A stretch of 36,615 bases of DNA from positions 1 to 36,615 of the IMG/VR virus record IMGVR_UViG_3300025128_000141. One strand, written 5' to 3'. The notes beneath the pieces were generated by a model, which was given only the letters and a program-made list of their open reading frames with translations, had not been told where the DNA came from and searched no databases. Of this stretch, positions 1 through 36,615 are shown in pieces. The stretch is from a virus. Numbering within the stretch: position 1 is the first letter of the stretch; each line of letters starts with the position of its first letter. The position numbers and the translations under genes were made by a program.

Positions 1-127
1 AGTAAACCACAACAACATCATTTGCAATTTGCTGATTACTACTCTTGTGCATTAACTGGATATGCTGAAGGTCAACAAATATTACGTGAACAAGGTAGTG
101 AGGTTATAAATACTTTACAACTTACTA
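1..127. repeat. 127-bp terminal direct repeat, left copy
   Basis: Identical base for base to 36489-36615. It lies inside one open reading frame that continues across the two ends, so the ends belong together in a circle or a permuted or concatemeric molecule. The length of 127 matches the largest k-mer commonly used by de Bruijn assemblers, which favours an assembly overlap over a true phage terminal repeat. Confidence 0.97.
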
Positions 128-159
128 TTGGACATGAGTGTATAAAGATTGAAAAATGA
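1..159 (+). CDS. 3' part of junction-spanning 70-aa Cys-containing protein
   Basis: This is the C-terminal part of the gene whose start lies at 36435. Joining 36435-36488 to 1-159 gives one uninterrupted 70-codon frame ending in TGA at 157-159. The stop overlaps the next start as ATGA at 156, so translation is likely coupled to the exported Glu-rich protein. The whole protein has four cysteines (about residues 11, 18, 34 and 65) and a weakly hydrophobic N-terminus. I do not recognise a domain. Its neighbours are exported or membrane proteins of the lysis-side cassette, so an envelope location is possible but inferred. Confidence 0.8.
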   Translation, partial: SKPQQHHLQFADYYSCALTGYAEGQQILREQGSEVINTLQLTIGHECIKIEK

Positions 160-1406
160 GCAAAAAGAAATGGTATATTGGATTAGGGATTATATTATTA
201 TCAATGGTAGGATTTACCAATGCGGCGAATACATCAACCATCAGTGATAACTTACTTTCTAATAATTTTTATGATGATTGGAGTGGCACTAATGACCATT
301 TTCATGGCCCTAACATATTGGCTGGTGTGCATGATGAGTATCGTGAGCAAACTATTACCCTTTCGGATCATCTCGAAACTCACGAGATACAAGGCGTAAC
401 TCAATCACAGTTCCAAGCCGAGGTTTGGTTTTGGAATCAGTATGACCAATCAGTAACACTAACACAGGAGATAGTAGATTCAAATGGAACGCAGTATAAT
501 AACAGTATTACAATGTCTGGTACTTGTGATGGTTGGAATGGATGTGGATATGAAGATTCTCCTACCAACACTATTATCATTAATGATATTGCATCAGACT
601 ACGATATAACAACTAGGTTTAGTTTCTCGGTACCATCAAGACCAAACTATCATTACGCTGCTGATGTTCGTAACCCAGAGTTGTTTGTAACTTATGATCC
701 ATTTGTTTTGGATATGACTACAACACAAGATGTTGAGGAGTGGTTACAAGACTTTGAAGAAGAATATATAGACATATTTGAAGAGCAAGAGTTATTTTTT
801 ATAGACGAGCCAGAGCCTTTCATTGAAAATTTTTTGACATTTGAGCCAGAGGTCTATGAGTTCTTTGAGGAGATAGAATACTACGAGCCAGAGATAGAAA
901 TCTTAGAAGAGTTACCAGAAGAAATTATAGAAGAAATAATAGAGGAAATGCCAGAAGAAATTATGGAAGAGATTATAGAAGAGATGCCAGAAGAAATAGT
1001 AGAAGAAATTATCGAAGAGCTACCAGAGGAGATAATAGAAGAGGAGCCAGAAGAGATAAGTGAGGAGCCTAACATGGAGGAGATGCCAGAGGGAATAGAT
1101 ACATCTGAACCAGAGCAAGGTGATATAACTATAGGCAAGACAATCTTTGCAAAGGCCATAGAAGTAGATCAAGTTACATTTAGTATTATGTTACAGGAGC
1201 AACCTATAATGCAAGACGCTAATTTTTATGCACCAATAAATATTTATCCAGATCAAATTACGATCTTTGACGACAGGCAAATATATGGTAATATTAGTTA
1301 TGTCGTTAATGATCCAGTAACTGTGCATAATAATTTAATTGTAGGGAATTTAGAACGACAACAAGAGTTAAGACAAAAATTAGAGAGTATGCAATGGAGA
1401 AACTAA
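156..1406 (+). CDS. Exported Glu-rich repeat protein, function unknown
   Basis: The 416-residue protein begins with a clear signal peptide: MSKKKW, a hydrophobic stretch at about residues 7-20, and a likely cut after the Ala at 23 or 24. Residues about 25-190 are rich in aromatic, Asn and Thr residues and look like a secreted beta-sandwich, with a Cys pair around GTCDGWNGC. Residues about 195-315 are extremely acidic and include three near-perfect 12-residue repeats of the form PEEI(I/M/V)EEIIEE(M/L). A beta-rich tail of about 100 residues follows. It overlaps the preceding small gene by ATGA and the next gene by 13 bases. A role at the host envelope or virion surface is inference only. Confidence 0.85.
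   Translation: MSKKKWYIGLGIILLSMVGFTNAANTSTISDNLLSNNFYDDWSGTNDHFHGPNILAGVHDEYREQTITLSDHLETHEIQGVTQSQFQAEVWFWNQYDQSVTLTQEIVDSNGTQYNNSITMSGTCDGWNGCGYEDSPTNTIIINDIASDYDITTRFSFSVPSRPNYHYAADVRNPELFVTYDPFVLDMTTTQDVEEWLQDFEEEYIDIFEEQELFFIDEPEPFIENFLTFEPEVYEFFEEIEYYEPEIEILEELPEEIIEEIIEEMPEEIMEEIIEEMPEEIVEEIIEELPEEIIEEEPEEISEEPNMEEMPEGIDTSEPEQGDITIGKTIFAKAIEVDQVTFSIMLQEQPIMQDANFYAPINIYPDQITIFDDRQIYGNISYVVNDPVTVHNNLIVGNLERQQELRQKLESMQWRN
915..1022 (+). repeat. Three in-frame 36-bp tandem repeats (12-residue units)
   Basis: Units at 915-950, 951-986 and 987-1022 each encode PEEI-x-EEIIEE-x. A degenerate fourth part runs to about 1070. Most differences between units are synonymous or conservative (gaa/gag, att/ata), so selection acts on the protein repeat. 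The unit length is a multiple of three, so copy number can change without breaking the frame. Confidence 0.9.
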
Positions 1407-1747
1407 AAAATAATCTAGCTGGTATAGTTAGTCTAATTGGTGTAGTGGGTGCAATAGGAGCAGGGTTTACTACCTATGGAAAGTTGTTAGGTAATATATC
1501 CTCTCTTGAAGAAAAAGTATCAGATCTTGAATCAAGGCAATATGTAATAAATGAAACAGTAGATCTAACTGATACAAATAACAAGATTAATGATAACTAT
1601 GTAGCAGTTACAGATCGTATTACAACAATACAAAATGAATTAAATGCGTCTGCAAACAATCTAGGTATATTAGAAACTAGAATAGACTTGATGCAAACAC
1701 AAATAGAAGAGATGAAATTAGAAAACAGCAATCCAATGATGAGATAG
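1394..1747 (+). CDS. Small membrane-anchored coiled-coil protein
   Basis: The 117-residue protein has one N-terminal hydrophobic segment at about residues 9-32 (Gly- and Val-rich). A long predicted coiled coil follows from about residue 36, starting at ISSLEEKVSDLESRQ and continuing with heptad-like Leu and Ile spacing to the end. It starts inside the end of the upstream gene (13-base overlap), so translation is probably coupled. The topology resembles an inner-membrane spanin subunit or a holin accessory protein, but no family signature is visible, so the lysis role is only suggested by position next to the holin cassette across the circle junction. Confidence 0.8.
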   Translation: MEKLKNNLAGIVSLIGVVGAIGAGFTTYGKLLGNISSLEEKVSDLESRQYVINETVDLTDTNNKINDNYVAVTDRITTIQNELNASANNLGILETRIDLMQTQIEEMKLENSNPMMR

Positions 1748-1755
1748 GAGTAAAG

Positions 1756-1899
1756 ATGTTAGAAAAACTAAAAGAAATCGCCCATAAATTGCCATACAGT
1801 GATGTTTGGTACGATAAATGTGCTTGTGGTTACAAAAAATACAAACGCGTTGTGTGGGTTGCTCTGGCCGTTCTAGGACTAATTCTATTTTTAGCGTAG
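1756..1899 (+). CDS. Tiny C-terminal-anchored membrane protein (47 aa)
   Basis: The 47-codon frame has an AGGAG ribosome site at 1746-1750, well placed before ATG 1756. Residues 1-31 are polar and basic, with a C-x-C pair (22, 24) and several Tyr. Residues 32-47 form one hydrophobic segment, VVWVALAVLGLILFLA, ending at the stop. It sits in a string of small plus-strand genes, 4 bases before the next start. No family recognised. The layout suits a small tail-anchored inner-membrane protein. Confidence 0.7.
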   Translation: MLEKLKEIAHKLPYSDVWYDKCACGYKKYKRVVWVALAVLGLILFLA

Positions 1900-1903
1900 T
1901 AAA

Positions 1904-2167
1904 ATGGCCAAGAAAGATCCAAGACTAGCAAGAGCAGGTGTTAGTGGTTACAATAAACCAAAAAGGACACCTAACCACCCAAAAAAATCACATGTGGTTG
2001 TTGCTAAACAAGGCGACAAAGTAAAAACAATACGTTTTGGACAACAAGGCAAGACAGGCGACAAGACTATGACACCAAGAGCAAAGTCATTCAAAGCGCG
2101 TCATGCAAAAAATATAGCAAAAGGTAAAATGTCGGCTGCGTTTTGGGCCAACAAAGTAAAATGGTAG
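1904..2167 (+). CDS. Conserved small basic phage protein
   Basis: The protein has 87 residues and is strongly basic, opening MAKKDPRLARAGVSGYNKPK and ending ARHAKNIAKGKMSAAFWANKVKW. I recall close relatives in many marine phage contigs, always short and Lys-rich, without assigned function. The high charge and lack of a hydrophobic core fit binding to nucleic acid, for example inside the capsid, but this is inference. It starts 4 bases after the previous stop and overlaps the next gene by 7 bases. Confidence 0.82.
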   Translation: MAKKDPRLARAGVSGYNKPKRTPNHPKKSHVVVAKQGDKVKTIRFGQQGKTGDKTMTPRAKSFKARHAKNIAKGKMSAAFWANKVKW

Positions 2168-2523
2168 ATATTAGTTATCTGGCAGCACCATATAGTTTAG
2201 GTGGCATTAGCACTGAATACGACAGGATGCAAAGATACTCTATGATAACTAGGCAGGCATGGCTATTATTTAAACAAGGTATTAACATTTACAGTCCTGT
2301 TACATTACATCACACAATACAAAGATATGGCAGAATAGATCTAACTACTAGACAGTGGATGAAATACGACTGTGCTTACTTGCAACACTGCAAGGATATG
2401 TATGTATTAATGATAGATGATTGGGATGTTAGCACTGGTGTACTAGCGGAGATAGATTTTGCCAAAGCAAATCACATTCCTATATTATTTATTGAGCCTA
2501 ATGAATTTGTATTAAATGGTTAG
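2161..2523 (+). CDS. DUF1937-like (nucleoside deoxyribosyltransferase fold) protein
   Basis: From ATG 2161 the protein has 120 residues and begins VDISYLAAPYS, the first strand and loop of the DUF1937/DUF4406 group related to nucleoside 2-deoxyribosyltransferases. The centre has a DCAYLQHCKDMYVL strand and a later segment GVLAEIDFAKANHIPILFI, whose Glu sits where the family has its catalytic acid. This group may act on nucleosides or nucleotides, but activity is unproven. An upstream ATG at 2143 adds six residues. I prefer 2161 because the fold starts there and it sits at the stop of the previous gene. Its stop overlaps the stop of the convergent phosphoesterase gene. Confidence 0.75.
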   Translation: MVDISYLAAPYSLGGISTEYDRMQRYSMITRQAWLLFKQGINIYSPVTLHHTIQRYGRIDLTTRQWMKYDCAYLQHCKDMYVLMIDDWDVSTGVLAEIDFAKANHIPILFIEPNEFVLNG

Positions 2524-3218
2524 ACTATAGTTTCAATCCAGTTGCCATCATCATCTAATACCATTGGTAATAATCTTGGCATACCTTCTATAATTATGCC
2601 ACATCCTAATACAAATCTTGTGGAAAAATTTTTAGCATAACTAAATGCCATAGACTTTTGATTTATTAAACAGCCTACTTGCATACCCCAGTACAAATCA
2701 TCTGGGTTGGCCCAGTATCCAATACTAAACTTTGTATGGTAGTGTCCTTGCACACAATTCATAGCCATAGTTTGTGATACTTTTAGCACATCTGCTGATC
2801 TGCCATGCGTAAAGTATACACTCTTACCATTACACATTTGTAATTTTAAATCGTCTACCCACTGCCATTTTTTTGTGCCAAGAAACTCACCGTATGGTCG
2901 CAAGAACTGTGCTGACATACCATATTTGATAGCTCTCCTATAAACTAAAGAGCTATGGTTACTGTGGACTTCTGTTACATTTGGAAATATTGATTCTAAT
3001 TCTTTGATGTAATTTTTAGATACTGTAAGCTCATCTCCTATAGACGGTAGATCTGGATTGTGTTCATGAAAACTTATTGCATGAAAATCAAGCAAATCGC
3101 CTATATTGACTACAAAATCTGGTTTAAATTGTTTTTTTATTTCTCGTAAAAAATCAAAGCTATCCTTATGATGGTAAGGAATATGCAAATCTGAAATTAC
3201 TAGCACGCATCTATTCAT
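2520..3218 (-). CDS. Calcineurin-like metallophosphoesterase
   Basis: The 232-residue protein starts at the ATG at 3218, which has a strong GAGGAGGG ribosome site; a longer frame to 3287 lacks one and would overlap the promoter. Metal-binding motifs are in order: D10-x-H12 (SDLHIP), G40-D41 with D44 (NIGDLLD), N87-H88 (SNHSS), then FTHG and GHYH. The usual GNHD/E motif is SNHSS here, so the Gly and acidic residue are missing although the metal-binding Asn and the catalytic His remain. The substrate could be nucleic acid, nucleotide or phosphoprotein and cannot be told. It is a single-gene minus transcript among plus-strand genes, with its own promoter, which suggests separate control. Confidence 0.88.
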   Translation of the reverse strand: MNRCVLVISDLHIPYHHKDSFDFLREIKKQFKPDFVVNIGDLLDFHAISFHEHNPDLPSIGDELTVSKNYIKELESIFPNVTEVHSNHSSLVYRRAIKYGMSAQFLRPYGEFLGTKKWQWVDDLKLQMCNGKSVYFTHGRSADVLKVSQTMAMNCVQGHYHTKFSIGYWANPDDLYWGMQVGCLINQKSMAFSYAKNFSTRFVLGCGIIIEGMPRLLPMVLDDDGNWIETIV

Positions 3219-3219
3219 A

Positions 3220-3247
3220 TTGCCCTCCTCGCAATTTATGTTATAAT
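3220..3247 (+). promoter_or_regulatory. Sigma-70-like promoter for the small basic genes
   Basis: TTGCCC at 3220-3225, a 16-base spacer and a perfect TATAAT at 3242-3247 precede the gene at 3286, which has an AGGAGG ribosome site at 3271-3276. The -10 lies in the perfect palindrome GTTATAATAAC (3240-3250). Assigned by eye. Confidence 0.55.
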
Positions 3248-3271
3248 AACACTGTTCGTAACTAATAACAA
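3243..3271 (-). promoter_or_regulatory. Sigma-70-like promoter for the phosphoesterase gene
   Basis: On the minus strand TTGTTA (3271-3266), a 17-base spacer and TATTAT (3248-3243) precede the phosphoesterase start at 3218. Its -10 shares the palindrome GTTATAATAAC with the opposing plus-strand promoter, so the two promoters occlude one another. Confidence 0.5.
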
Positions 3272-3285
3272 GGAGGACAGTTAAC

Positions 3286-3414
3286 ATGCCTATGGGTAAA
3301 GGAACTTATGGCTCAAAAAGAGGTAGGCCAGCAAAAAAAGGTGGTATGACTAAAAAACAAAAAACATTACCACCAGCACTTAAAAAAGCAATTATGAAAT
3401 CGAAGAAAAAGTAA
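3286..3414 (+). CDS. Tiny Lys-rich conserved phage protein (42 aa)
   Basis: Starts with MPMGKGTYGSKRGRP and ends in KSKKK. About one third of residues are Lys or Arg and there is no hydrophobic core. The AGGAGG site at 3271-3276 and the upstream TATAAT promoter support expression. I recall very similar short proteins in marine phage contigs. The stop overlaps the next start as TAATG, so translation is coupled. A GTTAAC site lies directly before the start codon (3280-3285). Nucleic-acid or capsid-interior binding is an inference from charge. Confidence 0.8.
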   Translation: MPMGKGTYGSKRGRPAKKGGMTKKQKTLPPALKKAIMKSKKK

Positions 3415-3566
3415 TGGCTAAAAGAGGATTATACGCAAACATACATGCCAAGCGTAAAAGAATAGCGTCTGGTAGTGGAGAACGTATGAGAAAAAAAGGT
3501 GCTAAAGGCGCTCCAACAGAGGCTAACTTTAGAAGAGCTGCAAAAACTGCAAAGAAAAGAAAATGA
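3414..3566 (+). CDS. Small Arg/Lys-rich conserved phage protein (50 aa)
   Basis: The 50-residue protein opens MAKRGLYANIHAKRKRIASG, followed by SGERMRKKGAKGAPT, and ends in a basic AKTAKKRK tail. This GLYANI-x-AKRKRI pattern is one I recall as recurrent in marine phages, of unknown function. It is coupled to the upstream gene by TAATG at 3412-3416 and to the downstream zinc-ribbon gene by ATGA at 3563-3566. The three genes form a compact unit. Confidence 0.82.
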   Translation: MAKRGLYANIHAKRKRIASGSGERMRKKGAKGAPTEANFRRAAKTAKKRK

Positions 3567-3718
3567 AGTGTTGGTATTGCGCTAACGATCTTATCTGGGG
3601 AGGCGACCACGACATTGAAGAAGAGGATGAAGAGTATGTTATGGAAACAAACTTATCATGCCCCAACTGCAATGCCTTTGTGTTGACCTTTTTACCTAAA
3701 GATCAGGATCATTCTTGA
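3563..3718 (+). CDS. Small zinc-ribbon protein (51 aa)
   Basis: Two cysteine pairs, C3-x2-C6 and C33-x2-C36, flank an acidic loop (residues 15-24, DHDIEEEDEE). This is a typical four-Cys zinc ribbon. The start overlaps the previous stop as ATGA. The last 23 bases overlap the end of the convergent minus-strand gene at 3696. Zinc ribbons of this size usually bind nucleic acid or protein partners. No specific partner is visible. Confidence 0.82.
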   Translation: MKCWYCANDLIWGGDHDIEEEDEEYVMETNLSCPNCNAFVLTFLPKDQDHS

Positions 3719-3914
3719 TTAAATCTTTTAGTTTTTCAAGGTAAACTATTGCGTCCCACAATTCTTCTTGGATGTCATCTATCCAATGTGTTGTGCGTTT
3801 AGTAGCATCTTTCATAGTATCACCGTATGTAACCATACCGTTGTTTGCTCTGTCGTTTGCGCGTTCTATTATAGATGCTACTAGCGGATCTTTTGTAAGT
3901 TTAAAATCTGTCAT
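3696..3914 (-). CDS. Small MazG-like (all-alpha NTP pyrophosphohydrolase) protein
   Basis: The protein has 72 residues. The segment IIERANDRANNGMVTYGDTM, followed by WIDDIQEELWDAIVYLEKLKD, resembles the short phage MazG-type helical bundle. The E-E-x2-D pattern (QEELWDAIVY) corresponds to the metal-binding helix. It is shorter than bacterial MazG domains, so it would act as a multimer if active. Expected role: hydrolysis of non-canonical NTPs or alarmone-linked nucleotides. This assignment is moderate. It starts in a TAATG overlap with the nuclease gene upstream and is the last gene of the minus early operon. Confidence 0.7.
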   Translation of the reverse strand: MTDFKLTKDPLVASIIERANDRANNGMVTYGDTMKDATKRTTHWIDDIQEELWDAIVYLEKLKDLIKNDPDL

Positions 3915-4804
3915 TAAAACTCCGTGTTATTCCAATGTGAACAAAACTTGTTGACTGCGCAATAGTGAGTGCAACGAGTGTCCTCACCTTTACGTAGCAC
4001 AATCAAACATCCTTTGCCTTCTGTCATATTATTGTTGGCCATGTATTCTTTAGCATCTTCTAATGTAGGCAACAATCTAACAGCTGACTTCCTGCCATCT
4101 TTCATTACAGCATACTGATCGTCTTTACGCCAACGTTCTTTTGGAGTACATATAGGCGGCTCTTCTTGACTTTCTGCTTGTTGATGTAAACTTATACGTT
4201 CTTTGATGTAAGCGTCTTGCTCTTCTGGTTTCCAACGTTTTATGGGTATCATAACACTTTGTTGCTTTGGATAGTTTTCAGAAGTCATTGATTTCAATTT
4301 ACTCCAATCACGTAATATAGCCATGATCTGTAATGATTTTACTTTGATCTTAATCTTGTCATCTGTGTTTCTGATTAGCCAGTCTAGTATGTTTAGTTGC
4401 GCCTCCCATTCTGTTTTACCAGTGGTTAGCGCATCCATAGCAGACCATGCAGAAGTAACTTTGAAGTCAATAAGTTGTCCGTCTTTTGACAAGTAATCAA
4501 ATGTGCCAGATAGTTTCCAACCATTTGTTATCTCGTTATTAACAAACACCCTACGTTCTGTTATGTCCTCTGTGTTTTCAGAAGCACGTTCAATAATGTG
4601 ATGGACAGACTGTCCCAGCAAACTCCATATCCGATCAGACACATCTTCTTGCAAGACTTCCCAAAACCTTTGCTCCAACACTCTTATACGTGGTGGTTTT
4701 AGTAATCTTGTAGCAGATATGTCGCTACCTTGTGAGTCGTAAGGATCGTTAGCCACTGCGCGTACAATTGCTTGTGGCAGCTTTTGTGTATTAGTAAGTT
4801 CCAT
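3914..4804 (-). CDS. PD-(D/E)XK exonuclease, Cas4/YqaJ-like
   Basis: The 296-residue protein shows the nuclease core in order: an H69-x2-E72 helix (GQSVHHIIER), D103 (SGTFDYL), D113-F-K115 (LIDFKVTS) and a Q136 helix (WEAQLNIL). The C-terminus carries C266, C278, C282 and C288 (CTHYC...KFC), like the Cas4/AddB iron-sulphur cluster. It is therefore probably an Fe-S nuclease that resects double-stranded DNA for recombination or packaging. It sits directly downstream of the SSB-like gene, a common pairing of exonuclease and strand-binding protein in phages. The start has a short GGGAG sequence just upstream. Similarity to CRISPR Cas4 is only by fold; no CRISPR elements are present. Confidence 0.85.
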   Translation of the reverse strand: MELTNTQKLPQAIVRAVANDPYDSQGSDISATRLLKPPRIRVLEQRFWEVLQEDVSDRIWSLLGQSVHHIIERASENTEDITERRVFVNNEITNGWKLSGTFDYLSKDGQLIDFKVTSAWSAMDALTTGKTEWEAQLNILDWLIRNTDDKIKIKVKSLQIMAILRDWSKLKSMTSENYPKQQSVMIPIKRWKPEEQDAYIKERISLHQQAESQEEPPICTPKERWRKDDQYAVMKDGRKSAVRLLPTLEDAKEYMANNNMTEGKGCLIVLRKGEDTRCTHYCAVNKFCSHWNNTEF

Positions 4805-4819
4805 ACTCCCAATTCCTTA

Positions 4820-5437
4820 CTAAAACGGTACGCGATCAGAATCTGTAAAGTCTGGCAAGTCTGTACTATTATTACCATCTCCAAGATCATGCGAGCCAGA
4901 CAGTTCTTTGCTCTTCAGTATAATGTTTCTTATGCCCTCTGATAGCTCATTAAAACTATCACGATCACCTTTTTGATAATCGTCTATAGAAAACATTATG
5001 CTGTCGTGGTGCTGGTCATCCATAGCTTCTTCTTTTGGCAAAGGCATGATAGAGGCAACTCTAGGCCTACCGTTCTTACCCTCCATAACATTAAGATAGC
5101 ATGGCACGCCTAACAGTTTAGTAATATCAAATCCTTTTTTTTCTGTTTCTGTAAATGCCCTGCCCCTCCATGCAGATAAGTCTGCACCAAGATTAGACTT
5201 CTCGTGTAATGATAATGTGTAAAACTTGCTTAGTGTAAGCGGCTCTCCGTTCATATCATTTTTATGTGCTGGCACTTCCCAGATAATCATGCACTGCCTT
5301 TTGTATGTAACATTGCCATCATAGTTATTCTCTTGTGTCCCAAGATCTATGACGTTTACACACCTCGCCTTATGCACGCCAGTTGGCACTTGTGGAAATG
5401 TTGATTGTTGTTCGTTAGTTGTAGCTATAATATTCAT
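4820..5437 (-). CDS. Single-strand DNA-binding-like protein
   Basis: The 205-residue protein has a beta-rich core (about residues 15-130: PTGVHKARCVNVIDL, then CMIIWEVP, LGVPCYLNV and RPRVASIMPLP), resembling the SSB-like proteins encoded beside Cas4-type exonucleases in phages. The C-terminus is a disordered acidic tail ending DFTDSDRVPF. That closely copies the E. coli SSB tip DFDDDIPF, which recruits host repair and replication proteins. It is the first gene of the minus early operon, with an AAGGATT-type ribosome site and a divergent promoter upstream. OB fold is inferred, not proven. Confidence 0.72.
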   Translation of the reverse strand: MNIIATTNEQQSTFPQVPTGVHKARCVNVIDLGTQENNYDGNVTYKRQCMIIWEVPAHKNDMNGEPLTLSKFYTLSLHEKSNLGADLSAWRGRAFTETEKKGFDITKLLGVPCYLNVMEGKNGRPRVASIMPLPKEEAMDDQHHDSIMFSIDDYQKGDRDSFNELSEGIRNIILKSKELSGSHDLGDGNNSTDLPDFTDSDRVPF

Positions 5438-5475
5438 TGTTTAATCCTTTTTTTATATTTACTATTATGTGGATT

Positions 5476-5503
5476 ATTATGATGATTATTAACGTTAAGT
5501 CAA
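5476..5503 (-). promoter_or_regulatory. Early minus-strand promoter
   Basis: On the minus strand TTGACT (5503-5498), 16 bases and CATAAT (5481-5476) precede the SSB-like gene. The 10-bp palindrome TTAACGTTAA (5489-5498) fills the start of the spacer next to the -35, an ideal place for repression. Confidence 0.6.
5489..5498. promoter_or_regulatory. Candidate operator TTAACGTTAA
   Basis: A perfect 10-bp palindrome lies in the divergent control region between the SSB-like gene and the Cro-like gene. The extended form TAACGTTAAGTCAAT recurs almost unchanged at 13109-13122 in the promoter of the resolvase-like gene. Proposed binding site of the Cro-like protein encoded next to it. Confidence 0.5.
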
Positions 5504-5511
5504 TACAATAG

Positions 5512-5540
5512 TTGACTTTAATTAAGTTATTTTATAGTAT
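5512..5540 (+). promoter_or_regulatory. Promoter for the Cro-like gene
   Basis: TTGACT at 5512-5517 is followed by TATAGT at 5533-5538 (15-base spacer) or TAGTAT at 5535-5540 (17-base spacer). A GAGG-type ribosome site at 5554-5557 precedes ATG 5566. It is back to back with the minus early promoter, the classic arrangement of a phage switch region. Confidence 0.5.
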
Positions 5541-5565
5541 ATGTTTATTAACATGAGGTAACATT

Positions 5566-5784
5566 ATGAGTGAATTATACGAAATAGCTAAAGAGCGCAA
5601 GATAGAGATTGTGTCAAAATATGGTGGCAGAAATTTAGCTAGGATCTTGAACATCAGCCACCCTGCTGTGTCTAAGTGGGAAGTTATACCACCATTGAGA
5701 GCTTATCAGATTGCACACTTGGGCGATTATGACTTGGAGTACATGAGGCCAGATCTAATTGAGGCATTGTCAATAAACACATAG
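5566..5784 (+). CDS. Cro-like helix-turn-helix repressor
   Basis: The 72-residue protein has one helix-turn-helix. Helix 2 is NLARILNI at 23-30 and the recognition helix is HPAVSKWEVI at 32-41, the A-x-S-K-W pattern of Cro and YdaS proteins. It is nearly the same size as lambda Cro. It is divergently transcribed from the minus early operon and precedes the replication genes. No CI-type partner or integrase is present, so it is probably a timing switch in a lytic programme rather than a lysogeny regulator. Likely targets are the GTTAA repeats in the five control regions. Confidence 0.85.
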   Translation: MSELYEIAKERKIEIVSKYGGRNLARILNISHPAVSKWEVIPPLRAYQIAHLGDYDLEYMRPDLIEALSINT

Positions 5785-5822
5785 ATTTCAATGACTTATG
5801 TGTATGGCACTGCTATTGATCT

Positions 5823-5863
5823 GCTATAATTTTGCTATGTTTTTGCCAATAGCAAAGTATAGC
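5823..5863. other. Strong imperfect hairpin between cro and the replication genes
   Basis: GCTATA (5823-5828) pairs with TATAGC (5858-5863), and TTTGCTAT (5831-5838) pairs with ATAGCAAA (5849-5856). That gives 14 base pairs with one small internal loop and a 10-base loop. No T-run follows, so it is not a standard terminator. The left arm also contains TGCTATAAT (5822-5830), an extended -10 match. It could be an attenuator, a small RNA or a processing site. Confidence 0.5.
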
Positions 5864-5921
5864 TCTTCAACTGCACCTGCAACTACTAACAAGATAGTAA
5901 TACATACAATACATAAAACGC

Positions 5922-5949
5922 TTGACATTGGTTAACTGATGATTAAAAT
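5922..5949 (+). promoter_or_regulatory. Strong promoter for the replication operon
   Basis: A perfect TTGACA (5922-5927), 16-base spacer and TAAAAT (5944-5949) lie 20 bases before ATG 5969. The spacer contains GTTAAC (5931-5936), and further GTTAA copies lie between the -10 and the start codon, so repressor binding would block polymerase directly. Confidence 0.65.
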
Positions 5950-5966
5950 CGTTAATCGAGGTTAAG
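5931..5966 (+). promoter_or_regulatory. Phased GTTAA operator or iteron array
   Basis: GTTAA occurs at 5931, 5951 and 5961, with GATTAA at 5941: four related elements at 10-base steps (one shifted by a base), all facing one side of the helix. They overlap the replication promoter spacer, the -10 and the ribosome site of the first gene (CGAGG at 5957-5961). They could be Cro operators or, because replication genes follow, iterons of an origin. Confidence 0.5.
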
Positions 5967-5968
5967 AT

Positions 5969-6340
5969 ATGAGAAAAAGATACAATGACGAGCAATCGCC
6001 AGCGTTTCAATTTTACGCGAACGATTGGATCAGCGACACAAATAGACTAAACATGTCATTAGACGAGCAAGGTATATACATATTATTGTATTGCCACTGC
6101 TGGCGTGTCTACAAACTTCCACACGACAACAAAGTATTAGCAAAAATTTGCAATACAACTAGCGGTGTTATGAAACGTGCATGGCCCAAGATGGCACATT
6201 TATTTTACGTAGAAGATGGTTACATACATTGTGTGCAAGCAGAAGAAGAACGTGAGCGACAAACACAGAACAGATTGAAGAAACAAAAAGCAGGTAAAAA
6301 AGGCGCAGAAGTAAGGTGGGGTGATGACAGATCAGATTAA
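5969..6340 (+). CDS. DUF1376 (YdaU-like) replication-region protein
   Basis: The 123-residue protein opens with SPAFQFYANDWISDTNRL, then MSLDEQGIYILLYCHCW, the hallmark of DUF1376. That family lies in phage replication modules and often forms the N-terminal part of initiator proteins, probably a winged helix. Here the domain stands alone, and its basic C-terminal tail (KKQKAGKKGAEVRWGDD) stops where family members often continue into a second domain. It is the first gene of the plus replication operon, and its end overlaps the primase gene by 17 bases. Confidence 0.85.
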   Translation: MRKRYNDEQSPAFQFYANDWISDTNRLNMSLDEQGIYILLYCHCWRVYKLPHDNKVLAKICNTTSGVMKRAWPKMAHLFYVEDGYIHCVQAEEERERQTQNRLKKQKAGKKGAEVRWGDDRSD

Positions 6341-7169
6341 ACAATACTCTAGGTTTCTAAATAGTTTCGGCACACATCATAGTTTCCAGACTTTTGGCGA
6401 TAAAGGACTAGACAAAAGATTAATAAAGCAACTGCATGGCACGATTGACGAGCATGTAGACAAGTTGCAGGATCTAAACAAAAAAGGTGCTGGTGTATTT
6501 TTTACAGTAAACCGTACAGATCTGCATGGCAGGACGACAAAGAATATAAAGTCTGTACGTGCAGTGTTTATAGATTTAGACGGTACGCCATTGCCTACAA
6601 GATTTGAGTTACAGCCAAATTTGATTGTCAACACATCTCCAGATAAATATCATTGTTACTGGTTAGTTGATGACATGCCATTGCAAAGTTTTGTACTGTA
6701 TCAAGAGGCGTTAGCATTAAAATTTAACAGCGATCCAGTCGTGAAAGACTTGCCAAGAGTTATGAGGGTAGCTGGTTTTTATCACAACAAACACAAACCA
6801 TATCCTATAAAAATTGTAGAGGAATATAATACAAACAAACCATACCATACAGATGAAATACGTGATAAACTAAAATTAGAACGTCCAAAAAGTAAAATGA
6901 TTATCGGTAGAATGTTACCGAGAACCACAACTTACAAGCGCAACGGTATCATAAACGGAGCGTCAAAAGGCAACAGACACGAAACACTAGTCAGAATGTT
7001 AATCTCTATGAGATTACGTGGCGAAACACTAGAGTATGCAAGGAACGAAGCTATTGCATTTGCAAACGCGTGTGATCCACCAGAGGACATACGTGAAGTC
7101 ATGTTCCAACTAAACGATATATGGAGTAGATATGAAGCTAAGAGAATACCAACTAAAAGCAATGAGTGA
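6324..7169 (+). CDS. RepB/AEP-type DNA primase
   Basis: From ATG 6324 the protein has 281 residues. It matches the RepB-like archaeo-eukaryotic primase fold: motif I is D84-L-D86 (AVFIDLDG), motif II is TSPDKYHCYW with H110, and LPRVMRVAGFYHNK provides the later strand and loop. It should make primers for host polymerase on phage DNA. The C-terminal 100 residues look helical (GASKGNRHETLVRMLISMRL), like a primase C-terminal domain. An in-frame GTG one codon earlier is possible, but ATG 6324 fits the AAGGTGG ribosome site better. It overlaps the helicase gene by 38 bases. Confidence 0.85.
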   Translation: MTDQIKQYSRFLNSFGTHHSFQTFGDKGLDKRLIKQLHGTIDEHVDKLQDLNKKGAGVFFTVNRTDLHGRTTKNIKSVRAVFIDLDGTPLPTRFELQPNLIVNTSPDKYHCYWLVDDMPLQSFVLYQEALALKFNSDPVVKDLPRVMRVAGFYHNKHKPYPIKIVEEYNTNKPYHTDEIRDKLKLERPKSKMIIGRMLPRTTTYKRNGIINGASKGNRHETLVRMLISMRLRGETLEYARNEAIAFANACDPPEDIREVMFQLNDIWSRYEAKRIPTKSNE

Positions 7170-8616
7170 TGTGGCCGATAAAAGCTGGAAGCACAAAAAA
7201 ATATTATTGGTAGCACCGACTGGCAGCGGTAAAACTGTGATAGCTAGTGCGCTGATACAAGTAGCGTTAGAAAAGGGACACAAGTGTTTGTTCGTTGCGC
7301 ATAGACGAGAGTTGATTATGCAGTGCAGTAAAAAGCTACACGACTTCGATGTTAATCATGGCGTAATTATGGCAGGAAAATCAGCAACACCCAGAGCAAG
7401 GACACAAGTTGCCAGCATACAAACATTTACAATACGGAGTAAAAAAGAAGATTTTATAAAACCAGAGGCTACACTTATTATACTTGACGAGGCACACAGA
7501 AGTGCCAGCAAGTCATTTCAAGATCTTATGGATTTGTATCCCAACGCTTTGTTTATAGGTTTGACAGCGACACCATGTCGCAATGACAGTAAAGGACTCG
7601 GATCTATTTACACAGAAATGGTTGAGTGCAGTAACATAAAAGAGCTGACAGAACTTGGTTTTCTTGTGCCTACAAAAATTATTGCGCCAACACTACCAGA
7701 CCTGCAAGGACTACGTATGTTAGCTGGCGATTACGAAAACCGTGGATTAGACAAGAGAGTGAACACTCCTAAGTTAGTAGGAGATCTTGTTACACACTGG
7801 TTACGGCACGCTAAAAATAGAACGACAGTGGTCTTTGCAGTTTCTATAGCGCATAGTAAATACATAGCTAAAATATTTAATGAGAACGGTATACCAGCTG
7901 GGCATATTGATGGAGAGATGGACGAGTTAGAAAGAGAACGCGTCTTGCATGATCTAAAAGTGGGCCATATAAAAGTATTGTCTAACTGCCAAGTGCTTAC
8001 AGAGGGTTGGGATATGCCCATAGTGTCTTGTGTTGTGTTGGCTAGACCGACAAAATCTTATGGTATGTATTTACAAATGGTAGGCAGGAGTTTAAGACCA
8101 GCAGAGGATAAAGACGATACATTAATATTAGATCATGCTGGCTGTGTTTACGAACATGGTTTCCCAGCGGATACGCCAGAATGGGAGCTTACAAAAAGTA
8201 AAATAAAAAGATCTCAAGAGCCACGTAATAGACCGATAGAAAAACAACCTTTCACATGTGTAAAGTGTAACACTGTATATCAGCCAAGCAGGTATAATAG
8301 AGAATGTCCTAACTGTGGCTATGTATTAAATGATATTGATAAAAAAGTTTTAGTAAAACAAGGCAGGCTAGTAGAGGTTGAGAGTATTGAAGTAAAGTTA
8401 GTAAACAAAAAAGACTGGTACGCGCAACTGCTGTACTTTGCAAAACAAAAAGGTTACAAAGACGGTTGGGCAAGTCATACATTTAGGAAAAAGTTTGGTC
8501 ATTTTCCACACTCAAAAAAAGTTTTTCCAAAACCTATCAGCAAAGAAGTTGAAGGTTACATTAAACACTTGTATATAAAAAACGCTAAAGGAGGGAACTA
8601 TGCAGGATACGAATAA
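7132..8616 (+). CDS. SF2 DNA helicase (SSL2/UvsW-like) with C-terminal zinc finger
   Basis: The 494-residue protein has the full superfamily 2 motif set: REYQ (Q motif) near residue 4, Walker A PTGSGKT at 29-35, DEAH at 119-122, LTATP, and QMVGRSLRP near residue 317. A C-x2-C...C-x2-C zinc ribbon (FTCVKCNT and ECPNCG) lies at about 376-396. An extra domain of about 100 residues follows, ending with KDGWASHTFRKKFG. It is likely to open or remodel DNA for primase and host replisome loading, or to drive branch migration. The start has GGAG about 8 bases upstream. It is co-transcribed and overlapping with the primase. Confidence 0.93.
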   Translation: MKLREYQLKAMSDVADKSWKHKKILLVAPTGSGKTVIASALIQVALEKGHKCLFVAHRRELIMQCSKKLHDFDVNHGVIMAGKSATPRARTQVASIQTFTIRSKKEDFIKPEATLIILDEAHRSASKSFQDLMDLYPNALFIGLTATPCRNDSKGLGSIYTEMVECSNIKELTELGFLVPTKIIAPTLPDLQGLRMLAGDYENRGLDKRVNTPKLVGDLVTHWLRHAKNRTTVVFAVSIAHSKYIAKIFNENGIPAGHIDGEMDELERERVLHDLKVGHIKVLSNCQVLTEGWDMPIVSCVVLARPTKSYGMYLQMVGRSLRPAEDKDDTLILDHAGCVYEHGFPADTPEWELTKSKIKRSQEPRNRPIEKQPFTCVKCNTVYQPSRYNRECPNCGYVLNDIDKKVLVKQGRLVEVESIEVKLVNKKDWYAQLLYFAKQKGYKDGWASHTFRKKFGHFPHSKKVFPKPISKEVEGYIKHLYIKNAKGGNYAGYE

Positions 8617-8938
8617 GGAAAAGATCCTACACGGATTACGTGAGATAGGGATTAAACATGCAGAGGCAAAAAAACAACTGACTACGTTGGAACATGGCAG
8701 GCAGATATTGCTGGCAGATCTGATGAAAAAATATCTTTTGCAAGGAGAAAAGACAGTTGCAGGGCAAGATCGTGAGGCTAGGGCAGACGATAAATATAAG
8801 AAACACATTGAAGCACTAGGTATTGCTATAGAAAACGAACTGAAATGGGCGTGGGAAAAAAAGATTGTTGAGATCAATTTTGAAAAATGGAAAACTGAAA
8901 TGATAAACAACACTATTGAAAGAAAAAACTATGGCTAG
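8600..8938 (+). CDS. Small helical protein of the replication operon
   Basis: The 112-residue protein has a strong AAAGGAGGG ribosome site before ATG 8600. It is almost wholly alpha-helical with heptad-like spacing and a conserved-looking segment REARADDKYKKHIEALGIAIE. I recall similar short proteins in phage recombination and replication regions but cannot name a function. It overlaps the helicase end by 17 bases and the HNH gene by 8 bases, so it is surely part of the same translation unit. Confidence 0.78.
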   Translation: MQDTNKEKILHGLREIGIKHAEAKKQLTTLEHGRQILLADLMKKYLLQGEKTVAGQDREARADDKYKKHIEALGIAIENELKWAWEKKIVEINFEKWKTEMINNTIERKNYG

Positions 8939-9308
8939 TAAAACCAAAACAAAGCAAGAGCGTGAGCATTTGCAGGCTGTCGCAGATCTGGGGTGTATTG
9001 CCTGCGCCAAGTTAGGGATCTATGACAGTCCTGCCGAGATACATCATATAAAAGGTCAATTTAGAATGGGACGAAAAGCTAGTCATTTTGAAACTATACC
9101 TTTATGCCCTGCACATCACAGAAACGGTGGCACTTCTTACCATGTAAACCCAAGAGAGTTTACTGAATACTTTGGATCACAAGAAGAGTTACTGGAAGAA
9201 GTGTTAGACTGGTTAAACGTAGACGGTTGTCCGTGTGGCTGCTTGGAGGCAACAAACGACAAAGATATAAATAACGTGTATCTGCGCAATCGTCTGTTTT
9301 TCATATAA
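8931..9308 (+). CDS. Ref-like HNH endonuclease (RecA-dependent nuclease family)
   Basis: From ATG 8931 the protein has 125 residues (a TTG at 8916 would add five). Motifs in order: C-x2-C (LGCIACAK), an AEIHHIKG pair of His, then GRKASHFETIPLCPAHHRNG with a second Cys and the HH metal site, and HVNPREFTEYFG. This is the beta-beta-alpha metal nuclease of P1 Ref and DUF968 proteins, which cut DNA at RecA-bound displacement loops. It fits the recombination set of this phage. It is the last gene before the bidirectional hairpin that ends the operon. Confidence 0.85.
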   Translation: MASKTKTKQEREHLQAVADLGCIACAKLGIYDSPAEIHHIKGQFRMGRKASHFETIPLCPAHHRNGGTSYHVNPREFTEYFGSQEELLEEVLDWLNVDGCPCGCLEATNDKDINNVYLRNRLFFI

Positions 9309-9346
9309 AAAAGGGGGTATAGTTATATCATAAAAACTATTCCCCC
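9307..9346 (-). terminator. Intrinsic terminator of the minus-strand module
   Basis: GGGGGTATAGTT (9313-9324) pairs with AACTATTCCCCC (9335-9346): 12 bases with one T-T mismatch and a 10-base loop. On the minus strand the stem is followed by six T (9312-9307), giving a textbook rho-independent terminator for the operon 9371-12373. In the plus direction it lacks a T-run but begins 5 bases after the HNH stop codon, so it may also slow plus transcription. Confidence 0.8.
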
Positions 9347-9370
9347 CTACTGTATGGCTCTTAAAACGCG

Positions 9371-9505
9371 TTATTTATCTAATAATTTCATCAATTTTTC
9401 AAAAGTTTGATAAATATGCTCTATATCTTCCTCTGTAACTGCTGATATATCATCAAGGCAACAAGCTAAAGATATATCTATTTCATTTATTATTTCTTGC
9501 ATCAT
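9371..9505 (-). CDS. Small acidic protein (44 aa), last gene of the minus module
   Basis: The 44-codon frame starts ATGATG at 9505 behind an AAGGGTGG ribosome site, 11 bases after the previous stop. The protein is acidic and helical (MMQEIINEIDISL and EEDIEHIYQTFEKLMKLLDK) with a Cys pair in the middle. The terminator lies just beyond its stop. No family recognised. Length, ribosome site and position make it a likely real gene. Confidence 0.65.
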   Translation of the reverse strand: MMQEIINEIDISLACCLDDISAVTEEDIEHIYQTFEKLMKLLDK

Positions 9506-9516
9506 TTAGGCCACCC

Positions 9517-9738
9517 TTAATGTTTCCAACACTCTGGTGGCTCATCTGGCAAATGCGACTGCACCATGAGAAACGCCACGCCAGCGTTAGGTGCAAATTC
9601 ATACCGTTGCCAATCAGTAAAACCATCAGAAATCTGCATTGAGATCCAAATACAAAATTCATCATTTGACATTGCTTTTATCATTTGTTTTTTTGTATCT
9701 ATTACGTGTATGTAGTTTTTTTCTTTTTTGCTAACCAT
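9517..9738 (-). CDS. Unknown small protein (73 aa), minus module
   Basis: It starts with an ATG overlapping the end of the upstream gene, with GGAGGG provided by that gene's last codons. Visible features are a basic N-terminus (MVSKKEKNYIHVIDTKKQM) and a C-terminal aromatic and acidic part (SHLPDEPPECWKH). No transmembrane segment and no recognised family. The organisation suggests translational coupling within the minus-strand operon. Confidence 0.72.
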   Translation of the reverse strand: MVSKKEKNYIHVIDTKKQMIKAMSNDEFCIWISMQISDGFTDWQRYEFAPNAGVAFLMVQSHLPDEPPECWKH

Positions 9739-10327
9739 TGTTTTCCCTCCATGTTTTGCAAATTATATCACCGTACCCATTATTTTGATCTTTAACCAGT
9801 GTCCTGCCTAAATCCATCTCAAACAACGTTGTCAAGTCGTCTACAACGGTGTCATCTTTGCCACCGATATGCCATGACGTTATTTGTTGTACTTCCAGTC
9901 CGTCTAGTCCTAAATAACTTACACCGTCCTTCCAGTTGTAAATACTAAAGACGCGACCATCTTGGAATTTGCCATACCAATGAACATCACTTTTATTATC
10001 ATCACTGCCCCACCATCTACGGACGTTGTGTTTTTGCATTACCCATAAAACATTATCGTATGACACTTTAAAAATGCCCTGCAACGAAATACCGTGCGCC
10101 TCACTTCTATTCTCTAATGATTGTATATCGTGTAAGCGACAATAATAATCAGCTTGCTGGTGCGCCTCATACATGTCATTAAATGGTTTTGTATACTTCC
10201 TAATTAAATTTATAAGATCATCAGCTGGGTATTTTTTGTACTGCCTTTTTAATGCCCATATCAAGTGGATTAATTTTTCAGCCTCAAGTTCAAGCTGTTT
10301 TTGATCGTTATCATTTTGCACTAACAT
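9731..10327 (-). CDS. Unknown 198-aa protein, minus module
   Basis: I choose ATG 10327 (MLVQNDNDQKQ) because GGAGGG lies 6 bases ahead. An ATG at 10339 would place the ribosome site inside the gene. The N-terminal half is helical and charged. The C-terminal half has a beta-rich part (NVRRWWGSDDNKSD, then WYGKFQDGRVFSIYNWKDG and YLGLDGLEVQQITSWHIGG) that looks like a compact binding domain. No family recognised. A short region with GTTAA repeats upstream (10344-10359) suggests an extra internal promoter under repressor control. Confidence 0.75.
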   Translation of the reverse strand: MLVQNDNDQKQLELEAEKLIHLIWALKRQYKKYPADDLINLIRKYTKPFNDMYEAHQQADYYCRLHDIQSLENRSEAHGISLQGIFKVSYDNVLWVMQKHNVRRWWGSDDNKSDVHWYGKFQDGRVFSIYNWKDGVSYLGLDGLEVQQITSWHIGGKDDTVVDDLTTLFEMDLGRTLVKDQNNGYGDIICKTWRENNG

Positions 10328-10343
10328 TTTGCCCTCCATAGTT

Positions 10344-10359
10344 GTTAATATTAGTTAAG
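10344..10359 (+). promoter_or_regulatory. Paired GTTAA operator upstream of the 198-aa gene
   Basis: GTTAA occurs at 10344 and 10354, exactly 10 bases apart, in the 52-base gap before the minus gene starting at 10327. On the minus strand a weak promoter is possible (TTGTTA, 16 bases, TATTAA). The same 10-base period occurs at 5951/5961 and 12390/12400. Confidence 0.4.
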
Positions 10360-10379
10360 GTTATTGTAACAAATAATAC

Positions 10380-10793
10380 TCAATTCACAAGCATTTCTTC
10401 AAATAGTTTTAGATCTACTTTTTCATACATGTCTATGCTTGTTATTTTGTAGATCCAGTCGCTTGGCATATCGTCACAAAATCCCATTTGATCGCCTAAC
10501 AGCTCACAAAATATATCTGCCATGTTTATGTCGTTTTTCATCACGTAATTAAATTCAAAATTGTAGATCTCATCAACGAGCGCTTGCTTCTGGTTGTACA
10601 TGTTATTATTTGGCTCATCATCTAACCATTTTTTAAATGCACTGTAGCCGATATGCACTGCAACGTTGCAAGTGCGATCAAAACACTCCACGACAAAACA
10701 ATAAGTACCATTGTTATATGTTGGATAATGATATGGATTTTCATGCACAATCTCATTATCTATAATTGTAAAATTTTCTTTATACATTGTCAT
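10380..10793 (-). CDS. Unknown 137-aa acidic protein, minus module
   Basis: ATG 10793 follows GAGGAGGT by 6 bases. That ribosome site is built from the last codons of the upstream gene, which overlaps by 14 bases. The protein is acidic with many Tyr, Asn and Cys (TYCFVVECFDRTCNVAVHIG; later MADIFCELLGDQMGFCDDMP). No transmembrane segment and no family recognised. The soluble acidic type is common among phage inhibitors, but that is only a general resemblance. Confidence 0.75.
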   Translation of the reverse strand: MTMYKENFTIIDNEIVHENPYHYPTYNNGTYCFVVECFDRTCNVAVHIGYSAFKKWLDDEPNNNMYNQKQALVDEIYNFEFNYVMKNDINMADIFCELLGDQMGFCDDMPSDWIYKITSIDMYEKVDLKLFEEMLVN

Positions 10794-11076
10794 CTTCTAC
10801 CTCCTCAAATACATGTATGCTATCAAATTCCGTGTACTCATATTCATCAGAAAAATCTCCTATTGATATTATCTGACCATCAAGATCTGGCATGCCAATA
10901 TATTCACACCGTTCTTTGTAACTCATTTGCTCAAAATCTAAAGCAGTTTGTAAGTCCATAAACATTGAACCAAAATCTTGGATAATATTTATATCTGACT
11001 CATCAAAAACTACCCCTCTTAAATGTGGGTAGCGTCCGTCAACGTACTTTTCTTTTACTCTATATTTTCTAGCCAT
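10780..11076 (-). CDS. Unknown 98-aa acidic protein, minus module
   Basis: Start chosen at ATG 11076 (MARKYRVKEKYVDGRYPHL) because AGGAG lies 8 bases upstream. A longer frame from 11145 has no ribosome site and would overlap the upstream gene. The first 20 residues are basic and the remainder strongly acidic, ending VFEEVEDDNV. That split of charge resembles DNA-mimic or protein-binding phage factors, but no family is recognised. Confidence 0.73.
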   Translation of the reverse strand: MARKYRVKEKYVDGRYPHLRGVVFDESDINIIQDFGSMFMDLQTALDFEQMSYKERCEYIGMPDLDGQIISIGDFSDEYEYTEFDSIHVFEEVEDDNV

Positions 11077-11086
11077 TTTTTTACTC

Positions 11087-11482
11087 CTATATTTGATAAA
11101 ATTTAGATTTTGTATTTTCTTGATCCCAGTCAAAAAGATTGTCAATTTCTCTACGCCCCTCCTCTAAGCACGCGCCTCCATCAAATAACCATTGGAAATC
11201 GCCGATAGAGTAATCTTTTGTAGGATTGATAATCAAGTAACCATGAGTACCAATAACATATCTGCGATCAGCACACGCGACCTCTATTTTATCCCAGTCA
11301 AAATCGTCATAATTTTGTTGCTCCCATAACAAGTATTTTGGGACGTTAGACGGCTGACGATATATATTAATTGTCCAGCCTTTATATTGCCTTTTCACTA
11401 CACAACGCGCGCCACGATCTAAAAACATACTTTGCTCCACGTCAGTCGGATTACCGTTTATTTGTATACCTGTACTAGTCAT
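11087..11482 (-). CDS. Unknown 131-aa protein, minus module
   Basis: The start at 11482 overlaps the previous stop as TAATG with GGAGG just upstream; a frame start at 11500 would bypass this site. The protein has a likely beta-rich centre (GWTINIYRQPSNVPKYLLWE) and aromatic-rich strands (RYVIGTHGYLIINPT, then YSIGDFQWLFDGG). No motif or family recognised. Confidence 0.73.
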   Translation of the reverse strand: MTSTGIQINGNPTDVEQSMFLDRGARCVVKRQYKGWTINIYRQPSNVPKYLLWEQQNYDDFDWDKIEVACADRRYVIGTHGYLIINPTKDYSIGDFQWLFDGGACLEEGRREIDNLFDWDQENTKSKFYQI

Positions 11483-11694
11483 TAGCGTGCCTCCACCCAA
11501 GTGCCAGCCTTATGTTGCTTGATACAACGCCTAGCCTTTTTCAAATTGGTAAAATAATCTATCACCTCATAGTAAGGCGCGTCCCATTTATGATCGTCCC
11601 AAGTTTCCACAATGCTGTAAGGATACTTTTTATAAAGATCTGGCGTAAGTGGATTACTTACATCATATTTTAATACTACTAACATTCTAGCCAT
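11482..11694 (-). CDS. Unknown 70-aa protein, minus module
   Basis: GGAGG lies 6 bases ahead of ATG 11694. The protein opens with a beta strand (MARMLVVLKYDVS) and has a YYEVIDYFTNLKKARRCIKQ segment, looking like a small alpha/beta domain. Coupled to the next gene by TAATG. No family recognised. A 67-base gap upstream holds nothing clear beyond its ribosome site. Confidence 0.72.
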   Translation of the reverse strand: MARMLVVLKYDVSNPLTPDLYKKYPYSIVETWDDHKWDAPYYEVIDYFTNLKKARRCIKQHKAGTWVEAR

Positions 11695-11761
11695 GTAACA
11701 CCTCCATTCTATTGATTAATGACTATGAATACGCCCCATATAGAGGCGCATTGTATAGGCA

Positions 11762-12247
11762 TTAAGTAGCTTGTATGTCAGATACGGCATATGCCCAAGA
11801 CTGACGATCTTCAGCAGCTGACACCCTGTAATAGTGGTGCCAGTCGCGAGCCAGCATATCGGTTAGGATTGTATATACATCACAATCCTTATTGCGAATA
11901 AGACCAACATTGCCAGCAATGTAATCAGTTTCGCCATAAGTCTGAAACCAGATCCATGAGCTAAAGAAGTTAGCGCCTAGACCGTTCAGCTTACCCATTT
12001 CATTAATGACTAAATCGCCATACTTAGTAGGGACAATCTCAATATTTCCCCCCACTATGGACTGCAATTCGTCAAGTGGAAACTCACCATCTAACTGAAA
12101 TTCTGGATATAAAATCTTGGTAGTGCAAAAATCGTCATACTGATAATAATGCTCATCAGTAACGATACCACTACCATTATTATGGATACCAGTCATTTCA
12201 TAATGATCGTAAGTAAGTTTTAATATATTAGATATTTCCTTATTCAT
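11762..12247 (-). CDS. DUF3846-like protein, minus module
   Basis: The 161-residue protein has a central segment LQSIVGGNIEIVPTKYGD, then LVINEMGKLNGLGANFF and TDYIAGNVGLI. This matches the DUF3846 pattern (VGG-x-I-E, LV-x-NE-x-GKL, N, I-x-G-x-V), a small domain widespread in phages and mobile elements with no known activity. Flanks of about 60 residues on both sides are unrelated to the domain. GGAGG of the upstream small gene serves as ribosome site, and the ATG follows its stop by 3 bases. Confidence 0.78.
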   Translation of the reverse strand: MNKEISNILKLTYDHYEMTGIHNNGSGIVTDEHYYQYDDFCTTKILYPEFQLDGEFPLDELQSIVGGNIEIVPTKYGDLVINEMGKLNGLGANFFSSWIWFQTYGETDYIAGNVGLIRNKDCDVYTILTDMLARDWHHYYRVSAAEDRQSWAYAVSDIQAT

Positions 12248-12250
12248 AAT

Positions 12251-12373
12251 TTACCTCCATGATTGAATTAGATCTAATGTAATAAAGCCAAAGGCAACGA
12301 ACCAAAGTGCAATCATAATGACTGCGCCCCAGAACGCCAGCCTACTAACTAAGTTACTGTATAATTTAAACAT
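12251..12373 (-). CDS. Tiny single-span membrane protein (40 aa), first gene of the minus module
   Basis: ATG 12373 has GGAGG about 7 bases upstream; an in-frame ATG at 12388 would contain that site and is less likely. The protein starts MFKLYSNLVSRLAFWG and continues with a hydrophobic helix at about residues 13-33, then a short polar tail. The stop is 3 bases before the DUF3846-like gene. As the promoter-proximal product of the operon it would be made early and in quantity. Function unknown. Confidence 0.7.
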   Translation of the reverse strand: MFKLYSNLVSRLAFWGAVIMIALWFVAFGFITLDLIQSWR

Positions 12374-12389
12374 AGCTAAAGCCTCCATT

Positions 12390-12455
12390 GTTAACGATAG
12401 TTAATGTTATACCAGCATACAAGTTAACAATCAATTAAAATATATTGAAGTTAAC
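12390..12455. promoter_or_regulatory. Cluster of GTTAAC operator candidates between the minus module and terS
   Basis: GTTAAC occurs at 12390, 12423 and 12450, and GTTAAT at 12400, 10 bases after the first. They surround and overlap the minus-strand promoter. Binding here would control the minus module and possibly block read-through toward terS. Confidence 0.5.
12406..12434 (-). promoter_or_regulatory. Promoter of the minus-strand module
   Basis: On the minus strand TTGATT (12434-12429), a 17-base spacer and TATAAC (12411-12406) lie 33 bases before the first gene start at 12373. GTTAAC at 12423-12428 abuts the -35 inside the spacer. I see no convincing sigma-70 promoter on the plus strand for terS in this gap. 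Confidence 0.6.
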
Positions 12456-12480
12456 ACACTTTAGGTAGTAAGGTAGTTAT

Positions 12481-12879
12481 ATGACTGGTAAAACCTTAAC
12501 TGATAAGCAAAGAGCCTTTGTAGAAAACTTTAGTAAAACTGGCAACGCAACTAAGTCAGCGATCGCGTCAGGGTATAGTCCTGCCACTGCTGAACAGCAA
12601 GGCTATGAGTTAAAGAAGAAGCTTGCCACTGAGATAGATCACGCCACAAAACAGGTACTAGCTTCGTCAGTGCCACTGGCAATAGATAAGCTACAAAGTC
12701 TGATAGTAGATGATAAGGTTAACGCGTCAGTAAAGTTGGGGGCAATCAACTCAATACTTGATAGAACTGGATACCAAACTATACATAAGGTAGAGGACGT
12801 TACTAAGCAAAAGAGTGATGATGAACTACAGCAAGAACTAAACCACCTCCTCCAGAATATCAACACCACTGAACACTGA
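12481..12879 (+). CDS. terS: Terminase small subunit (Terminase_2 family)
   Basis: The 132-residue protein opens LTDKQRAFVENFSKTGNATK, then SAIASGYSPATAEQQGYELKKK, the typical N-terminal helix-turn-helix of Terminase_2 small subunits, which recognise packaging-site DNA and stimulate the large subunit. A helical oligomerisation region follows (KLQSLIVDDKVNASVKLGAINSIL is its core). An AAGG-type ribosome site lies about 10 bases before the ATG. It is the first gene of the late plus operon and is separated from the large subunit by a GC-rich gap and one small nuclease gene. Confidence 0.9.
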   Translation: MTGKTLTDKQRAFVENFSKTGNATKSAIASGYSPATAEQQGYELKKKLATEIDHATKQVLASSVPLAIDKLQSLIVDDKVNASVKLGAINSILDRTGYQTIHKVEDVTKQKSDDELQQELNHLLQNINTTEH

Positions 12880-12892
12880 TCTAAATGAGTGC

Positions 12893-13020
12893 GATAATGG
12901 TCGCGCCCACACACCCACACGCGCCCAGCAAATTGCCTCCCAGTTGCCCCAGCGCGCGTACATATATATAGACCACCCCCCCCTAATATATATTGTCGGC
13001 ACGGTACACCCCCCAAAGTA
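12893..13020. other. GC-rich, C-skewed island; candidate packaging (cos/pac) site
   Basis: Bases 12901-12960 are 68% G+C by my count (41 of 60), twice the genome level, and strongly C-rich on this strand. Then follow two similar blocks of alternating TA with a C-run: TACATATATATAGACC ending in eight C (12966-12973), and TAATATATATTGTCGG ending in six C (13009-13014). The region lies between terS and the nuclease-terL pair, where phage packaging sites are often found. It encodes no convincing protein. Confidence 0.4.
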
Positions 13021-13096
13021 CAGAATCTTCTATAAAGATAATGGATCAATCCGTACAGCGGTGGGCCTTTTTTAACATTAACATTTGTTAACGTGC

Positions 13097-13125
13097 TTGA
13101 CATGGCTATAACGTTAAGTTAATCT
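13097..13125 (+). promoter_or_regulatory. Promoter for the resolvase-like/terL genes
   Basis: TTGACA (13097-13102), 17 bases, then TAATCT (13120-13125). GTTAAG and GTTAAT follow each other at 13113 and 13118, and GTTAAC lies at 13087. An overlapping alternative is TTGTTA (13085-13090), 16 bases, TATAAC (13107-13112). With the first choice transcription would begin at about 13132, the start codon itself. Confidence 0.5.
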
Positions 13126-13131
13126 ACCAAT

Positions 13132-13419
13132 ATGGCTGATAAAGCGTGGAAACAACGAGAGCGGAAGGTTGCAGAGTTTTTTGGTGGCACAAGAACACCT
13201 TTATCTGGTGGTAATGGCAAAATTACACGCGCTGATGTCATACATGACGACTTATTTATAGAATGTAAGCTACGCGCCAAGCATACTGCTGTTACTTTGT
13301 GGGATGATACAAAACAATTAGCTGATTTAGAAAACAAAACACCTGTAATATGTCTTTGTGAAAAGAATCGCAAAGGTTTTTGGGTGATGGTACACAGTGA
13401 TGACTTGGAAAAACTATGA
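13132..13419 (+). CDS. PD-(D/E)XK nuclease, Holliday-junction-resolvase-like
   Basis: The 95-residue protein has KQRERKVAEFFGGTRTPLSG near the N-terminus, then ADVIHDDLFIECK, which supplies the D and E-x-K of a PD-(D/E)XK core, followed by a helix (LWDDTKQLADLE) and strands. Such stand-alone small nucleases, placed directly before terL, may resolve branched DNA before packaging. The ATG has no clear ribosome site and may be read from a leaderless transcript. Its end overlaps terL as ATGA. Confidence 0.8.
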   Translation: MADKAWKQRERKVAEFFGGTRTPLSGGNGKITRADVIHDDLFIECKLRAKHTAVTLWDDTKQLADLENKTPVICLCEKNRKGFWVMVHSDDLEKL

Positions 13420-14831
13420 ATGATATAGAAAGAGCAGTAGAAATAGCCAGAGAGTTACAGTATCGCAAGGATACAAATCGCATGGCGTTCTATGAGCCTT
13501 ACGAATACCAAAAAAAATTTCACAATGCAATTGCACAGCAGCGTTTGCTGATGGCAGGTAACAGAATTGGCAAATCTTTCTGCGGAGCAATGGAGATGGC
13601 GTTTCATTTAACAGGACAATATCCAGATTGGTGGAATGGCAGGCGTTTCAATCGGCCCATCAGGGCGTGGGCAGGTGGCGCGTCTAATGAAACGACCAGA
13701 GATATATGTCAAAAAGAATTAGTGGGGCAACCAGACGATCCATCTGCAAGAGGCACAGGAAGTATACCATTAAAATATATAGGAGAAACAGTTAGGAAAG
13801 CTGGTGTACCAAATGCCATGAACAGTCTAGTTATAAAACACGTAACAGGTGGCTGGTCTAGGTTGGCGTTCAAAGCATACGAGATGGGCAAAGAAAAATG
13901 GATGGGAGAAAGTCTTGATGTTATATGGCTAGACGAAGAGCCACCATCATCTATCTATACGCAAAGTCTAACACGTACTGCTGACAAAGGTGGTATTGTT
14001 TACATGACTTTTACGCCAGAAAATGGTATGACAGAAACGGTAGCGCAGTTTGTTAATGATCTTCGGGATGGGCAAGCACTTATACAAGCTGGATGGGATG
14101 ATGCACCACATATGACTGACACGGTGCGCGATCAAATACTTGCTGCGCTGCCACCACACGAACGTAAGATGCGTGAACAAGGCATACCACAATTAGGTAG
14201 TGGTCTTGTTTTTCCTTTGCCAGAATCACAGATGGTATGCGATCCAATAGAAATACCCACATACTGGCCTAGAATTTGTGGTATAGATTTTGGTTGGGAT
14301 CACCCTACAGCTGCTGCGTGGATAGCGTGGGATAGAGATAGTGATATTATTTATATATACGACACTTATGCAATGTCGCAAGAGGCTGTACCTATACATG
14401 CTAGTGCCATAAAATCAAAAGGTAACTGGATACCTGTAATGTGGCCTATGGACGGTAGGCAAGCAGATAAAGGATCTGGTAAATCATTAACAGAACAATA
14501 CAGATCTGAAGGCGTGAACATGACACGAGAACATTTTAGCAATCCACCACAGCAAGGACAAAAAGAAGGCAGTGGTGGTAACTCTGTTGAGGCAGGCGTA
14601 CAGGAGATATACACGCGTTTAATGACAAATAGATTGAAAATTTTTAATAATCAGAGTAAATTATTAGAAGAGTTACGGATGTATCACCGTAAAGACGGTA
14701 AAATTGTAACAAAACATGATGATGTTATATCTGCAATGCGTTATGCGGTTATGTCTGTAAGAAAAGCTAGAATAAAAGATTACGAGCCTGTGCAATTAGA
14801 ATCAGATAGTAGTTTTAACGTATTTATGTAG
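13416..14831 (+). CDS. terL: Terminase large subunit (ATPase and nuclease)
   Basis: The 471-residue protein carries a Walker A at G48-NRIGKS-54, a Walker B with DVIWLDEE at 168-175, and a C-terminal RNase H-like nuclease with ICGIDFGWDHP (D291), WPMDGRQ and KHDDVISAMRYA (D435/D436). It translocates DNA into the prohead at the portal and cuts the concatemer. Length is normal for the family. The start overlaps the resolvase-like gene by ATGA. With terS and the GC-rich island it forms the packaging unit. Confidence 0.96.
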   Translation: MNDIERAVEIARELQYRKDTNRMAFYEPYEYQKKFHNAIAQQRLLMAGNRIGKSFCGAMEMAFHLTGQYPDWWNGRRFNRPIRAWAGGASNETTRDICQKELVGQPDDPSARGTGSIPLKYIGETVRKAGVPNAMNSLVIKHVTGGWSRLAFKAYEMGKEKWMGESLDVIWLDEEPPSSIYTQSLTRTADKGGIVYMTFTPENGMTETVAQFVNDLRDGQALIQAGWDDAPHMTDTVRDQILAALPPHERKMREQGIPQLGSGLVFPLPESQMVCDPIEIPTYWPRICGIDFGWDHPTAAAWIAWDRDSDIIYIYDTYAMSQEAVPIHASAIKSKGNWIPVMWPMDGRQADKGSGKSLTEQYRSEGVNMTREHFSNPPQQGQKEGSGGNSVEAGVQEIYTRLMTNRLKIFNNQSKLLEELRMYHRKDGKIVTKHDDVISAMRYAVMSVRKARIKDYEPVQLESDSSFNVFM

Positions 14832-14837
14832 GAAAAA

Positions 14838-15092
14838 ATGGGCGGCATAGCAAAAACAATAAATAGAGCTTTTGGTGGTAGTAGGCCAAAATCTGTTGCG
14901 CCAGTAGTACAACAAGCAGCACAACCAACAACAACATCTGCAATGGCAACGCCAAGTGCTGCTCCTATGGGATCTGGTTATGGTGGGCAAAGCACTATAA
15001 TGACAAGTCCTAGAGGATTAGAGAATGAAGCTAATGTAGGAAGAACTGTGTTAGGTGGAGGATCACGAACTGAACGTAGGAGAATGATGTAA
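14838..15092 (+). CDS. Small Gly/Ala-rich putative virion protein, paralogue A
   Basis: The 84-residue protein has a low-complexity Ala/Thr/Pro middle and a C-terminal motif IMTSPRGLENEANVG, followed by RTVLGGGSR, shared with the 70-aa protein at 15618. Proteins of this kind between terL and portal in T7-like phages (compare gp6.7 and gp7.3 of T7) are minor virion or assembly factors with a Gly-rich tail. This is inference from position and style. It ends in RTERRRMM, and its stop overlaps the next start as TAATG. Confidence 0.8.
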   Translation: MGGIAKTINRAFGGSRPKSVAPVVQQAAQPTTTSAMATPSAAPMGSGYGGQSTIMTSPRGLENEANVGRTVLGGGSRTERRRMM

Positions 15093-15202
15093 TGATGAAA
15101 AAGAAAAAAGTTAAAACAATAAAAAAAGTTATTAAAGGTTTAAAAAAAGCGTCTGCATCACACAAAAAACAAGCAAAGACATTAAGCAAAGCAATTAAAT
15201 GA
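15092..15202 (+). CDS. Lys-rich mini-protein (36 aa)
   Basis: The short frame begins MMKKKKVKTIKKVIKGLKK and has 16 Lys in 36 residues. It is coupled at both ends: TAATG with the gene before and ATGA with the GNAT gene after, which is strong support for a real gene despite its size. It could be a cationic helix binding DNA or membranes. No family assigned. Confidence 0.72.
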   Translation: MMKKKKVKTIKKVIKGLKKASASHKKQAKTLSKAIK

Positions 15203-15627
15203 TTGAAGTCCGTACAGACGACAATACAAAACAAGAAGCGTACGATTGGATAAAGAGCAGGGCGCATATAAACAGGGAGCTGGAAGAAAACGATAGACAT
15301 ATTGCTTTTTTAGTAGATAATAGTATTAAGGCATGTTTATTGTTTTCAGATTTTGATGGTTACAATATTTTTGTGCATTTAGCAATAGATGATGCAAGAT
15401 TGTGTCAAAGAAGATATATAAGATTGATGTTTGATTATGCTTTTAATCAATGCAAATGTGGTAGAATAACAGCTATGTGTGTTGATGGTTACAGAAGAAA
15501 CGAAAGATTACTGCAAGGTGTTGGTTTTGTAAAAGAAGGTGTAATTAGACAAGCAATGTTAGTAAATAATAAGTATGTAGATGCAGCTTTATACGGAATG
15601 TTAAAAGGAGAATGTAAATGGGTATGA
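15199..15627 (+). CDS. GNAT-type acetyltransferase-like protein
   Basis: The 142-residue protein matches the small acetyltransferase-like proteins found between terL and portal in many podoviruses. The N-terminus is MIEVRTDDN; the core has CLLFSDFDGYNIFVHLAID, RRYIRLMFDYAFNQCKC and RITAMCVDGYRRNERLLQGVGFVKEG, the last being the GNAT motif B region (G-F-x-x-EG). The classic acetyl-CoA loop (Q/R-x2-G-x-G/A) is not clear, RLCQRRYIR being only a partial match, so catalytic activity is uncertain and a structural or adaptor role is possible. Confidence 0.78.
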   Translation: MIEVRTDDNTKQEAYDWIKSRAHINRELEENDRHIAFLVDNSIKACLLFSDFDGYNIFVHLAIDDARLCQRRYIRLMFDYAFNQCKCGRITAMCVDGYRRNERLLQGVGFVKEGVIRQAMLVNNKYVDAALYGMLKGECKWV

Positions 15628-15830
15628 AGATGAAGCCAGAAATGCCGCCACCAATAGATACATCTGTTACAGATAGGACTGCCGAAAAAGAAGCAGCTGT
15701 CGAACAAGAAAGACAAAGAATGATCAAGGCAGGTAGAACAGGATTAGGCTATAGTATTATGACAGGTGGACAAGGCGTAACTGACGAAGCAAACGTTGGT
15801 AAAACTGTATTAGGAACAGGATCACGGTAA
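15618..15830 (+). CDS. Small putative virion protein, paralogue B
   Basis: The 70-residue protein begins MGMKMKPEMPPP, has a charged helix (TAEKEAAVEQERQRMIKAG) and ends SIMTGGQGVTDEANVG, then KTVLGTGSR. Those last 25 residues align with the C-terminal part of the 84-aa protein at 14838 with 16 identities, so the two are paralogues or share a docking motif. AAGGAG lies 6 bases before the ATG. The stop overlaps the portal start as TAATG, which suggests stoichiometric co-expression with portal. Confidence 0.8.
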   Translation: MGMKMKPEMPPPIDTSVTDRTAEKEAAVEQERQRMIKAGRTGLGYSIMTGGQGVTDEANVGKTVLGTGSR

Positions 15831-17503
15831 TGGCTGTTGCACAGGAAACACTTTCACCATACGATTATTTAAAAAAACGTATGAGCGCAATGACTAGCTC
15901 AAGAGAAACTTGGGAGGATCATTGGCAAGAAATACTAGATTATGTTATGCCAAGAAAAGCAGATGTAACTCTAGTCCGTGCAAAAGGAGAAAAAAGAACA
16001 GAGATACTATACGATAGCACAGCTATAACAGCTAACACTTTACTTGCCGCAAGTTTACAAGGCACACTTACATCACCATCACTACCGTGGTTTTCTATAA
16101 AATTACGCGACAAAGAATTAAATGAACAAAGAGATGCACAGCTGTGGTTAGAAGATACAGCTAGACGCATGTATGACGCATTTAATGACGCAAACTTTAA
16201 CACAGAAGTACACGAAATGTATCTTGATCTTACATCTATTGGTACAGGATGTTTGTTTGTAGAAGAAAACTCAAAAGGTTTTGCAGAGGGTGGCATACAT
16301 TTTAAAACATTACACATAAATGAATTTTACATACAAGAAAACGTAAATGGCTATGTTGATACTGTCTATCGCAAATACAAAATGACAGCACGACAAGCCT
16401 TGCAAGAGTTTGGTGAGGACAATCTCGGTGATAAGGTAAAAGAGGCAGCGCACTCTAAACCAGAAAAAGAGTTTGTTTTTATCCATGCTGTTGAGCCAGC
16501 AGAAGATTACACACGCATGACAGGTGAAAGTAATACTAAGTTAAAGTTTCATAGTTGCCATGCTTGTGAAGAGGACAAGATGATTGTTCGCTCTGGTGGT
16601 TACAACGAATTTCCATATCTCGTACCTCGGTGGGCAAAAGCGACTGGTGAAACATACGGTCGCAGTCCATCATATAATGCTTTGCCAGATATAAAAACAT
16701 TAAACAAAGCTGTAGAGATAGGACTAAAAGCATGGGCCAAAGCTATAGATCCACCATTGTTAGTACAAGATGACGGTGTTATAGGGCGTGTTAGGACAAC
16801 ACCAGCTGGTATTACTGTTATTAGAAATGATGGTGCAATCAAACCGTTACAAATAGGCACTAATTGGCAAATAACTGACATGAAGGAAACCCAATTACGT
16901 ACAGCAATAAGGCAAGCCTATTATTCAGACCAGTTGCAGTTACAAGATGGCCCTCAAATGACTGCTACTGAAGTGCAGGTTCGTTATGAACTAATGCAAA
17001 GATTGCTTGGCCCAACGCTAGGTAGATTCCAATCAGAGTTTCTAAATCCACTAATTGAACGTATTTTTGGTATTATGCTAAGAGCAGGGGCGTTACTCCC
17101 TCCCCCTGATAGCATACAAGAAACAAAGATGGACATTGAATACGTTGGGCCACTAGCAAGATCACAAAGAATGGAAGAAGCTAATGCAATAGACAGATTG
17201 TATCAGCTTGCTATGAACATTGCACAAATAAATCCTGCTGTTATGGAAATCATAAACCATGATGAAGCTGTCAGAATGAGAGCAAAACTACTTGGTGTAC
17301 CAAACAGTATACTTGTTAGCAGAGATGATGTTGCTGATGCAAGAGAAGCACAAGCACAACAAATGATGATGCAACAACAAATGATGCAAGAGCAACAAGC
17401 AGCACAAGTTACACAACAGCAAGCAGAAGCCGCAAAAGCTGTTGCTGATCCAGATGCACAAAAAGGCATACAACAAGCACAAGAACAACTACAAGGATTA
17501 TAA
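15830..17503 (+). CDS. Portal (head-tail connector) protein
   Basis: The 557-residue protein matches the T7 gp8-type head-tail connector family in length and N-terminal pattern (LKKRMSAMTSSRETWEDHWQ, then EILDYVMPRK and RTEILYDSTA). Other family-like stretches are ANTLLAASLQGTLTSP, GRSPSYNALPDIKTLN and TATEVQVRYELMQR. The dodecameric ring is the DNA channel and terminase docking site. The last 50 residues are Gln-rich and coiled (QQMMMQQQMMQEQQAAQ), longer than in T7. Translation is coupled to the paralogue B gene. Confidence 0.95.
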   Translation: MAVAQETLSPYDYLKKRMSAMTSSRETWEDHWQEILDYVMPRKADVTLVRAKGEKRTEILYDSTAITANTLLAASLQGTLTSPSLPWFSIKLRDKELNEQRDAQLWLEDTARRMYDAFNDANFNTEVHEMYLDLTSIGTGCLFVEENSKGFAEGGIHFKTLHINEFYIQENVNGYVDTVYRKYKMTARQALQEFGEDNLGDKVKEAAHSKPEKEFVFIHAVEPAEDYTRMTGESNTKLKFHSCHACEEDKMIVRSGGYNEFPYLVPRWAKATGETYGRSPSYNALPDIKTLNKAVEIGLKAWAKAIDPPLLVQDDGVIGRVRTTPAGITVIRNDGAIKPLQIGTNWQITDMKETQLRTAIRQAYYSDQLQLQDGPQMTATEVQVRYELMQRLLGPTLGRFQSEFLNPLIERIFGIMLRAGALLPPPDSIQETKMDIEYVGPLARSQRMEEANAIDRLYQLAMNIAQINPAVMEIINHDEAVRMRAKLLGVPNSILVSRDDVADAREAQAQQMMMQQQMMQEQQAAQVTQQQAEAAKAVADPDAQKGIQQAQEQLQGL

Positions 17504-17730
17504 TGTCTGAAACAGATTACGATCAATACGAGAGAGAGCATATCGAACTTGTAGAGAACTACCGACAATGTTTTGATACTGATGCAGGCAAAAAAGTTTT
17601 AGAGGATTTAAAAGCTGCTTATGGCGACAGATTAAGTTATGAACAAGATCCGTACCACACAGCTTTTAAAGAAGGTCAGCGTAGCCTTTACTTACGCATA
17701 ACACGTTTAACAGAACAAAGGAAAGAGTAA
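17503..17730 (+). CDS. Bbp19-like small structural protein
   Basis: The 75-residue protein has YRQCFDTDAGKKVLEDL and QDPYHTAFKEGQRSLYLRI, the signature of the short Bbp19 family known beside portal and scaffold genes in podoviruses such as Bordetella phage BPP-1. Role unknown, probably in head assembly. It overlaps the portal stop as TAATG and is followed directly by the scaffold gene. Confidence 0.8.
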   Translation: MSETDYDQYEREHIELVENYRQCFDTDAGKKVLEDLKAAYGDRLSYEQDPYHTAFKEGQRSLYLRITRLTEQRKE

Positions 17731-18552
17731 ATGTACCCAGAAGAACAGGCCGATATGGAAACACAGGCAACCCAAGACAGCACTGTACTTGGATCTGAAG
17801 TAGATAGCGATAACCTAGATTGGAAATCATCACTACCATCTGATCTTGCTAATGATCCTACAATAGCACAATTTAAAGACGTAGAAAGTCTTGCAAAAAC
17901 AGTTGTTCATCAACAAAAACAAATGGGTAGTAGAATACCATTACCAAAAACAGATGATGAATACAAAGAATTGTATGGCAAATTAGGCAGACCAGATGAG
18001 CCGACAGGATATGAGATGAAAGTACCAGAAGGTATGGATGCTTATTTTAATGATAATATTATGGGCGAGTTTAGAAATGTAGCACACAATATTGGATTAA
18101 GTCAAAATCAAGTAAACGCACTGATGGAATATCAAGCAGGCATGGTTACTGCTGAAATAGATAATCAACCGTCAATATTAGCAGCACAAAAAGAAGAAAC
18201 AGAAAGTGTGCTAAAAAAAGAATGGGGTATTGATTACGATAAAAATGTACGAGCTGCACAAAGAGCATTGCAAGTATATGGAGATCCAGAAATAATGGAG
18301 CTAATGAATACAACAGCTGGTAACAATCCTGCTGTAGTAAAATTATTTGCAAGATTAGGTGCTGAAGTAACAGAAGATATGACACAGAACACACAGAATA
18401 ATAATCTTGCAACTTCTCGATTAGACGCACAAGATGAAATTTCTGATATATATTCTAATCCAGACCATCCTTATTTCAAAGGATCACACCCAGACCACAA
18501 AGCTGCTGTAGAAAAAGTCAGACAACTACATGAAAAAGTTTACGGTAGATAA
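17731..18552 (+). CDS. Capsid scaffolding protein
   Basis: The 273-residue protein is acidic, helical and Gln-rich. It includes PLPKTDDEYKELYGKLGRPD followed by EPTGYEM, a pattern typical of podovirus scaffolds, and a C-terminal helix NPDHPYFKGSHPDHKAAVEK, rich in His and basic residues as in capsid-binding helices. Position between portal and major capsid protein supports the call. It should guide prohead assembly and then leave the head. It starts straight after the previous stop. Confidence 0.88.
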   Translation: MYPEEQADMETQATQDSTVLGSEVDSDNLDWKSSLPSDLANDPTIAQFKDVESLAKTVVHQQKQMGSRIPLPKTDDEYKELYGKLGRPDEPTGYEMKVPEGMDAYFNDNIMGEFRNVAHNIGLSQNQVNALMEYQAGMVTAEIDNQPSILAAQKEETESVLKKEWGIDYDKNVRAAQRALQVYGDPEIMELMNTTAGNNPAVVKLFARLGAEVTEDMTQNTQNNNLATSRLDAQDEISDIYSNPDHPYFKGSHPDHKAAVEKVRQLHEKVYGR

Positions 18553-18559
18553 TTAAGAT

Positions 18560-18587
18560 TTGTAATCTAAATGTTCTATGTTATACT
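18560..18587 (+). promoter_or_regulatory. Candidate promoter for the capsid genes
   Basis: TTGTAA (18560-18565), 16 bases, TATACT (18582-18587), placed 8 bases after the scaffold stop. A transcript from here would begin near 18594 and carry the folded leader before the capsid gene, allowing extra capsid mRNA. Confidence 0.45.
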
Positions 18588-18600
18588 AGTTTAACAATTG

Positions 18601-18699
18601 CAAGTCCTTGCGGATAACTTGCACTGTGGGTATGATGCCTTAAAATCCGTATGACAGTGCGTTATCTGTAAGGTTTCCCTGTGTTACAGGATAAAAACC
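18601..18699 (+). ncRNA. Structured RNA leader of the major capsid gene
   Basis: GATAAC-TT-GCACTGT (18613-18627) pairs perfectly, apart from the TT bulge, with ACAGTGC-GTTATC (18654-18666), making a 13-pair stem with a 26-base apical part. Just after it CCTGT (18678-18682) pairs with ACAGG (18686-18690), flanked by GGTTT (18672-18676) and AAACC (18695-18699). An alternative stem of GCAAGT (18599-18604) with ACTTGC (18617-18622) would exclude the first, hinting at two states. No known RNA family recognised. Confidence 0.5.
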
Positions 18700-18730
18700 G
18701 TTTTAACTTTAACTTAACAGGAGAACTATT

Positions 18731-19591
18731 ATGTCAATAGAAATCACTACAGCTTTTGTCGAGCAATACAAAAGCAACGTGTTCCACTTGGCACAGCAAA
18801 AAGGTTCAAGATTAAGAGATGCGGTTAGATCAGAAACGGTTGTTGGTAAAGCTCATTTCTTTGAAAGAATCGGTACTGCTGCAGCAGAGCGTAGAACATC
18901 ACGCCATGCTGACACACCAAGAATGGATACACCACACTCCAGACGTAAAGTAACTATGGACGATTACGACTGGGCAGACTTGATTGATAACGAGGATAAG
19001 GTACGTATGCTTATTTCGCCTCAATCAGAATACGCAATGGCAGGCGCATGGGCAATGGGCCGAGCAATGGATGATTCAATTATTAGTGCAGCTACAGGCA
19101 CAGCTTATGGCGGTGTAAGTGGTGGAACTAGTGTGGCTCTTCCATCTGGTCAAAAAGTTGCTCACGGATCTGCAGGTTTAACACTGGCAAAACTATTATC
19201 AGCTAAAGAAATTCTTGACGCTAATGATGTTGATCCAGACGAACCAAGATATTGCGTGGTTACTGCAGGCCAATTAACTGATTTGTTAGGAGTAACACAA
19301 GTAACTTCAGCAGATTTTTCTAGTGTGAAAGCACTTGTGCAAGGCGAAATTAACACTTTCTTAGGTTTTAATTTTATCAGAACTCAACGTCTAGGTACTG
19401 ACAGTGATGGTAATCGCCAAGTGTTAGCTTTCACTTCATCAGGAATAGGACTTGCTGTCGGTCAAGATGTGAACACTCGCATCAGCGAACGTTCAGATAA
19501 GAACTATGCAACGCAAGTATTCCTATCAATGACTATCGGTGCTACACGTATCGAGGACGAAAAAGTCGTTGAAATAGCTTGCACAGAATAG
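18731..19591 (+). CDS. Major capsid protein
   Basis: The 286-residue protein follows the scaffold and matches the compact HK97-fold podovirus capsid group (Bbp17/P22-independent type): N-arm (TTAFVEQYKSNVFHLAQQKG), E-loop region with FFERIGTAAAERRTSRHADT, then DDYDWADLIDNEDKVRMLI, the A-domain with PRYCVVTAGQLTDLL, and GRAMDDSIISAATG. AGGAGA at 18719-18724 is a good ribosome site. The 178-base leader with its own promoter and strong RNA folding sets its expression apart from the scaffold. Confidence 0.94.
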   Translation: MSIEITTAFVEQYKSNVFHLAQQKGSRLRDAVRSETVVGKAHFFERIGTAAAERRTSRHADTPRMDTPHSRRKVTMDDYDWADLIDNEDKVRMLISPQSEYAMAGAWAMGRAMDDSIISAATGTAYGGVSGGTSVALPSGQKVAHGSAGLTLAKLLSAKEILDANDVDPDEPRYCVVTAGQLTDLLGVTQVTSADFSSVKALVQGEINTFLGFNFIRTQRLGTDSDGNRQVLAFTSSGIGLAVGQDVNTRISERSDKNYATQVFLSMTIGATRIEDEKVVEIACTE

Positions 19592-19603
19592 GAGGATTGA
19601 AAA

Positions 19604-20068
19604 ATGGCTACAGTTTATTCAGTACAAAAAACAAAATGGTCGCAGAATAACCCTTCTGAAAAAATTAACACGAATGAAAAAGGCGGAAGGCTACGTATTG
19701 CTTATGCACTATACGAAGCATCAAGCCTTGCATCAGGAGATGTTATTGAAATGTTCAATCTACCTAACGGTGCTAGAATATTAGAAGGTACACTTACCCA
19801 TGATGCTCTAGGTAGTAGTACAACACTATCTGTTGGACACGCAGCTTATACAAGCTCTGCAGGTGCAACAGTTGCATTAGATGTTGACGAATACTTTGCA
19901 GCAGCTGCTTCTACATCTATCACTACGGTGGCAGTAGCAGTAACATCAGCATTAGGAAGAAATAGTGTCGTAGACGCTAACCAAGATGGTATTCCTATTA
20001 CTGTTGTTATGGGTGGAGCTGCTGGTACAGGTACAATTGAATTGACTATGTACTACGTTCTTGACTAA
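19604..20068 (+). CDS. Capsid cement/decoration-like protein
   Basis: The 154-residue protein is Ala-, Thr- and Val-rich and predicted all-beta (MATVYSVQKTKWSQNNPSEK, later IAYALYEASSLASGDVIEMF and GARILEGTLTHDAL). Directly after the major capsid gene, this matches the position of the jelly-roll cement protein of Bordetella phage BPP-1 (Bbp16 beside capsid protein Bbp17). GGAGG lies about 10 bases before the ATG. Decoration of the head surface is inferred from context and composition. Confidence 0.75.
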   Translation: MATVYSVQKTKWSQNNPSEKINTNEKGGRLRIAYALYEASSLASGDVIEMFNLPNGARILEGTLTHDALGSSTTLSVGHAAYTSSAGATVALDVDEYFAAAASTSITTVAVAVTSALGRNSVVDANQDGIPITVVMGGAAGTGTIELTMYYVLD

Positions 20069-20080
20069 GAACAACAACAT

Positions 20081-20100
20081 GGGGGGAGTAACATCCCCCC
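20081..20100. terminator. Short G/C hairpin after the capsid genes
   Basis: GGGGGGA (20081-20087) pairs exactly with TCCCCCC (20094-20100) around a 6-base loop. It lacks a downstream T-run on either strand, so it may be a transcript stabiliser, pause or weak terminator that lets capsid mRNA outnumber tail mRNA, as T7 does after its capsid gene. Confidence 0.5.
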
Positions 20101-20115
20101 TAACTACAAAGGTGT

Positions 20116-20697
20116 ATGATGGTAACAGAAGTTTCTATATGCAGTAACGCACTAAGGCGATTAGGTGATGATCCAATCACTAGTTTGACAGATGACACAG
20201 AAAGAGCAAGATTGTGTAATGCGTTTTACGAAGATGCAAGAGATCTTACATTGCGTTCACATCCGTGGAATTTTGCTATTACAAGAGCTGCGTTAGCACA
20301 ACTCAGCACAACCCCAGCATACGGATTCGATTACATGTATGCACTTCCAACAGATCCATATTGTCTGCGTGTGTTAGAAATGGAATTTGCAGATTATATA
20401 TTTAAAATAGAGAATGACGCTACAAACGGTAGAGTATTATTATCTGATGAAAGCACAGCAAAAATACTTTACATAGCAAAAATTACAAATCCTACATTAT
20501 TTGATTCAATGTTTACAGAAACATTAACAGCAAAATTATCTGCCGATCTTGCTTATCCAATAACAGGCAGTGTGCAGTTGCAATCACAAATGGAAAAACT
20601 ATATAGAGATAAACTATCTGAAGCCAGAAGTGTTGATGGAATGGAAGGATTTGTAGATGACTTTGTTTCAACAACATTTACGGACTTTAGAACATAA
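20116..20697 (+). CDS. Tail tubular protein A (adaptor, gp11-like)
   Basis: The 193-residue protein begins MMVTEVSICSNALRRLGDDP, then ITSLTDDTERARLCNAFYED and LTLRSHPWNFA. These are hallmarks of the podovirus tail tube A/adaptor family that docks below the portal. A second ATG at 20119 gives the same protein less one Met. The last part is helical (KLSADLAYPITGSVQLQSQM). It is coupled to the tail tube B gene by TAATG at 20695-20699. Confidence 0.9.
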   Translation: MMVTEVSICSNALRRLGDDPITSLTDDTERARLCNAFYEDARDLTLRSHPWNFAITRAALAQLSTTPAYGFDYMYALPTDPYCLRVLEMEFADYIFKIENDATNGRVLLSDESTAKILYIAKITNPTLFDSMFTETLTAKLSADLAYPITGSVQLQSQMEKLYRDKLSEARSVDGMEGFVDDFVSTTFTDFRT

Positions 20698-23159
20698 TGG
20701 CAAGAGTACATCCCTTTCAATCAAATTTTACTGCTGGTGAATTAAGTCCTAAATTAGCTGGACAAATTGACTTCAAAAAATATGCTAATGGTGTAGAAAC
20801 ATTAGAGAACATGACTATTTTTCCACAAGGCGGAGCAGCACGAAGATATGGCACAAGATATATAGGCCCAGTAAAAGATCACACAAAAACAACAAGACTA
20901 ATACCTTTTGAATTTAATGATGAACAAACTTATATATTAGAGTTTGGACACCAGTACATAAGATTTTATAAAGACGAAGGTATAATTACAGAATCTAACA
21001 AAACTATAAGTGGTATAACACAAGCTAATCCTGCTGTAGTAACTGCAACATCACATGGTTATACAAACGGTGATGAAGTCATAATTACAGGTGTTGTAGG
21101 CATGACAGAAGTAAACGGAAAAAGATTTAAAGTTGCAAACAAAACTACAAACACTTTTGAATTACAAACACTAGCTGGTGTAAACATAAACAGCACTAGC
21201 CATACTGCATACGGATCTGCAGGTGTCGCTAATAAAATATACGAAATTACAACTACTATTACAGAATCTATATTATATGAAATACAACATACACAATCAG
21301 CAGATATTATGTATATTGTGCATGAAACATTAGCACCGCAAAAACTTACAAGAACTGGTCATACATCATGGAGCATAACAAATGAAGTGTTAGAAAATGG
21401 CCCATATTTAGACGCTAATACTACATCTACAACACTAAATCCTGCATCTACAGCAATAGCTACAGGTGTTGCGTTGGTTGCATCAGCTGATTTATTTGCT
21501 GCAACAGATGTAGGTAGGTTAGTAAAATTACATAGTGGTCATGCTAAAATTACAGCGTTTACAGATGCACAAAATGTTACAATAGAAATACTAGCAACAT
21601 TATCTGCCAGCACAGCTACAACAGATTGGCAACTAGGAACATTTGTATCAACGCTAGGATTCCCTAGAACAGTTACATTTTTTGAACAAAGGTTAGTATT
21701 TGCTGGCACAACATCATTTCCACAAACTATATTTGCATCACAATCAGGACTGTATACAAACTTTGATGTTGGTACAGCAGCTGCGGCTGACGCATTTATA
21801 TATACAATAGCTGCAAACAAAGTAAATGTTATAAGATGGTTAGCTCCTGCAAGAGATTTAATTGTTGGTACAGCAGGTGGTGAGTTTAGGGTAGGAAAGC
21901 CTACAGGTGAGCCATTAAAACCAGATAATGTCAATATTACATTACAAACAACTTATGGAGGCAACACAACAGAGGCAGTGCAAATTGGCAACGTAATTTT
22001 ATTTGTGCAAAAACAAAGAAAGAAAATTAGAGAGTTTGCGTACAGATTTGATGATGACGCATATTCTGCACCAGATATGACCATACTTGCAGAGCATGTT
22101 ACTGGCACAGGTGTATATGACATAGCATGGGCGCAAGAGCCAGAAAGTATTTATTGGGCAGTGCGTGATGATGGAATATTGTTAGGAATGACATATAAAC
22201 GTGAAGAGGATATTATAGCGTGGCACAGACACATACTAGGTGGATTTGTAAAACATTCTTTTAACGCAGGCACTGCTTTAACAGCAAGTGGATCAGACAC
22301 ATTAAAAAATGGCAAAATAACTATAACATCACACGGATACACAACAGGAGATGCAGTTGTATATGATGCTAATGGCAACACTGCTATAACAGGATTAGAT
22401 GATGGCAGAACATATTATGTGTATGTTATAGACGCAAACACAATAAATCTTGCTAGGACTTATCAACAAGCAATTGACAGAACAGTCCAACAATTAATTG
22501 CTGTTGGATCTGGCACACACATATTAAAAAATCATGCAAAAGTAAAATCTATAGCATCTGTTTCTAGTGATACTGAAAATGAAGTCTACGTTATTGTGGA
22601 AAGAATTATAGATGGATCAAGAGTGCAATACGTAGAATACTTAGATAGCACACTAAATATGGATAGCTCATTAAGTGGTTTAATAAATGGTGCTGATGGC
22701 ACGTTGACAAATCTGGATCACTTAGAGGGTGAAAGCGTACAAATACTTGTAGGTGATGCTGTGTACCCAAATCAAACTGTAAGTAACGGACAAATATCAG
22801 TAACTTTACCATCAACAAGTGGGCAGCATTTAGTAGAGGTTGGTTTAGGTTATACTAGCAAATTAGTAACTATGAAAATAGAAGCAGGAGCAAATGCTGG
22901 CACTGCACAAAACAGGCCAAAAAGATTTAACGAGATAGCAGTAAGATTGCACGAAACTGTAGGTGTAACAATAAATGGCGACCAGATACCTTTTAGATCA
23001 TCATCTACACCAGTTGGTCAAAACATTCCAGAGTTTACAGGAGATAAAAAAGTAACTAATCTAGGATGGGATACAGACGGACAAGTAACGATTGAGCAAA
23101 CACAACCTTTACCAATGACAGTGCTAGGAATAACTGGTACACTAGTAACAAGCGATTAG
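20697..23159 (+). CDS. Tail tubular protein B / nozzle with inserted beta domains
   Basis: The 820-residue protein opens with FQSNFTAGELSPKLAGQIDF, then ENMTIFPQGGAARRYGTRYI, the classic start of the podovirus nozzle (gp12-like or stabilisation) protein. The propeller-like body includes GFPRTVTFFEQRLVFAGT, ARDLIVGTAGGEF and ESIYWAVRDDGILLGMTYKR. Two small beta domains are inserted. Residues about 104-178 (SGITQANPAVVTATSHGYTN, then GDEVIITGVVGMTEVNGKRF) resemble the FCCH-like domain of phage tails, and residues about 535-612 contain HGYTTGDAVVYDANG and a similar loop. It is coupled to tail tube A. Confidence 0.92.
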   Translation: MARVHPFQSNFTAGELSPKLAGQIDFKKYANGVETLENMTIFPQGGAARRYGTRYIGPVKDHTKTTRLIPFEFNDEQTYILEFGHQYIRFYKDEGIITESNKTISGITQANPAVVTATSHGYTNGDEVIITGVVGMTEVNGKRFKVANKTTNTFELQTLAGVNINSTSHTAYGSAGVANKIYEITTTITESILYEIQHTQSADIMYIVHETLAPQKLTRTGHTSWSITNEVLENGPYLDANTTSTTLNPASTAIATGVALVASADLFAATDVGRLVKLHSGHAKITAFTDAQNVTIEILATLSASTATTDWQLGTFVSTLGFPRTVTFFEQRLVFAGTTSFPQTIFASQSGLYTNFDVGTAAAADAFIYTIAANKVNVIRWLAPARDLIVGTAGGEFRVGKPTGEPLKPDNVNITLQTTYGGNTTEAVQIGNVILFVQKQRKKIREFAYRFDDDAYSAPDMTILAEHVTGTGVYDIAWAQEPESIYWAVRDDGILLGMTYKREEDIIAWHRHILGGFVKHSFNAGTALTASGSDTLKNGKITITSHGYTTGDAVVYDANGNTAITGLDDGRTYYVYVIDANTINLARTYQQAIDRTVQQLIAVGSGTHILKNHAKVKSIASVSSDTENEVYVIVERIIDGSRVQYVEYLDSTLNMDSSLSGLINGADGTLTNLDHLEGESVQILVGDAVYPNQTVSNGQISVTLPSTSGQHLVEVGLGYTSKLVTMKIEAGANAGTAQNRPKRFNEIAVRLHETVGVTINGDQIPFRSSSTPVGQNIPEFTGDKKVTNLGWDTDGQVTIEQTQPLPMTVLGITGTLVTSD

Positions 23160-23168
23160 GAGAATAAA

Positions 23169-23609
23169 ATGTTTTTTGGATTATTTGGATCATTAATAAA
23201 CGCAGCATTTACTATGCAAGCTGCTAACCAACAAATAAAAATGATGCAAGCAAATGCAGCTTGGCAAAAATATGAGGCAAAGTTAAACAACGAATACGAA
23301 AAACAAAAACGATTGACAGCGCAACAAAAGTTGTTGAGCGAACAAAGAGCAAGAGGCGCAGCATCTGGTATTGTTGTAGGAACTGGTAGTAGTTTAATTT
23401 CTATGAACGCTGACATGGAAGAGTTTGAAACAGATCTATGGTTTTTAGAAAAAGGTTTATGGGCAGAAAACAAAACTATAGACGCAGAGTTAGCAGGAGA
23501 AATAGCAGCTGTAAATTATCAAGCAGGATCTAGCATATTAGGCGGATTTATGAAAGCTGGATCGCAATCATCAAGAATGAGTATTGCCCAACAATACGGT
23601 ACAATTTAG
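23169..23609 (+). CDS. Internal virion (ejection) protein, gp14-like
   Basis: The 146-residue protein has a hydrophobic N-terminus (MFFGLFGSLINAAFTMQAAN), a helical charged region and the recognisable RARGAASGIVVGTGSSL turn found in small podovirus core proteins. In T7 the counterpart is ejected and inserts in the outer membrane. It is first in a row of three ejection-type genes, between nozzle and tail fibre, which is the conserved order. Confidence 0.82.
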   Translation: MFFGLFGSLINAAFTMQAANQQIKMMQANAAWQKYEAKLNNEYEKQKRLTAQQKLLSEQRARGAASGIVVGTGSSLISMNADMEEFETDLWFLEKGLWAENKTIDAELAGEIAAVNYQAGSSILGGFMKAGSQSSRMSIAQQYGTI

Positions 23610-23621
23610 GAGAAATTGTTT

Positions 23622-25577
23622 ATGGTAGTAATTCCAAGATATCAAAGCTCGCTAGGATCAGCTCCCATTAGATCTGGCAGAAGAATCACAACAGGTACAG
23701 GTGCAGCTAGTGGTTTAGCAGAATTAGGAAAAACTATATCTGAAGGTTTAAATTCTTACAGCGAGCAAAAAATTGCTTTAACTGCAAAATTAAGAGATCA
23801 AGAAATAATAAATAAGAGTTTACTAGCAGATTCGGAAGCAAAAACAATAAACTCTAATTTTGTCAATAACTATTTGGATACAATAGAAGATTATAGAGAG
23901 TATAATACAGAGTATGACAGATACTGGAAAACTAGAGAAGAAAATATAAAAAAGAAATTTTTTACTGTAGGTGGTGAATTAGATCAAGTTGCATGGGAAA
24001 GATACCAACCTAATTATTGGGCAGAGTACGTAGATGGTAAAACAAAAGTAAACGCAAAAGTAGCAGAGGCAAGGAACTACGAAACAATTACAACATACAG
24101 GAATTGGTATGAAGGTGTAAACACAGATATTGAAAATTCAAAAACAATAGCACAACTAACATCAAAATATAAAGAAGCAAACGCTTTGTGGAGCAGCTAT
24201 GAAGGTAATCAAACTTTTGCAGATCAAGATATTGCGCAAGCAAAAGAAGAACAGTTACGAAAATTTAATGATCGTTATTTTATATTACAGGCCACAAGAT
24301 TAAGTGAAAATGGCAAAGAGCCTACTTACGTAAATCCAGATGGTGTTAGAGTTGTTGATTATGGAGACATTGCAAATCTATTATCTAACCAAGCTATCAA
24401 ATACAAAGATATAACTGGCAGGACAGTAGATTTTGACAATGAAGATTTGCAAGCCTTGATAAAAGAAATGCAACAACAAGGCTCAACACAAATGAATTTT
24501 GATACAAACAGAAGAGCTAATTTGGGAAAACAACAATACGCTAAATATATAGAGAATGTATTAAATAATATAACACCAAATGGGGTTAGTAATGATGAAT
24601 ACAACACAGCTATAACTCAATTAAATACTGATGAATACAGTCAAATGAATCCAGAAGATAAAGATCAAATCATAAATGCACTAAATAGTGCAGTTAATAG
24701 AAGTGATGTAAAAGCTAATCAGCAAGCAGAACAACGTAAAGCAACAAATGAAGCAGAAGCTGATTTAAATTATACTAAATTTCAAATATTAATTGGCACT
24801 GGTATATTTGATTCAGCGGAAGAAATAAATATTATTAGACAATTAGGTTTTGAAGGACATTTCGGTAATAATAATGTGCAAACATTAGTAGATCAATCGA
24901 TAGATTTACAAGATGAAAGAAATTCTTGGAAAGCAGAATCATTTAAAAGAGGTGTGCAAACACTTGGAACAGCTATCGGAGTAACTTACAATTTTGACGA
25001 GCAAAACAGGTACACAGATTTTTCTTCAGGTACATCTTTTTTAGAAAGTAAACTCGACTCAGGTAAAAAATTAAAGATAGACGGATTACAAGGAATGATG
25101 TTCACTGAATTATCACGACTAGTAAAAATAGGGGAGGATAGAGGAATAAGTCATTATGATATGTTAGAAAATGTAGAATCACCTAATTACCTTATTACAC
25201 CAATAATACAAAAATATAACAAAGAATTAAGTAAAGCTATTGCTGGAGAATACGATAAAATGCTAAATAATACTTTTGATAGAGGGGATGCAATTATAGT
25301 ACTTGGTAATAAATTTTTAATGAAAGAATCATTTTTTGATGACCAAAAGATGACATCTAAGCAAGGAACAACACAAATGACACCTAACTTGACAGATCCA
25401 GCAAACGGTGTAGATTTACCATTATTTAAAAAAGACCAAGAAACTGTAGATATGTATTTATCCAGATTAGATCAATTTTTAAAAAATAATCCTACTACAG
25501 CAAGCAAAGATATACCTAGCATTTTAACAACTGCATCTGATAGTTTTGCTGATGGTATTATTGTAGACAGCGAGTAG
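23622..25577 (+). CDS. Internal virion (ejection) protein, gp15-like
   Basis: The 651-residue protein starts with VVIPRYQSSLGSAPIRSGRR. I choose ATG 23622 because AGGAG (23608-23612) is 9 bases upstream; a TTG at 23616 is only 3 bases from it. The protein is mostly helical and polar with long charged helices, as in the second ejection protein of T7-like phages, and has no clear enzymatic motif. Order (gp14-like, then this, then the giant protein) is the main evidence. The gp15 counterpart forms part of the periplasmic DNA channel. Confidence 0.75.
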   Translation: MVVIPRYQSSLGSAPIRSGRRITTGTGAASGLAELGKTISEGLNSYSEQKIALTAKLRDQEIINKSLLADSEAKTINSNFVNNYLDTIEDYREYNTEYDRYWKTREENIKKKFFTVGGELDQVAWERYQPNYWAEYVDGKTKVNAKVAEARNYETITTYRNWYEGVNTDIENSKTIAQLTSKYKEANALWSSYEGNQTFADQDIAQAKEEQLRKFNDRYFILQATRLSENGKEPTYVNPDGVRVVDYGDIANLLSNQAIKYKDITGRTVDFDNEDLQALIKEMQQQGSTQMNFDTNRRANLGKQQYAKYIENVLNNITPNGVSNDEYNTAITQLNTDEYSQMNPEDKDQIINALNSAVNRSDVKANQQAEQRKATNEAEADLNYTKFQILIGTGIFDSAEEINIIRQLGFEGHFGNNNVQTLVDQSIDLQDERNSWKAESFKRGVQTLGTAIGVTYNFDEQNRYTDFSSGTSFLESKLDSGKKLKIDGLQGMMFTELSRLVKIGEDRGISHYDMLENVESPNYLITPIIQKYNKELSKAIAGEYDKMLNNTFDRGDAIIVLGNKFLMKESFFDDQKMTSKQGTTQMTPNLTDPANGVDLPLFKKDQETVDMYLSRLDQFLKNNPTTASKDIPSILTTASDSFADGIIVDSE

Positions 25578-25579
25578 AC

Positions 25580-28500
25580 ATGCCATTAAGATTATCTGTT
25601 ACAGATTTAAAAAGAGCAGGTTTTTCTGATGACGTAATAATGACGCACATAGAAGATATGCGTCCAACATTAAGAGAGGCTAATTTTTCAGAAAAAGAAA
25701 TAGATGATTACTACGGTATTGTTAGAATTGACAAGCCACTAGAGCCACCAACACAAAACACAAGTTTATTAGCAACAAATAATACTTCTAAAGACATAGA
25801 AGTAGACACAAAAAAATCTCATCCTTTAGATTCAACAACATTAACATCAAAAGAAGCACAAATTGCATCTGGCAAAACAAACGAAGAATTACCTATAGCA
25901 GGAGAGGGTATTTTAAATTTAGATACTGATAAAGTAAAAACTGAAACAGAAGCAATAGCTAATGCAGAAATAGAAGATCCTAAATTTTTTGAACACAATC
26001 AAGCTGCTTATGAAAACAGAAGAACAGACATACAAGACTTAGAAGCAAAAGCACAAGCAGAAAGATTAAAAGAAGGCAGTGTATTTTTAGATGAATTAAG
26101 TGATGCACAAGTTGATAGATATTATAAAGATGGTGGTAATTTAGAAATTGATGGTAAAAAAATAGAAGTTATAGACAGAGTAAAAAAATACAATGTTGAT
26201 GGCGCTCCACAAACAGAAATATTAAATACATTTGATACAACTGGCACATATACAAAAATGGGCCTAATGAAAATTGAACAAAATTTAGATGCAACAGACA
26301 TACAATTAATTAATTTAAATGAAGGTTTAAGTTTTATAGCAGCTTACGAAAGTAACAATGCAAACATTAGAAGTAGAAATGATGACAAAGGTGGTTTGTT
26401 TCAAATACCAGACGAAGAAATGCCAGAATTATTAGATTTAATTGCAAATGATTTTTCTGCAATAGATGCAAGTTGGGCAGCGCCACAATGGTTTCAGCTA
26501 GGTTATTCACACAAAGATGCAACAAAATTACCAGTTGAATTTCAAAGAGCATTAGCACTAAAAAAATTAACAAAAGATCCACAAGCCACAACATTGCTAA
26601 AGGAAGCTATGGATGGTAACGAACAAGCGTGGATAGATCTTGTAAATAATTATTACAATGCAGACGGACTTACTGTGCCAGAAGCGTCAGAAAGATTAGA
26701 AAGTTATTTTAGTAAATTTAATACAAGTGATTATAGATTTGTGAATGGGGCAAAAGCATTTTTTGCTGATAGAGATGACACCTCATGGGCAGGTTGGGTA
26801 ACAAGAGTTACAGAAGATAAACTTGGAAAAACATTTGTAAGAAATTTAGGAGGTCAAGGACATGTAAATGTTTTTGGCTCAGGCGGAGGAGATTTAAGTA
26901 TTGACGGTTTATCAAAAATATGGGCCACACAAATAGATGAATACGGTTACACTCCTCAAGAGGCGTACATAAATGTTATGATGCTACAAAATCATAATTT
27001 TTCATTAGATTTGATAGAAGAACTTAGACGTTTTACAGAAGGTGGTGATTGGAAATATGGAGCTGGTGGTGCATTAACTGGTGCAGCAATAGGAGGAACT
27101 ATTACAGTAAGCACAGGTGGATTTGGATTAATATTATTACCGTCATTTATTATAGGTGGTGGTTATGGTGCTATTGAAACAATGAGAACTAGGTATGGCG
27201 ATATGATAATGAACGGAGAAGCAAATACACCAGATGAATTTTGGGATACTATGATCTCTTTTCAAACAGCAAAAGAATACGCAAAAAATACTACTGTCGG
27301 TACAGCTAGTGCTGCTACTGGTTTTTATCTTCATAAAAAAGGATTAAAAACTGCTGCGATAGCTGGTGAAATATCTACGTTTGTAGGACTGCAATCACTT
27401 TTATCGCAAACAATGCCGACAAAAGAAGAATTTGCACAAGTATCAGCAATGGTTTTTGGTTTTGCAGGTGCAACTAAAGGCATGGGAAAAATGGTAGAGT
27501 ATTATAAAAAATACGGTATAAAACCAGCTGATTTTTATAGAATGTCAAAAGATCCAAACTTTAGAGAAGAAATTTATAATACCGAAAGCGACCTATTTTC
27601 ACCTATAGATAATATTAACGATCAAATGATACAAATAGCAGAAAACAAAACTAACATAATATTAACTCCAAATCCAAAACATGAGTTAAATACAGTTGTT
27701 GAAACAAGTGCTTCTGGCACTGAAGTAGGTAGAATAGTAGACGTAAGAAAAGACGATTTTGGTAGCACAATACTTAAACTAGATAAAGACGGTGAAGAAG
27801 TATATGTCAAAGAAGCTGAAACAAGTCCTGCACTAAAAGATAATGATTACGAAATAGAAATAGATGCAAATGAATTTGTAACCATACAAAGATCTGTGCT
27901 TGCTGGTTTTAAAGAAAAACAAAATAACAAACAATTTAATGATGACATAATTGAATACAGAACTGATAAAGAAAATTTACCACTTAATAACGAACTGCTT
28001 GATGGTGAGTTTTCTAAGTTTGGTACAGAAAAAAATGGTATCGCTACACGTTCTATAGTTGGATCACACAAAATGTTTGTTGATAAAAAGACATATCCAG
28101 AGTTAGCAGATGTAATAAAAAGAAATACAACAAAAGCAACAAAATACAATACCAAAAGTGAGTTTCTATCTAAAAATTTTAAAAACATAAACAACAAAAA
28201 ATCAACGCTAGTAGACGAAGTATTTGCTGTAAAAAGAAATGGTTATTCACGTTTTAATTTTGACGCAATGATATTAAGAGAAAAACAACGATACTTTGCA
28301 ATACCATTAAATATATACGAATCATTAAAAACAAAACCAAAACAAACAGTAAGGTTTCAATTTGTAAATAATGTATTGGTTGTAACAAATGATTTAGATA
28401 ACAAGATTGTTGCAGCTGTTAGAACACAACAAATAACAGGCCCACTTAAATACCAAGCAGACAATTACTATCGTAACTATGTGCGTAATAACGATAAAGT

Positions 28501-31500
28501 TTACACTACAAATGCTTACGCAAACAAATCAGATGGTCAAGATGATTTTTTACAAATGCCAGACGAAATACCAATAAATGAAAATTTATCCGAATTACCA
28601 AATATGCCGAAATTTAATCCACATGCTAACATGTTATACAATTCAGCAAAAGGTTTGACTACATTTGATTTAATAGAATTATCAAGATCATTAATGGAAA
28701 ACCCAATAATTATGGGTAAGACTGGAAGAGCTTATGGTTATTTTCAATCATTAGCAGATTCCATTAACAGGGAAACTGGCGAGATAGTTAGGACAGCATC
28801 TTCAGATAAACAAAGAGAAGTTATGCGAATAGTAATACAGAGAGAAATACAAGCAAATCCAAAATTGCTAACAGCAACTATAGCTCACGAAATAGGACAT
28901 TTAGTAGATTATATAGGCAGAAACCGTGAAGATTATACACTTAGTAGAGGTAATATATTAGGTAGGTTGGTTGCGTTACGTCAATTTTTAAATGAATTTA
29001 TTGATCCAGATGGGAAAGCATCTAGCGGACTAACAAAAGAAGAAATATTAGAAATTAGAAAAGACGCAGAAGCATACGCAGCAAAAGAAATCAAAAGAAC
29101 AGAAGAAGTTCTATCTTCAAAATATGGCATAACTCCAGAAATATTAAGAAAAGTATACACTGATGCAAGAATAAAAGAATTGATTGATCCAGACATTTAT
29201 GGAGAATTGGTAAAATTATCAAACGAATTAAAAGTTGCTATAGGTAGAGATGCTATAAAAAATATGGTAAATCCATACGTTGATAAAATCATAGCAAAAA
29301 TAAAAGGCGAAAAAACTAATACAAAAACTGACAAAGAGTTTGAAGCTAGAGCTATGGAAATTTTTGTAAAAAATGTTGAAAATGCAATTAGGGAAAGAGG
29401 TTTAGTACGTGCGACAGATGTAAGAAAAGAATTAATACGATTAACAGAAAGATGGCACCCTTACGATAGAGAAAAATCAATGACAACTCCAAGAGGACGA
29501 GCTTATGTAAAATACAGGGAAAGCAGTAGAGAGTTGATGGCTGAATTTATGATGGCATTTTTAACAAGGCCAAGATGGACAATGGCAAACGCACCAAAAG
29601 CAAGTGAGTTGTTTGTAAAATACATGTCAGAAAGAAAAGAAGTTGCTGACATTTACAATGAGATACAAGCTGACATAAATGCTAGAGCTGCTACTGGTGG
29701 ATCTACAATAATAGCTAACAGAATAATAAAACATTTTATTACAGCAGATAAACGATTAGCTGAACAAACACAAAATTTATGGCAAAGAAGCAAAGGAAAA
29801 GGATTATCACATCAATTTTTTATAGACTATGTTGATACTTCTGCATGGATGTATAAAAGTGCTTACAAGTTAGCACGATCACACAAAGCAATAGATAGAA
29901 AGACTGGTAAATTCATAAAAGGTAGTAGAGCAATAAATCAAAATTTTTTAGAAGCTATAAACGAAATAGAAAGATATACATATAAAAATTCTGTGCAACA
30001 ATATTATACAGATAGTATGGTAAACAAAGTTTTACGACCACTAACAAATTTAGACAGCTCACACAATAGATATTCATTAGCCTTAATGTTGTTATTAAAA
30101 AATTTAGGAACATCCGCACAAAGAGCTAATGTTGCAAATCCTTATGGATTGTGGACTGATATACAAAAAATTACAAAACTAGCAACTAATGACGACATAA
30201 CTATATCAGGTCAAGAAGGTGTTATAATTTCAAAAAAAGATATAGATGAATATGTAAACGAAGGCAGAACTCCTTTTGATTTGTATCAAGATTATAGAAA
30301 AGTACACCCAGATTTAGGCAAACTAGCAGACAGATTTGCAGAAGTCAGAGATGAAATAATGCGCCCATTATTACAAGAATCTGGTGCATTTAGCGTAGAA
30401 GAATTAACAGATATGTTCCGTAACTATAGTTATATTACCTTTAATCCAATAGACAAAGCATTAGTAAATTTGGAAGCAACAGCAGGATTTACATTGGCAG
30501 CTGCATCTTTTAACAGAGGTACAAAAGGAGATATTACAGATATAGTAAATCCACTAGATGCTACTATGGAAAAAGACTTAATGTTAGTAGGAATGTTAAT
30601 AAGAAACTCTGCTGTTATAAAAACTATCAGAGCGTTGGTAAAAAACAAGTCAGAGTTAGAAACAATGGATAGTGCAATGATGGCAAAAAAAGGATTTCCA
30701 GATTTTAAAGATAGAATAATAACATTCCTAAAAAAAGACAAAAACGGAAAACCAATAGATGTACCTAAAGAATTACGCAGAGGCACAGAAATAATTTCTT
30801 GGAGAGAAAAAGGCAAAATACAATACGCTAGAATTAATGAGTATGCAAAAGCAGCCATAGATAAAGATCCGTACAGAGCTATAAATGAACTTGAATTTGG
30901 ACTAGGCGGAAGTATGGCGATATACAGATATATTTGGACAGAAATAAATCCTACATTCTGGGTAACGCAAACACTGCAAGACGTACAAAGAACATACAAA
31001 AATATACCAGAAATAAAATTACTAGGTAAACACGGTTTTTTAAAATACATGTTGAAGAACATGCCGAGAGCTTACAGGTTGTCTAAAGGACACTATGATG
31101 ACGTTACAAGAGATATGATGACGCAAGGATTTTTAATTTCTAACGCAGATGGATACAGGGGGCAAGCTGGTGGCAAAAGATTATTAGAATCATACAAGAG
31201 AGGTGATTTAACTAACGATCAGTACGACTTAGAACTTTTTTTACAAAAGATGGATGAAAAAGAATTTATCAAAACACAAAATAACATAAGCACTTTTTTA
31301 AAAAGAGTTTCAGATGTAGCTTGGACAGCAGAAAGACTTACAAAAATAGCAGCGTATGATCTGGTAAAAGACTTACAAAAAGAAGGTAAAATAACTTACA
31401 CCCCTGATGAGGTAATCCAAATTGCTAGACAAAGAGGAGGTGGCCCACATTTAGCTGTAAAAGGCAAAAAAGCAGTATTAGCAAATGGCGTTTTTACTTT

Positions 31501-32527
31501 TTTTAATGCAATACTAAGAGGTTGGGAAGGCGATTACAGATCATTTAGAGCAAATCCTATGAACTGGATGTTTAAACAATCAATAATAATGGGGCCGAAA
31601 TTATTAGAAATTGCAGCTAGATTTGGATTGTTCGGTGCAGCAATATACGCATACTCTAAAAGCATAAGTCAATATGACCAAGATAATTTTATAAATATAC
31701 CTATAGCTGATTTTACAGATAAAGAAAACTCAAACGTAGAGTATGGAAAATTAGTTTATCTAAGAATACCATTAGATCCAACTGGTAGGTTATTCAATGG
31801 TTTATTAAATCAAACAGCAGACGCAATAGCAGGTGTACCAGAAAGAGGATCTGTAGGATCAAGAATTATTGATGGTTTGGTCAATGACACATTTCCAACA
31901 TTTAATCCAATAATAACTGGTGTTCAAGATTTAGTACAATTTTTATCAGGAAATAATGTGTATGATGAATATTCAAACAGTGTTGCAATAGACCAGAATG
32001 TTATGAGAAGAGGTGGTAGAGAAAAAAATATTGAGATTTTAAGATATTTCTATAATAACTATGGCCCATCAACTTTGTATAGACTAGAAACAAATAACGA
32101 AGATGAAATACTAACAGAACTAGAAGAACTATTAAGTTATCCAGTCGGTCAACAGTTAGGTAAATTTATAAGAGTAGGTGATTATCCAATAGCAGATGAT
32201 ATTAGAGAAATGAAAATATTAGCTGACGAGTTTAGAAATGATGTAGACTTGTATGCACAAAGAGCAATTAAAAAAATACTTTTAGGACAAGAAAACAAAA
32301 TAACAGAAAAAGAAAACCAAGCATTGTACGTTAAAAATCCAGATTTAGCTAACAACAAAGGAATACTAAGAGAGTTAATATCAGAAGCACAATTACCAGA
32401 TTTTGTTTTTGATATAGTAAGTGAAACAGATAAAAAAGTACGAGAAAATTTGTGGCACATATACATTGAAGAACATGCAGCAGATCCAGATAAGGCAAGA
32501 AGGTTACGAGAATATTTTGAAAATTAA
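25580..32527 (+). CDS. Giant polyvalent ejection protein: transglycosylase plus metalloprotease
   Basis: At 2315 residues it is far larger than T7 gp16 (1318). In order: acidic N-terminus; lytic-transglycosylase-like domain at about 247-390, with AAYESNN (E257) and KGGLFQIPDEEM; a Gly-rich hydrophobic segment around 500-535 (GGALTGAAIGGTITVSTGG); a zinc metalloprotease motif HEIGH at 1103-1107 with a possible third ligand in RELMAEFMMAFL (E1318 or E1322); and a long C-terminal region with TEINPTFWVTQTLQDVQR near 1790 and VLANGVFTFFNAILRGWEGD near 1970, typical of large polyvalent proteins of podoviruses. It starts 2 bases after the previous stop. Probably injected with the DNA to cross the wall and membrane. 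Confidence 0.85.
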   Translation: MPLRLSVTDLKRAGFSDDVIMTHIEDMRPTLREANFSEKEIDDYYGIVRIDKPLEPPTQNTSLLATNNTSKDIEVDTKKSHPLDSTTLTSKEAQIASGKTNEELPIAGEGILNLDTDKVKTETEAIANAEIEDPKFFEHNQAAYENRRTDIQDLEAKAQAERLKEGSVFLDELSDAQVDRYYKDGGNLEIDGKKIEVIDRVKKYNVDGAPQTEILNTFDTTGTYTKMGLMKIEQNLDATDIQLINLNEGLSFIAAYESNNANIRSRNDDKGGLFQIPDEEMPELLDLIANDFSAIDASWAAPQWFQLGYSHKDATKLPVEFQRALALKKLTKDPQATTLLKEAMDGNEQAWIDLVNNYYNADGLTVPEASERLESYFSKFNTSDYRFVNGAKAFFADRDDTSWAGWVTRVTEDKLGKTFVRNLGGQGHVNVFGSGGGDLSIDGLSKIWATQIDEYGYTPQEAYINVMMLQNHNFSLDLIEELRRFTEGGDWKYGAGGALTGAAIGGTITVSTGGFGLILLPSFIIGGGYGAIETMRTRYGDMIMNGEANTPDEFWDTMISFQTAKEYAKNTTVGTASAATGFYLHKKGLKTAAIAGEISTFVGLQSLLSQTMPTKEEFAQVSAMVFGFAGATKGMGKMVEYYKKYGIKPADFYRMSKDPNFREEIYNTESDLFSPIDNINDQMIQIAENKTNIILTPNPKHELNTVVETSASGTEVGRIVDVRKDDFGSTILKLDKDGEEVYVKEAETSPALKDNDYEIEIDANEFVTIQRSVLAGFKEKQNNKQFNDDIIEYRTDKENLPLNNELLDGEFSKFGTEKNGIATRSIVGSHKMFVDKKTYPELADVIKRNTTKATKYNTKSEFLSKNFKNINNKKSTLVDEVFAVKRNGYSRFNFDAMILREKQRYFAIPLNIYESLKTKPKQTVRFQFVNNVLVVTNDLDNKIVAAVRTQQITGPLKYQADNYYRNYVRNNDKVYTTNAYANKSDGQDDFLQMPDEIPINENLSELPNMPKFNPHANMLYNSAKGLTTFDLIELSRSLMENPIIMGKTGRAYGYFQSLADSINRETGEIVRTASSDKQREVMRIVIQREIQANPKLLTATIAHEIGHLVDYIGRNREDYTLSRGNILGRLVALRQFLNEFIDPDGKASSGLTKEEILEIRKDAEAYAAKEIKRTEEVLSSKYGITPEILRKVYTDARIKELIDPDIYGELVKLSNELKVAIGRDAIKNMVNPYVDKIIAKIKGEKTNTKTDKEFEARAMEIFVKNVENAIRERGLVRATDVRKELIRLTERWHPYDREKSMTTPRGRAYVKYRESSRELMAEFMMAFLTRPRWTMANAPKASELFVKYMSERKEVADIYNEIQADINARAATGGSTIIANRIIKHFITADKRLAEQTQNLWQRSKGKGLSHQFFIDYVDTSAWMYKSAYKLARSHKAIDRKTGKFIKGSRAINQNFLEAINEIERYTYKNSVQQYYTDSMVNKVLRPLTNLDSSHNRYSLALMLLLKNLGTSAQRANVANPYGLWTDIQKITKLATNDDITISGQEGVIISKKDIDEYVNEGRTPFDLYQDYRKVHPDLGKLADRFAEVRDEIMRPLLQESGAFSVEELTDMFRNYSYITFNPIDKALVNLEATAGFTLAAASFNRGTKGDITDIVNPLDATMEKDLMLVGMLIRNSAVIKTIRALVKNKSELETMDSAMMAKKGFPDFKDRIITFLKKDKNGKPIDVPKELRRGTEIISWREKGKIQYARINEYAKAAIDKDPYRAINELEFGLGGSMAIYRYIWTEINPTFWVTQTLQDVQRTYKNIPEIKLLGKHGFLKYMLKNMPRAYRLSKGHYDDVTRDMMTQGFLISNADGYRGQAGGKRLLESYKRGDLTNDQYDLELFLQKMDEKEFIKTQNNISTFLKRVSDVAWTAERLTKIAAYDLVKDLQKEGKITYTPDEVIQIARQRGGGPHLAVKGKKAVLANGVFTFFNAILRGWEGDYRSFRANPMNWMFKQSIIMGPKLLEIAARFGLFGAAIYAYSKSISQYDQDNFINIPIADFTDKENSNVEYGKLVYLRIPLDPTGRLFNGLLNQTADAIAGVPERGSVGSRIIDGLVNDTFPTFNPIITGVQDLVQFLSGNNVYDEYSNSVAIDQNVMRRGGREKNIEILRYFYNNYGPSTLYRLETNNEDEILTELEELLSYPVGQQLGKFIRVGDYPIADDIREMKILADEFRNDVDLYAQRAIKKILLGQENKITEKENQALYVKNPDLANNKGILRELISEAQLPDFVFDIVSETDKKVRENLWHIYIEEHAADPDKARRLREYFEN

Positions 32528-32569
32528 ATGCTACTAAAATAATACGAATGGTGTATAATAGGAGGCGAT

Positions 32570-35191
32570 ATGACCATAACAACTACCATAGCAAAAAACA
32601 GTTACTCTGGAAACGGAAGTACAACAGTATTTGCGTACCAGTTTAAAATACTTGCACAAGGCGATTTGCAAGTAATTCTTAGATCGTCTACAGGAACAGA
32701 AACAGTACAAGAAATAACAACACACTACACTGTATCAGGTGTAGGATCAGCAACTGGTGGTAATGTAACATTCGGATCTGCACCTGCATCTGGTGTAACA
32801 GTTGTTATTAGAAGAGCTACTACACAAACACAAACTGTTGATCTTGTAGAAAACGATCCATTTACAGCAGAAACAGTAGAAACTGCTTTTGACAGATCTA
32901 TCATACTAGCACAAGAGTTGCAGGAACAAGTTGAGAGATCACTAAAAATTTCACGCACAAACACTATGACCTCTACAGACTTTACTACTTCTGCAACTGA
33001 TAGAGCAAACAAAGTATTAGCATTTGACAGTAGTGGTGAATTAGCAGTTACACAAGAGATAGGAACATTTAAAGGTAACTGGGCAGCATCAACAACATAC
33101 GCTGTCAGGGATATAGTAAAAGACACAAGCACTAACAATATATTTATAGCAAAGACAGCACACACATCATCTGGATCACAACCTCTTACAACAAACACAG
33201 ATAGTGGAAAGTGGGATTTATTAGTAGATGCTGCTAGTGCTACAACAAGTCAAAGCGCAGCAGCTACATCAGCAACAGCCGCAGCAAGCTCTGCTACAGC
33301 AGCTGCCTCATCTGCGTCAACAGCGTCTGGCCACAAAGACACAGCAACAACACAAGCATCAAATGCCTCTACATCTGCTAGTAATGCTGCTAGTAGTGCT
33401 ACTGCTGCCGCTAGTAGTGCAACAGCTGCTGCTGCATCATTAGACAGTTTTGATGATGTATATTTAGGCGCAAAGTCAAGTGATCCAAGTGTAGATAATG
33501 ATGGTGATGCACTGGCTACAGGAGCATTATATTTTAACTCATCTAGTGATGCTCTAAAATACTACACAGGTAGTGCTTGGGTAGCAATAACAGCAACTAC
33601 TTCAGTAAGTGATTTATCAGATACAAACATTACAAGTCCAGCAGACGGATCATTGTTATTGTATGATACAGGCACATCAAAATACATTGACAACGTTATT
33701 AGTGGTGATGCTACACTAGCTGATACTGGCGCATTAACAATTGCAAATGACGCAATAACAGGAGCAAAGATTGCTGATGATGCTATAAACAGTGAGCATT
33801 ACACAGACGGATCTATAGATACAGCACATATTGCAGATTTAAATGTTACACAAGGTAAGATTGCAAACGAAGCAATAAACGAGGCAAAAATGCAAATAAG
33901 TAACTCACCTGTAAATGGTTACATGTTGACAGCACAGTCTGGTAATACAGGTGGATTAACATGGGCAGAAGCACCTAGCGGTGGTGGATTTAGTTTAGCT
34001 TCAGCGTTATCTGGTACAACACCTACAATAGACTGGTCTAGTGCTACAGCTTTTAGCCATACTTTATCTGGCGATACTACATACAGCTTTTCTAATGTAC
34101 CAAGTGGAGGAGAGGTAGAATTATTCTTAAAAAATGTAGGAAAATCATTTGATTTATTATCACAATTTGCACCAGATGCGACAGAAAATTTCTCGGGACA
34201 AAAAGGTACGGAAAGAATTAAGGGTAGTTTCTTCAATGCAGATGGTACAAAATTTTATTTGGCAGGTGAAGATGGTAGTTATTCAATACATCAGTATGCT
34301 CTATCTACTGCTTATGATGTCAGTACAGCATCTTATGAAAGTAAGGTATCACCATCTTTTGGATCATCTATAAGAATACATGGTCTTACATTTAATGGTG
34401 ATGGCAGTAAATTAATTGCGGCAAGAGGTAATGATCTATATGAGTATACTGTCAGTACTCCTTATGATATTAGCACAGTATCTGGTACAGCAAATCATAG
34501 TATTGTTATGGACACACCTTTAGGTTTAAATGCAAGTGCAGACGCTTATTTTGTTAATATTAGATTTAACAACAATGGCACACTAGCTTATTTACAGAAT
34601 ATGCGACACCAAGATCATAGTTCTTACCCAAATGCTAAAGGTGCTTACATTATTAGTTTAAGTACAGCATATGATATCGACTCAACTTTAACATTAATGT
34701 CTAGTGCAGACTTTTCATTAGACTCAGCAAGAGGTTATACAAATAGAACGGGAGAAATAGGTGGTGATATATCTGCTGACGGCACTACAATAGTAGTTGT
34801 TGAGGAAGGACTTGATACGAGTGCCTCAAGATTTGCAGTACATAAATTTTTCTTAAAAACCCCATGGGATTTATCTGGAGAATCTTTGACATACGTTGGT
34901 AGACAACTTTATGATCAAGCTCTGAGTGGTTCAACAAATGTCTACAATGTAAGGCTAACACCAAATGGCAAACATTTTTATTACAATGAATATGACGCAG
35001 GTGATTCTGGTAATGCCATAACACGAATACACAATATATCAGGCAATTATTCTGTAAACTTTCCAACTGCAACAAGTGGTAAGCCTTCAACTTTTGGTGA
35101 TGGTGCTGACCCAACAACAACAACATACACAAGATTAGTATCATTAGATGGGACAAACATTTTGATTACAGACCACAGAGAGATTGGCTAA
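32570..35191 (+). CDS. Tail fibre with T7-type N-terminus and propeller-like tip
   Basis: The 873-residue protein has a T7 tail-fibre N-terminal attachment domain at about 1-135 (YSGNGSTTVFAYQFKILAQG, then VTVVIRRATTQTQTVDLVEN and SIILAQELQEQVERSLKI). A CBM-like patch follows (FKGNWAASTTYAVRDIVKD), then an Ala/Ser/Thr shaft at about 221-290. The C-terminus (about 545-873) has four copies of a (S/T)-x-x-Y/W-D-(V/I/L) unit (STAYDVSTASY, STPYDISTVSG, STAYDIDSTLT, KTPWDLSGES), each preceded by a D/N-G-T/S-K/L strand, suggesting a beta-propeller receptor-binding tip. AGGAGG precedes the ATG. Confidence 0.9.
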   Translation: MTITTTIAKNSYSGNGSTTVFAYQFKILAQGDLQVILRSSTGTETVQEITTHYTVSGVGSATGGNVTFGSAPASGVTVVIRRATTQTQTVDLVENDPFTAETVETAFDRSIILAQELQEQVERSLKISRTNTMTSTDFTTSATDRANKVLAFDSSGELAVTQEIGTFKGNWAASTTYAVRDIVKDTSTNNIFIAKTAHTSSGSQPLTTNTDSGKWDLLVDAASATTSQSAAATSATAAASSATAAASSASTASGHKDTATTQASNASTSASNAASSATAAASSATAAAASLDSFDDVYLGAKSSDPSVDNDGDALATGALYFNSSSDALKYYTGSAWVAITATTSVSDLSDTNITSPADGSLLLYDTGTSKYIDNVISGDATLADTGALTIANDAITGAKIADDAINSEHYTDGSIDTAHIADLNVTQGKIANEAINEAKMQISNSPVNGYMLTAQSGNTGGLTWAEAPSGGGFSLASALSGTTPTIDWSSATAFSHTLSGDTTYSFSNVPSGGEVELFLKNVGKSFDLLSQFAPDATENFSGQKGTERIKGSFFNADGTKFYLAGEDGSYSIHQYALSTAYDVSTASYESKVSPSFGSSIRIHGLTFNGDGSKLIAARGNDLYEYTVSTPYDISTVSGTANHSIVMDTPLGLNASADAYFVNIRFNNNGTLAYLQNMRHQDHSSYPNAKGAYIISLSTAYDIDSTLTLMSSADFSLDSARGYTNRTGEIGGDISADGTTIVVVEEGLDTSASRFAVHKFFLKTPWDLSGESLTYVGRQLYDQALSGSTNVYNVRLTPNGKHFYYNEYDAGDSGNAITRIHNISGNYSVNFPTATSGKPSTFGDGADPTTTTYTRLVSLDGTNILITDHREIG
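33230..33440 (+). repeat. Ala/Ser/Thr low-complexity shaft of the tail fibre
   Basis: About 70 residues made of units such as SATAAASSATAAASSAS and SNAASSATAAAS, encoded by gct/gca/agt-type triplets. Such stretches form the flexible or coiled shaft of trimeric fibres and change length easily in frame. Confidence 0.8.
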
Positions 35192-35391
35192 TGTCAGACA
35201 ATAGAGTATCAATGAAGATGATAAGTGAAAAGTTAGATCATATGCACTCCGATATCGAAAAAAATTCAGCAGACATACACAAGCTACAACTTGAGATGTC
35301 CTATGGTCGTGGTGCTGTCAAGTCAGTTGCATGGATAGGTGGTTGCATTGCTGTTATCGTTGGTCTTATGAGAATATTTAACGGAGGATAA
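35191..35391 (+). CDS. Small membrane protein, possible holin accessory (66 aa)
   Basis: The soluble, helical N-terminus (KMISEKLDHMHSDIEKNSAD, then IHKLQLEMSYGRGAVK) is followed by one membrane span at about 45-62 (VAWIGGCIAVIVGLMRI) and a short NGG tail. I recall this SYGRGA-x-K pattern in small phage proteins beside holins. It overlaps the tail fibre stop as TAATG, and the holin gene starts 2 bases after its own stop. Holin accessory or anti-holin is a guess from location. Confidence 0.75.
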   Translation: MSDNRVSMKMISEKLDHMHSDIEKNSADIHKLQLEMSYGRGAVKSVAWIGGCIAVIVGLMRIFNGG

Positions 35392-35392
35392 T

Positions 35393-35803
35393 ATGTTACC
35401 ATTTTTAGGTTTACTTTCTAATCCAATCACAAAGCTAGTAGCTGATAAGGTTATAGGAGCTGCTAGTCATGCTATGGAGAAGAAGAAGATGGTAAGAGAG
35501 GCTGAGATAAATGCAATTGCACAAACAGATTTTGCGCAGATAAAAAAAGAAGAAGCTATTGCAAAAGCACAACAGGCTGTTATGAAAGAGCAAGTAAAGG
35601 CCAGCTCAAAATCGTGGAAGGACGAGCTATTAACTATTGTGTTTTCTGGAATATTAATAGCTCATTTTACACCATACACACAAAAACATATGGTAGTAGG
35701 GTGGGAGTTATTAGGTAATGCACCTACAGAATTTTGGTATATCATTCTTACAATAGTTGCTGGATCATTTGGTGTATCTACACTGACTAAATGGAAAAAG
35801 TAA
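35393..35803 (+). CDS. Holin (3TM family)
   Basis: The 136-residue protein resembles the three-span holin family found in gene transfer agents and marine phages. It has an N-terminal amphipathic hydrophobic stretch (MLPFLGLLSNPITKLVADKV), a charged coiled helix in the middle, then SWKDELLTIVFSGILIAHF and WYIILTIVAGSFGVSTLTKW as two clear spans. GGAGG lies about 5 bases before the ATG. It would open the inner membrane at lysis. No lysozyme gene is recognisable beside it. Confidence 0.83.
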   Translation: MLPFLGLLSNPITKLVADKVIGAASHAMEKKKMVREAEINAIAQTDFAQIKKEEAIAKAQQAVMKEQVKASSKSWKDELLTIVFSGILIAHFTPYTQKHMVVGWELLGNAPTEFWYIILTIVAGSFGVSTLTKWKK

Positions 35804-36435
35804 TGAAACAATCAAAGCTAGATAGGGTACTGGCATACGTAGCATGGGCAGTAATAATAGTATGGACACTTGCTATTGTTGTTATTGATGTAGAAGCTAA
35901 CGAAAACACAAATGTTTCTGGTGATAATACGATTATTTCAGGAGGCTACACCAGTTCTTCAAGTACAACGTATGAGTCTGGCAGTAGCTCTAACACTACT
36001 AGCACTGCCACAACCAACAACACGAGCAACATCAAATCTTTTCCACCGACAGCTACGTCTAGTCCTGCTGTAAGTGGTATAGATGTTTGTAATTTAGGAC
36101 ATTCATTAGGAGTACAAAGTTCTTTTATTGGATTAAGTTCTAGTGGTAATCATACTGACGAAACGTGTGAGCGTATCAAACTAGCAAGAGAGTTAGCGAC
36201 TGTGCATCAGATGAAAGTTGCAGGCATAGCAATACTCTGTCAAGATCCTAGAGTATTTAGTGCAATGGAAGCGGCTGGGACACCGTGTCCATTCGAGGGA
36301 CAAATTGGCTCTGACGCAACTAGATTATGGTCTAAGTACGATATTTTAAGACCAGATTATGAAGAATATAAATTAAGAATAGAAATGAAAGAAAAGATAC
36401 AAGCTGAACAAGTTATGTATGATACTGGTAGATAA
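35803..36435 (+). CDS. Exported or anchored Cys-containing protein with Ser/Thr linker
   Basis: I choose ATG 35803 in a TAATG overlap with the holin stop (210 residues). ATG 35791 is in frame but has no ribosome site. After a short basic start, residues about 10-28 are hydrophobic (VLAYVAWAVIIVWTLAIVVID), a signal anchor. A Ser/Thr/Asn linker follows (about 32-85), then a C-terminal domain with four Cys (DVCNLGHSLG, DETCERIK, AILCQDPRVF, TPCPFEG) that could form periplasmic disulphides. I recall this domain in marine phages without assigned role. Its stop overlaps the junction gene as TAATG. Confidence 0.8.
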   Translation: MKQSKLDRVLAYVAWAVIIVWTLAIVVIDVEANENTNVSGDNTIISGGYTSSSSTTYESGSSSNTTSTATTNNTSNIKSFPPTATSSPAVSGIDVCNLGHSLGVQSSFIGLSSSGNHTDETCERIKLARELATVHQMKVAGIAILCQDPRVFSAMEAAGTPCPFEGQIGSDATRLWSKYDILRPDYEEYKLRIEMKEKIQAEQVMYDTGR

Positions 36436-36615
36436 TGGCAGAGTATATACTATTGATACATATGTGTAGCTTGATGATGGATGATTGTAGTAAACCACAA
36501 CAACATCATTTGCAATTTGCTGATTACTACTCTTGTGCATTAACTGGATATGCTGAAGGTCAACAAATATTACGTGAACAAGGTAGTGAGGTTATAAATA
36601 CTTTACAACTTACTA
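36435..36615 (+). CDS. 5' part of the junction-spanning 70-aa protein
   Basis: Starts in a TAATG overlap with the previous gene and runs to the window end. Read past 36488 into position 1, it continues in frame to the stop at 157-159. The N-terminus MAEYILLIHMCSLMMDDCSK contains the first two of four cysteines. No domain recognised. Continuity of this frame is independent evidence that the circle closes correctly. Confidence 0.8.
   Translation, partial: MAEYILLIHMCSLMMDDCSKPQQHHLQFADYYSCALTGYAEGQQILREQGSEVINTLQLT
36489..36615. repeat. 127-bp terminal direct repeat, right copy
   Basis: Identical to 1-127 and in the same orientation. See the left copy for why it is probably an assembly overlap that closes a 36,488-bp circle. 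Confidence 0.97.

Follow-up and report, generated by a model that had tools for sequence, protein, structure and literature searches.

In phage P22, the region upstream of cro contains the palindromes ATTTAAG-TGTT-CTTTAAT and AGTTAAG-TCAT-CTTAAAT, whose TTAA-like cores lie 10 bp apart around N4, and another palindrome, ACTAAAG-ATTC-CTTTAGT, starts inside TTGACT. Klebsiella phage ST101-KPC2phi6.3 and Pantoea phage AH07 have Cro proteins with an SHPAV helix and a basic residue before the W, palindromes of the sequence ATGTAAC-CAAT-GTTACAT and ATGTAAC-CAAT-GTTACCT, and, next to cro, a repressor gene annotated as CI or LexA-like. N15, a close relative of PY54 and phiKO2, is described as having a P22-like Cro fold (PMC4997575). 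The Cro of phiKO2, part of a temperate switch, is reported to bind a single operator, OR3 (PMC4997575, PMC4488713), in contrast with the several promoters considered here.

We analyzed a DNA window of 36,615 nucleotides, which is IMG/VR virus record IMGVR_UViG_3300025128_000141 of an ocean phage. A sequence-only reading of this window had taken its GTTAA repeats as the candidate regulon of a 72-aa Cro-like protein and had called their arrangement an unusual design for Cro, with the 17-bp operators of lambda as the reference. Lambda is the wrong relative because the protein is a P22-type Cro, and the design is not unusual since the P22 operators have a geometry like TTAAC-N4-GTTAA. The layout is the classic one of P22, of the same Pfam family, and here it seems to do without a partner repressor. 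In the 13 clade records described below, neither a CI-type HTH_3 partner nor a tyrosine integrase was found, in contrast with P22. The inner half-site base is G in P22 and C here, the helix is SDAAVSQW in P22 and SHPAVSKW here, and the candidate operators here lie at several promoters, including those of terminase and late genes. The inner TAAC/GTTA is shared with ST101-KPC2phi6.3 and AH07, whereas the outer operator bases are unlike theirs and the repressor gene beside cro was not found here. Among only four comparators, the inner base tended to follow the helix, with C in two P22_Cro relatives whose variable helix position is basic (AVCRW) and G for AVSQW in P22 and SVSEW in one coliphage. 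Phage mEp390 had no palindrome above threshold and a Labrenzia phage had just two unlike palindromes, so neither gave an operator for comparison.

A P22-type Cro in the window

The proposed regulator is encoded at 5566 to 5784 on the plus strand, and its recognition helix is ISHPAVSKW (residues 30-38). The 72-aa protein matched Pfam P22_Cro (PF14549) with an E-value of 5.5e-12 and 45.7 bits against a cut-off of 30.2, a PF14549 match being recorded in G000, and its sole match in the PDB was 1RZS, the P22 Cro. The AF2 model, made from 7 sequences, was all helical (H3-19, H21-27, H32-36 and H43-50) but had a pLDDT of 72.8, while the other four models had values of 46-52. The divergent neighbor of cro encodes a 205-aa protein assigned to phrog_862. 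In loci located through primase rather than Cro, 66 of the 70 Cro proteins carried HPAVSKW; another count, 103/103, is more biased because HPAVSKW served as a search seed for it. The helix is nearly invariant where the half-site is constant, in favor of the regulon. A scan of cellular genome contigs found no Cro relatives.

GTTAA sites in the window

The sites quoted in the sequence-only reading were all in place, and its expectation of intergenic enrichment was borne out. Intergenic DNA (1,847 bp) contained 29 GTTAA/TTAAC compared with 8.9 expected, and none of 500 shuffles reached 29 (maximum 20). The density was 15.7 per kb in intergenic and 1.67 per kb in coding DNA, as divided by a gene list that was hand-curated from the ORF list with two short ORFs read by eye. 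Across the entire window, GTTAA was rarer than expected (87 seen versus 129, 100 shuffles). The spaced form GTTAAN5GTTAA occurred 4 times versus 0.31 expected, a number that 0/100 shuffles attained. Considering that intergenic TTAA cores at 10 bp (4 versus 0.25 expected) and at 11 bp (3 versus 0.26 expected) were both in excess, the 10-bp spacing is not distinct from the 11-bp spacing in the window alone. An Rfam search of the window gave no matches.

The overlap of sites and promoters was seen by inspection, and the -10 boxes were picked as the best of five spacings in A+T-rich DNA, where each box taken singly is weak evidence. At the cro promoter, the candidate operator TTGAC-TTTA-ATTAA (5512 to 5525, plus strand) has the -35 box as its left half-site and is followed by the -10 box TATAGT at 5533-5538. 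At the promoter of the DUF1376, primase and helicase genes, the -35 box is likewise the left half-site of the candidate operator TTGAC-ATTG-GTTAA (5922 to 5935, plus strand), with the -10 box TAAAAT at 5944-5949. Both are 10-bp pairs that had not been named as pairs before, their left half being the TTGAC of the -35 box. Between this -10 box and the DUF1376 start codon lies the direct repeat GTTAA-TCGAG-GTTAA (5951 to 5965). Two abutting half-sites, TTAACGTTAA at 5489 to 5498, are located inside the leftward promoter of the 205-aa gene, whose -35 box TTGACT on the minus strand is the reverse complement of 5498-5503; the exact TTAACGTTAA arrangement was present only in the nearest relatives. 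Directly upstream of a leftward 202-aa gene is a GTTAA pair 10 bp apart (10344 to 10358), and such a 10-bp pair was present in 2/3 upstream regions of this gene.

The perfect palindrome TTAAC-GATA-GTTAA (12391 to 12404) lies in the leader of the leftward genes adjoining terS, and GTTAAC at 12423 to 12428 is placed at the spacer start of a leftward promoter (minus strand, -35 TTGATT and -10 TATAAC by eye). Another GTTAAC, at 12450 to 12455, overlaps the -35 region of the terS promoter (TTGAAG, by eye). Upstream of the late operon, which comprises a resolvase-like gene, terL and structural genes, we found the perfect palindrome TTAAC-ATTT-GTTAA (13078 to 13091) and, at the late promoter, the downstream half-sites GTTAAGTTAA (13113 to 13122, plus strand). 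Of the four intergenic TTAA pairs with 10-bp spacing in the window, those at 12391 and 13078 are perfect inverted repeats TTAAC-N4-GTTAA, and those at 5952 and 10345 are direct only.

Operator geometry across relatives

To compare upstream regions, those having more than 40% of 8-mers in common with one already kept were dropped, and one of the comparisons left out the window copies L002-L004 and the P22 locus. The motif recurred at the same promoters in relatives, those of cro, DUF1376, terS and the late operon, in agreement with the conservation that the sequence-only reading had called for. In its dominant form, two TTAA cores at a 10-bp spacing belong to the inverted repeat TTAAC-N4-GTTAA, which was found in 24 of the 64 dereplicated regions, whereas no other gap between 0 and 15 gave inverted repeats in more than 4/64. 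The palindrome was present in 13/14 late-operon regions (0.00 expected), or in 13/17 when L064, L065 and L067, distant resolvase-like relatives with the motif absent upstream, are included, and in 11/18 terS regions. Regions with 10-bp cores outnumbered those with 11-bp cores in the late (12 versus 0, n = 13), terS (11 versus 2, n = 16), DUF1376 (7 versus 2, n = 12) and cro (5 versus 1, n = 12) groups.

Perfect palindromes were scarce at cro (4/26) and DUF1376 (1/32), which counts against a Cro regulon. The cro promoters carried TTGAC-N4-RTTAA with the -35 box as the left half-site in 24 of 26 dereplicated regions, window included (23/25 without it; 0.05 expected), and gaps of 3 and 5 gave 0/26. 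Six of these 26 regions have an extra ORF between promoter and cro, and there the stretch upstream of that ORF was used. Anywhere in the locus and on either strand, TTGAC-N4-RTTAA was found in 68/70 Cro-carrying loci located by primase, compared with 2/70 for the backwards pattern, in a count that was not dereplicated. The form fused with the -35 box was present in only 8/32 dereplicated DUF1376 regions, window included, which again counts against a Cro regulon.

Distribution among pelagiphages

P22_Cro scored over the cut-off in 13/13 clade genomes and in 0/8 other pelagiphages. Likewise, at least two perfect palindromes were present in 13/13 clade records, with the partial record G010 in place of the window (which has two), and in 0/8 other pelagiphages, while the backwards control gave 0 in all 21. 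This contrast tracks one clade and is not independent evidence per genome. In 14/14 clade genomes, terS is flanked by two perfect palindromes, 0.68 to 0.98 kb apart. Four of the eight other pelagiphages hold one TTAAC-N4-GTTAA, and that of HTVC010P sits between genes. Genome-wide, TTGAC-N4-RTTAA was less clean than the palindrome, with 25 matches in 13 clade records versus 9 for the backwards pattern and one match each in 2/8 other pelagiphages. These matches outside the clade and in the backwards control weigh against the proposed regulon.

Profile searches for a tyrosine integrase (PF00589) and an HTH_3 repressor (PF01381), the latter also beside cro, gave no match in 13/13 clade records. 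The isolate Baldr, recorded from HTCC1062, showed no overall intergenic GTTAA enrichment with its deposited annotation (14 versus 12.8, reached by 126/300 shuffles), a result against the proposed regulon, despite which the specific operators are present, including a palindrome at 233 in the late region. Two pelagiphages that lack P22_Cro and are also recorded from HTCC1062 were not enriched either (11 versus 17.1 and 4 versus 6.9). Of 80 primase loci, we kept the 71 in which 1.2 kb or more of sequence precedes the primase match. L169 alone among these was without Cro and it was uninformative, so the set has no clear Cro-less clade member.

Proposed regulation and alternative explanations

Judging from sequence, the P22-type Cro of this ocean phage very probably controls several promoters via one short dyad signal. 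Intergenic enrichment, conservation at the same promoters and co-occurrence with P22_Cro favor the regulon of the earlier reading, and we infer that the 72-aa protein binds these sites. It is likely that a lone Cro, without CI, uses GTTAA as operator half-sites and represses its own, replication, leftward and terminase/late promoters. The full operator would be the dyad RTTAAC-N4-GTTAAY. Its TTAA cores are separated by one turn of the helix, which would let a Cro dimer contact the two on the same side of the DNA, as in P22. The left half-site may have been merged by evolution with the -35 hexamer (TTGAC-N4-RTTAA) at the cro promoter and, in a subset of the phages, at the DUF1376 promoter. Cro on the merged site would cover the -35 box and spacer and exclude host RNA polymerase, and the outcome would be autorepression and shut-off of the primase/helicase operon. 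The perfect palindromes on both sides of terS, in the leftward-gene leader and upstream of the late operon, are probably the tightest sites. Since the searches of the 13 clade records revealed neither an HTH_3 repressor nor a tyrosine integrase, such a lone lytic Cro would tune timing and not serve as half of a lysis-lysogeny switch.

SAR11 phages rank with the most abundant marine viruses, yet no papers on transcription control in this phage clade were among the matches listed. For this clade, which includes the isolate Baldr, sequence is enough to name a regulator, its operator code and its target promoters, and the model is testable with one small protein and short DNAs. If it is true, Cro would have been retained in the absence of CI to time the lytic cycle, and the merged site would be a compact case of one sequence as both -35 box and operator half-site.

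If a Cro made early represses late genes, they must later be released; no such step is evident, and this is a point against a pure repressor. A dual regulator would explain how the late genes come on: Cro would repress the cro and replication promoters but act as an activator of the late operon, using the perfect palindrome that precedes the late promoter. CI-type repressors activate from OR2, the palindrome of 13/14 late regions lies upstream of the -35 box where that box is readable by eye, and several late -35 boxes are weak, for example TTGAAC. However, Cro proteins are known as repressors, and an additional GTTAA follows the palindrome in 13/13 late regions that contain one, which suits occlusion. 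TGAAC-N4-GTTAA overlaps the TTGAAC -35 box in 5/14 late regions, and the -35/-10 assignment is ambiguous at the window's own late promoter. Taken together, we regard a dual regulator as unlikely. Alternatively, a lone, autoregulated Cro could itself be the master timer of a strictly lytic marine phage, which we consider quite doubtful. Early Cro would hold down the terminase/late promoter via the tightest operators until replicating operators outrun the autorepressed Cro, late release would track DNA copy number, and the palindromes flanking terS would be the sensor.

The side-by-side binding to direct repeats put forward by the sequence-only reading holds up in part. Direct repeats prevail at DUF1376 alone, where the 18 core pairs with 10-bp spacing comprise 11 that are direct only, 1 that is inverted and 6 that are neither; lower affinity for such repeats would be expected of a symmetric dimer, which counts against a Cro dimer. 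In the window, the pairs at 5952 and 10345 are direct only. Elsewhere, the 10-bp "direct repeats" appear to be mostly inverted half-sites, and GTTAA resembles a direct repeat because its TTAA core is self-complementary. Core pairs are readable as inverted in 13/13 late and 11/12 terS cases, 17 of these 24 being readable as direct too. Over 36 core pairs, the inner C (59/72) is far better conserved than the outer G (25/72). We therefore rejected direct-repeat binding of monomers as the general mode, which is very unlikely in comparison with inverted half-sites bound by a Cro dimer.

It is highly improbable that GTTAA serves only as part of the promoter, as a conserved spacer or an extended -35 motif read by host RNA polymerase, as its fixed position after TTGAC in the 24/26 cro promoters could suggest, since the dyad, spaced at 10 bp as before, is also found in leaders and upstream of promoters, at a distance from -35 boxes, and GTTAA is unenriched in intergenic DNA of the two other pelagiphages. 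While TTAA pairs with 11-bp spacing in intergenic regions of alphaproteobacterial phages are described as sites of the host regulator CtrA (TTAA-N7-TTAA) in PMC9437464, and the window alone has three such pairs, ownership of our sites by CtrA or another host regulator is scarcely credible and was rejected, because 10 bp prevails in relatives at late, terS, DUF1376 and cro regions, conservation extends to the inner flanks C and G (59/72), and the two HTCC1062 pelagiphages without P22_Cro are unenriched.

The window's TTAACTTTAACTTAAC (18703-18718) had made the capsid-gene upstream region a promising candidate, but this region was dropped as a regulon member, as the relatives gave 16 versus 11.1 expected (shuffle maximum 21) and were not clearly enriched. 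As a side observation, the ACAGCG element was found in its exact form in 10/14.

The Cro-like protein and its distribution

The record is a virus contig of 36,615 bp, and the nearest named phage for its terminase, capsid, and Cro proteins is Pelagibacter phage EXVC032P Baldr, with identities of 76.5%, 77.6%, and 68.3%, respectively. In a profile search, the 72-aa protein encoded at 5566-5784 scored 45.7 bits for Pfam P22_Cro, above the cut-off of 30.2, and P22 Cro (1RZS) was the only PDB sequence found by its family profile (E <= 0.1). P22_Cro was present in all 13 clade records searched, comprising the window, Baldr, and 11 others, versus none of eight other pelagiphages. Among the 70 Cro proteins from loci retrieved via the primase, 66 share the recognition helix HPAVSKW. 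One relative (L200, 1961-2180) encodes a diverged Cro with the helix SPPAVSKWDL, and its promoter carries TTGAC-ATAT-CTTAA, with an inner C for G; this single case may represent altered specificity. The window also encodes, at 156-1406, a 416-aa protein whose N terminus resembles a signal peptide and which contains a long acidic repeat of EEIPEEI/EEMPEEI-like units.

GTTAA sites and the conserved dyad

The sequence-only reading proposed that GTTAA repeats, often 10 bp apart, mark a Cro regulon, and every GTTAA site it quoted is present in the window. Over the whole window GTTAA is under-represented (87 seen, 129 expected). In the 1,847 bp of intergenic DNA it occurs 29 times against 8.9 expected, an excess found in 0 of 500 shuffles, and its density is 15.7 per kb there compared with 1.67 per kb in coding DNA. 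GTTAAN5GTTAA occurs four times in the window versus 0.31 expected.

Relatives were retrieved via Cro, the resolvase-like gene at 13132, and the primase, and their orthologous upstream regions were extracted and dereplicated. The inverted form TTAAC-Nk-GTTAA was found with k = 4 in 24 of 64 regions from five gene groups, and no other k between 0 and 15 was found in more than four. In a larger set, TTAAC-N4-GTTAA was present in upstream regions of the late operon (13/14), terS (11/18), cro (4/26), and DUF1376/primase/helicase (1/32). The logo from 36 core pairs reads RTTAAC-N-TA-N-GTTAAY; the inner base is C in 59 and the outer base G in 25 of the 72 half-sites. Given the k = 4 inverted repeats and the conserved inner C, the unit is therefore a dyad; its self-complementary TTAA cores, together with the frequent outer G, give GTTAA the look of a direct repeat. 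The earlier direct-repeat description thus does not hold in general, but it is literally correct at DUF1376, where a direct pair close to the start codon predominates (of 18 core pairs, 11 direct only, one inverted, and six neither).

Fusion of a half-site with the -35 box at cro

The perfect dyad is rare at cro promoters, where TTGAC-N4-RTTAA was found in 24 of 26 dereplicated promoters, the window included (GTTAA in 21, ATTAA in three). Only 0.05 were expected, the maximum in 400 shuffles was one, and spacings of N3 or N5 occurred in none of the 26. TTGAC, the -35 hexamer, is one base away from TTAAC, and -10-like hexamers follow it by 15 to 18 bp, matching 3 to 6 of 6 positions at the best of five spacings. 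On either strand and at any position, the pattern was present in 68 of 70 primase-found loci with Cro, compared with 2 of 70 when read backwards. Across the whole genomes of 13 clade records the result was less clean, with 25 matches versus 9 for the backwards pattern; 8 of 32 DUF1376 regions contained it. An extra small ORF lies between cro and its promoter in 6 of 26 dereplicated relatives, Baldr among them.

Palindromes around terS

Baldr and 12 further clade records each had at least two perfect palindromes, and the window, counted separately, has two; each of eight other pelagiphages had none or one. A terS homologue is flanked in all 14 of these genomes by two palindromes separated by 0.68 to 0.98 kb. 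For Baldr, whose record is circular, and for genome G003, which was assumed to be circular, this distance was counted across the record ends; the terS match in the partial genome G010 is only 35% identical. A further GTTAA follows the late-operon palindrome in all 13 regions that have this palindrome.

Just upstream of the late-operon palindrome, at 13055-13070, lies a short block, CAGCGNNGGG, which is exact in 10 of 14 dereplicated relatives, two of the remaining four being cut at that place; the Baldr copy lies near position 210. Possible roles of the block are packaging (cos/pac) or termination. In genome G001, an identical palindrome sequence stands near both record ends (12 and 37125), a hint that the genome is circular or terminally repeated.

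Control phages and the Baldr record

Intergenic GTTAA was not enriched in HTVC010P (11 versus 17.1 expected) or HTVC028P (4 versus 6.9), both recorded from Baldr's host strain and both without P22_Cro. With the deposited annotation, overall intergenic GTTAA was not enriched in Baldr either (14 versus 12.8; 126/300 shuffles), which counts against the regulon reading. Part of this lack of enrichment may stem from gaps in the annotation, since terS and the cro-divergent gene, at a minimum, are missing from it and were counted as intergenic. Baldr has intergenic palindromes at 233 and 38928 and TTGACTTTTGTTAA at 31765, also intergenic; a second TTGAC-N4-RTTAA at 32459 is inside an annotated gene. 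Its record (OQ414636.1) carries locus tags under another name, EXVC031PHodr, and annotates neither terS nor the divergent gene.

Comparison with P22 and the proposed mechanism

The palindromes upstream of P22 cro share the 10-bp core spacing of the clade dyad, but have an inner G where the clade has C. The inner base is C, as in the clade, in two phages with AVCRW helices, and G in one with an SVSEW helix. At the threshold used, mEp390 (SVSGW) showed no palindrome and a Labrenzia phage (AICQW) only unlike ones. The inner bases are consistent with a putative helix/half-site code across only four comparators; PMC4997575 cites a published study on such a code.

Neither a tyrosine integrase nor an HTH_3 repressor was found in any of 13 clade records, and Cro therefore seems to act without a known partner. 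We infer that Cro binds these sites, as we do each later step, and that it most likely acts by occlusion. The main rival is that Cro activates the late promoter. CtrA, which according to PMC9437464 controls some alphaproteobacterial phages via TTAA-N7-TTAA, is disfavored as the reader of the sites, needing an 11-bp spacing that is a minority in relatives. Under occlusion, a Cro dimer would cover the -35 box and spacer at the cro promoter, another would sit in the leader of the leftward genes next to terS, and the perfect site with its downstream GTTAA could hold two dimers at the late operon. Cro would thereby repress its own gene and control when the replication, leftward, and packaging/structural genes are expressed.

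Both the protein and the layout of its operators follow the known P22 type. As far as our literature searches show, three features are new: the proposed regulon, in which a lone Cro serves several promoters throughout this pelagiphage clade; the two palindromes on either side of terS; and the recurrent merging of -35 box and half-site at cro promoters.

The capsid gene leader

The major capsid gene has a leader (18608-18700) that is conserved across the clade. Its GGTTTCCC...GGAYAAA block occurs in the window and in all 11 relatives examined, Baldr included; no such block was found in the capsid upstream regions of HTVC010P and HTVC028P. The leader had no Rfam match at gathering scores and its consensus fold is weak (-3.6 kcal/mol); it is possibly a regulatory leader. 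Right before the capsid gene start, at 18703-18718, the window has three tandem TTAAC units; among relatives, the full set was seen only in the nearest one, L017.

What the first reader, a model, noticed from the sequence alone, without database searches (positions are those of the whole stretch)
25580..32527. 2315-aa ejection protein joining a transglycosylase with an HEIGH metalloprotease motif
Seen: E257 with GGLFQI in a lysozyme-like context, HEIGH at 1103-1107, and ELMAE about 215 residues later as possible third zinc ligand. T7 gp16 has only the transglycosylase. A protease delivered by the tail could digest periplasmic or cytoplasmic host proteins at entry, or process other ejection proteins. 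The C-terminal part has the NPTFW-like pattern of polyvalent proteins injected with phage DNA.
Basis: partly seen in the sequence, partly recalled or inferred. Interest (0 to 1): 0.62.

Follow-up and report, generated by a model that had tools for sequence, protein, structure and literature searches.

The report
Ejected phage protein with built-in protease
A marine phage related to viruses of SAR11 bacteria makes one giant protein, probably carried in its particle and shot into the host with its DNA, which joins a cell-wall-cutting domain to a strictly conserved zinc-protease domain that probably cuts this protein into working parts, a known kind of phage protein in a new lineage.

Summary
ORF 25580-32527 encodes 2315 aa with E257/GGLFQI, HEIGH at 1103-1107, ELMAE at 1318-1322 and NPTFW at 1790-1794. 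HExxH alone is not above chance (3 DNA matches in the window, 2.3 expected). Conservation makes it real: H1103, E1104, G1106, H1107 and E1318 are invariant in 37 non-redundant relatives and in an 87-row superfamily alignment. A deep-alignment AlphaFold2 model (pLDDT 80) has the zincin order (helix, three strands, HExxH helix, Glu helix), and its ten best PDB alignments are mostly recognisable zinc-peptidase folds (IrrE/PprI, anthrax lethal factor). The N-terminal lysozyme-like site aligns with T7 gp16-type transglycosylases by profile only; its fold was not tested. The C-terminal ~900 aa is LPD38-like. This is a phage-type polyvalent protein, a class already described (Iyer et al. 2017) with zincin, lysozyme and LPD38 domains. 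New here: in two HTVC010P-type pelagiphages the transglycosylase and LPD38-like parts were found in separate proteins and no zincin was found; in this lineage they are fused, with the zincin between. I favour processing of itself or of co-ejected proteins over digestion of host proteins; no proteolysis has been shown.

The parts
25580..32527 (+). giant ejection-type protein gene, 2315 aa
   Evidence: open frame; relatives of 2250-2500 aa in IMG/VR and in Pelagibacter phage Baldr
26252..26839 (+). aa 225-420: lysozyme-like / SLT-type transglycosylase segment
   Evidence: motif spacing E-(14)-GLFQ; hhalign vs T7 gp16-type domains P=6e-5, score 35.6 vs shuffled maximum 16.8; Pfam SLT not matched; fold not predicted
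26348..26350 (+). codon of E257, predicted catalytic Glu of the transglycosylase
   Evidence: E in 26 of 29 relatives
27047..27499 (+). aa 490-640: Gly/Ala-rich hydrophobic segment
   Evidence: sequence; the equivalent part of the Baldr protein (561-707) matches the giant protein of a Manatee Spring phage, 31% identity, 5e-13
28622..29614 (+). aa 1015-1345: zincin metallopeptidase domain, including an inserted helical subdomain
   Evidence: invariant catalytic residues; AF2 model pLDDT 79.9 with the zincin order of elements; best PDB alignments mostly zincins
28886..28900 (+). HEIGH (H1103, E1104, H1107)
   Evidence: 37/37 relatives; 87/87 in the superfamily alignment
28970..29428 (+). aa 1131-1283: helical stretch between the HExxH helix and the Glu helix
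   Evidence: L099 and L100 lack roughly 90 residues of it; all-helical in the model
29429..29431 (+). codon of E1284, invariant acid of unknown role
   Evidence: 87/87
29531..29545 (+). ELMAE: E1318 predicted third zinc ligand; E/D1322
   Evidence: E1318 37/37 and 87/87; the alignment ends with IrrE (model 325 = chain 127, model 324 = chain 126) put E1318 at IrrE E113, needed for metal binding (PMC7848106); read from the end offset, not from a printed residue map
29900..32524 (+). aa 1441-2315: C-terminal LPD38-like part, containing NPTFW
   Evidence: hhalign against an LPD38-bearing protein, 340 columns, P=1.4e-6, score 59.9 vs shuffled maximum 28.3; LPD38 hits in relatives
23169..23609 (+). 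146 aa internal virion protein (gp14-like)
   Evidence: phrog_418 'internal virion protein', 6.2e-6
23616..25577 (+). 653 aa protein in the position of T7 gp15
   Evidence: position only; a weak GemA-like hit below its cut-off
32570..35191 (+). tail fibre gene following the giant gene
   Evidence: tail protein PHROGs, best 3e-36

Best explanation
The gene encodes a phage-type polyvalent ejection protein in the T7 gp16 position. Supported by sequence and predicted structure: an N-terminal transglycosylase-like segment, a hydrophobic Gly/Ala-rich segment, an apparently intact zincin metallopeptidase (H1103, H1107 and E1318 as zinc ligands, E1104 as general base), and a C-terminal LPD38-like region. 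Inferred: it is packaged and ejected with the DNA, the first domain opens peptidoglycan, and the zincin cuts this protein (or a co-ejected partner) during assembly or entry, separating the cell-wall and membrane part from the LPD38 part. The domain anatomy I hold at about 0.85; the processing role at about 0.45.
For: Catalytic residues invariant over 37 relatives and 87 superfamily members. Zincin order of secondary structure at pLDDT 80, and the top ten PDB alignments are IrrE/PprI (Z 5.7-6.3), anthrax lethal factor (Z 5.3-6.1) and a mycobacterial regulator (Z 6.3-6.4). Module logic: in Pelagibacter phages HTVC203P and HTVC010P the transglycosylase (1.9e-22) and the LPD38-like part (3.5e-13) were each found in a protein without the other, and no zincin was found in the segments held, whereas here they are one chain with the zincin between. 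The zincin plus C-terminal region is also shared with giant proteins carrying quite different N-terminal enzymes (helicases, RadC, DNA methylases, ART, Zeta toxin), so its substrate is likelier to be a constant one such as the protein itself. Iyer et al. 2017 propose self-processing for this domain class and cite processing of phage P1 DdrB.
Against: No proteolysis or processed product has been observed. N4 virion RNA polymerase carries an HExxH zincin-like domain yet is packaged unprocessed (N4 structure PMC12633501). No cleavage site was sought. Structural Z-scores are middling (about 6), and Foldseek gave no PDB match at E <= 0.001. The transglycosylase fold was not predicted. HTVC010P and HTVC203P were compared through one genome segment each.
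Confidence: 0.5

Rival explanations
1. The zincin is an effector: after ejection it cleaves host periplasmic or cytoplasmic proteins, for example defence proteins or a regulator as IrrE/PprI does.
For: Iyer et al. 2017 list host targeting as an alternative. The fold resembles IrrE/PprI, a site-specific protease of a repressor, and lethal factor, an injected protease.
Against: The domain keeps its place between payload and C-terminal part while payloads change completely, and it recurs across very different phage contigs, which fits a constant substrate better. No host target is known.
Confidence: 0.25
2. The domain is structural: it keeps a metal site but serves packaging or ejectosome assembly without proteolysis.
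For: In N4 virion RNA polymerase the region that includes the zincin is required for encapsidation and the protein stays unprocessed.
Against: The general-base Glu (E1104) is as invariant as the ligands (87/87), which a purely structural metal site would not need. Loss of a ligand was seen in one relative only (HELGQ, L155).
Confidence: 0.2
3. HEIGH and ELMAE are chance motifs in a helical structural protein.
For: The HExxH DNA pattern is at chance frequency in the window.
Against: Invariance at about 21% mean column identity over 87 sequences and a zincin-type predicted core.
Confidence: 0.02

Closest known systems
Phage-type polyvalent proteins with zincin MPTase domains (Iyer et al. 2017, PMC5512222)
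   Same: very large multidomain proteins of phages; HExxH helix plus a Glu on a second helix with a variable insert between; Asp three residues after HExxH; lysozyme and LPD38 partners
   Different: this lineage carries an extra helical insert of about 90 residues, has a transglycosylase as its only recognised payload, and no Pfam, NCBIfam or PHROG model names the window protein
Pelagibacter phage EXVC032P Baldr giant protein (WDQ27601.1)
   Same: same gene position, 2329 aa, all catalytic motifs conserved, about 26% identity
   Different: diverged; annotated only as hypothetical protein
Ejection proteins of HTVC010P-type pelagiphages (HTVC203P gp47, HTVC010P ORF 14832-16346)
   Same: related transglycosylase and LPD38-like modules and the same gene order around them
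   Different: modules sit in separate, smaller proteins and no zincin was found
T7 gp16
   Same: position among the virion core genes and a transglycosylase-like active site
   Different: not known to carry a zincin; the window segment is not recognised by the SLT model
N4 virion RNA polymerase C1 domain
   Same: HExxH domain in a giant ejected protein; weak motif-driven profile similarity (score 30.1 vs shuffled maximum 22.8)
   Different: polymerase payload; reported as packaged unprocessed
IrrE/PprI (M78-like) protease
   Same: predicted core aligns at Z 5.7-6.3 over about 97 residues; E1318 falls at IrrE E113 by alignment end
   Different: cellular regulator with other domains; Z too low to claim family membership

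Membership tests
Zincin metallopeptidase superfamily | HExxH with two His ligands and catalytic Glu | tested here: met
   37/37 relatives and 87/87 superfamily rows
Zincin metallopeptidase superfamily | third acidic ligand on a later helix (gluzincin type) | tested here: met
   E1318 invariant, in predicted helix 309-322 of the model; metal geometry itself not measured
Zincin metallopeptidase superfamily | core fold: N-terminal helix, three-strand sheet, HExxH helix, Glu helix | tested here: met
   predicted only: H21-31, E36-39, E46-49, E76-80, H87-108, H309-322 at pLDDT 80; top PDB alignments mostly zincins at Z about 6, no Foldseek hit at E <= 0.001
Phage-type polyvalent MPTase (Iyer et al. 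2017) | Asp three residues after HExxH (given for one widespread clade) | tested here: met
   D1110, 37/37 and 85/87
Phage-type polyvalent MPTase (Iyer et al. 2017) | conserved His at the end of strand 2 (same clade) | tested here: inconclusive
   no His column other than the motif reaches 85% in the 87-row alignment, but strand numbering in the paper could not be matched
Phage-type polyvalent protein | same domain found fused to other known polyvalent payloads | tested here: met
   relatives carry RadC, SNF2/Helicase_C, LPD3, ddrB-ParB, ART-PolyVal, Zeta toxin, DNA methylases
Phage-type polyvalent protein | delivered into the host with DNA | not testable with these tools
   inferred from gene position only
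LPD38 (PF18857) | curated Pfam match of the window protein | tested here: not met
   no match at E <= 0.01
LPD38 (PF18857) | homology to an LPD38-positive protein | tested here: met
   hhalign 340 columns P=1.4e-6 against P0005 (LPD38 4e-35); three C-terminal relatives match LPD38 at E <= 0.01
SLT / T7 gp16-type transglycosylase | curated SLT profile match | tested here: not met
   PF01464 finds nothing in the window at E <= 10
SLT / T7 gp16-type transglycosylase | catalytic Glu and ES..GLxQ signature in register | tested here: met
   hhalign P=6e-5 with Glu and GLFQ in register, above 60 shuffles
SLT / T7 gp16-type transglycosylase | lysozyme-like fold | not tested
IrrE/ImmA (M78) | closest fold and sequence match | tested here: inconclusive
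   Z 5.7-6.3 tied with other zincins; Peptidase_M78 only 0.27 in one relative
any peptidase | proteolytic activity | not testable with these tools
   needs an assay

The most novel reading that the evidence does not exclude
The ejection machine of this pelagiphage-like lineage is made as a polyprotein: modules that sister phages encode as separate ejection proteins are fused around a built-in zincin that releases them during assembly or on entry into the host.
Probability: 0.35. Interest if true: 0.7.

Novelty: new member of a known kind. Interest (0 to 1): 0.42.

Why it matters
Zincin domains are the commonest domain of phage and plasmid polyvalent proteins (Iyer et al. 2017), yet what they cut is largely unsettled. 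This lineage offers a clean natural comparison: related phages of one host group with separate modules and no zincin found, against phages with fused modules and a strictly conserved zincin. It makes the processing hypothesis directly testable in a cultured relative (Baldr on Pelagibacter HTCC1062), and it gives a function-based name to a protein now annotated only as hypothetical in phages related to those of one of the most abundant groups of ocean bacteria.

Tried and rejected
Pfam, NCBIfam, PHROGs and PDB sequence searches of the window protein gave no real match. The best, phrog_10756 at 0.003, covers only the HEIGH stretch. A first AF2 model with 14 sequences was poor (pLDDT 60) and its structural matches were helical noise; a model from 87 sequences replaced it. 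Foldseek of the second model against PDB and viral models gave no informative hit beyond one unnamed viral protein, A0A516M8A8. A genome-contig scan found no confirmed cellular relative. hhalign of the transglycosylase profile with the single T7 sequence failed; with a nine-sequence T7-type profile the local comparison succeeded and the global one failed, so the similarity is limited to the active-site stretch. The zincin against the N4 domain is only weakly above shuffles. tblastn of a related zincin in deposited phages found only Baldr. Bcep22, a likely carrier of a comparable giant protein, is not in the collection under the two accessions tried. Two queries failed because of wrong frames.
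Full report
The observation. The HExxH pattern by itself is weak evidence, since it occurs three times in the window DNA with 2.3 expected. What matters is conservation.

Relatives. The only relative found in 50,697 deposited phage records is a 2329 aa hypothetical protein of Pelagibacter phage EXVC032P Baldr, about 26% identical over most of its length and in the same gene position. IMG/VR gave 2, then 3, then 17 and then 70 loci, and with a broader alignment 244 relatives, of which 80 were kept. No cellular genome contig was confirmed. The major capsid protein places the window phage with Baldr (78%) and the HTVC010P-type pelagiphages (about 60%). A host has not been shown for the window phage itself.

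The zincin. In 37 non-redundant relatives H1103, E1104, G1106, H1107, D1110, N1125, Y1312, R1313, E1318, L1319, A1321, P1331, A1338 and P1339 are invariant; position 1322 is D in 30 and E in 7. In an 87-row alignment with 21% mean column identity, H1103, E1104, G1106, H1107, E1284, E1318 and P1331 remain invariant. A locus needed to match only one of the search patterns, so conservation of both motifs is not forced by the search. One relative outside the alignment has HELGQ (L155). So E1318 is the likely third ligand and E1322 a supporting acid, as in the ExxxD arrangement of gluzincins (general knowledge). E1284 is equally invariant and unexplained.

Structure. A first model from 14 sequences was poor. 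The model from 87 sequences reaches pLDDT 79.9, pTM 0.68, and its elements run helix, strand, strand, strand, HExxH helix (model 87-108, motif at 96-100), helical insert, Glu helix (309-322, E1318 at 311). The ten best PDB alignments are a mycobacterial regulator (Z 6.3-6.4), IrrE/PprI (5.7-6.3) and anthrax lethal factor (5.3-6.1); lower rows include a protease of DNA-protein-crosslink repair, abylysin, selecase, a predicted zincin and ACE among unrelated helical proteins. The lethal factor rows cover residues about 62-258, its N-terminal part. Foldseek alone gave nothing significant, its top row being another zinc peptidase, LTA4H, at E 0.25. Z about 6 is middling, so I rest on the combination of order of elements, conservation and consistency of the list. 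The IrrE alignments end at model 325 = chain 127 and 324 = chain 126, which puts E1318 at IrrE E113, one of the residues needed for metal binding and proteolysis (PMC7848106). That is read from the end offset, not from a printed residue map.

The insert. L099 and L100 have a compact form in which roughly 90 residues between HExxH and the Glu helix are missing. The corresponding stretch is all-helical in the model.

The transglycosylase. The Pfam SLT model finds nothing in the window. A profile of 29 relatives against nine T7 gp16-type and related domains gives P = 6e-5 with the catalytic Glu and GLFQ in register, score 35.6 against a maximum of 16.8 in 60 column-shuffled controls. The match covers the active-site stretch only. 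One clade (L019, L021, L096, L098) replaces Q275 by R, two of its members have D for E257, and L049 has V. The zincin residues are kept in all of these, so the protease is the more constant of the two predicted activities.

The C-terminus. Pfam LPD38 is not matched by the window protein itself, but it is by related proteins, and a profile of the C-termini of this lineage aligns with an LPD38-positive protein over 340 columns at P = 1.4e-6, score 59.9 against 28.3 in shuffles.

The wider family. Relatives of the zincin sit in proteins of about 1100-3600 aa (some cut by contig ends) whose N-terminal parts carry RadC, SNF2 and other helicases, DNA methylases, LPD3, ddrB-ParB, ART-PolyVal, GGDEF, DnaJ or Zeta-toxin domains. 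Iyer et al. 2017 (PMC5512222) describe this class: zincin MPTases as the commonest domain of polyvalent proteins, fused to lysozyme and LPDs, with HExxH on one helix, Glu on the next, variable inserts, and in one widespread phage clade an Asp three residues after HExxH. D1110 fits.

Mechanism. In HTVC203P the transglycosylase lies in a 964 aa protein (1.9e-22), in HTVC010P the LPD38-like part lies in a 504 aa protein (3.5e-13), and no zincin was found in the segments held of either phage. In the window lineage the two modules are one chain with the zincin between them. This is what a self-processing polyprotein would look like, and it matches the proposal of Iyer et al. for the class and the processing of P1 DdrB they cite. 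Against it, N4 virion RNA polymerase has a zincin-like domain and is packaged whole. Packaging, ejection, peptidoglycan cleavage and proteolysis are all inferred here.

Selection. Against the closest relative (L002, 91% identity) dN/dS is 0.12-0.50 across ten segments, 0.39 and 0.21 for the two catalytic parts of the zincin, so the gene is under purifying selection throughout.

Verdict. A well-supported zincin in a polyvalent ejection-type protein: a new member of a known kind, with an informative natural comparison that makes its role testable.

Noticed in passing
window 28610-29614 (aa 1011-1345) against L002: Synonymous divergence is 0.30-0.41 over the zincin but 0.10-0.17 elsewhere in the gene, as if the domain had been exchanged between close relatives.
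   Followed up: no
L019, L021, L096, L098; L049: Transglycosylase signature decays (Q275 to R, E257 to D or V) while the zincin stays intact.
   Followed up: partly
window 29429-29431: E1284 is invariant in 87/87 sequences with no assigned role.
   Followed up: no
L155:1913-9367: Relative with HELGQ in place of HExxH, a possible inactive copy.
   Followed up: no
window 20697-23159: The 820 aa tail protein matches Pfam E1_FCCH (ubiquitin-activating enzyme domain) above cut-off, 6.5e-11 at residues 113-178.
   Followed up: no
window 156-1406: 416 aa ORF with an MgtE_N match slightly above cut-off (1.9e-6).
   Followed up: no
window 6321-7169: RepB-type primase domain match (4.7e-10).
   Followed up: no
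window 24001-33000: G+C falls to 0.32-0.33 over the giant gene region against 0.36-0.41 in the rest of the window.
   Followed up: no
L013:6825-12692 and L016:17218-23328: A second very large ORF (1956 and 2037 aa) lies downstream of the giant gene, without HExGH.
   Followed up: no
L001 (OQ414636.1): The Baldr record carries locus tags named after another phage (EXVC031PHodr).
   Followed up: no
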